The position numbers were made by a program, and so were the translations under genes. Under the pieces are notes generated by a model. The model was given only the letters and a program-made list of their open reading frames with translations, did not search any database and was not told the origin of the DNA. DNA of 32,305 nt from a virus, in IMG/VR virus record IMGVR_UViG_3300032289_000661, positions 1 through 32,305 of that record; one strand, 5' to 3'. Of this stretch, positions 1 to 32,305 are shown piece by piece (within the stretch, counting starts at the first letter, position 1; each line of letters begins with the position of its first letter).

Positions 1-297
1 AAAGAAGAAGTTACTCCAAATGTAAATATTACTCAAGAGTCCATATTGCTTGGAAGACTTAAAACAGATATTAGAATATCTTCTAAAAATGCAAAAAATG
101 CCATTACCAATATTGTTGTAAGCAATATTAAAGATCGAAATTCTGAGCAAGTTTACATTGAAACTTCTGGTCCAAGATCTGGAAAGGCAACAATATTTGA
201 AGTAGCAACGTTAGAGCCATTTGTTGGTCCTTTTGGGGCTGTAGAATATTATAAGGTTATTTTGCGCAGATCAGAAAACCAGGCAGTAGATGTGTGA
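1..297 (+). CDS. 3' end of a head-tail connector or tail-completion-type protein (partial)
   Basis: The frame is open from the first base of the window, so the gene begins upstream and only its last 98 codons are seen; a TTG at 46 is in frame but nothing marks it as the real start. The visible part is a mixed strand/charged sequence ending in IRxSENQAVDV-like residues, with no motif I recognise. Its stop TGA overlaps the ATG of the next gene (TGATG at 295-299), so the two are translationally coupled. Its place three genes ahead of the major tail protein suggests a connector, neck or tail-completion role. That is inference from gene order only. Confidence 0.6.
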   Translation, partial: KEEVTPNVNITQESILLGRLKTDIRISSKNAKNAITNIVVSNIKDRNSEQVYIETSGPRSGKATIFEVATLEPFVGPFGAVEYYKVILRRSENQAVDV

Positions 298-965
298 TGA
301 TTTCAGTTAAAGTAAATAATAAGAAATTTAAAAAACAAATGAATAACCTTATGGGTTATAGTGTAGGATTTTTGACTGGAGTAGAGCAAGGGCAGGGAGT
401 GTTTTTAAAGGGCTTTGGCCTTACAGTTCTAGAATCACTAAAACAATATATTGACTCTAATGCCAGAGTATCTTCAGAGTTATTGCACCATGTTTATGAA
501 TGGAATCAGACAGGGTCTCCAGAGGCAAGATTATTTGATATTAGATATGCCGTAAATGGGGTTGGACTATCCTTTGATTCAAAATTTAAACAATCAAGAA
601 GTATTAAAGATGGTTCCAGAGTTCCTTTCTACGATAAGGCCAGAATTATGGAAAACGGAATTCCAGTAACAATAGTTCCTAAAAATAGAGTTTTAGCCTT
701 TAATGTTGATGGAGAAGATGTTTTTACCTCTTCGCCAGTTACTGTGACGAATCCTGGAGGTAATGTACAGGGCGAGTACGAAAGAGTATTTGATAGCTTT
801 TTTAATCTTTACTTTAAACAATCATTTTTAGCATCAACTGGCATTTTATCATATTTAGAAAATCCAATAGATTTTAAAAAGAATTTTTCTAAAGGAAAGT
901 CTGGAGGACGTGCCCTTGGCATTTCTATTGGGAAACAGTGGATTGCAAAGGCTGGTATAATTTAA
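297..965 (+). CDS. Putative tail-completion / HK97 gp10-like protein
   Basis: The protein has 222 residues starting at ATG 297; a GTG at 294 is in frame directly before it, but the TGATG overlap favours the ATG. The sequence is basic, with a lysine-rich N terminus and a C-terminal KSGGR...IGKQWIAKAGII. No membrane segment or catalytic motif is visible. Position, size and basic character resemble the gp10-type neck/tail-completion proteins that sit before the tail terminator and major tail protein in siphophages; this is inference, not a recognised domain. Almost all arginines use AGA, in sharp contrast with the major tail protein downstream. The gene after it begins one base past its stop. 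Confidence 0.55.
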   Translation: MISVKVNNKKFKKQMNNLMGYSVGFLTGVEQGQGVFLKGFGLTVLESLKQYIDSNARVSSELLHHVYEWNQTGSPEARLFDIRYAVNGVGLSFDSKFKQSRSIKDGSRVPFYDKARIMENGIPVTIVPKNRVLAFNVDGEDVFTSSPVTVTNPGGNVQGEYERVFDSFFNLYFKQSFLASTGILSYLENPIDFKKNFSKGKSGGRALGISIGKQWIAKAGII

Positions 966-966
966 C

Positions 967-1608
967 ATGGCAATTTCATACCCACCAATTTTTATAAATG
1001 CTTATTTATCAGAGAAAGTTCCAGCAGCCTTGGGCCTTGGTAGATTTTCAAAAGATACAATGAGATTTTTCCCTACACTTCCTACAGATATAAACTCATT
1101 GACAGAAACATTTCCAGATGTTGCAAATGATGTTTTTGCGGTATATGACAGAATGTTTAAGATGAGAAGGCGAGCATTCCCTCATATTAAAGATGAGCAG
1201 CTACTGTACTATTTTTATAAAATGCACGGCGACCCAGTGGCCCTAATTGAAACCTCACAGATTGTCCAGGATCTTTTAGATCGTGGAGACGAGTCAGCCC
1301 AAGAGGTAAACGAATGGATTAAAAATAAACAAGCTTCAGCAAATCCACTGCTGGACGACAGGGGCGACGAGTACCCGTTAGTATACTTTCACGATATAAA
1401 AATATATCAGCTAGAAGAAACCAGGGACATTATTGATTTTGGAACAGCAAGAACCTTTGCTGGAAATAAGATAATTATTGATTATTGCTATCACACAGTC
1501 GGATATAACAAGGCAGCCAGAGATGAGGCTACAATTCTCAATAGCGATGCTAACCAAAACAACGATATCCTAGTTCCGCCAGAAACATACAACGGAACAG
1601 CACTATAG
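967..1608 (+). CDS. Putative tail terminator / neck protein
   Basis: The protein has 213 residues and begins at ATG 967, one base after the preceding stop. It is soluble, with many aromatic and acidic residues and no membrane segment. Visible features include a basic stretch (KMRRRAFPHIKDEQ, about residues 68-81) and a strand-rich C-terminal half that ends in a flexible Asn/Pro/Thr tail. As the last gene before the promoter of the major tail protein, it occupies the place where siphophages usually encode the tail terminator or a neck/portal-adjacent factor. I do not recognise a family motif, so the role is by position only. A different tail-completion function is equally possible. Confidence 0.5.
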   Translation: MAISYPPIFINAYLSEKVPAALGLGRFSKDTMRFFPTLPTDINSLTETFPDVANDVFAVYDRMFKMRRRAFPHIKDEQLLYYFYKMHGDPVALIETSQIVQDLLDRGDESAQEVNEWIKNKQASANPLLDDRGDEYPLVYFHDIKIYQLEETRDIIDFGTARTFAGNKIIIDYCYHTVGYNKAARDEATILNSDANQNNDILVPPETYNGTAL

Positions 1609-1618
1609 CAATAAAGGC

Positions 1619-1627
1619 TGGTATACT
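1619..1627 (+). promoter_or_regulatory. Extended -10 promoter of the major tail protein
   Basis: TGG followed by TATACT forms an extended -10 element in the 71-base gap before the major tail gene. A second TATACT-like hexamer overlaps just downstream (1629-1634). No good -35 is visible, which is tolerated with an extended -10. Transcription would begin near 1634, giving a leader of about 46 bases that contains the ribosome site at 1665-1671. The same TGG-TATAMT string recurs at 2385 and 19280. Confidence 0.55.
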
Positions 1628-1664
1628 TATACTTGAGGAAACACGCCTATTATTCTAAAGAAAA

Positions 1665-1671
1665 AGAGGTG
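1665..1671 (+). promoter_or_regulatory. Strong Shine-Dalgarno site of the major tail gene
   Basis: AGAGGTG lies eight bases before ATG 1680, inside a purine-rich run. It is among the best ribosome sites in the window and fits the high output expected of a major structural protein. It also fixes the start codon of that gene. Confidence 0.7.
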
Positions 1672-1679
1672 AAATAATT

Positions 1680-2324
1680 ATGGCATATACACGTGGTTCA
1701 AGTTCTAACATTATTGTTGGAGCAGCAGCACTATGGACATATGAAGCAGGTACGCTAACAGATGCAGACCTACCAACGCTAACTGAAGATGTATCTTACA
1801 AGACAACCTTGTCAGCAGATGCAGATTTCCGTAACGTCGGATACACCATGAACGGTCTGGAGATTCAGTTCCAGCCTGATTTTGGTGAGGTACAGGTTGA
1901 TCAGGTTCTAGACGTAGCCAAGCTATACAAGCAGGGTATGCAGGTTAACCTGAATACTACATTTGCTGAATCTACACTAGAGAACTTGTTGTTCTCTCTT
2001 GCAGGTAAGGACTCAGATCTAGCAAACGTTCCAAACGGATCTTTCGGTGCTGGTAACCCAGCCCTAAATCTTTCAGCTGGTGACATTGGAGAATGTCCAG
2101 TTGAGCGTGGTCTAGTTGCAGTTGGTCCAGGTACAGGTGACTGTGCAGTAGGAAGCTCACTAGAGCGTATCTACGTTGCATACCGTGCACTTTCAATTGA
2201 GAGTGTTACAGTATCGGCAAAGCGCGATGAGGCAACAATGTTTGAGGTCTCATTCCGTCTGCTACCTAACGACGATGCATCATACGGTAAGATCGTAGAT
2301 CGTACCCTATCATTGGTATCGTAA
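1680..2324 (+). CDS. Major tail protein (tail tube)
   Basis: The protein has 214 residues. The N terminus MAYTRGSSSNIIVGAAALWTY and the C-terminal half rich in beta strands (SIESVTVSAKRDEATMFEVSFRLLPND) look like the tube-forming proteins of long-tailed actinobacteriophages. Three further signs support this: the gene sits directly before the tail chaperones and tape measure; it has its own promoter, a strong ribosome site and a terminator behind it; and its codon use differs from neighbouring tail genes. I see Arg encoded by CGT/CGC throughout with no AGA, while flanking genes use mostly AGA. This is the usual mark of a highly expressed phage structural gene. Hexamers would stack to form the tail tube. 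Confidence 0.8.
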   Translation: MAYTRGSSSNIIVGAAALWTYEAGTLTDADLPTLTEDVSYKTTLSADADFRNVGYTMNGLEIQFQPDFGEVQVDQVLDVAKLYKQGMQVNLNTTFAESTLENLLFSLAGKDSDLANVPNGSFGAGNPALNLSAGDIGECPVERGLVAVGPGTGDCAVGSSLERIYVAYRALSIESVTVSAKRDEATMFEVSFRLLPNDDASYGKIVDRTLSLVS

Positions 2325-2349
2325 TAACTAAATAACAACTTAATAGCAG

Positions 2350-2382
2350 AACCGTCCAGTTTAATAGCTGGGCGGTTTTGTA
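2350..2382 (+). terminator. Rho-independent terminator behind the major tail gene
   Basis: A 10-bp stem with one T-G pair (AACCGTCCAG at 2350-2359 with CTGGGCGGTT at 2368-2377) closes an 8-base loop and runs into TTGT-ATTT. It would separate the abundant major tail transcript from the chaperone and tape measure genes. The next promoter element begins only a few bases later. Confidence 0.8.
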
Positions 2383-2384
2383 TT

Positions 2385-2393
2385 TGGTATACT
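2385..2393 (+). promoter_or_regulatory. Extended -10 promoter, apparently leaderless, of the first tail chaperone
   Basis: TGG plus TATACT ends at 2393, seven bases before the A of ATG 2400, which is exactly the usual distance to the transcription start. No Shine-Dalgarno sequence lies between. The expected mRNA would therefore begin at or next to the start codon. The element abuts the terminator at 2350-2382, so this gene is re-initiated after termination. Confidence 0.6.
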
Positions 2394-2399
2394 TATAAG

Positions 2400-3113
2400 A
2401 TGGCCACTAAAATATATGATTCTGAAGTCATAAAGACTATAGACGGGGTAGAGATATATATAACCCCTCTAAAGATAAAATATCTAAGAATGTTCTTAGA
2501 AGAATTTGAAACTGTTAAATTAGCTAAAGACGATGACGGTGCTATAGAAAGATTGCTCTATTGCACAAGAATAGCTATGCAGCAGTATTATCCAGAAATA
2601 AAAACAATAGACGATGTAGGCGATAGTTTTGATCTTCAGACCATATATAAAATAATTAACATTGCAGCTGGTATTAAAATAAATCAAGAAAAAACTGAAG
2701 AAACTGTAAAGAAACAGGCAGAAGACAGTGGGGCTTCTTGGGATGACCTAGACTTAGCGAAGTTAGAGTCAGAGGTATTTTTGCTTGGCATTTGGAAAGA
2801 CTACGAGGACCTAGAGATGTCGCTTTCTATGTCAGAGTTAACTGCAACACTAACTGCAAAAAGAGAACTAGAATACTCAGATAAAAAGTTTCAGGCATCT
2901 ATTCAGGGAATAGATCTCGACAAGCATTCTGGCAAAAATGACTCTGATGCCTGGGAAAAGATGAAAGCCAGGGTATTTTCTGGTGGAGGAACAAGTAACC
3001 CCAATGACATTACAGCTCTTCAGGGTGTTAATGCTGCCAAGGCTGGATTTGGAATTGGTATGGGGCTAGGCTATGAAAAAATTGAGAAAAAACAAAAGCC
3101 CCCTGTGATATAA
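2400..3113 (+). CDS. Tail assembly chaperone, long form (G+T-like)
   Basis: The protein has 237 residues. Residues 1 to about 98 form a helical domain that is clearly paralogous to the protein encoded at 3144-3455: both start MAT, then VIK-x2-DG, PLKI-x2-LR-x-F, AM-x-Q, and a TIYKI/TVYKI segment at the same places. The remainder (from about residue 108, SWDDLDLAKLESEVFLLGIW, then SMSELTATLTAKRELEYSDKKF) resembles the T-type extension of tail chaperones, followed by a Gly/Asn-rich tail. Tail chaperones coat the tape measure protein during tube polymerisation. Most phages make a short and a long form by programmed frameshifting; here the long form is one uninterrupted frame. The start is ATG 2400, without a ribosome site. 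Confidence 0.75.
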   Translation: MATKIYDSEVIKTIDGVEIYITPLKIKYLRMFLEEFETVKLAKDDDGAIERLLYCTRIAMQQYYPEIKTIDDVGDSFDLQTIYKIINIAAGIKINQEKTEETVKKQAEDSGASWDDLDLAKLESEVFLLGIWKDYEDLEMSLSMSELTATLTAKRELEYSDKKFQASIQGIDLDKHSGKNDSDAWEKMKARVFSGGGTSNPNDITALQGVNAAKAGFGIGMGLGYEKIEKKQKPPVI

Positions 3114-3114
3114 T
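3106..3114 (+). promoter_or_regulatory. Extended -10 promoter of the short tail chaperone
   Basis: TGA plus TATAAT overlaps the stop codon of the long chaperone. Transcription would start near 3121, leaving a leader of about 23 bases that carries AGAGGA (3131-3136) eight bases... before ATG 3144. A separate promoter would let the short form be made in excess over the long form, replacing the ratio control normally set by frameshifting. That functional reading is inference. Confidence 0.5.
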
Positions 3115-3143
3115 TAGACAAGCATTATCGAGAGGAAAAAATA

Positions 3144-3455
3144 ATGGCAACTACAATAAGTGAAGAAAAAGTAATCAAGCTACTTGATGGAACAGATTTA
3201 ACAGTTCGACCACTAAAGATTTCGCTACTAAGAACTTTTATGAAAAAGTTTGTTGCGATTCAGGATGTGGCAGAAGACAACGACAAGTCCATGGACTTAC
3301 TACTGGATTGCGTGATGATTGCTATGGAGCAATTTAACCCCGATCTTGCAAAAGACAAGGCAAAGCTAGAAGAAATTCTTGACTTGCCTACAGTATATAA
3401 GATTGTTGAAGAGGCATCTGGAAACACAGCATTTCTTCCAACATCTATTAAATAG
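3144..3455 (+). CDS. Tail assembly chaperone, short form (G-like paralogue)
   Basis: The protein has 103 residues and matches the first ~98 residues of the preceding chaperone along its whole length (VIK-x2-DG, PLKI-x2-LR-x-F, LLLDCVMIAMEQ versus LLYCTRIAMQQ, TVYKIVEEASG versus TIYKIINIAAG). It lacks the T-type extension. I read both other frames past its stop: the -1 frame meets TAA at 3503 and the frame of the tape measure is closed by TAA at 3457, so no frameshift product of useful length can arise here. It should act with the long form to hold the tape measure protein. AGAGGA at 3131-3136 supports ATG 3144. Confidence 0.75.
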   Translation: MATTISEEKVIKLLDGTDLTVRPLKISLLRTFMKKFVAIQDVAEDNDKSMDLLLDCVMIAMEQFNPDLAKDKAKLEEILDLPTVYKIVEEASGNTAFLPTSIK

Positions 3456-3477
3456 TTAAAAAGGGAAGTGCGGATGT

Positions 3478-4683
3478 ATGGCTGAAAACATACAGTCAAA
3501 CATAATTATAAATGTTGATACCAAAATTGGTATCGCAGAGATTAAGAATCTGCAGAGGCAGGTTGCTTCCCTTAATGCGCAGCTACTGAAAAGTGGAGCA
3601 GCTCAAGCACGTGCTGCAGAAAACGTTCAGCGAAATCTATTAAATAATATAAATGCTACTGGTCAGTTTGCTGCAAATGTAAGAAATATAACTAGTACTA
3701 CAGAAAATTTTACAAATAGGCTAGAAAAAAATAAGCTTGGCCTAGGCGAGTATTTCCGCTATGCGGGCGGAGCCAGTAAAACTTTTGGTAAACTTTTTAG
3801 AAATGAATTTGACACAATTGAAAAGGTTGCTCGTGAAAGAGTAAAGACTATTCAAACTCAGTTCACAAAGCTGGGCCGTAATGCAAATGGATCTCTTCAA
3901 GCCATAGCAGTGCGGCCTTTGGCTTTGGATATGAATAACCTGGCTACAAAAACTGAGATGGCCGCTCAAAAACAGCAGATCTTCAACCAGCTAGTAAAAC
4001 AGGGATCTACCAACTTACTAAATTTTGGTAAAAATACTCAGTGGGCTGGCCGCCAGCTCATGGTTGGATTCTCTATTCCTCTTGCATACATAGGAACTAT
4101 TGCGGCAAAAACTTTCATGGAAATGGAAGAGCAGGCAATTAGATTTAAGCGTGTATATGGAGACTCATTTACAGCATCTTCTGAGACAGACAAGATGGTC
4201 GTTCAGATTAAAGAGTTGGCAAACGAGTTTACAAAATATGGCGTTGCTGCAGAAAAAACAATGAAGATGGCAGCCGACGCTGCAGCTATGGGACAGATGG
4301 GGGCAGACCTATTAGCCCAGGTAGGCCAGGCAACAAGGCTCGCAGTTCTTGGTGGCGTAGAACAAGACCAGGCTCTACAAACAACAATATCTCTGACCAA
4401 CGCCTTCGGTCTTGCAGCAGAAGACCTGACTGGTAAAATAAACTTCCTTAACGCAGTTGAAAACCAAACTGTAACCTCTATTGAAGACTTAACAATTGCA
4501 GTTCCAAAAGCTGGTCCAGTTATTCAACAGCTTGGAGGAGACGTTGAAGACCTAACCTTCTTCCTTACTGCCATGCGAGAAGGTGGAATCAACGCCTCTG
4601 AAGGTGCAAACGCACTCAAGTCTGGTCTTGCATCTATGATTAATCCAGCGGAAAAAACTAGTTCTTGGCTAGCCTGGGTGTAA
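3478..4683 (+). CDS. Tape measure protein, N-terminal part (split gene)
   Basis: The 401 residues begin with a coiled-coil-prone region (IKNLQRQVASLNAQLLKSG, about residues 21-40) and continue into a typical TP901-type tape measure core: a hydrophobic stretch near residues 190-215, then KTMKMAADAAAMGQMGADL and the conserved ATRLAVLGG, TNAFGL and MREGGINASEGANALKSGL segments. The core stops abruptly at TAA 4681, where the protein continues without a gap in the -1 frame (LASLGVNIKQIVDSNAGDV). AGGGAAG at 3462-3468 supports ATG 3478. The gene is either disrupted, recoded, or affected by a sequence error. Tape measures set tail length and line the tube lumen. Confidence 0.85.
   Translation: MAENIQSNIIINVDTKIGIAEIKNLQRQVASLNAQLLKSGAAQARAAENVQRNLLNNINATGQFAANVRNITSTTENFTNRLEKNKLGLGEYFRYAGGASKTFGKLFRNEFDTIEKVARERVKTIQTQFTKLGRNANGSLQAIAVRPLALDMNNLATKTEMAAQKQQIFNQLVKQGSTNLLNFGKNTQWAGRQLMVGFSIPLAYIGTIAAKTFMEMEEQAIRFKRVYGDSFTASSETDKMVVQIKELANEFTKYGVAAEKTMKMAADAAAMGQMGADLLAQVGQATRLAVLGGVEQDQALQTTISLTNAFGLAAEDLTGKINFLNAVENQTVTSIEDLTIAVPKAGPVIQQLGGDVEDLTFFLTAMREGGINASEGANALKSGLASMINPAEKTSSWLAWV
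4662..4680 (+). other. Frame-change window in the tape measure gene
   Basis: The upstream frame ends at TAA 4681-4683. The downstream frame is closed by TAG 4659-4661. A continuous protein therefore requires a -1 shift (or one missing base) between 4662 and 4680. The A6 run at 4652-4657 lies before that TAG, so an error or slip there would hit the stop. No canonical X-XXY-YYZ heptamer is present in the window. The only runs are TT, CC and GGG. Confidence 0.7.
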
Positions 4684-7600
4684 ATATTAAACAAATTGTA
4701 GACTCTAATGCAGGAGATGTAACTGCCACAGTTATTGAGCTAGCCAACGCCCTGAATACATTAGACCCACTAAATAGGTCGAGAGCCATTGAGCAACTAT
4801 TTGGAAAGTTTCAGTTCTCAAGACTATCAACACTATTCCAGAACGTTGTAAAAGAGGGTACGCAGGCAGAGCGAGTCTTAAAGCTATCTTCGTCTACAGC
4901 AGAAGAGCTTGCAATACTATCTGAGCGAGAGCTAAAGCGTATTGAAGATTCACCAATGTACAAGTTTAAAAAAGCTGTTGAAGATATAAGGGTTTCCCTG
5001 GTTCCACTGGGAGAGGCATTCCTAAAGGCTGTAACCCCTATTGTTGAATTTGTAAAGGGCTTTTTAGACAAGTTTAATGAAATGAGCGATGGAGCTAAGC
5101 AGTTTACGGTGCTTATAACAACTGTTGTTGCTGGAATTGGTCCAATATTGCTAATGACATTTGGTCTAATAGCTAACGGTGCAGCAAACATTATAAAACT
5201 TTTTGCAGGGCTTCGAAATGTATTTTCTGGGTTGGGTGGACAGTCCAACACTCTTGGCTCTCAGACAGAATATTTGACCCAGCAACAGCTTGAAGCAGCC
5301 GCAGTCGCATCCTCACTAGATCAAAAACATGCAAAACTTATTCAAACTTTTACTTCAGAAACTGGTGCTGTAAATAATCTAGCTTCTGCTTATGGTAGGG
5401 CCATTATCGCCCAATCAAAGCTTTTAGGTGTTCCACTTGGGGCTGGAGGAAAAACTTTACCAAAGACTCCAAATGTTAAGAAGTATAAAACTGGAGTTGT
5501 TTCTGTGCCTGGTCCAAAGGGCGCTGGCGATGTTGTCCCAGCCATGCTTTCACCAGGGGAAGCAGTTATTCCAACAAAGATGGCTCAAAAATATGGTCCA
5601 CTAATCAACTCTATGATTAGCGGCAATGTTCCTGGTTATGAGAGCGGCAAGCCTGCAAAGCTCAAGTATAGTGTTGCAGACCCATCTATATCATTTCCTG
5701 CAAAATTCTTGTTAGAGGCTTCTCACATGTCTCCTGGAACAGATGTCTTAAGTTCTAATAAGGCCAAGCAGATCATGAATGCTGAAATTGATGATTTGAT
5801 TAAGCAAGGAATTATAAAAGAATCTATGGTAGATAGGTCAATAATTTCAAGAATATCTAAAGAAGTTAGACTAAATAGCCAAACAGCTGGAATGCTGACC
5901 AAAACATTTAATCAATTTTTTACAGATAAAAGAGCTGTAAAAGATGTCACTAGTATTCTTAACGAGCTTTCAAAAACAAAGGCACTTTCTGGGGGCAGCC
6001 TAATTCCAAACATGGATTACCTTGTTAAAAATGGTATGGTTGGAAAGGTCAGTGATTCAACAACTACAAAATACCTAGAGGACTTGGATAAAACCTTTAG
6101 ATCAATGATTTCAAACTCTAAGTCAAAAGCCCTTTCTGAAAGACAGTTGCAAGATATTTTTGTAAAGGCTCAAGACGAGGCAGAGAAAAAGATTGTAAAG
6201 TTTGACGAAAAGGAAAGTATTAGAAAGGCAAATGTTTTTGGCAGAGCCAAGACTAGCCCAGTAGTTCCAGGGTCTGAAAAGTCAGGAAGAACAAATCTTC
6301 CTAACCCATACATTAAATATCAAGATACTCAGAAACAGCTAAGATCTCCAGAGACTAGAAAAAGGTTAATGAGCTTTGCAAAGATAGCCGATACCTGGGC
6401 TACAAAGAATTCTATGAAAACTAAAGCATCTCAGGCTGACAGAGACGCAATTAAGAATCTGTTTAAAACCTTGCCAGAAGATGAAGCCAAAAAGCTTATG
6501 TTGTCACTATCTGCTAGTGATGGAAGTAAAGAAGATGTTTCAAAAATTATTAAAGATGCTAATAATAAAACTCTAAAAACTCCAGAGCTTAAAAAAGAAG
6601 TTGTTAAGCAAGCAGCAAAAGCTACCAAGGGTGCTCAAACGTTTAATATGTCTGAAATTCTTGGCTCCACGGCCAAGAGTGTTCCAACTGGAAAAGCTGG
6701 ATTGATAGCAAGACTTTTTGGCGTACGAGCACGTTTTGGTGGTATAGCAAAGTCAACAACTCAATCAAAACTGCTATCTGAGTTGCTCAAAAAATCTAGA
6801 GTTTCTACTAGAATGCCTAGCGACATGCTTACTGAAATGCTGGGCAAGGGTGACACCAAGTACAAGACTGCCTTTGATACTGGATATGGTGCAGATTTTA
6901 CAAAGAATAGATCTTCAGCTGGTAGGGGATCAGAAAATAAGTATGGGAAGCAGCAAAGAAGCAAGCTTGAGAGCGATGTATTTGGAATTCCATATGGAGC
7001 CAACTCTTTAGATAGGCCAACATATGGTGCCGTAGCAACCGTTAGTCCAGCTGCTAAAATTCTTGCCAAGTTGTTCGGAAGACTAACTGGTAAACAGTTC
7101 CTTGATGTTACTAATCCCCTAAATAGTAATCTAGATCTGTACGGAGATACATCTCTAATTGGTAAACGCTCTATTGGCCGTAGATCAAAATTTTATGGTA
7201 ATGACATATTAAATCAGTACCTTAAGTTTCCACAAGGATTTAGTGGTAAATACGCACCACAATTACAAAATCTTTACGGTGCAAAAGACTTTGGTAGAGA
7301 TTCTGGTAATCTAAAGTCAACACTTTCTCACCAATTTGGAACAAGCTACAAGTCTGGTCCACCAGACAAGTGGGGAAATCAGGCATATATATCAAATCCA
7401 GGAATCCCTTATATAGAGACTTATACCCCAGGTGGATTTGATCTAAGAGAAATTTCAAAAATTGTTACAAAAAACCCAGAGGCTATTCCGCTTATCAGAG
7501 CAGCCCTAAAAGCACAGGGATTAAAGATTCCAGTGCGTGGCCAGCGTTCTGGAATTATGGCCAAGATATTTGGATTTGAGGACGGGGTAGTTAGCGTTCC

Positions 7601-10600
7601 TGGTCCAAAGGGTGCTGGCGATGTAATTCCAGCGATGCTGTCTCCAGGAGAGGCGGTAATCCCTGCTGAGATGACAAAGAAGTATAGTCCATTAATTAGT
7701 TCTATGATTTCTGGAAACGTTCCAGGATACTTTAAGGGTAGGGCTGGAGCAGCTGGAAACTCTAGTGGGGGTGGCTTCAGTGACCGTGCTGCAGAAATTA
7801 TTGGAAAAGGTCTTGGACAGGTTCTTGGAAGGTCTAAGATTCTAGGCACTTCTATTGGAAATGCTATTGGAAATTCTGCAACAGTTGGAAAAGCTCTTTC
7901 ATGGCTTAATGGTGGAACCGCAACAGTTGTTAGTAAAAATGGTAGAGAGTTTGATAACGGTGTAGAAACAAAAACCGACAAGAACGGTAGACAATACTTT
8001 GTAGGCGCCAAGGGCGAAGGAAAAATTTCTAAAGAAGAGGCAGAGGCTAGATACAAAAATAACGCTGCTGCCGCAGGGGCAGAGCCAAAGCAAAAAACTT
8101 CAGGAGCAGTGGCTGGAAAACTTGCAGCAGTAGGTGGCGTTGCAGGAATGGGCGCAATGATGTACGGAATGTCAGGCGCTCCAGGAGCCGATGTAGCTGG
8201 CCAGGTAGCCATGCCACTTATGATGCTTTCTGCGGTATTGCCTATGATTGCAAGCAAGACTGGAATGGTTGTGGCTGGCTTGGCAGCCGTTGCTGGGGCT
8301 TTTGCCTACCTAATAATTCAGGCTAACGAAGCAACAAAAGCTGGTATAAAGATGGGCAAGTCAATGTCTATGACCAATAAAAAGCTTGACGAGTTTGCTT
8401 CCTTAAACGGCGTAGTTACTTCTAGCCAAGAGGCTATAAGAGTAAGAGACGACCAGCTAACTGGAGAATCTGCAAAAAAGAGATACTATGGACAAAACTT
8501 TTTAGAGTCTGAGGCTGGAAAGTCTTTACTTACAGATGCAGAGTCAATGACCAAGAGTGGTCAAAGCAATCAAGAAATTGCTAAAAACTTTTCTAACCAA
8601 CTTTCTTATGCTGTTTTGCAAGGCGCTGTTACTCAAGAGCAAGCAGCTTCAATTGCCGCAGCTCTAGGAGAAAAGCTTCAAGATTATTCTATTTCTGCAA
8701 ATATAGTTGGAAACCTTACAGCCCTTTACGGCAGAAATGGTGAAAATCTTTTAACTGACCCATTAAAGATTTCTTTAGAAATTCAAAAGCAGGCTAGTGA
8801 TCAACAGCTATCAGCTTTTGAAAATGCTCAGTCTGTAGTTTCTGATAATGCCACCAATGACCTACAGACAGTAACTACATCTTTGCTTGCAGCAGGAGCA
8901 ACTATTGCTGGCGTTGGCCTGGCGCTTGCTCCAGCTACCTTTGGTCTAAGTGCTGCAGTAGGAACTATTGCTGGAGGAGTCGTCGCAGCAGCTGGCGGTA
9001 TAGCTGCTGGTCTAAATGCATGGACTGAGTTTACAGAGGAAGCTGAAAATAACGAGGCACGAGGTCTGGCGGTTTCTTTGGGTGTTGAGCAGATTGCACA
9101 AAATCAAGGATTGCTAGACTCTCTAAATGACAGATACAATACAGAAATAAAAGAGCTTGAGCTTAAAAAAGAAATTGCAAAAACTGATAAAGAAAAGTTA
9201 GAAATAGAAGATCAGATTGCTCAAAAAATTAGAGATAGAAATTCTGCAATCGCTGGTCAAAAGCAGGCAAACGAACAAGTTTTTAGTGGGCTAATTGAGC
9301 AAGCAGAAGCAATGGGCTCATCTTTTAATACTTCTATAGGAACGGCAATTGATGAAAGATTTAAAGATGCAACGGGCTCTCTAAAGCTTTCGGCAACCAT
9401 GGCAAAAGATGCTCTTGCAGCAATGCCAACCACTGGAACAGACGGAAAGTTTAATACATTTAAGGCAACAGTACAGTTTGGCTTAGCATCTGGAGAGTTT
9501 TCTCCAATGGCTGCACTAAACCTAGCAAATGCAGCAGCGGAAGATAAAACAATTGAGACAAACTTTAATCTGATTACATCTGCCCAAGGAACCGCAGAGG
9601 CCAACCAGCTTCTTCAGCTAATAGGAAAGGCTGGGGTATCTTCTAAAAACTATGGAGTAATTCTAGACTATATAAATAAAAATCCACAGACTTTTAAGGA
9701 AGACCAGGAAGCCCTCGCCCAAATTGCAAATATGCAGGCAGAGTATGGCATCACAGTAGACCTAAATGTTAATGGAGCAAAGAAAATTCAAGATGTTAGT
9801 GCCTTCTTGCAGGCAACTGGAGGACTTAAGGGTAAGCCAGTAACAAGAGAAATTGTAACAAACTATATAGCAAATAATCCAGGAATGGATGCTGTACAAA
9901 AAGCAAATCTACAAGAAATGCTTGCAAACTGGGATGTTCTTACGGGTGGAGACAATAAGGTTAACTACCAGGTAATGGTCGACTATGTAATTGGAAAAGC
10001 TAGTGACGCAGCAATCTGGGCATACTATATATCAAAAAATCCTGCTTTGGCAAATGCTACCATTTCAGTACAGACCTCATTGATGCCAGCAGCTAGGGCA
10101 CAATTCTTTGCCGATGGCCAAGAGAATACAAACACCAACACAAACACAAACCCAGATCCAGATGAAGAAGATGGCGGAAGTAAAAAGGCAGATGTCTTAG
10201 ACGAACTATTAAAGAAGCTTCAGAATGTTAGAAGAGCTTCTGTGGATGCCAAGGGTGGAATAACAGAGCTAATGTCTCTACTAAAAACTGGTAAAAACTT
10301 TACTGGCTTTAGTGGTATTGAGCAACAGCTTAGCCTAAAGGGATACAGCGAAGAGTTTATAAGATTTATGGCAGATGCCGATAAGGCAGATCAAAAACGA
10401 TTTATGAGCATCGACAAGGGTGTTGTAAAGCTAAAAGATTCTGGAAAGGCCTTACAAAACTTATTTGCTGCAGTAACCTTGGGAAACTTTGAAAGAGGCG
10501 TTAGAGAGTCTATTGGTGCTATAAATAGAGAACTTAGTGCTAGAAAAACAATTCTAAGCCTTACAACAATGTCTTATAAGGAAGCCGCCGAAGCAGCCAG

Positions 10601-11969
10601 AGACTCAGGCCTAGCTGAAGCCATTGCTGCAATAAAATCAAATACTGCAATAAAGGATAAAAACAAGGCAATAAGAGAAGCCATTAGTTTGTATAAGCAA
10701 GAAAAGGCAGCAGTAGAGTCAGCAAGGACGATGCAAGAGAAGTTTGATGACACCTACAATGCACAGATGGCCCTGATTAATGCTAAGGAAGCAACCATAC
10801 AGGTCGAGTTTGATATTGCGACAGATCCTTTTAATGATGCGGTATCGTCTGCGCAGGCAGACATTGACAAGAAGGTAAATCAGCCTGGCGGACTGGATGA
10901 CCTTCAGGCAGGTCTACAGCAAATTACTTGGCAAGAAGATGCCATAAATAAAACCTATGATGAAAGACTAGAAGCCCTAGATAAAGTTGAAAAAGCAAAT
11001 GAAAGAATAGCCAACTCGCAAAAGGCTCAGCTTGGACTTGCGGAAGCTCTTTCTCGTGGTGACATAGCTGCAGCAGCGAAAGCAGCACAAGAATTTAGAA
11101 GCTTAGAGGCTAAAGAGTCTTCTCAAACACAGAGAGACCTGATTGAGAAATCTAGAGAAACAGAGCTCGGAGCTCTAAGCGCTACGGTAAACGGAGTTAA
11201 GAAAACCAGAAAACAAATTGAAGATGACATTCTAAAAATTGAAAAAGAAATTTTCTTAATAGAAGAATCTAGGCTTGAGCCAGCCAAAGAGTCAATACGA
11301 CTAGCAACGGTTGCAAGAGACATAAAGCTAGATGCGCTAGATGATGAAAAAAACAAGTGGGATCAGTTAAAGATCAGTGTTGATTTGGCGGAAGCTTCTG
11401 CCTCTGCATATTTGACAACTCTGACTGCTGCCCAGGCTTTAGCTAACGCCGCAATCGCAGAGGGGACTGCTCCAAAGCCTCCACCGCCACCAGGTGAAAA
11501 GCCGCCCACACCTCCACCACCACCACCAAAACCAAAGCCAGTAGTATATACTGTTAAGCCTGGAGACACTCTTTCTGGAATTGCTGGTAAAAATAACACG
11601 ACTGTAGCAAAACTACTGACTGCTAACCCAAAGATAACAAATCCTAATCTTATATACTCTGGATCAAAAATTACCATTCCAACAAAGAAGGCTTCTGGAG
11701 GTCTAATTGACTTCTCATCATTTGGCACAGACACAGTCCCAGCAATGCTAACGCCAGGAGAGTTTGTGGTCAAGAAGTATGCCGTAGACTCTTTCGGGGT
11801 AGATAACCTAAAGGCCATAAATAATGGAACATACCAGGGCAGTTCGGTGTATAATTATGAGTTGAACGTAAATGTTAAGTCAGATGCAAATGCAGATGAA
11901 ATTGCTAGAAGCGTAATGACTCAAATTAAACAAATTGATTCACAGAGAATAAGAGGAAACAGGCTATAA
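4665..11969 (+). CDS. Tape measure protein, main C-terminal part, with LysM and repeated motifs
   Basis: The 2434 codons begin at an unsupported TTG (4665) and continue the tape measure core (GTQAERVLKLSSSTAEEL). Features by residue: hydrophobic helix about 147-175; first GVVSVPGPKGAGDVVPAMLS copy from 277; Lys/Ser-rich region with an RPTYGAV...YGD...YIE segment (784-918) resembling phage ART-like domains; second GVVSVPGPKGAGD copy from 974; hydrophobic blocks about 1146-1222 and 1405-1452; Asn-Thr repeat about 1820; long coiled coils about 1500-1560 and 1880-2240; proline-rich linker 2270-2292; LysM 2293-2341 (YTVKPGDTLSGIA...ITIP); then FGTDTVPAMLTPGEFVV, a common tape measure ending. Joined to the upstream part it would be about 2830 residues, implying a tail near 0.4 micrometre at 0.15 nm per residue. 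Confidence 0.85.
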   Translation: MASLGVNIKQIVDSNAGDVTATVIELANALNTLDPLNRSRAIEQLFGKFQFSRLSTLFQNVVKEGTQAERVLKLSSSTAEELAILSERELKRIEDSPMYKFKKAVEDIRVSLVPLGEAFLKAVTPIVEFVKGFLDKFNEMSDGAKQFTVLITTVVAGIGPILLMTFGLIANGAANIIKLFAGLRNVFSGLGGQSNTLGSQTEYLTQQQLEAAAVASSLDQKHAKLIQTFTSETGAVNNLASAYGRAIIAQSKLLGVPLGAGGKTLPKTPNVKKYKTGVVSVPGPKGAGDVVPAMLSPGEAVIPTKMAQKYGPLINSMISGNVPGYESGKPAKLKYSVADPSISFPAKFLLEASHMSPGTDVLSSNKAKQIMNAEIDDLIKQGIIKESMVDRSIISRISKEVRLNSQTAGMLTKTFNQFFTDKRAVKDVTSILNELSKTKALSGGSLIPNMDYLVKNGMVGKVSDSTTTKYLEDLDKTFRSMISNSKSKALSERQLQDIFVKAQDEAEKKIVKFDEKESIRKANVFGRAKTSPVVPGSEKSGRTNLPNPYIKYQDTQKQLRSPETRKRLMSFAKIADTWATKNSMKTKASQADRDAIKNLFKTLPEDEAKKLMLSLSASDGSKEDVSKIIKDANNKTLKTPELKKEVVKQAAKATKGAQTFNMSEILGSTAKSVPTGKAGLIARLFGVRARFGGIAKSTTQSKLLSELLKKSRVSTRMPSDMLTEMLGKGDTKYKTAFDTGYGADFTKNRSSAGRGSENKYGKQQRSKLESDVFGIPYGANSLDRPTYGAVATVSPAAKILAKLFGRLTGKQFLDVTNPLNSNLDLYGDTSLIGKRSIGRRSKFYGNDILNQYLKFPQGFSGKYAPQLQNLYGAKDFGRDSGNLKSTLSHQFGTSYKSGPPDKWGNQAYISNPGIPYIETYTPGGFDLREISKIVTKNPEAIPLIRAALKAQGLKIPVRGQRSGIMAKIFGFEDGVVSVPGPKGAGDVIPAMLSPGEAVIPAEMTKKYSPLISSMISGNVPGYFKGRAGAAGNSSGGGFSDRAAEIIGKGLGQVLGRSKILGTSIGNAIGNSATVGKALSWLNGGTATVVSKNGREFDNGVETKTDKNGRQYFVGAKGEGKISKEEAEARYKNNAAAAGAEPKQKTSGAVAGKLAAVGGVAGMGAMMYGMSGAPGADVAGQVAMPLMMLSAVLPMIASKTGMVVAGLAAVAGAFAYLIIQANEATKAGIKMGKSMSMTNKKLDEFASLNGVVTSSQEAIRVRDDQLTGESAKKRYYGQNFLESEAGKSLLTDAESMTKSGQSNQEIAKNFSNQLSYAVLQGAVTQEQAASIAAALGEKLQDYSISANIVGNLTALYGRNGENLLTDPLKISLEIQKQASDQQLSAFENAQSVVSDNATNDLQTVTTSLLAAGATIAGVGLALAPATFGLSAAVGTIAGGVVAAAGGIAAGLNAWTEFTEEAENNEARGLAVSLGVEQIAQNQGLLDSLNDRYNTEIKELELKKEIAKTDKEKLEIEDQIAQKIRDRNSAIAGQKQANEQVFSGLIEQAEAMGSSFNTSIGTAIDERFKDATGSLKLSATMAKDALAAMPTTGTDGKFNTFKATVQFGLASGEFSPMAALNLANAAAEDKTIETNFNLITSAQGTAEANQLLQLIGKAGVSSKNYGVILDYINKNPQTFKEDQEALAQIANMQAEYGITVDLNVNGAKKIQDVSAFLQATGGLKGKPVTREIVTNYIANNPGMDAVQKANLQEMLANWDVLTGGDNKVNYQVMVDYVIGKASDAAIWAYYISKNPALANATISVQTSLMPAARAQFFADGQENTNTNTNTNPDPDEEDGGSKKADVLDELLKKLQNVRRASVDAKGGITELMSLLKTGKNFTGFSGIEQQLSLKGYSEEFIRFMADADKADQKRFMSIDKGVVKLKDSGKALQNLFAAVTLGNFERGVRESIGAINRELSARKTILSLTTMSYKEAAEAARDSGLAEAIAAIKSNTAIKDKNKAIREAISLYKQEKAAVESARTMQEKFDDTYNAQMALINAKEATIQVEFDIATDPFNDAVSSAQADIDKKVNQPGGLDDLQAGLQQITWQEDAINKTYDERLEALDKVEKANERIANSQKAQLGLAEALSRGDIAAAAKAAQEFRSLEAKESSQTQRDLIEKSRETELGALSATVNGVKKTRKQIEDDILKIEKEIFLIEESRLEPAKESIRLATVARDIKLDALDDEKNKWDQLKISVDLAEASASAYLTTLTAAQALANAAIAEGTAPKPPPPPGEKPPTPPPPPPKPKPVVYTVKPGDTLSGIAGKNNTTVAKLLTANPKITNPNLIYSGSKITIPTKKASGGLIDFSSFGTDTVPAMLTPGEFVVKKYAVDSFGVDNLKAINNGTYQGSSVYNYELNVNVKSDANADEIARSVMTQIKQIDSQRIRGNRL
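5493..5648 (+). repeat. Internal repeat copy 1 of the tape measure gene
   Basis: This stretch encodes VPGPKGAGDVVPAMLSPGEA...NSMISGNVPGY and is repeated at 7584-7740. The best conserved piece, 26 bases at 5508-5533, matches 7599-7624 with one mismatch. A diverged third copy of the VPAMLxPGE core lies near 11736. The copies flank a region of about 1.9 kb unlike the rest of the protein. Confidence 0.8.
7584..7740 (+). repeat. Internal repeat copy 2 of the tape measure gene
   Basis: This is the second copy of the VPGPKGAGD-VIPAMLSPGEAVIP...SSMISGNVPGY module, aligned along about 52 residues with copy 1 at 5493-5648. At DNA level, identity is highest in 7599-7624. It is followed by glycine-rich sequence and hydrophobic blocks. 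Confidence 0.8.
10124..10152 (+). repeat. Short AACAC-type tandem repeat encoding (Asn-Thr)n
   Basis: A run of AAC/ACA-type units encodes NTNTNTN and leads into PDPDEEDGG. It looks like a flexible, slippage-made linker between the globular middle of the tape measure and its long C-terminal coiled coils. Its frame is maintained. Confidence 0.6.
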
Positions 11970-12643
11970 TGGCAACTTCAAGATATCTATATGGTGTAGA
12001 TTCCAATACTGGAAGAAAAAGATACCATAGGCCACAGGCTATTCTTTTTTCAGAAAACTCTGGCTATATTTCAAACGGAAACATACTTCCAATTGGATAT
12101 GAAATAGGCGTAGATGAAGAAACAGTCACAGACGATTCGCCACTAAATAGCTTCTTAATACTTTCAGATGATAATAGAAAAGCGCTAGATTTTGGATCAA
12201 TAAGAATTGAAAAACGTGAAAGAATGATTAATGGCAGAATGCGCTCTTATCATATTGCAGACAAGGCTACGCTATCAGTTTCGTGGGACATGTTGCCATC
12301 TAGGTCATTTTCTCAGTTACCAGCATTCGATGCGGTTTCTGGTAGATCAGATAATGTGAGCTCTGGCAAGCCTAACTCACAGGACACCTCATACACAACT
12401 GACGGTGGAGCTGGCGGGGCAGAGATTCTTGAGTGGTATAACCAGCATAAGGGCTCGTTCTGGGTATTTTTAGCTTATGATAATTATAAAAATTTTGGAG
12501 ACTCTGAGTCTGCGTACAATAAACTAGGCATATACAATGATGTTTTAGAAATGTTTATTACGGACTTTAACTACTCAGTTGTTAAGCGTGGCGGAAGCAA
12601 TCACGACCTCTGGAACATATCCATGACTCTGGAAGAGGTTTAA
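11969..12643 (+). CDS. Minor tail protein (distal-tail type, 224 aa)
   Basis: The gene starts at ATG 11969, overlapping the tape measure stop (TAATG). The protein is strand-rich and soluble. Near residues 72-106 it has IEKRERMINGRMRSYHIADKATLSVSWDMLP-type sequence (a basic hairpin followed by a strand). The middle is Gly/Ser-rich, and a C-terminal VLEMFITDFNYSVVKRGG...DLWNISMTLEEV reads like the beta-sandwich edge of a distal-tail or tail-adaptor protein. The first gene after the tape measure in siphophages usually encodes the distal tail protein, which fits the size and fold type. No motif proves it. Translation is coupled on both sides. Confidence 0.6.
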   Translation: MATSRYLYGVDSNTGRKRYHRPQAILFSENSGYISNGNILPIGYEIGVDEETVTDDSPLNSFLILSDDNRKALDFGSIRIEKRERMINGRMRSYHIADKATLSVSWDMLPSRSFSQLPAFDAVSGRSDNVSSGKPNSQDTSYTTDGGAGGAEILEWYNQHKGSFWVFLAYDNYKNFGDSESAYNKLGIYNDVLEMFITDFNYSVVKRGGSNHDLWNISMTLEEV

Positions 12644-15600
12644 GTGTTTGTAGATGATCAACTAAAAGAACATCTAGAGACGGCATCAACAATAAGATCC
12701 CAGTCTCTAATTTTAGCAGAGTGGAACTTAAATTATTTAGACAATGTAGAAGCATTGGGAAATTATAGATATAGGCCAACTGCAGACTCTAATGAAATAT
12801 ACAGCACCATCCCTAGCAGCTTTGACATAAACGATTCTGGTAATTTTTATACTGGTGCAACAGACTCAGACATAACAATTGATGGTGGCCTAAAAGATAA
12901 TGAAGAGCCTCTAGCCTTTCAGTCAATTAGAGAAAAAGAAAAATCTTTATATTCTTTAGAAGACTGTCTCAAAAAGTTTAGACCAAGATCTGGAATAAAC
13001 AAGCTTAGATTTTTTGGCAACAACTTTAGTCATCACACCAACATTGAAATGGCGAACAGGCCAAGATATTACATGTCAGACAAAAATGATACTTTTAAAT
13101 ATTGGACATCGTATAGAACTGAAGACGGCATTGAAAGAGGGGTCGCAAGCCATCAGGTAAATGGTCAATTCTATATAGACGACGCAGCCCCATATGTTGT
13201 ATATAAAAAAGAAGTTCCTGCAAATAGACTAATAATTAAAATGCAGACAAATGTTGGAAGCGTTGACCTTGGTCCATTTTCAGACTCTTCTGGGTCATTC
13301 CCCGATCCATTTTTTGGAGATTTAAATAAGACCACCCCAGTAAAATGGAAGGTGCAAACACTAAAAGATGGCAACTGGGTAGATGCAAAATCATTTAATC
13401 AAATGTCTACTAGACCAGACGGAACTCCAGTTATATCTCAGGATGGGTATGTAGAGCTATCTTACGGTCTGGTTATTCCAGAAAAGTATCAGAATAACTT
13501 TAAAGAAATTGCAGTACTCTCAGGAGTTAATAGTTTGCCGACAGCATCTGTAGACGGACATGCCTATCTTGTAAAAGAAAATGATTTAAGTATTGGAACA
13601 TATTATGTTTGGAATTCGGACTCAGACTTATTTGAAAACTTTATTCCAACATACGACTGGCACTTGCATAGCGAAGATGTTACTACCCTGACAAACTTTG
13701 TTACTAAAATGTCTTCTCCATTATCATACATAGATCCTGGAACTGGTTATCTTAGATACAGAGAACTAGAGTACATCTCAGGAATAAGGCTTGTAGTAGA
13801 AACTATGAATAAGTTTGACTCAACCTTTGACCTAATTGAAATGTCGCCTAGGCTAGTAGCTGATATATCAGATATCACAAAAGATTATGTTGTGACAAAG
13901 TCAGCATCGGATCTAGGAATTAGTGGAATGCCAGTCGGTCAACTTCTTGCCTCAACTGGTTCACTATCGCTATTTGACCCAGAGCAAGTGTTTAATTCCA
14001 ACAATCCATTAAGTATCATAAAAGATTATGTCAATAGAACAATGCAAATAAAATTTTACGAGTCTGTCTTAGATGTAAACGGGTATGATTATTTTATTCC
14101 TATTAAAACTCTATACTCTGACACGTTACCTAAAATTAATAATGCAGATAGATTGGTAAACGTTGAATTAAGAGATATGTTTTTTCATTTTGAGTCTCTA
14201 ACCGCCCCACAAATATTTATTCAAAATGCTTCAGTCAGCTACGCTGTATCTTTGCTTTTAGACAATATTGGATTTTCAAATTATGTATTTAAAAGGGCAC
14301 CAGAAGAAAAAGATCCAATAATTCCAAGTTTCTTTATAGGCCCAGACAAAACTGTAGCAGAGGTTCTTAGCGACATAGCTTTATCGACCCAAACCGCTAT
14401 GTTTTTTGATGAGTATAACAACTTTGTTATGATGACAAAGGGATACATTATGCCATCAGAATCTGACAGGGCTACTGATATAACGCTATACGGAAACGAT
14501 ATTATTGTTTCAACCACTGGTGGCAGGTTCCTGTATGCTGGCTCTGTAAACCATGTAGACCAGCTGCCCTCATCAAGGCAGCCTGGTGGATTTTTAGTTC
14601 TTTCAGAAAACAAAATTTATGTATGGTCTTTCTCTTTTAATCAAAATAACTGGGCTGTGGCAGGCGATTTTGATAGAATTATTAACTCTTCAAATATAGT
14701 CGAGGTATCGTCAGATGAAAATAAGGTCTATAATGATGGAAAAATTACATATACAACCAGGTACATTCAAAAAACTTATGGGTCAATAGGCCAAGCCCTT
14801 ATAGTAGACAGGGAAAAAGATTGGACCTATAAGCCAGTACTGCTTTGGGAAGTGGCGGGAGAACAAAACACAAAGTCAATTAATGACGAGATTTCAAATC
14901 AGTCGTCTTATGTTTTAAGCGCTATTCCACTCAACTCTGACCTGTCTGCACAAATACCTTATGTGGCCAACAATAAGGTTCAAAATAATATTATGGATCT
15001 TGGCGAAGGCATTTATTGGCTGAGTAGGTATAACGGCTACTTCTACTCAAATGGAGAAATAATAAAGTTTGATGCAGTACAGTATAACGTTCCTTCTGTG
15101 ATTGGGTCTGAGTCAACTGGCCTGGGCTTTATCGACAACAATGTTTGGATATCAAGCGTAGAAGAATATCAAAACTATTTTTCCAAAATATCTTTTAACG
15201 GAAAGATATACCCTACAGGTTTGGTCAGAATTTATACAGAGCCAAACTATAAAATTATTAATGGAATAACAGTACCAGAAAGTATTGCAAAGCATGGCAG
15301 AGGTCAGTTTGGAACAAAGGTTGTAGAGCATAGAGCTGGGCTAGACCCCTACTGGGCAGATCCTAAAAATCTAAGAGGTTGTTCAATGAAGTCTTCTCAT
15401 CTTTTTAGTGATGAGGAGATTCCATCTACAACCACAGGTGCTGCAGGAGTCAACAATATTCTTGCTGCTAAAACTACATGTAGTGGATTAATTAAAAACT
15501 TTATGAGTAGCTCTTATGTTAACGAGACAGATTTGGCAAGACTATACTCTACTCAATCTGGAACAATTCAGTCTTCCGCACTAGTAATGAATGGTCCAGC

Positions 15601-17122
15601 TTTTGCAACAACAGAAAGGCCGCTACCAAAAGATTTTATATCTTATGTATATAAGCCACTAACTGAAAAGTTTAGACACTTTGGCACAAGAATGAGAATT
15701 ATAGGCAGAATAGAAAATAATGAGAATCGTGGTCAGACCCCTATTGGAAGTACCTCGTACTACATTGTAAATGGATCATCTCCAGATCAAAATATTAGTG
15801 TTAATGCAGCTTCTGGGGGACTTGCAGTTATGCTTAATCCAGAAACAAATAACGGCTATTATTTTGAGATTGCTGCTTTAACAGAAAATGATCCAAGCAG
15901 CTATACTGAATCAGAAAATATTTATAATGTTATTTTTTACAAGATAAAAAAATCTGCCGCAACTGGAACAACACCTAGTTCTGAAGCAATACCAGTAAGA
16001 CTTTGGGCTGGTCTAACTCAAATAGTTGTAGACAGTGGAAAGTTTACTGGCCAGTCAAGAATAACTTCAGAAGATGTCACTACGGTATACGATTTGGCAG
16101 TAGAATATGAAACAATAGCTGGAACCAGAAGATTTTTTCTATACATAAACAACAGCCTTATAGCTACTGTAGACGACAATGACCCTTTGCCAATATATAA
16201 TAATATGGCACTATTTGTTCGTGGCTCAGCAAGATGCATGTTTGAAAATATTTATGCTATTACAAACAATTACAGTAAAAGCACTGGCTATGTTTTAGAT
16301 ACTCCAGTCAACGCAGTTTTTGAAGATAGTGAAATAAATGTAGATGAGTCTTTTAGAAAGTATGCTATAAGTGGAATGATTCAATCTACTTACCTGTCTG
16401 GAATAAAGCCGTCAGAGCCACCAGACTACAAAATGTATTTTGAAGAATTTGGCACAATTATGCGTGAAGCAGCTTACTTCAATATAAGGTATGACAAGGC
16501 ATATCCAGCACTATATGCAAAGCTTTCGCCAACCTATAATAATTTAAAGGGATATGTTTCTTCTGGTTTTATTGCTGGTCCGTATGGCGCAGAATTTTTA
16601 ATTTTTAATGCAACAGATACTGCACTAAGCCTAGACGATTCTAGTGGAAACTACTTAAGAATTCAAGGTGTAACTTTTACCCAGGCATCCCCACACGAAC
16701 TAACTGTTGACGAGTACTTTTCCAAAAATAGCGACTTATCAAATCCAGAATTAGTCGGTAACTCAATAATTAAATCACCACTAATAGTAGAAAAAGAATA
16801 TCTAGATATTAAGAGTAGTAGATCTACTTATGGCAAAAAAGATTTTTCTTTAGATCTTCCATATGTTCAAAGCCATGATGACGCTCAGAGTTTAATGGGA
16901 TGGATAATATCAAAGGTGATGAAGCCAAGAAAAGCCGTTGGACTAAAGGTATTTTCAATGCCAACCATTCAACTAGGAGATATTGTAAAAATAGACTATA
17001 CTGCAAAAACAGACTTTGGTCAAATATCCAATTCCGACACCAGGTTTGTAGTTTATAACATACAATTTTCAAGATCCTCCGATGGGCCAGACATGACACT
17101 ATATCTTAGTGAGGTGTTTTGA
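12644..17122 (+). CDS. Large minor tail protein / tail-tip hub with carbohydrate-binding-like inserts
   Basis: The 1492-residue protein starts at GTG 12644 directly after the preceding stop. The N-terminal half contains two copies of a small strand motif of the form VNxLPx...G-x-YLVxENx...YVWxxxxxxF, at about residues 289-334 and 627-676; such units decorate phage tail fibres. The stretch FFIGPDKTVAEVLSDIALS (about residues 565-583) resembles the hub/gp27-like part of tail-associated proteins. Residues about 1030-1210 (GYYFEIAAL..., YDLAVEYETIAGTRRFFLYIN, NNMALFVRGSARCMFENIYAI) look like a concanavalin/LamG-type jelly roll. The C terminus (MPTIQLGDIVKIDYTAK...) is hub-like again. A role in host-surface binding at the tail tip is inferred. 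No lysozyme or peptidase motif was seen. Confidence 0.65.
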   Translation: MFVDDQLKEHLETASTIRSQSLILAEWNLNYLDNVEALGNYRYRPTADSNEIYSTIPSSFDINDSGNFYTGATDSDITIDGGLKDNEEPLAFQSIREKEKSLYSLEDCLKKFRPRSGINKLRFFGNNFSHHTNIEMANRPRYYMSDKNDTFKYWTSYRTEDGIERGVASHQVNGQFYIDDAAPYVVYKKEVPANRLIIKMQTNVGSVDLGPFSDSSGSFPDPFFGDLNKTTPVKWKVQTLKDGNWVDAKSFNQMSTRPDGTPVISQDGYVELSYGLVIPEKYQNNFKEIAVLSGVNSLPTASVDGHAYLVKENDLSIGTYYVWNSDSDLFENFIPTYDWHLHSEDVTTLTNFVTKMSSPLSYIDPGTGYLRYRELEYISGIRLVVETMNKFDSTFDLIEMSPRLVADISDITKDYVVTKSASDLGISGMPVGQLLASTGSLSLFDPEQVFNSNNPLSIIKDYVNRTMQIKFYESVLDVNGYDYFIPIKTLYSDTLPKINNADRLVNVELRDMFFHFESLTAPQIFIQNASVSYAVSLLLDNIGFSNYVFKRAPEEKDPIIPSFFIGPDKTVAEVLSDIALSTQTAMFFDEYNNFVMMTKGYIMPSESDRATDITLYGNDIIVSTTGGRFLYAGSVNHVDQLPSSRQPGGFLVLSENKIYVWSFSFNQNNWAVAGDFDRIINSSNIVEVSSDENKVYNDGKITYTTRYIQKTYGSIGQALIVDREKDWTYKPVLLWEVAGEQNTKSINDEISNQSSYVLSAIPLNSDLSAQIPYVANNKVQNNIMDLGEGIYWLSRYNGYFYSNGEIIKFDAVQYNVPSVIGSESTGLGFIDNNVWISSVEEYQNYFSKISFNGKIYPTGLVRIYTEPNYKIINGITVPESIAKHGRGQFGTKVVEHRAGLDPYWADPKNLRGCSMKSSHLFSDEEIPSTTTGAAGVNNILAAKTTCSGLIKNFMSSSYVNETDLARLYSTQSGTIQSSALVMNGPAFATTERPLPKDFISYVYKPLTEKFRHFGTRMRIIGRIENNENRGQTPIGSTSYYIVNGSSPDQNISVNAASGGLAVMLNPETNNGYYFEIAALTENDPSSYTESENIYNVIFYKIKKSAATGTTPSSEAIPVRLWAGLTQIVVDSGKFTGQSRITSEDVTTVYDLAVEYETIAGTRRFFLYINNSLIATVDDNDPLPIYNNMALFVRGSARCMFENIYAITNNYSKSTGYVLDTPVNAVFEDSEINVDESFRKYAISGMIQSTYLSGIKPSEPPDYKMYFEEFGTIMREAAYFNIRYDKAYPALYAKLSPTYNNLKGYVSSGFIAGPYGAEFLIFNATDTALSLDDSSGNYLRIQGVTFTQASPHELTVDEYFSKNSDLSNPELVGNSIIKSPLIVEKEYLDIKSSRSTYGKKDFSLDLPYVQSHDDAQSLMGWIISKVMKPRKAVGLKVFSMPTIQLGDIVKIDYTAKTDFGQISNSDTRFVVYNIQFSRSSDGPDMTLYLSEVF

Positions 17123-17625
17123 TGGTATCGCCAACACCCAACGTGCCCGAGATAGCAAAAATTTCTCCCGCAACCGCAGCAATTAAAATTGCCAGACCAG
17201 ACATAATGCTGGTAGATAATGATTCTTTGCCAATTGAGCTAATGTCTGATTTGATTTTTGAAGATATCGGTGGCCAGGAAATTATTAATATAGTTAGAAA
17301 TGACATGGTTAATGGCCAAAACGTCATTTATAGGCCAGTAAAGAATTTATCAAAAATTAATTCTCAATATAACTCTAATAACATTATTAATCTAGAAAAT
17401 ACGCTAGATTCATATTTTAAGAATTTTCCAATTAAGCTAGAAACCCATATTCCAATAGAGGGCACTGGCCCAGCTCCAGAATATCCAACAGTATACTTAG
17501 ATGAGCTAAGCGGAAATTTGATAATTAATGTTATTAACATGGCCAGTGATGAGCAAGTAGAGGTACAAATAGTGACTAGGGGAGAGCTGCTTAATGGTAC
17601 AATATATGAAGAGGATGTCTCATGA
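17122..17625 (+). CDS. Minor tail protein, 167 aa
   Basis: ATG 17122 overlaps the stop of the large hub gene (TGATG); an in-frame TTG at 17119 is less likely. The N terminus is rich in Pro, Ala and Ile (MVSPTPNVPEIAKISPATAA). The middle holds short hydrophobic strands (IELMSDLIFEDI, NIVRNDMVNGQNVIYRPV), and the C terminus reads LSGNLIINVINMASDEQVEVQIVTRG. No family motif is recognised. It is tightly coupled to the genes on either side, which points to a tail-tip or fibre-attachment component. The assignment rests on context. Confidence 0.5.
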   Translation: MVSPTPNVPEIAKISPATAAIKIARPDIMLVDNDSLPIELMSDLIFEDIGGQEIINIVRNDMVNGQNVIYRPVKNLSKINSQYNSNNIINLENTLDSYFKNFPIKLETHIPIEGTGPAPEYPTVYLDELSGNLIINVINMASDEQVEVQIVTRGELLNGTIYEEDVS

Positions 17626-18779
17626 TTACTGATGTTGGAAAAAACATATTAGCCAAATACTTAATTGGCCAAGCACCAGCCTATGCTTCATATATTGCTG
17701 TTGGCTGCGGGGCTACCCCACTGGCATCTGATGCAGTGTTGGGCGACTACTCATCAAAAGAGAGGCTAGACTTTGAAATGTTCCGTGTTCCAATTACTTC
17801 TCGTGGATATGTAAATGAAGACGGTGTTTCTAAAATTGTATTTACTGGAGAACTACCAACAGAAGAGCGCTATGAAATAAGTGAGGTAGGAATATACTCT
17901 GCAGGATCAAACCCAAGTGCTGGACTATATGACAGTAAAATGATCTACTCATTTACACAAAACGAATCTTGGGAATATCATAATCCAACTACGGCAGTAT
18001 TAATACCAACAATTTACGCACCACTAGACGGAACTTATTCAGATAACGCAATACACGGAGAAGTGGCTGGTGATCCAGTATATCAAAAGCCAGTATTCCA
18101 AACAAATGCAGATAACAGAATTTTTACAGATAACTCAAGAATTGAAAGATATGAGAATTGCAGATTTCTGAATAATGTGATTGCAATGTCTGGCGCATCA
18201 TCAACACTGAATGTTGTTGACGGACATCTGCAGCCAGCAGCAGGGTCTAGCCATATACACCTAACTGGAATAAATATTGATTTAAATAAAAATGCACCTA
18301 TAGATGAACTAAAGTTTGCCTTTTCTGTAGTTAGCAAGGACGCCGATGGAGCAGCCCCAGATTCAGTAAAAATATTGCTAGAGTTTGCATCATCGGACGT
18401 ACACAATGATCCTGGAGGTCAGTATGCTAGGTTTGAAATAAATCTAGCAAATGGGACTGGCGCAGGGCAGCACAATTTTAACAACAATAGATATGTGGTT
18501 GCTTCCAAAGAGATTCAGGATCTTTATAAGAGCTCAGGCTTTACTTGGAACACCGTTGACGTTGCTAAAATTTATGTATCGGTAATAAAGAATGGCTCTC
18601 CATCAGAAGACTTCTATGTATTCCTAGATGCTTTAAGGCTAGATAATGTGTCTGTTGTAAATCCACTATACGGCCTGACTGGATATTCTGTAATTAAAAA
18701 TATTGATTCAAAAACTATAACTAAGCTATCAAACACAACTAACCTTATAGAATTTAGATTTGCGATGGATGTGCAGTAA
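17622..18779 (+). CDS. Tail fibre / tail-collar-type minor tail protein, 385 aa
   Basis: It starts at ATG 17622 in an ATGA overlap. The N-terminal ~110 residues (ITDVGKNILAKYLIGQAPAYASYIAVGCGATP, then EERYEISEVGIYS) resemble the attachment domain found at the start of many phage tail fibre proteins, where a conserved I-x-E-x-GIY segment is typical. After a variable middle with a TDNSRIERYENCRF turn, residues about 170-385 form a strand-rich, jelly-roll-like region ending YSVIKNIDSKTITKLSNTTNLIEFRF. This fits a receptor-binding or fibre role. The identity of the receptor cannot be read from sequence. Confidence 0.6.
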   Translation: MITDVGKNILAKYLIGQAPAYASYIAVGCGATPLASDAVLGDYSSKERLDFEMFRVPITSRGYVNEDGVSKIVFTGELPTEERYEISEVGIYSAGSNPSAGLYDSKMIYSFTQNESWEYHNPTTAVLIPTIYAPLDGTYSDNAIHGEVAGDPVYQKPVFQTNADNRIFTDNSRIERYENCRFLNNVIAMSGASSTLNVVDGHLQPAAGSSHIHLTGINIDLNKNAPIDELKFAFSVVSKDADGAAPDSVKILLEFASSDVHNDPGGQYARFEINLANGTGAGQHNFNNNRYVVASKEIQDLYKSSGFTWNTVDVAKIYVSVIKNGSPSEDFYVFLDALRLDNVSVVNPLYGLTGYSVIKNIDSKTITKLSNTTNLIEFRFAMDVQ

Positions 18780-19279
18780 TGGCAGATCTTGGAATTAAAA
18801 AAGTAATTATTCTTAATGAAGATTTGCCCATTATTAATTCAGAAATTGCTGGGTATGGTGTTAGATATAGAATAGTCTCTGAAGACCGTAACAGAGTTTC
18901 ACATTGGTCACCAGTATATCTATTGGATGCACAATATACATATATTCCTGGACAAATAAAATTTTCAAAAACAGACGATATTGTTACTGCAACTTGGGAT
19001 AGGGTAGAGATTAAAAAGGGCGAGACATCTCTTGGAAGAGTAAGGGATTATGAGGTGTGGATAAAGTGGGGTAGGTCAGGCAACGGCGACTGGATATATG
19101 ACGGCAAATCACAAACAAACACAACAAACTTTATTATTCCAGACAGTTATTCAATTAATGGAGTCGACCAGTCATTAAGGCCAAATCAGCTAACCGTTGA
19201 AATATTTCTAGAAAGTGTTCCAGTATCTAGAACAAACACCTCTCTAAGAGTATATAGTCCAGCCATTCAGACAGTTTAA
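18779..19279 (+). CDS. Minor tail protein with fibronectin type III-like fold, 166 aa
   Basis: The start ATG 18779 overlaps the preceding TAA. The stretch AGYGVRYRIVSEDRNRVSHWSPVY (residues 21-44), followed by a second sheet region (VTATWDRVE...RVRDYEVWIKWG), has the alternating strand pattern and Trp/Tyr placement of fibronectin type III-like domains common in phage tail proteins. The C terminus RTNTSLRVYSPAIQTV closes a final strand. It probably decorates or extends the tail tip. This is a fold-level guess from pattern. The stop at 19277 runs directly into the promoter element of the following gene. Confidence 0.5.
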   Translation: MADLGIKKVIILNEDLPIINSEIAGYGVRYRIVSEDRNRVSHWSPVYLLDAQYTYIPGQIKFSKTDDIVTATWDRVEIKKGETSLGRVRDYEVWIKWGRSGNGDWIYDGKSQTNTTNFIIPDSYSINGVDQSLRPNQLTVEIFLESVPVSRTNTSLRVYSPAIQTV

Positions 19280-19288
19280 TGGTATAAT
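19280..19288 (+). promoter_or_regulatory. Extended -10 promoter, apparently leaderless, of the gene at 19294
   Basis: TGG plus TATAAT starts directly after the stop of the preceding gene and ends six bases before the A of ATG 19294. The expected transcription start falls on or next to that A, and there is no ribosome site. The string is nearly the same as those at 1619-1627 and 2385-2393. Confidence 0.6.
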
Positions 19289-19293
19289 GGGCT

Positions 19294-19740
19294 ATGGCTA
19301 AAATTCCACTACCACAACGAGGTCAACCAGTAGACCTAACATACCTTTCTGACATCGCTAATGCAGTAAACAATCTGTCATCCCAAATTTCACCATCATC
19401 ATACAAATATGTCACAATCGATACTGATGGATCTAAGCAAAGCGTAAAGGCATCAGAGGCAAGAATAATAGCTGGATACGTTACAGTAAAGTCTGGAGCA
19501 ACCGTTAGCACTGGAAACGAGGAGTCTTTTTCTTACTCTTTTACTGGAGGAGAATTTAAGTATGCCCCAATTGTAACTGCAACACCAGTAATAGTTGGAA
19601 ATGCTACCGAAGCTGGTAAGAATGTTACAGTAGTTATTAAAAATGTAACTACCTCAAAGGTAGATGGCATTGTAAAGTTTAATTCATCTGGAGACCTTTC
19701 CTTGGCCGTTAACCTAATTATTGTCGGCATCCCAAACTAA
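19294..19740 (+). CDS. Small tail fibre-like structural protein, 148 aa
   Basis: The N terminus MAKIPLPQRGQPVDLTYLSDIANAVNNLSSQIS contains a short helix suitable for trimerisation. It is followed by a strand-rich domain (ARIIAGYVTVKSGATVSTGNEESFSYSFTGG, then APIVTATPVIVGNATEAGKNVTVVIKNVT) ending in VNLIIVGIPN. This short-helix-then-beta-domain layout is usual for fibre or tip-knob proteins. The gene closes the tail module and has its own promoter at 19280-19288, with a start codon that seems to be at the very 5' end of the mRNA. Separate expression could allow high copy number. The receptor role is inference. Confidence 0.55.
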   Translation: MAKIPLPQRGQPVDLTYLSDIANAVNNLSSQISPSSYKYVTIDTDGSKQSVKASEARIIAGYVTVKSGATVSTGNEESFSYSFTGGEFKYAPIVTATPVIVGNATEAGKNVTVVIKNVTTSKVDGIVKFNSSGDLSLAVNLIIVGIPN

Positions 19741-19749
19741 GGATATTCA

Positions 19750-20292
19750 ATGTCTATCAAAAAGGGTAGCATAGAAAAAGAAGGCTACAACTCATTACCA
19801 GTAATACCTGGAAATAAAAAGGTTTGGTTCTTAAATGGTCACCTTGTTAGAATTCACCACCTAAATAAATCAAATGGGATAATGTCTGTTTATAATATTA
19901 CAAAAGATCAAATTGAAAGCTGTTTAATTAATGATTTTAAAAAGAGTCGTGAAAGAGCTTTTACTGTGGGGGAGACTGCAGATCTTATCAATAGACACAA
20001 AAAGTATATGCCATCCCTGATGAAAAGGGGAATCATTCCTTTTCCAACTGGCAGCCAAAAGGGTGGGGCACGAGGGTGGCAAGTAAGGTCCTATTACTCA
20101 GAATCCCAGGTAAGAGAAATTCGTGATATACTTGCTTCTTATCATATGGGTAGACCAAGAAAAGACAAGTTAATAACTAACGATATAACGCCGTCATCTC
20201 AGGAGTTGACAAGGCGCATGGGCGATGGTATACTGACTTATACAAGAACCGAAGATGGAAGATTTATCCCTATTTGGGGAGAATCAATTTAA
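19750..20292 (+). CDS. MerR-like helix-turn-helix DNA-binding protein
   Basis: The protein has 180 residues from ATG 19750, with TAAGGA a suitable distance upstream. Residues about 66-120 (RAFTVGETADLINRHKKYMPSLMKRGIIPFPTG...SYYSESQVREIRDILA) match the winged-helix layout of MerR/excisionase-type DNA-binding domains: a helix, a short recognition helix, a wing with GG-x-RGW, and a further helix with YSESQVREI. A basic RPRKDK patch follows (about 135-140). It sits at the junction between the tail and replication modules, so it may control a switch between transcription units or act at an origin. Neither can be told from sequence. No dimerisation coiled coil as in classical MerR regulators is seen. 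Confidence 0.6.
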   Translation: MSIKKGSIEKEGYNSLPVIPGNKKVWFLNGHLVRIHHLNKSNGIMSVYNITKDQIESCLINDFKKSRERAFTVGETADLINRHKKYMPSLMKRGIIPFPTGSQKGGARGWQVRSYYSESQVREIRDILASYHMGRPRKDKLITNDITPSSQELTRRMGDGILTYTRTEDGRFIPIWGESI

Positions 20293-20307
20293 TTAAAAGG
20301 TATGGGT

Positions 20308-20499
20308 ATGGACGAAACAAAAGTAAAGGTATCTCTGGGTTATACACTAAATCTGGGCAACTTCCAGTCGCTACGCATTGATATTGGCGTAGAAGACTCC
20401 AAGAGAGATGGAGAAATGACTAATGATGCATTTGAGCGTGTGTATAAGTATGTAGAGGCTAAGCTGGCCGAAAAGATTGCTGAGAGTCAGGAAGACTAA
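20308..20499 (+). CDS. Small conserved-type phage protein of unknown function, 63 aa
   Basis: Two ATGs are in frame, at 20302 and 20308. AAAAGG at 20295-20300 is one base from the first and seven from the second, so 20308 is preferred, giving MDETKVKVSLGYTLNLGNFQ. The first half is a beta hairpin-like run (VKVSLGYTLNLGNFQSLRIDIGV) and the second an acidic helix (NDAFERVYKYVEAKLAEKIAE). I recognise no family with confidence. It overlaps the next gene by a base (TAATGG at 20497) and leads the helicase/primase operon, suggesting a replication accessory role. That is context only. Confidence 0.55.
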   Translation: MDETKVKVSLGYTLNLGNFQSLRIDIGVEDSKRDGEMTNDAFERVYKYVEAKLAEKIAESQED

Positions 20500-20810
20500 T
20501 GGCCGTAGAACGCAAAGACCGAATGGCTTTGCTTTCACGCTATAGCAAATTTCATACTGCTAGGTACGAAGAAAAGCCACTATTAAATTTAAACGTAGAG
20601 CAATGGGCTGCGGACGCACTTATTGAATCTTATACTTTACCTTTTTGCTATGATCTGCTAGAATATTATTTCAGCACAGCACAAGCTCCCACCTGGAAGT
20701 ACTTTGCCAACTATGCTGACAAGATTGTTGAAGCAAGGCAAGACTATAAACGAGACCTAGAAGAGAGAGCAGAGCGCCGTAAGGCAGCTAAGGCGTGGCT
20801 AAATGAATAA
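20499..20810 (+). CDS. Candidate helicase-loader-like replication accessory protein, 103 aa
   Basis: The protein is small and largely helical, with aromatic clusters: NVEQWAADALIESYTLPFCYDLLEYYF (about residues 31-57) and WKYFANYADKIVEARQDYK (about 66-84), then a highly charged C-terminal helix. The pattern ...W...LI..Y....C.DLLEYYF......W.WFANYxDK is one I associate with small proteins encoded directly before phage DnaB helicases. A loader or helicase-binding role is plausible but unproven. It overlaps the helicase gene by eight bases (ATG 20803 lies before its stop at 20808), so the two are translationally coupled. An alternative is a generic ssDNA or replication-fork accessory. Confidence 0.5.
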   Translation: MAVERKDRMALLSRYSKFHTARYEEKPLLNLNVEQWAADALIESYTLPFCYDLLEYYFSTAQAPTWKYFANYADKIVEARQDYKRDLEERAERRKAAKAWLNE

Positions 20811-22023
20811 TACAGAATCTAAATTAATTACAGCGGTATTGCAAGACAAGCAGATACACGTATTGCTTCAGGCAAATGTTGACAACCTGCTACGAACACA
20901 TAATGATATTTGGCAGTTTATTCGTAACTACTCTGAAAATAATGGGTCCGTACCGCCAGTAAATCTAGTTGTTGATAAGTTTCGTGACTTTCAGCCAGTA
21001 GATGGAATTGGTGCAACTAAGCATCACCTAGAAGAGCTACAGGTTGAGTATCTAAACGATAGCCTTAAAGACATTATCCGTGAAGCGGCGGGAGAGCTTC
21101 AGTCTGGAGAAGGAGTCAAGGCCTTAGAAGAACTAATTACAAAAACATCTACCCTTAAAAAGAACACCTCAACCATTCGTGATATTGATGCAACAGACCT
21201 TGAAGATGCGGTTGCATACTATGAAAATGTTCAAAGGCAAAATGCATTGGGCGCAGTCGGTATTAAGACTGGCTTAGCAGGTTTTGACAACTATTTGCCT
21301 GCTGGAATTATGCCAGGACAGCTTGGAGTGTTTCTTGCCTATCCAGGTATTGGTAAGTCTTGGATGGCCTTATACTTTGCGGTACAGGCATGGAAGGCTG
21401 GCAAGTCACCACTAGTAATATCTCTAGAAATGTCAGAGACAGAAGTTCGTAACCGTGTATTTACTATCATGGGTGAGGGCCTTTGGTCACACAGAAAACT
21501 TAGCAGCGGAGACATTGATGTAGAAGACCTAAAGCGTTGGCACAAGAAGGACCTTGCTGGAAAACCAGAGTTCCACATTATTTCAAACGATTCGGGTGGA
21601 GAGGTAACGCCAAGCGTTATTAGAGGCAAGATCGATCAGTACAAGCCAGATCTAATTATTGTTGACTACTTGCAGCTAATGTCTCCTAATCAAAAGTCAG
21701 ACAATGAAACTGTTCGTATGAAGAACTTGTCTCGTGAGCTAAAGCTAATGGCTATTGGTGAAGAGATGCCAATCATTGCAATTTCATCAGCTACCCCAGA
21801 CGATGTTAATAAGCTAGACACCGTTCCCACACTTGGACAGACCGCTTGGTCTCGTCAGATTGCCTACGATGCCGACTGGGTCCTTGCCCTAGGACGTGCT
21901 TCAAATTCCGATATAATTGAATGCGTATTCCGTAAAAACCGTAATGGGTTTATGGGAGAGTTTTTGGTACAGGCCGACTTCGATAAGGGCTGGTACAGGT
22001 ACAAGGACTTTGAGGACAAATAG
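20803..22023 (+). CDS. dnaB: Replicative DNA helicase, DnaB type
   Basis: The 406-residue protein has a short helical N-terminal domain (residues 1-100) and a RecA-fold C-terminal motor. Walker A is AYPGIGKS at about 179-186, with TGLAGFDNYLPAGIMPGQL before it as in DnaB motif H1. SLEMSETEVRNR (about 208-218) is the conserved post-Walker helix, and PDLIIVDYLQLM (about 282-293) is Walker B with the adjoining DYLQL motif typical of DnaB. SRQIAYDADWV matches the arginine-finger/H4 region. It should form a hexamer that unwinds the fork 5'-3' and contact the primase encoded next. At about 400 residues it is slightly shorter than bacterial DnaB, mainly in the N-terminal part. Arg codons are mostly CGT. 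Confidence 0.93.
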   Translation: MNNTESKLITAVLQDKQIHVLLQANVDNLLRTHNDIWQFIRNYSENNGSVPPVNLVVDKFRDFQPVDGIGATKHHLEELQVEYLNDSLKDIIREAAGELQSGEGVKALEELITKTSTLKKNTSTIRDIDATDLEDAVAYYENVQRQNALGAVGIKTGLAGFDNYLPAGIMPGQLGVFLAYPGIGKSWMALYFAVQAWKAGKSPLVISLEMSETEVRNRVFTIMGEGLWSHRKLSSGDIDVEDLKRWHKKDLAGKPEFHIISNDSGGEVTPSVIRGKIDQYKPDLIIVDYLQLMSPNQKSDNETVRMKNLSRELKLMAIGEEMPIIAISSATPDDVNKLDTVPTLGQTAWSRQIAYDADWVLALGRASNSDIIECVFRKNRNGFMGEFLVQADFDKGWYRYKDFEDK

Positions 22024-22952
22024 TGAAGTATTCTAAATCAGCTTACACACCAGATCAGGTTAAGCGTATTCTCATTGGCTCTGGGGTAACCATTGAGTCA
22101 GAGATTGATTCCGACTACATTATCTTTTGCCCATACCACAATAATTCCCGCTCACCAGCTGGAGAAGTCGACAAGTTTAAAGGAACATTCTTTTGTTTTT
22201 CCTGCCACAAGGTTGCAGACCTAACTCAATTCATAATGCACATGACTTCTAGAACATACTTTGAGGCAGTCCGTTTTATTAAGAGCAAAGAACAAGAAGG
22301 AAATTTTGATCAGGATATAAACCGTAAGCTGGTAGACAAGCCCATGTATGTTCAATATGACCAAGTTTTGATTAAGCGTTTAAATCAGCAGGCTATTGAG
22401 TCACCCCGCGCAATGAGGTACTATTCTGGCAGACTTATTACAGAGGAGTCCGTAAAGAAGTTTGTACTAGGCTTTTCTGAAAAGCAAGACATGGTTACGA
22501 TTCCTGTTCACTCACCAGACGGCATGGAAATAGGCTTTGTTGGCAGATCTATTGAGGGCAAAGAGTTTAAAAACACCCCAGGCTTGCCAAAGAGTAAGAC
22601 CTTGTTTAACATTCACCGTGTTAAGACTGCAGATCGTGTTTATGTGGTAGAATCGTCTTTTGACGCTATTCGCTTAGATCAGTGTGGATTTCCAGCGGTA
22701 GCTACATTGGGTGCTAATGTGTCCAATATGCAAACAGACCTACTACAAAAATACTTCAATAACATTATTGTTATTGCAGACAATGATGAAGCAGGCGGTA
22801 ATATGAAAGACAAGATTATTGAACGTCTTGGGTCTCGTGTTAGCGTAATTAAATTAGATAAACAATATAAGGATATTGGCGATATGCCAGATGAGGCAAT
22901 CAAGAATCTTGATGAATCATTTGACAATGCAATTGCTAGTATGCTACAATAA
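22023..22952 (+). CDS. dnaG: DNA primase, DnaG type (zinc finger plus TOPRIM)
   Basis: The 309-residue protein starts at GTG 22023, which overlaps the helicase stop. The zinc site is a CHC2 finger: C36, H39, C58, C61 (CPYH ... CFSC). The TOPRIM part shows E210 and D214 (VVESSFDAI), then ADNDEAG with D253 and D255, which are the metal-binding residues of DnaG. The protein lacks the C-terminal helicase-binding domain of full-length DnaG, so it is about half the bacterial size, as in many phages. It would lay RNA primers for lagging-strand synthesis with the DnaB-type helicase directly upstream. The promoter for the next gene lies inside its final codons. Confidence 0.9.
   Translation: MKYSKSAYTPDQVKRILIGSGVTIESEIDSDYIIFCPYHNNSRSPAGEVDKFKGTFFCFSCHKVADLTQFIMHMTSRTYFEAVRFIKSKEQEGNFDQDINRKLVDKPMYVQYDQVLIKRLNQQAIESPRAMRYYSGRLITEESVKKFVLGFSEKQDMVTIPVHSPDGMEIGFVGRSIEGKEFKNTPGLPKSKTLFNIHRVKTADRVYVVESSFDAIRLDQCGFPAVATLGANVSNMQTDLLQKYFNNIIVIADNDEAGGNMKDKIIERLGSRVSVIKLDKQYKDIGDMPDEAIKNLDESFDNAIASMLQ
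22921..22950 (+). promoter_or_regulatory. Sigma70-type promoter for the SSB gene
   Basis: TTGACA at 22921-22926 and TACAAT at 22945-22950 are separated by 18 bases, and TGC before the -10 makes it an extended -10 as well. Transcription would begin near 22957, ahead of AAGGAGA (22970-22976) and ATG 22981. It lies inside the end of the primase gene and would give extra SSB transcript. Confidence 0.75.
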
Positions 22953-22980
22953 TAAACTATTATAAAAACAAGGAGAAATA

Positions 22981-23637
22981 ATGAGCATAATTAGAGGGCT
23001 AAAAGATATCGGTGCACTAGTCGATAAGCCAAAATATGAAAACACAGGAGCAAAGGTTCGTTGGGTCAAGCTGGCAGACGGACAGTCAGCAAAGATTAGA
23101 TTTGTTGAAGAGCTAGATTCAGATTCAGCAAGCTACTCAGAGGACCGTGGTCTTTCTGTAGTAATTTCAGAGCACACCAATCCAAAAGATTTTAAGCGTA
23201 AGGCAGCATGTACTGTAGACTCAGAGGGTCGTTGCTTTGGTTGCGAGATGGCCCGTAAAGATCCTAAGTCTGGTTGGAGATCGCGCATGCGTTTCTACTG
23301 CAACGTACTAGTAGACGACGGAACAGAAGATCCATACGTCGCAGTATGGTCACAGGGCATCTCAAAGCAGTCAGCTTTTAATAATATCCGTGAGTATGCA
23401 CTTGACACTGGCTCTATCTCTAACCTAGAGTGGAAGCTAAAGCGTAATGGTCAGGGAACTGAGACAAACTATACTCTGCTGCCAAGTAAGCCAGACACAG
23501 AGCCGTTCACCTGGGGAAGTCATGAATTCTTTAATCTAGAAAAGGTTGTTCGTGAAGTTCCTTATTCAGAGCAGGAAGCTTTCTACTTTGGCTTTGATGG
23601 ACCATCGTCTATCACTTCTACCAATACTGACTGGTAA
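22981..23637 (+). CDS. Single-stranded DNA-binding protein, T4 gp32-like zinc type
   Basis: The protein has 218 residues. A zinc site H65-x11-C77-x7-C85-x2-C88 (HTNPKDF...CTVDSEGRCFGC) closely matches the His-Cys-Cys-Cys spacing of T4 gp32. Around it are conserved OB-fold-like elements: VRWVKLADGQSAKIRFVEEL and RMRFYCNVLVDDG, then VAVWSQGISKQS. The N terminus is basic/hydrophobic as in the gp32 cooperativity segment. The C terminus (SSITSTNTDW) is short and only weakly acidic, unlike the long acidic tail of gp32, so partner binding may differ. It has a private promoter, a strong AAGGAGA ribosome site and a terminator behind it, as expected for a protein needed in stoichiometric amounts. Arginine codons are mostly CGT. 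Confidence 0.8.
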   Translation: MSIIRGLKDIGALVDKPKYENTGAKVRWVKLADGQSAKIRFVEELDSDSASYSEDRGLSVVISEHTNPKDFKRKAACTVDSEGRCFGCEMARKDPKSGWRSRMRFYCNVLVDDGTEDPYVAVWSQGISKQSAFNNIREYALDTGSISNLEWKLKRNGQGTETNYTLLPSKPDTEPFTWGSHEFFNLEKVVREVPYSEQEAFYFGFDGPSSITSTNTDW

Positions 23638-23649
23638 CATAAAACTTTT

Positions 23650-23683
23650 GGGGGTATCTATAAACGGTACCCCCATTTGTTTT
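23650..23683 (+). terminator. Rho-independent terminator behind the SSB gene
   Basis: GGGGGTA (23650-23656) pairs with TACCCCC (23668-23674), with two further pairs inside, closing a short A/T-rich loop. It is followed by ATTTGTTTT. It ends the helicase-primase-SSB unit directly before the polymerase promoter. Confidence 0.85.
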
Positions 23684-23690
23684 ACACGTC

Positions 23691-23719
23691 TTGACAACGT
23701 ATAAAAAATATGTCATAAT
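23691..23719 (+). promoter_or_regulatory. Sigma70-type promoter for the DNA polymerase gene
   Basis: TTGACA at 23691-23696 and CATAAT at 23714-23719 are 17 bases apart, the best -35/-10 pair in the window. Transcription would start near 23726, leaving a leader of about 29 bases with AAAGGA (23744-23749) before ATG 23755. It lies in the only gap longer than 100 bases (23638-23754), together with the terminator. Confidence 0.85.
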
Positions 23720-23754
23720 CTTTACACACAATATAAAACTAATAAAGGACATTA

Positions 23755-26700
23755 ATGAGTTACGTAGGACTACACGTACACACGCACTATAGTTTGTTTG
23801 ACGGAATTGCTACACCACAAGAATATGTAGATCGTGCAGTAGAGCTGGGAATGACTGCTATTGCAATTACAGATCACGGTTCGCTATCTGGCCACCGTGA
23901 AATGTACCGTGCTGCTAAAGAGGCAGGCATTAAGCCAATACTTGGTATTGAGGGATACATTACAAAAGACCGTTTAGACCACACGGACAAAAAAGAAAAG
24001 AATGACCCCCTAGACCTTAACTACAACCACTTAATTATTCTTGCAAAGAATGCCAAGGGCCTAGAGAACCTAAATAAGCTAAACGAACTTGGTTGGACTG
24101 AGGGCTTCTACAAAAAGCCACGCATTGACTGGCAGATTCTTGAAGAATATAAAGAAGGGCTAATCATTACATCTGGATGTCTATCTGGTGTTCTTGCTAA
24201 GGCCATTGAAGCAAATGAGCTTGCCTATGCGAAGAAGCATATCCAGTGGTGCAAAGAAACATTTGGAGACGACTACTACCTAGAAGTTATGCCACACAAT
24301 CCAGCTGAAATCAATAAGATTATTTTGGATTTGGCAGATGAGTTTTCTATTAAGCCAGTTGTTACTCCAGACTGTCACCACTCAGACCCAAAGCAGAAAG
24401 AAATTCAGGAACTAAAACTAATCCTAAACTCTTACTCAAATAAGGTCGACAAGGAGTCTACATACGAAGGTTCGCTAGAATACGATAACTTAATGGATAA
24501 GCTCGATTACTTGTATGGCGAAGACAGACAAATGTCGTTTAATAAATTTGAGATTCACTTATTGTCAGACGAAGAGATGCATAACGCCATGAGGGCCCAG
24601 GGTATCGATCGTGAAGACATGTATGACAATACCCTAGAGATTGTTGACAAGATTGGTGAGTATGATATTAAGGATCACCAGGATCTACTTCCAGTTCAAT
24701 ACCAAGATCCAGATGGGGAGCTATATGAGCTTGCAATTGCTGGACTAAAAGAGCGTGGTCTAAGTGACAATCAAGAATATCTAGACCGACTAGACGAAGA
24801 ACTAAAAATTATTAAAGATAAAAACTTTGGTCCATATTTTCTAGTTGTGCGATCTATGATTGCGTGGGCCAAAAAGGAAGGCATTATGGTTGGTCCAGGC
24901 CGTGGTTCATCTGCTGGTTCGCTACTTTGCTACGCACTTGGTATTACAGACATTGACCCCATTGTGCACGGACTACTATTCTTCCGATTTATTAATCCAG
25001 AGCGTAACGACTTTCCAGATATTGATACAGATATTCAGGACACTAGGCGAGAAGAGGTAAAGGATTATCTCGTTCGTCAGTACCGCCACGTGGCTTCTAT
25101 TGCAACATTTCTAGAATTTAAAGATAAGGGTGTTGTTCGTGACATTGCACGTGTGTTAAATATTCCACTAGCCGATGTCAACAAGGTTCTAAAGCTTGTA
25201 GATACTTGGGATGAGTACTGCATGTCAAAGTCTACTGAGGAGTTCCGCAAAAAGTATCCAGAGATTGAGCTTTATGGGGAACAGCTACGTGGCCGCATTC
25301 GTGGTACTGGTATTCACGCTGCAGGTGTTGTAACATCTAAGGAGCCAATTTTTAAGTTTGCTCCGCTAGAAACTCGAACTGCTCCAGGGTCACAGGAGCG
25401 CATTCCAGTGGTAGCCGTAGACATGACAGAAGCAGAGCGTATTGGTCTTATTAAGATTGATGCACTTGGACTAAAGACTTTGTCAGTTCTTCAAGACACA
25501 CTAAAAATTATTGAAGAGCGTGACGGAAAAAAGATTGACCTCCTAAAAACCAATATGGAGGATGCTAACGTATATAAGATGCTTTCTGAGGGATACACCA
25601 AGGGTGTGTTCCAATGTGAAGCTACTCCTTATACAAACTTGCTAGTTAAGATGGGTGTCAAGAACTTTGCAGAACTTGCCGCATCAAATGCTTTGGTTCG
25701 CCCAGGTGCTGCTAACACAATTGGTAAAGACTACATTGCTCGTAAGCACGGTAAGCAGAATATCTCTTACCATCACCAAGTAATGAAAGCTTTTACTGAA
25801 GAAACCTATGGATGTATCTTGTATCAGGAACAGGTCATGCAGGCATGTACAGAGCTTGGTGGTATGACCATGGCGGATGCCGACAAGGTTCGTAAGATTA
25901 TTGGTAAAAAGAAGGATGCCCGTGAGTTTGATATTTATCGTGATCAATTTGTTAAGGGAGCGTCCAAATTCCTACGCCCAGAAGCCGCAGAAGCCCTCTG
26001 GACGGACTTTGAGGCTCATGCTGGGTACTCTTTCAATAAGTCTCACGCCGTGGCTTATTCGACCCTTTCATACTGGACGGCATGGTTGAAGTATTACCAC
26101 CCAATCGAATTTATGTATTCTCTTCTAAAGAATGAGAAGGACAAGGATGCTCGTACAGAGTACCTGATTGAGGCAAAGCGTATGGGAATTTCCATTAAGC
26201 TTCCTCACATCAATGATTCAGATATTGACTTTAAGATTGAGGGCAAGGGTATTCGGTTCGGACTGTCTGCAATTAAGTATATTTCAGACAATATTGCAAC
26301 CAAGTATATGGCAGCCCGTCCATTTAATTCTTATGCAGAATTGGAAGAGTTTACTTTTACAAAAGGTAGCGGAGTTAATAGTCGAGCACTTCAGGCACTA
26401 CGTGCAATTGGTGCAGCAACCTTTGAAGATAATCCTCGTAATGATGATGAGATTAAAGAAAATTTATACGAGTATCTAAACCTACCAGAATTTAACATGT
26501 CTGTCCCTGCACACTATCACGCATTTATAAATGACGTAGAAGAGTTTGAAGAAAAGGGCTCATTTATTCTTATGGGAATGGTAAAGGGTATTAAGCGTGG
26601 CAAGGGCTGGAGTCGTGTAGAAATTTTAGACAAGACTGGATCTGTTGGAATTTTTGATGAAGAAGATACAAAGATTGAGGCTGGAAGAACTTATATAATG

Positions 26701-27033
26701 CTGTCTAGCGACAATAGAATTGTGTCTGCTGTACCAGTAGATGAGATTAAAACGTCTACGGCTGGATTCTTAAAGTTTCTAAATTATCGAATGTTGCCGT
26801 ACAAAGATGATCAAAAGTTTGTGGTATCATTTAAACCACGCACTACTAAGGCAGGAAAAAAGATGGCATCGTTGGTTCTAGCTGACACCGATCGTGACCT
26901 GCACTCAGTCACTGTATTTCCAACTTCATTTGCTAAAGCATATATGAAGATTGAAGAGGGTAATGCGTATAACTTTACCTTTGGACAAACAAAAGATGGT
27001 ACCGTCATTATGGAAGACGTTGAAAGTGTTTAA
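23755..27033 (+). CDS. dnaE: DNA polymerase III alpha subunit, DnaE type
   Basis: The 1092-residue protein contains a complete PHP domain with metal ligands intact: H7-x-H9 (HVHTHYSLFDG), TDH at about 39-41, GIEGY, SGCLSG, and TPDCHH near 201-210. The palm holds GPGRGSSAGS (about 380-389) and the catalytic PDIDTD (421-426). IKIDALGLKTL carries the third acidic residue. YGCILYQEQVM and YSFNKSHAVAYSTLSYWTAWLKYYHP are the thumb/fingers motifs of DnaE. An OB-fold (FILMGMVKGIKRG, about 933-945) and a final strand-rich domain follow. It replicates the phage genome with the helicase and primase upstream. The PHP ligands are retained, so PHP proofreading is possible. No separate epsilon or beta clamp gene is seen in this window. 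Confidence 0.93.
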   Translation: MSYVGLHVHTHYSLFDGIATPQEYVDRAVELGMTAIAITDHGSLSGHREMYRAAKEAGIKPILGIEGYITKDRLDHTDKKEKNDPLDLNYNHLIILAKNAKGLENLNKLNELGWTEGFYKKPRIDWQILEEYKEGLIITSGCLSGVLAKAIEANELAYAKKHIQWCKETFGDDYYLEVMPHNPAEINKIILDLADEFSIKPVVTPDCHHSDPKQKEIQELKLILNSYSNKVDKESTYEGSLEYDNLMDKLDYLYGEDRQMSFNKFEIHLLSDEEMHNAMRAQGIDREDMYDNTLEIVDKIGEYDIKDHQDLLPVQYQDPDGELYELAIAGLKERGLSDNQEYLDRLDEELKIIKDKNFGPYFLVVRSMIAWAKKEGIMVGPGRGSSAGSLLCYALGITDIDPIVHGLLFFRFINPERNDFPDIDTDIQDTRREEVKDYLVRQYRHVASIATFLEFKDKGVVRDIARVLNIPLADVNKVLKLVDTWDEYCMSKSTEEFRKKYPEIELYGEQLRGRIRGTGIHAAGVVTSKEPIFKFAPLETRTAPGSQERIPVVAVDMTEAERIGLIKIDALGLKTLSVLQDTLKIIEERDGKKIDLLKTNMEDANVYKMLSEGYTKGVFQCEATPYTNLLVKMGVKNFAELAASNALVRPGAANTIGKDYIARKHGKQNISYHHQVMKAFTEETYGCILYQEQVMQACTELGGMTMADADKVRKIIGKKKDAREFDIYRDQFVKGASKFLRPEAAEALWTDFEAHAGYSFNKSHAVAYSTLSYWTAWLKYYHPIEFMYSLLKNEKDKDARTEYLIEAKRMGISIKLPHINDSDIDFKIEGKGIRFGLSAIKYISDNIATKYMAARPFNSYAELEEFTFTKGSGVNSRALQALRAIGAATFEDNPRNDDEIKENLYEYLNLPEFNMSVPAHYHAFINDVEEFEEKGSFILMGMVKGIKRGKGWSRVEILDKTGSVGIFDEEDTKIEAGRTYIMLSSDNRIVSAVPVDEIKTSTAGFLKFLNYRMLPYKDDQKFVVSFKPRTTKAGKKMASLVLADTDRDLHSVTVFPTSFAKAYMKIEEGNAYNFTFGQTKDGTVIMEDVESV

Positions 27034-27063
27034 CAATTTAATAAAGAATAGGGTAATAAAATA

Positions 27064-27285
27064 ATGATTACAGTATATACAAAACCAAGTTGCGTCCAGT
27101 GCGATGCTACAAAAAGACTAATGGATAAGCTAGGGGTAGAATATTCCACAATAGACATTACCGTAGACACAGATGCATTTGACATGCTAATGTCAAAGGG
27201 CTTTAAGTCTGCCCCAGTTATAATTACAGATAATGATTCCTGGTCTGGCTTTAATCCAGAAAAAATTAGTGGATTGGTAGAATAA
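27064..27285 (+). CDS. nrdH: NrdH-like glutaredoxin/redoxin
   Basis: The 73-residue protein has the redoxin start ITVYTKPSCVQCDATK with the active-site pair C10-V-Q-C13, a motif typical of NrdH rather than ordinary glutaredoxin (CPYC). SAPVIITD (cis-proline region) and WSGFNPEKI near the C terminus are further NrdH-type hallmarks. NrdH reduces class Ib ribonucleotide reductase. No nrdE/nrdF is present in the window, so it must serve a host enzyme or a phage enzyme encoded elsewhere. AGGGT lies a short distance upstream of ATG 27064, and the stop overlaps ATG 27285 of the recombinase. Confidence 0.85.
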   Translation: MITVYTKPSCVQCDATKRLMDKLGVEYSTIDITVDTDAFDMLMSKGFKSAPVIITDNDSWSGFNPEKISGLVE

Positions 27286-28298
27286 TGACAACAATGGAAG
27301 AGGCGTTGGCATTACTAGATCCGAAGATACGCAAACGTTTGTCTAGTGGAGTAGGCTTTAAAACAGAGTATCAAAAAACACCAAGCTATGGTCTAAACCG
27401 TGCTCTTAATGGTGGCTTGCCACTTGGAAGGCAAGTACTTATTTGGGGGTCAAAGTCGTCAGCTAAATCATCTCTATGCCTTCAAATGATCGGAGAGGCC
27501 CAGGCTGAAGGAAAGCTTTGTGCCTGGATTGATGCAGAGATGTCTTATTCAGAGGATTGGTCAAAAGCTATGGGGGTAGACACCGATAAGCTGATTGTTT
27601 CTCAGGCAAGAACCATTAATGAAATGGTTGAGGTTGGTACAGCACTAATGAATGCTGGAGTAGACATAATTGTTATTGACTCTATTACGTCACTGCTGCC
27701 TGCCATTTATTTTGAAAAAGGTACGGATGAACTTAAGGAACTCGAAAATACAAAGCAAATCGGAGCCGAGTCAAGAGACTTTAGCAATGCGTGGAAGATG
27801 TTAAATTATGCCAATAACAAAGTTAAGCCAACGATGCTCGTTCTTATTTCTCAGTCTAGAAATAATATTAGTGCTATGTATACTAGCCAGCAGCCTTCTG
27901 GTGGCCAGGCTACTAAATTTTATTCCTCGACTGTTATTAAGCTTTTTTCTTCCGAGTCAGACAACCAGGCCATAAAGGGCAAAATTTCAGTCGGGGATAA
28001 ACTTATTGAAGAAAAGGTGGGCCGAAAGGTTCGTTGGGAAGTTCAGTTCTCTAAGACATCTCCTGCATTTCAGTCTGGAGAGTATGACTTTTACTTTAGA
28101 GGCCCCCTATTAGGAATAGATAGTATTGGAGATCTTGTAGACACAGCAGAGATGATGGGTATTGTAGAGCGTACAGGTGCCTGGTATATCCTACCAGACG
28201 GCTCTAAGCTTCAGGGTAGGGAAGCATTTGTTAACCGTGTAAGAGAAGATTTAGATCTTCAAGACTCTATTAAGGCAAAGCTTAATGGCGAAGTATAA
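27285..28298 (+). CDS. RecA/UvsX-type recombinase with altered Walker A
   Basis: The 337-residue protein has a RecA-fold ATPase. Walker A is GSKSSAKSS (residues 55-63), where the conserved Gly before the catalytic Lys is Ala; T4 UvsX has a similarly atypical loop (GPSKSFKS, from memory). IDAEMSYSEDW (82-92) provides the catalytic Glu85, Walker B is VDIIVIDSI (126-134), and SQSRNNISAMYTS-QQPSGGQATKFY (189-213) matches loop L1/L2 and the FY before the final strands. Strand exchange in phage recombination and repair is the expected role. Its T4-like features go with the gp32-like SSB encoded upstream. It overlaps the next gene by 14 bases. Arg codons are mixed. Confidence 0.85.
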   Translation: MTTMEEALALLDPKIRKRLSSGVGFKTEYQKTPSYGLNRALNGGLPLGRQVLIWGSKSSAKSSLCLQMIGEAQAEGKLCAWIDAEMSYSEDWSKAMGVDTDKLIVSQARTINEMVEVGTALMNAGVDIIVIDSITSLLPAIYFEKGTDELKELENTKQIGAESRDFSNAWKMLNYANNKVKPTMLVLISQSRNNISAMYTSQQPSGGQATKFYSSTVIKLFSSESDNQAIKGKISVGDKLIEEKVGRKVRWEVQFSKTSPAFQSGEYDFYFRGPLLGIDSIGDLVDTAEMMGIVERTGAWYILPDGSKLQGREAFVNRVREDLDLQDSIKAKLNGEV

Positions 28299-28470
28299 CG
28301 TCTATACAGGTATTTTTAAATGTCAGGTATGCAGTGTAGAAGTAAACTCTCTAAGGTCATATCCAGACACTAAAGAAGTTACATGGATGTGTCCCGACAA
28401 ACACATAAGTAGGGTAGTGCTTCATGCAAGAAAAACAAAGAAAGACTATGAGCGAGAAGAGCGAAAGTAA
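28285..28470 (+). CDS. Small zinc-ribbon protein, 61 aa
   Basis: A likely metal site is formed by C13-x2-C16 and C36-x3-H40 (FKCQVC ... MCPDKHI), with a basic C terminus rich in Lys, Arg and Glu. It starts inside the end of the recombinase gene (ATG 28285) and is therefore coupled to it. Comparable tiny zinc ribbons in phage replication operons bind nucleic acids or partner proteins, but no specific function can be given. The upstream gene and the nuclease downstream (which it overlaps by about 23 bases) suggest a recombination/repair context. Confidence 0.6.
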   Translation: MAKYNVYTGIFKCQVCSVEVNSLRSYPDTKEVTWMCPDKHISRVVLHARKTKKDYEREERK

Positions 28471-28732
28471 GCGCCTGGGTGCTAAACAGCACAAGAACTC
28501 TGGCCGAGGAACACACAAGGGGGACGCAACCTGGGAAAGCTTTACTATTGACTTTAAGGAAGTGGGAAAGTCTTTTACTCTTAATAAGGAAGTGTGGGCC
28601 AAGGCCACTACTGATGCAATTAGAAACGGTAATGATCCAGCAATAGTTGTTGTTATTGGTGAGTCTGGCATAAAGACTAGGCTGGCAGTTATTGAAATGT
28701 CAATTCTTGAACAACTTATGGATGGTGTATAA
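28448..28732 (+). CDS. PD-(D/E)XK nuclease, candidate Holliday junction resolvase
   Basis: Counting from ATG 28448 (94 residues; an in-frame ATG at 28424 lies inside the preceding gene and is less likely), the sequence shows HKNSGRGTHKGDATWESF, then FTIDFKEVGKSF. D26 in the KGD turn and D35-x-K37 in IDFKE form the PD-(D/E)XK catalytic pair. The N-S-G-x-G loop before them is typical of archaeal Hjc-type and phage resolvases and related small nucleases. KSFTLNKEVWAKATTDA plus the hydrophobic PAIVVVIGE match the family's later helix and strand. Resolution or cutting of branched DNA made by the recombinase upstream is a sensible role. The closest alternative is a structure-specific endonuclease of the same fold. 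Confidence 0.7.
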   Translation: MSEKSESKRLGAKQHKNSGRGTHKGDATWESFTIDFKEVGKSFTLNKEVWAKATTDAIRNGNDPAIVVVIGESGIKTRLAVIEMSILEQLMDGV

Positions 28733-28733
28733 T
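28728..28733 (+). promoter_or_regulatory. -10 element, apparently leaderless, of the oxygenase gene at 28740
   Basis: TATAAT overlaps the end of the preceding gene and ends seven bases before the A of ATG 28740, so transcription should start at that A. A TTGAAC at 28707-28712 (15-base spacer) or TCTTGA at 28705-28710 (17-base spacer) may act as a weak -35. No Shine-Dalgarno site is present. Confidence 0.55.
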
Positions 28734-28739
28734 AATACC

Positions 28740-29537
28740 ATGAGCTTAGACGAAAAAAATATGCCTAAAATGCACGACTATTTAACTGGGTTTGAAAAAT
28801 ATAATTCAGAGCTGCCTATTTATGTGGAAAAGCCATTTACAGAAAACCAGATCAAAGAGCTGAGAGCCTGTATTGAGGCTAACAGAAAACTAATTGATGA
28901 TCCAGGCTATGTGCTTGTACCAGGTGACCACGAAGAATACTATGGACCTACAAGGTTTCATCCTAAAAAGATAGCCCACATGTCTAGACTAATGATTGAG
29001 TTTGAGTGCCCTAAAGAAATTGAAGAAACTATGGATGCTTACTGTATGCCACTTTACAAGGATCCAATTAGGCTGACTCACTATAACTACATAGACTATA
29101 ATCTTAAGTATGGCAGCGGCCAGGTACCATCTCTAAGCCCACACATCGATGCTGATGAAAATCTTGTAACTTTTAATTATCAAATTGGTGGCAATGTCGA
29201 TGACTGGACTATCTGGGTAGATGACAAGCCCTACGATCTAAAAAACGGAGATGCTATTATTTTTAGTGCTGTTAATCAAGTTCACTGGAGATCTAAAAGA
29301 AACTGGAAACCAGGAGAGTTTGTGGAGATTGTTAGCTTTGACTATTGTTTGCCGACTAGCTATAGGTGGACTGGTGAAGATAATCCAATAGATCCGATGA
29401 AGTTTCCAGAAGAACGAGCTGCTTATGGAGTAAAGGTTTCAGAGCACCCAAAAATTCAAAAGGCATGGAACATTTACAGAAACACTGGACTTAAGGATGG
29501 CATTATGCCAGAAAGCAACGGAAGGATAATTAATTGA
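28740..29537 (+). CDS. Fe(II)/2-oxoglutarate-dependent oxygenase-like protein, 265 aa
   Basis: I place the start at ATG 28740 (MSLDEKNMPK), just after the stop of the nuclease gene; an upstream in-frame ATG at 28692 would overlap it. The metal-binding facial triad H135-x-D137 (PHIDAD) and H182 (QVHWR) lies in a double-stranded beta-helix core, WTIWVDDKPYDLKNGDAIIF, with R184 available to bind the 2-oxoglutarate carboxylate. It shares this core layout with the protein at 29846-30364. Such phage enzymes may modify DNA bases, proteins or small molecules; the substrate is unknown here. The N-terminal 110 residues are extra compared with a minimal fold. The last TGA overlaps the TTG start of the next gene. 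Confidence 0.72.
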   Translation: MSLDEKNMPKMHDYLTGFEKYNSELPIYVEKPFTENQIKELRACIEANRKLIDDPGYVLVPGDHEEYYGPTRFHPKKIAHMSRLMIEFECPKEIEETMDAYCMPLYKDPIRLTHYNYIDYNLKYGSGQVPSLSPHIDADENLVTFNYQIGGNVDDWTIWVDDKPYDLKNGDAIIFSAVNQVHWRSKRNWKPGEFVEIVSFDYCLPTSYRWTGEDNPIDPMKFPEERAAYGVKVSEHPKIQKAWNIYRNTGLKDGIMPESNGRIIN

Positions 29538-29836
29538 GCGACAAGACAACTTTAGAACAGGTAAATGGTTTGTCAGAGATTGCAGACTATATGCAGGACG
29601 AGGAGCTAACTCAGGCTCTAACCTTTGTTGCAAAGATAATTCTAAAACCAGACATTCCTGTCAATGTTGTGACGATAGAAATCGTTAGGCTGCAGGCAAT
29701 TGCTACAAAGATGGCCTTTCGGGCAACATGGTTTACCAACGTAGAAAAGGGAGACCGAGCTAAGAAAAACATATATTATACTGCTGCAGAATCAATTAAT
29801 CAATTGGTTTCAGCTCTAAAGTATATAACTCGCTAA
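29534..29836 (+). CDS. Helical protein of unknown function, 100 aa
   Basis: The start is TTG 29534, overlapping the stop of the oxygenase gene (TTGA); the protein begins MSDKTTLEQVNGLSEIADYM. It is nearly all helix, with a hydrophobic face (LTQALTFVAKIIL, VVTIEIVRLQAIATKMAFRATW) and a C-terminal DRAKKNIYYTAAESINQLVSALKYI. No signal peptide or membrane segment is clear. I recognise no family. It sits between two oxygenase-like genes and could be a partner of either, or a separate replication accessory. That is context only. The 9 bases up to the next ATG carry no ribosome site. Confidence 0.5.
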   Translation: MSDKTTLEQVNGLSEIADYMQDEELTQALTFVAKIILKPDIPVNVVTIEIVRLQAIATKMAFRATWFTNVEKGDRAKKNIYYTAAESINQLVSALKYITR

Positions 29837-29845
29837 GTCATTAAA

Positions 29846-30364
29846 ATGTTAAATGTAATAATAGAAAATGTATTTTCAGATAACGAGATCAAAGAAATAG
29901 AAGATACCGTCTTAAATAATATCAACAACAGAGAGTTGGTAATATGGAATGACGCAGACACCAGAGCAGATTTATCGAATATCTCAAAGCTACACTCCGA
30001 CATGGGCAGACTTTTACTGCAAGATATTACATTTTCAAAAAATATTAAAGAAAGGCTCTTGGCTGTCTTAAGTGACCAGGGGATTAGTAAAAGATACCTG
30101 TCAGCAGCCTATTGTGAGTATTCTGGGAAACACGGCACACCAAATTTATTAACTCATAGAGATAAGGGCCCTAAAGAGACCATATGTCTAGACTATAAGC
30201 TGGACTCAAACACCAAGTGGGACCTGGTCATTGACGGCAGATCATACGATGTTCCAAAAAATTCGGCTATAATCTTTGAAACTGTTGGCCAAGAGCACGG
30301 TAGACCCATAAAACAGTTTTCTACAGAAGAATATGTAAAGGTTATATTCTTCTATTTCCTATAA
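29846..30364 (+). CDS. Second Fe(II)/2-oxoglutarate-dependent oxygenase-like protein, 172 aa
   Basis: The protein starts at ATG 29846, for which no Shine-Dalgarno is visible. It has H104-x-D106 (LLTHRDKG) and H151 (QEHGRP) around the strand core WDLVIDGRSYDVPKNSAIIF, the same order and spacing as in the larger oxygenase at 28740, with R153 or K165 as possible 2-oxoglutarate anchors. The N-terminal ~90 residues are shorter than in that paralogue and have NVFSDNEIKEIED, an opening seen in prolyl-4-hydroxylase-like proteins. The substrate is unknown. The fold and metal ligands are clearly recognisable, the activity is not proved. A strong promoter follows its stop. Confidence 0.68.
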   Translation: MLNVIIENVFSDNEIKEIEDTVLNNINNRELVIWNDADTRADLSNISKLHSDMGRLLLQDITFSKNIKERLLAVLSDQGISKRYLSAAYCEYSGKHGTPNLLTHRDKGPKETICLDYKLDSNTKWDLVIDGRSYDVPKNSAIIFETVGQEHGRPIKQFSTEEYVKVIFFYFL

Positions 30365-30369
30365 TTGGC

Positions 30370-30398
30370 TTGAGCTATTCGGCCAAATAGTGTACAAT
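30370..30398 (+). promoter_or_regulatory. Sigma70-type promoter for the Cas4-like nuclease gene
   Basis: TTGAGC (30370-30375) and TACAAT (30393-30398) are separated by 17 bases. Transcription would begin near 30405, and a short leader with AAAAGAG precedes ATG 30428. TTGGC (30365-30369) and GCCAA (30382-30386) form a small inverted repeat across the -35 that might be an operator; the match is too short to be sure. Confidence 0.75.
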
Positions 30399-30427
30399 AG
30401 TAGAAACAAGAAAAGAGTTATTAAAAA

Positions 30428-31243
30428 ATGGCAAAAAGTTTGTTAAAAGAGGTAATGCTAAAACCAGTTCAAAAAAAGATTGACTCGTTCTTAGATACCG
30501 ACCAGCTAATCGAAAAGATTAGGTCTGGGTATACAGTTAACCGTGTTGATAAGTTTACAACAAAGAAAACATTTGCGCCCTCAACAATTGCATTCTCGCA
30601 TGGAGAATGTCCTCGCTATTGGTATTTGGCATTTAACGGTGCAGTATTTACAGACAATGCAGATGCATACGGCGGTGCCAACATGACTGCTGGAACTAAG
30701 TCGCATGAGCGTATTCAAGAGGCTATGGGGAATGTTCCAGGCCTACTAGCAGACTCAGAGTTTAAAATTACATACAATGATCCACCAATTTTTGGCTACG
30801 GAGACGTAATGCTAAATTGGGAGGGTGAAGAGCTTCTTGGCGAAATTAAAACTATGCCAAGTGAGGGATTCGAGTATAGAAAGAATCACGGCAAGCCAAA
30901 GACTAGCCACCTGATTCAGCTACTAATCTATATGAAGATTCTAAATAAGACAAAGGCAGTTCTTATATATGAGAATAAGAATAATCATGAATTACTGATT
31001 CTGCCTGTCGAAGTAACCCCTGGTGGTTACTATGTTCAGTGGGTAAACCAAGCATTTGAATGGATGAAGTTAGTTAGGAAGGCATGGACAGAAAAGACTT
31101 TGCCAGAAAAAAACTACCGTTCAAATTCTAAGATCTGCAAGACGTGTCCACTACAGGCTGCGTGTGCCGATGCTGGTGAGGGACTATTAAAGATTAAATC
31201 TTTGGAGCCTCTAGATGAAAACCAAGCATTGCCAGTGGTGTGA
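30428..31243 (+). CDS. Cas4-like RecB-family nuclease with Fe-S cluster cysteines
   Basis: The 271 residues carry the full Cas4/AddB-type set: C61 (GECPRYWYL) and a C-terminal C237-x2-C240-x5-C246 (CKTCPLQAAC) able to hold a 4Fe-4S cluster, H93 (KSHERIQ), D126 (GYGDVML), E139-x-K141 (GEIKTM) and Q164-x3-Y168 (QLLIYM). These are the PD-(D/E)XK motifs II-III and QhxxY of the RecB nuclease family. It probably acts as a 5'-3' or end-processing exonuclease in replication-recombination, as Cas4-like proteins in other phages are thought to. No CRISPR array or other cas gene is in the window. It ends with an overlap of 29 bases with the next gene. Confidence 0.82.
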   Translation: MAKSLLKEVMLKPVQKKIDSFLDTDQLIEKIRSGYTVNRVDKFTTKKTFAPSTIAFSHGECPRYWYLAFNGAVFTDNADAYGGANMTAGTKSHERIQEAMGNVPGLLADSEFKITYNDPPIFGYGDVMLNWEGEELLGEIKTMPSEGFEYRKNHGKPKTSHLIQLLIYMKILNKTKAVLIYENKNNHELLILPVEVTPGGYYVQWVNQAFEWMKLVRKAWTEKTLPEKNYRSNSKICKTCPLQAACADAGEGLLKIKSLEPLDENQALPVV

Positions 31244-31514
31244 CAACACCTTCGACACTGAAATAACTTATCAGATCTACTGCTCAGTAGCCTGTAGAGA
31301 TTCTGCAACTAAAGAAAAAATTGTTGCCAGATATCAAATATCTCGCAGGAGGAATAGGCTTGGAAAAAGCAGGCCTTGCAGTTCTTGTGGCGCAAACCTT
31401 TCTATATATAATGACGAAGCATTATGCCAGAAATGTATAATAAATCCAAAAGATGTAAATAAAATTCTCAAAGAAATAAGGGGGTTTGCCAATGGTAAAT
31501 ATAAAGAAGACTGA
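31215..31514 (+). CDS. Double zinc-finger protein, 99 aa
   Basis: The protein has two sets of paired cysteines: C6-x2-C9 with C23-x3-C27 (HCQWC ... YCSVAC) and C55-x2-C58 with C71-x2-C74 (PCSSC ... LCQKC), joined by a basic stretch (ARYQISRRRNRLGKSR). This spacing is that of treble-clef and zinc-ribbon folds, and the basic linker suggests nucleic acid binding. It starts at ATG 31215 inside the Cas4-like gene (29-base overlap) and its end overlaps the resolvase gene. No function is known to me for this arrangement. Confidence 0.65.
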   Translation: MKTKHCQWCDNTFDTEITYQIYCSVACRDSATKEKIVARYQISRRRNRLGKSRPCSSCGANLSIYNDEALCQKCIINPKDVNKILKEIRGFANGKYKED

Positions 31515-32067
31515 TGAAAAACCCAAGAATATTTGTGCTATCGATGCTAGCACCAATAGCCTTGCTTTTGCTATCTTTTCTGATAACAAACTAGTAAGTT
31601 GCGGAAAGATTAAGTTTGATGGATTGAATGCATATCAAAAGCTAGGCGATGCAGCAAGAAAGTCTATGCCATTCTTTAAGCAGTTTGAGATAGACGCTAT
31701 TGTTATTGAGCATACTATTTTTATAAATAGCCCCAAGACGGCCTCTGATTTGGCACTCATACAGGGAGCTCTTCTAGGAGCCGCCAGAATTTCTGGGATA
31801 CGGACTGCGGGATCCATAAACCCCATAACCTGGCAAACCTTTATCGGCAATGGAAAGCTAACCGCTGCAGAGAAGCAAAAGATAATGTTAGACTTTCCAG
31901 GTAAATCAAAAAACTGGTATCAAAATAAGTCAAGAGAACTTAGGAAACAGAAAACAATTAAGTTCGTAAATACCTATTACGACAAGTCTATATCTGACGA
32001 TGACGTGGCAGATGCAGTCGGGATTGGTCATTATGCAATTAATAACTGGGGAAAGATTGACAAGTAG
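31492..32067 (+). CDS. RuvC-like Holliday junction resolvase
   Basis: Counting from ATG 31492 (191 residues; GGGGG at 31480-31484 supports this start and an in-frame TTG at 31486 does not), the sequence shows the RNase H-fold acidic set: D18 (CAIDASTNSLAFAIF), E73 (IVIEHTIF), and D170/D171 with D174 (SDDDVADAVGIGHYA). This is the order of RuvC-type resolvases. An additional basic stretch (KSRELRKQKTIKF) lies before the last motif and likely contacts DNA. It would resolve four-way junctions generated by the UvsX-like recombinase. It is the second resolvase candidate in the window after the PD-(D/E)XK protein at 28448. Confidence 0.8.
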   Translation: MVNIKKTDEKPKNICAIDASTNSLAFAIFSDNKLVSCGKIKFDGLNAYQKLGDAARKSMPFFKQFEIDAIVIEHTIFINSPKTASDLALIQGALLGAARISGIRTAGSINPITWQTFIGNGKLTAAEKQKIMLDFPGKSKNWYQNKSRELRKQKTIKFVNTYYDKSISDDDVADAVGIGHYAINNWGKIDK

Positions 32068-32220
32068 ATGGCAAAACTGTATACTAATGAAGCGTGGTTA
32101 AAAAAGCGCTACTGGATGGACAAGAAGAGTCCAGAGGATATCGCAAAAGAATGCGGAACAAGTGTAGAAACAATCTATGTTTATTTAGCTAAGTTTAAGC
32201 TTAGGAGATCAAAAAGATGA
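32068..32220 (+). CDS. Small helix-turn-helix protein, 50 aa
   Basis: ATG 32068 directly follows the stop of the RuvC-like gene (TAGATGG). The 50 residues contain SPEDIAKECGTSVETIYVYLAKF (about 21-43): a helix, a C-G-T-S turn, then a recognition helix, as in compact HTH domains. The ends are basic (LKKRYW, KLRRSKR). Such short HTH proteins may regulate transcription or act as domains of larger DNA-binding systems; which of these applies is unknown. Its stop overlaps an ATG (ATGA at 32217-32220). Confidence 0.6.
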   Translation: MAKLYTNEAWLKKRYWMDKKSPEDIAKECGTSVETIYVYLAKFKLRRSKR

Positions 32221-32305
32221 AAGTTTTAAAACACTTTGTTAAGAAGGCTGTTGGCCTGTTCATTGCAATAACCTGCAGACATGTCAGGACAAGGGAGTCA
32301 TCATG
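32217..32305 (+). CDS. Start of a very short or partial gene at the window edge
   Basis: ATG 32217 overlaps the preceding stop (ATGA). The frame is open to the end of the window and reads MKVLKHFVKKAVGLFIAI, a basic start followed by a hydrophobic run. The last two bases are TG in this frame, and they belong to another ATG (32303-32305). If the next base is A, this would be a 29-residue peptide ending in an ATGA overlap. The real end cannot be seen. Confidence 0.35.
   Translation, partial: MKVLKHFVKKAVGLFIAITCRHVRTRESS

Follow-up and report, generated by a model that had tools for sequence, protein, structure and literature searches.

An extended -10 element placed directly on a start codon, at positions 2385-2402 of a viral DNA fragment, raises the question of how this gene is started and what such a start is for. 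The window analyzed here, a viral record 32,305 bases long, is itself a fragment. In a first-pass annotation, -10 hexamers were said to end seven, six, and seven bases before the A of ATG 2400, ATG 19294, and ATG 28740, respectively, with no Shine-Dalgarno (SD) site before any of them, and TGG-TATAMT was listed at 1619, 2385, and 19280, together with TGA-TATAAT at 3106. All of these coordinates were correct, all four elements are present, and the absence of an SD was confirmed for all three starts. The features around ATG 2400 are as follows.

1619-1627, plus strand: extended -10 TGGTATACT, putative promoter of the major tail protein (MTP) gene, whose mRNA is led, not leaderless
1635-1642, plus strand: GAGGAAAC, predicted 5′ end of the MTP mRNA, in 89 of 89 unique relatives
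1666-1672, plus strand: SD sequence GAGGTGA of the MTP gene, in 87 of 89 relatives
1680-2324, plus strand: MTP gene, 214 aa (phrog_2175, E 7e-29), 45-46% identical to the "major tail protein" of Streptomyces phages
2346-2381, plus strand: predicted intrinsic terminator after the MTP gene (-27.3 kcal/mol, z -6.1), abutting the next promoter
2385-2393, plus strand: extended -10 TGG-TATACT (hexamer 2388-2393) without a -35 box, predicted to drive the long tail assembly chaperone (TAC) gene as a leaderless transcript
2400, plus strand: predicted transcription start on the A of ATG, from the 6-nt gap, the spacing in the MTP leader, and the lack of an SD
2400-3113, plus strand: long TAC gene (TAC-L), 237 aa, phrog_10504 (N domain) plus phrog_10474 (C domain)
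3106-3114, plus strand: extended -10 TGA-TATAAT, putative promoter of the short TAC gene (TAC-S), with TATAAT in 114 of 120 relatives
3130-3136, plus strand: SD sequence GAGAGGA of TAC-S, with an SD in 116 of 120 relatives
3144-3455, plus strand: TAC-S, 103 aa, phrog_10504 alone, a second copy of the N domain

The genes at 2400-3113 and 3144-3455 were assigned as TAC-L and TAC-S because of these phrog matches, their annotated homologs, and their fold matches. Homologs found by tblastn in Streptomyces phages are annotated "tail assembly chaperone," and a BFVD search of structure models returned a match of the same name (E 3.6e-4). The top PDB fold match of TAC-S was the HK97 tail assembly chaperone 2OB9, at a weak E of 0.38, and with TAC-L the search of PDB folds gave nothing informative. 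Like the annotated TACs of Streptomyces phages, the two genes lie between MTP and the tape measure gene. Their identification as TACs draws on this gene order, on homology to annotated TACs, and on fold matches of modest strength. TAC-L is an in-frame fusion of an N domain (approximately residues 1-97) and a C domain (approximately residues 126-237). TAC-S aligned with the N part of TAC-L with an hhalign probability of 99.9 (E 5.5e-35), and in a tree the N domains separated into a LONG clade (99/90) and a SHORT clade (98/87); by these comparisons, the two N domains are paralogs. Nearly all relatives have the -10 of TAC-S at 24-39 nt upstream of its start codon. In the window, the TAC-S promoter at 3106-3114 and the TAC-L stop codon share sequence (TGATATAATTAG), which packs promoter and coding end together.

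At 2385-2393, TGGTATACT is followed by TATAAG and then by ATG 2400. When 106 distinct regions upstream of ATG 2400 orthologs were compared, TAnnnT occurred 5-8 nt before the ATG in 104, the gap between the -10 and the ATG was exactly 6 nt in 94, and an SD was present in none. One of the two apparent misses, L241, was set aside as a mis-called start, with TGGTATAC at the called start. The MTP leader supplied a separate measure of spacing. There, TGnTATAMT was followed 6-7 nt later by GAGGAAAC in 66 of 89 unique relatives, and of these 66 measurable cases, 44 had the element starting 6 nt and 22 had it starting 7 nt past the -10, an independent fix on the -10 to +1 distance of 6-7 nt. The conserved GAGGAAAC element fits the very start of the MTP mRNA. 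Because it begins 6-7 nt after its -10, the +1 of the gene at 2400 is predicted to fall on the A of its ATG; this placement of the mRNA 5′ end follows from spacing. The leaderless start claimed for ATG 2400 was thus supported, with a -10 in 104 of 106 regions and an SD in none, and leaderless initiation of this gene is, as a prediction, well supported. The MTP mRNA itself (1633-1672) combines GAGGAAAC at its 5′ end with a second SD, GAGGTGA, near the ATG, and Streptomyces phages carry a GAGGAAGTGC version of the element. For an mRNA expressed at a high level, GAGGAAAC may serve as a 5′-terminal stabilizer or as a standby site for ribosomes.

The region upstream of the long TAC gene is constrained in a second way. 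A terminator-like hairpin was found there in 104 of 106 relatives, compared with 3.7 in shuffles. The hairpin sequences differ among relatives and are not conserved as sequence: hairpin parts were less than 70% identical in 72 regions, and the -10 signal was kept in 70 of those 72. The end of the terminator stem lies mostly 5-11 bp from the -10. In the window, the T-tract of the terminator continues straight into TGG-TATACT (2375-2393), and a polymerase released at the 2346-2381 terminator would be positioned on the next promoter. This fusion of terminator and promoter may re-use polymerases released at the terminator.

Frameshifting in TAC genes is a textbook example of recoding that is maintained by the demand for two products in fixed proportion. 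Lambda requires its short and long chaperones in a ratio of about 30:1, and -1 frameshifting is general among long-tailed phages (PMC5009743). Among the relatives of the window, 129 unique loci had a fused TAC-L together with TAC-S, and 15 unique loci had a single N domain, followed by a C domain in frame -1, and lacked a short copy; two further cases lie on contigs that end before a short copy could be visible. No mixed architecture was found among loci with both sides visible. A slippery GGGAAAC or CCCAAAY was present at 15 of 16 frameshift loci. This class includes Streptomyces phages BillNye and MulchMansion, the latter having no slippery heptamer of the simple XXXYYYZ type. In the fused class, slippery sites were seen at only 6 of the 129 ends of the short gene and at 2 of the 129 junctions in the long gene, and the C domain of TAC-L is in the same single frame as the N domain, not in -1. 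Judging from these counts, the fused class has lost its slippery sites. The frameshift loci were SD-led in 16 of 16 cases and leaderless in none of the 16, with a promoter 22-32 nt upstream; in the fused class, TAC-L is leaderless and TAC-S is SD-led. Since frameshifting is general in long-tailed phages and present in the outgroup, it is probably the ancestral state. In the N-domain tree rooted with the Streptomyces phage outgroup, LONG branches before the split between frameshift and SHORT domains, a topology that leaves the direction of change unsettled, and the frameshift clade could not be placed in the C-domain tree, which was too short. The association of fused architecture with a leaderless start probably reflects a single evolutionary event, and the 129 genomes are consequently not 129 independent tests.

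The promoters of the two genes also differ in predicted strength. The -10 was TATAAT in 25% of TAC-L promoters vs. 95% of TAC-S promoters; the remaining 75% for TAC-L departed from it (TATACT, TACAAT, TAGAAT), and only 5% departed from TATAAT for TAC-S. When both promoters of the same phage were compared, that of TAC-S was closer to consensus in 73 cases, equal in 27, and worse in 1.

The best overall explanation, to which we give a probability of roughly 0.72, is that a leaderless TAC-L and a duplicated N domain (TAC-S) replace the frameshift, the role in dosage being the conjectural part. Positions 2385-2402 would then be a host-type, -35-less, TGn extended -10 promoter from which transcription begins on the A of ATG 2400, so that the resulting mRNA for TAC-L would be leaderless, and the terminator at 2346-2381 would isolate TAC-L from the abundant MTP transcript. 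The N domain of the chaperone would have been duplicated, with one copy fused in frame to the C domain in TAC-L and the other standing alone in TAC-S, behind a stronger -10 and a good SD site. TAC-L and TAC-S would correspond to the long and short forms made elsewhere from one gene by a -1 frameshift, and the leaderless start and weaker -10 would probably hold TAC-L scarce relative to TAC-S, much as a low-efficiency frameshift does. The promoter, the terminator, the positional constraint, the absence of an SD, the duplication, and the loss of slippery sites are all well supported at the level of sequence comparison. That two separately initiated genes replaced the frameshift as the means of setting the long:short ratio is the most likely reading: initiation would now set this ratio, because TAC-L has the weaker -10, lacks an SD, and is insulated by a terminator from the MTP transcript. 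For the stricter version, in which a large clade of actinophages gave up -1 frameshifting and sets the ratio by initiation alone, pitting a weak, leaderless, -35-less promoter on the MTP terminator against an SD-led consensus promoter, we see even odds. The first-pass annotation had overlooked the identity of the gene as TAC-L, its tie to the duplicated N domain and the loss of the -1 frameshift, and the missing -35 box.

Leaderless mRNAs are robustly translated in some actinobacteria, so that "leaderless" need not mean "low." The leaderless start of TAC-L could therefore be real and yet serve a purpose other than dosage, such as initiation late in infection (by 70S ribosomes or with altered initiation factors), or simply follow host habit. 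Leaderless genes are common in Actinobacteria (PMC3160421), and leaderless starts in these phages occur genome-wide and in unrelated genes. One such gene lies in the window.

19280-19288, plus strand: extended -10 TGG-TATAAT (TGGTATAAT), followed by GGGCT and ATG 19294; predicted promoter of a second conserved gene with a leaderless or nearly leaderless start
19294-19740, plus strand: predicted leaderless gene, 148 aa, function unknown, between the tail and replication genes

Orthologs of ATG 19294 had TGnTAYAMT at a gap of 5-9 nt and no SD in 28 of 33 relatives and an SD in the other 5, which supports the leaderless start originally suggested for it. A third recurrent leaderless gene, of about 125 aa (phrog_9394, function unknown), was found in relatives L276-L281 at roughly 8.6 kb upstream of TAC-L, with TGGTATACTNNTGGTTATG (G001:C1:31808-31826, minus strand). 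In 1.95 Mb from 128 loci, with identical contexts counted once, the motif occurred 406 times in the forward and 42 times in the reverse direction. The following ATGs peaked sharply at gaps of 6 nt (62) and 7 nt (52), against roughly 8 at other gaps; frames of at least 60 aa followed 156 of 161 ATGs at gaps 6-7, compared with 28-60% at most other gaps and 1 of 15 at gap 8. A search over the full length of 20 long relatives found TGNTAYAMTN{5,8}ATG 7-22 times per record vs. 0-3 times for the reversed pattern. From the motif counts and the peak in ATG gap, leaderless-type starts are, as far as sequence can tell, a trait of the whole genome in this phage group. Set against a purpose unrelated to dosage are the paired TAC-S of the same operon, which is almost always SD-led and has a systematically stronger -10, and the fact that the switch to a leaderless start accompanies the loss of the frameshift. 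We consider this alternative possible but doubtful, and keep replacement of the frameshift by TAC-L and TAC-S as the preferred reading.

We assumed that host RNA polymerase acts at the 2385 promoter, although other phage factors are possible. No -35 signal was found at this promoter, the best match scoring 2.12 of 6 vs. 2.47 in shuffles, and a -35 was likewise absent at the promoters of MTP, TAC-L, TAC-S, and the 19294 gene, where the best matches scored 2.1-2.9 of 6 against about 2.5 in shuffles. TTGACA was found before the genes at 20302 (helicase region), SSB, and polymerase, with scores of 5.7, 5.2, and 4.1, respectively. From this difference in -35 scores, the late genes seem to be served by extended -10 promoters that lack a -35, and the replication genes by full promoters. 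Such a division, along with the presence of WhiB genes in 17 of 20 records, would suit a motif read by a phage-made factor or a late-gene-specific, modified RNA polymerase rather than by the plain host sigma-A holoenzyme. Yet TGn-TATAAT is an ordinary extended -10, independent of a -35; no sigma factor gene was found in the 20 records; and TTGAC stands at the right spacing before some leaderless sites elsewhere in these genomes, which makes the leaderless and -35-less conditions separate traits. We therefore regard a dedicated phage factor as unlikely. By analogy with T4 AsiA, which masks sigma region 4 (PMC6755090), it is tempting to speculate that a phage protein of similar action lies behind the missing -35 boxes.

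A less probable alternative is that the 2385 promoter serves mainly the downstream genes (TAC-S, tape measure) and that TAC-L is translated from MTP read-through. The genes are all co-directional, and MTP and TAC-L are only about 75 nt apart. Nevertheless, a terminator stands between them in nearly every relative, TAC-L has no SD in any of them, TAC-S has its own promoter, and read-through gives no reason for the conserved, exact 6-nt gap; we consider it very improbable. The first-pass annotation had also proposed a comparison of the motif with a shuffled genome, and this came out in its favor: TGNTATAMTN{5,7}ATG occurred three times in the window, all on the plus strand (minus strand 0, reversed pattern 0), whereas 200 dinucleotide shuffles gave a mean of 0.08 and a maximum of 1. 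Two further leaderless-looking sites bear on the role of chance.

953-961, plus strand: TGG-TATAAT (TGGTATAAT), 5 nt before ATG 967, overlapping the end of the coding sequence of the gene at 294
28728-28733, plus strand: TATAAT, followed by AATACC (6 nt) and ATG 28740; possible single leaderless start

The 953 element had been overlooked. It was rejected as a conserved leaderless site, as TAYAMT was present there in only 3 of 90 relatives, the closest ones. ATG 28740 was also rejected: the one closely related locus (L193) has an SD-like leader instead, and the leaderless start advanced for it is not conserved. Chance matches of AT-rich DNA to a loose consensus, to which these two of four leaderless-looking sites and a sigma-70 scan no better than shuffles would lend themselves, have next to no plausibility in view of the shuffled-window and strand counts and the conservation over 106 loci, and are refuted for ATG 2400 and ATG 19294. 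In generic sigma-70 promoter and terminator scans, promoter-like sites were no more numerous than in shuffles; these scans were uninformative, and only anchored, comparative tests were informative.

The proposal that the phage sets up several short transcription units in its structural region, some of them leaderless, held in part. MTP has its own predicted promoter and terminator, and TAC-L and TAC-S each have their own promoter. Leaderless starts were supported at 2400 and 19294 but, as a conserved feature, not at 28740, and the elements at 1619 and 3106 are promoters of SD-led genes (ATG 1680 and ATG 3144). The further phrase "instead of one long late operon" was an overstatement, since conserved promoters of this kind were found only at MTP, TAC-L, TAC-S, and 19294, with the genes from about 3478 to 19279 covered by the leaderless check. 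Two further copies of TGG-TATAMT, also overlooked, lie inside the gene at 19750 (20124 and 20226). Within the same coding sequence, 20206-20234 is a near-perfect TTGACA-N17-TATACT with a TG extension, kept in 25 of 32 relatives, which probably starts the replication gene unit at 20302.

These genes share features with several known systems. As in lambda-type G/GT TACs (Levin, 1993; Xu, 2004; PMC5009743), the order is MTP, TAC, tape measure, and a short, N-only form accompanies a long N+C form with homologous domains; the nearest relatives (L047-L051, L199-L214, and Streptomyces phage BillNye) use a -1 frameshift in the lambda G/GT fashion. Unlike in that system, the genes described here have no slippery site, the long form is a single frame with its own leaderless promoter, and the short form is a separate, SD-led paralog. 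The T4-like TACs (Vladimirov, Gautam, and Davidson, 2022, Virology 566:9) are, in the passages of citing papers that describe them, likewise a pair without classical frameshifting, or with frameshifting that is doubted (PMC10885494, PMC12846349); they belong to T4-like myophages, and those passages mention neither a leaderless promoter nor duplication of the N domain with fusion. Leaderless genes of Actinobacteria also have a -10 right before the ATG and no SD, their TANNNT lying some 12 bp ahead of the start (Zheng, 2011, PMC3160421; Cortes, 2013, PMC3898074); the present case differs in being a phage virion-assembly gene with a TGn extension, no -35, an abutting terminator, and an SD-led paralog. 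In Cluster O mycobacteriophages such as Corndog, phage promoters are also predicted whose +1 coincides with the first base of the start codon, one of them driving a leftward gene within the structural operon and the others genes near the left end; the TACs of that cluster, unlike those here, use a programmed frameshift (PMC4351075). Stanwilliamsviridae (BE-type BillNye, MulchMansion) share the gene order and the MTP-TAC promoter (DNA polymerase 57%, MTP 45% identical) but have a single TAC with the C domain in the -1 frame and an SD-led start. A TAC combined with leaderless starts in the relevant sense was not found in the open-access papers searched. The gene at 2400 would be a conserved case of leaderless initiation in a virion-assembly gene, and a clade in which the frameshift has been replaced would allow a test of whether selection acts on the ratio of the two products or on their linkage. 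The promoters described here would also represent a late promoter type that can be read from sequence in phages of uncultured actinobacteria.

The MTP, TAC, and DNA polymerase genes of the fragment are kin to those of Stanwilliamsviridae phages of Streptomyces, the polymerase being 57% identical to that of BillNye; hundreds of closer kin than the Streptomyces phages are present in IMG/VR. WhiB genes are confined to Actinobacteria and their phages (PMC6802176), and their presence in 17 of the 20 long relatives makes an actinobacterium very probably the host. The GC content along the window, 34-45%, is compatible with low-GC lineages as hosts, probably freshwater ones. A scan of genome contigs for MTP found no host-linked copy, and no tRNAs usable for host matching were found, so that the host assignment comes only from WhiB and the kinship with Streptomyces phages. 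An Rfam search gave no match. The tape measure gene occupies two frames (3478-4683 and 4665-11969), and the near-identical record L004 has a 4-base indel relative to the window at about 4660-4683; given this indel, the split is either a difference between variants or an assembly error. Two genes, at 28692-29537 and 29846-30364, have few relatives; the former has a weak match to a family labeled "ferrochelatase" and one clear relative in IMG/VR.
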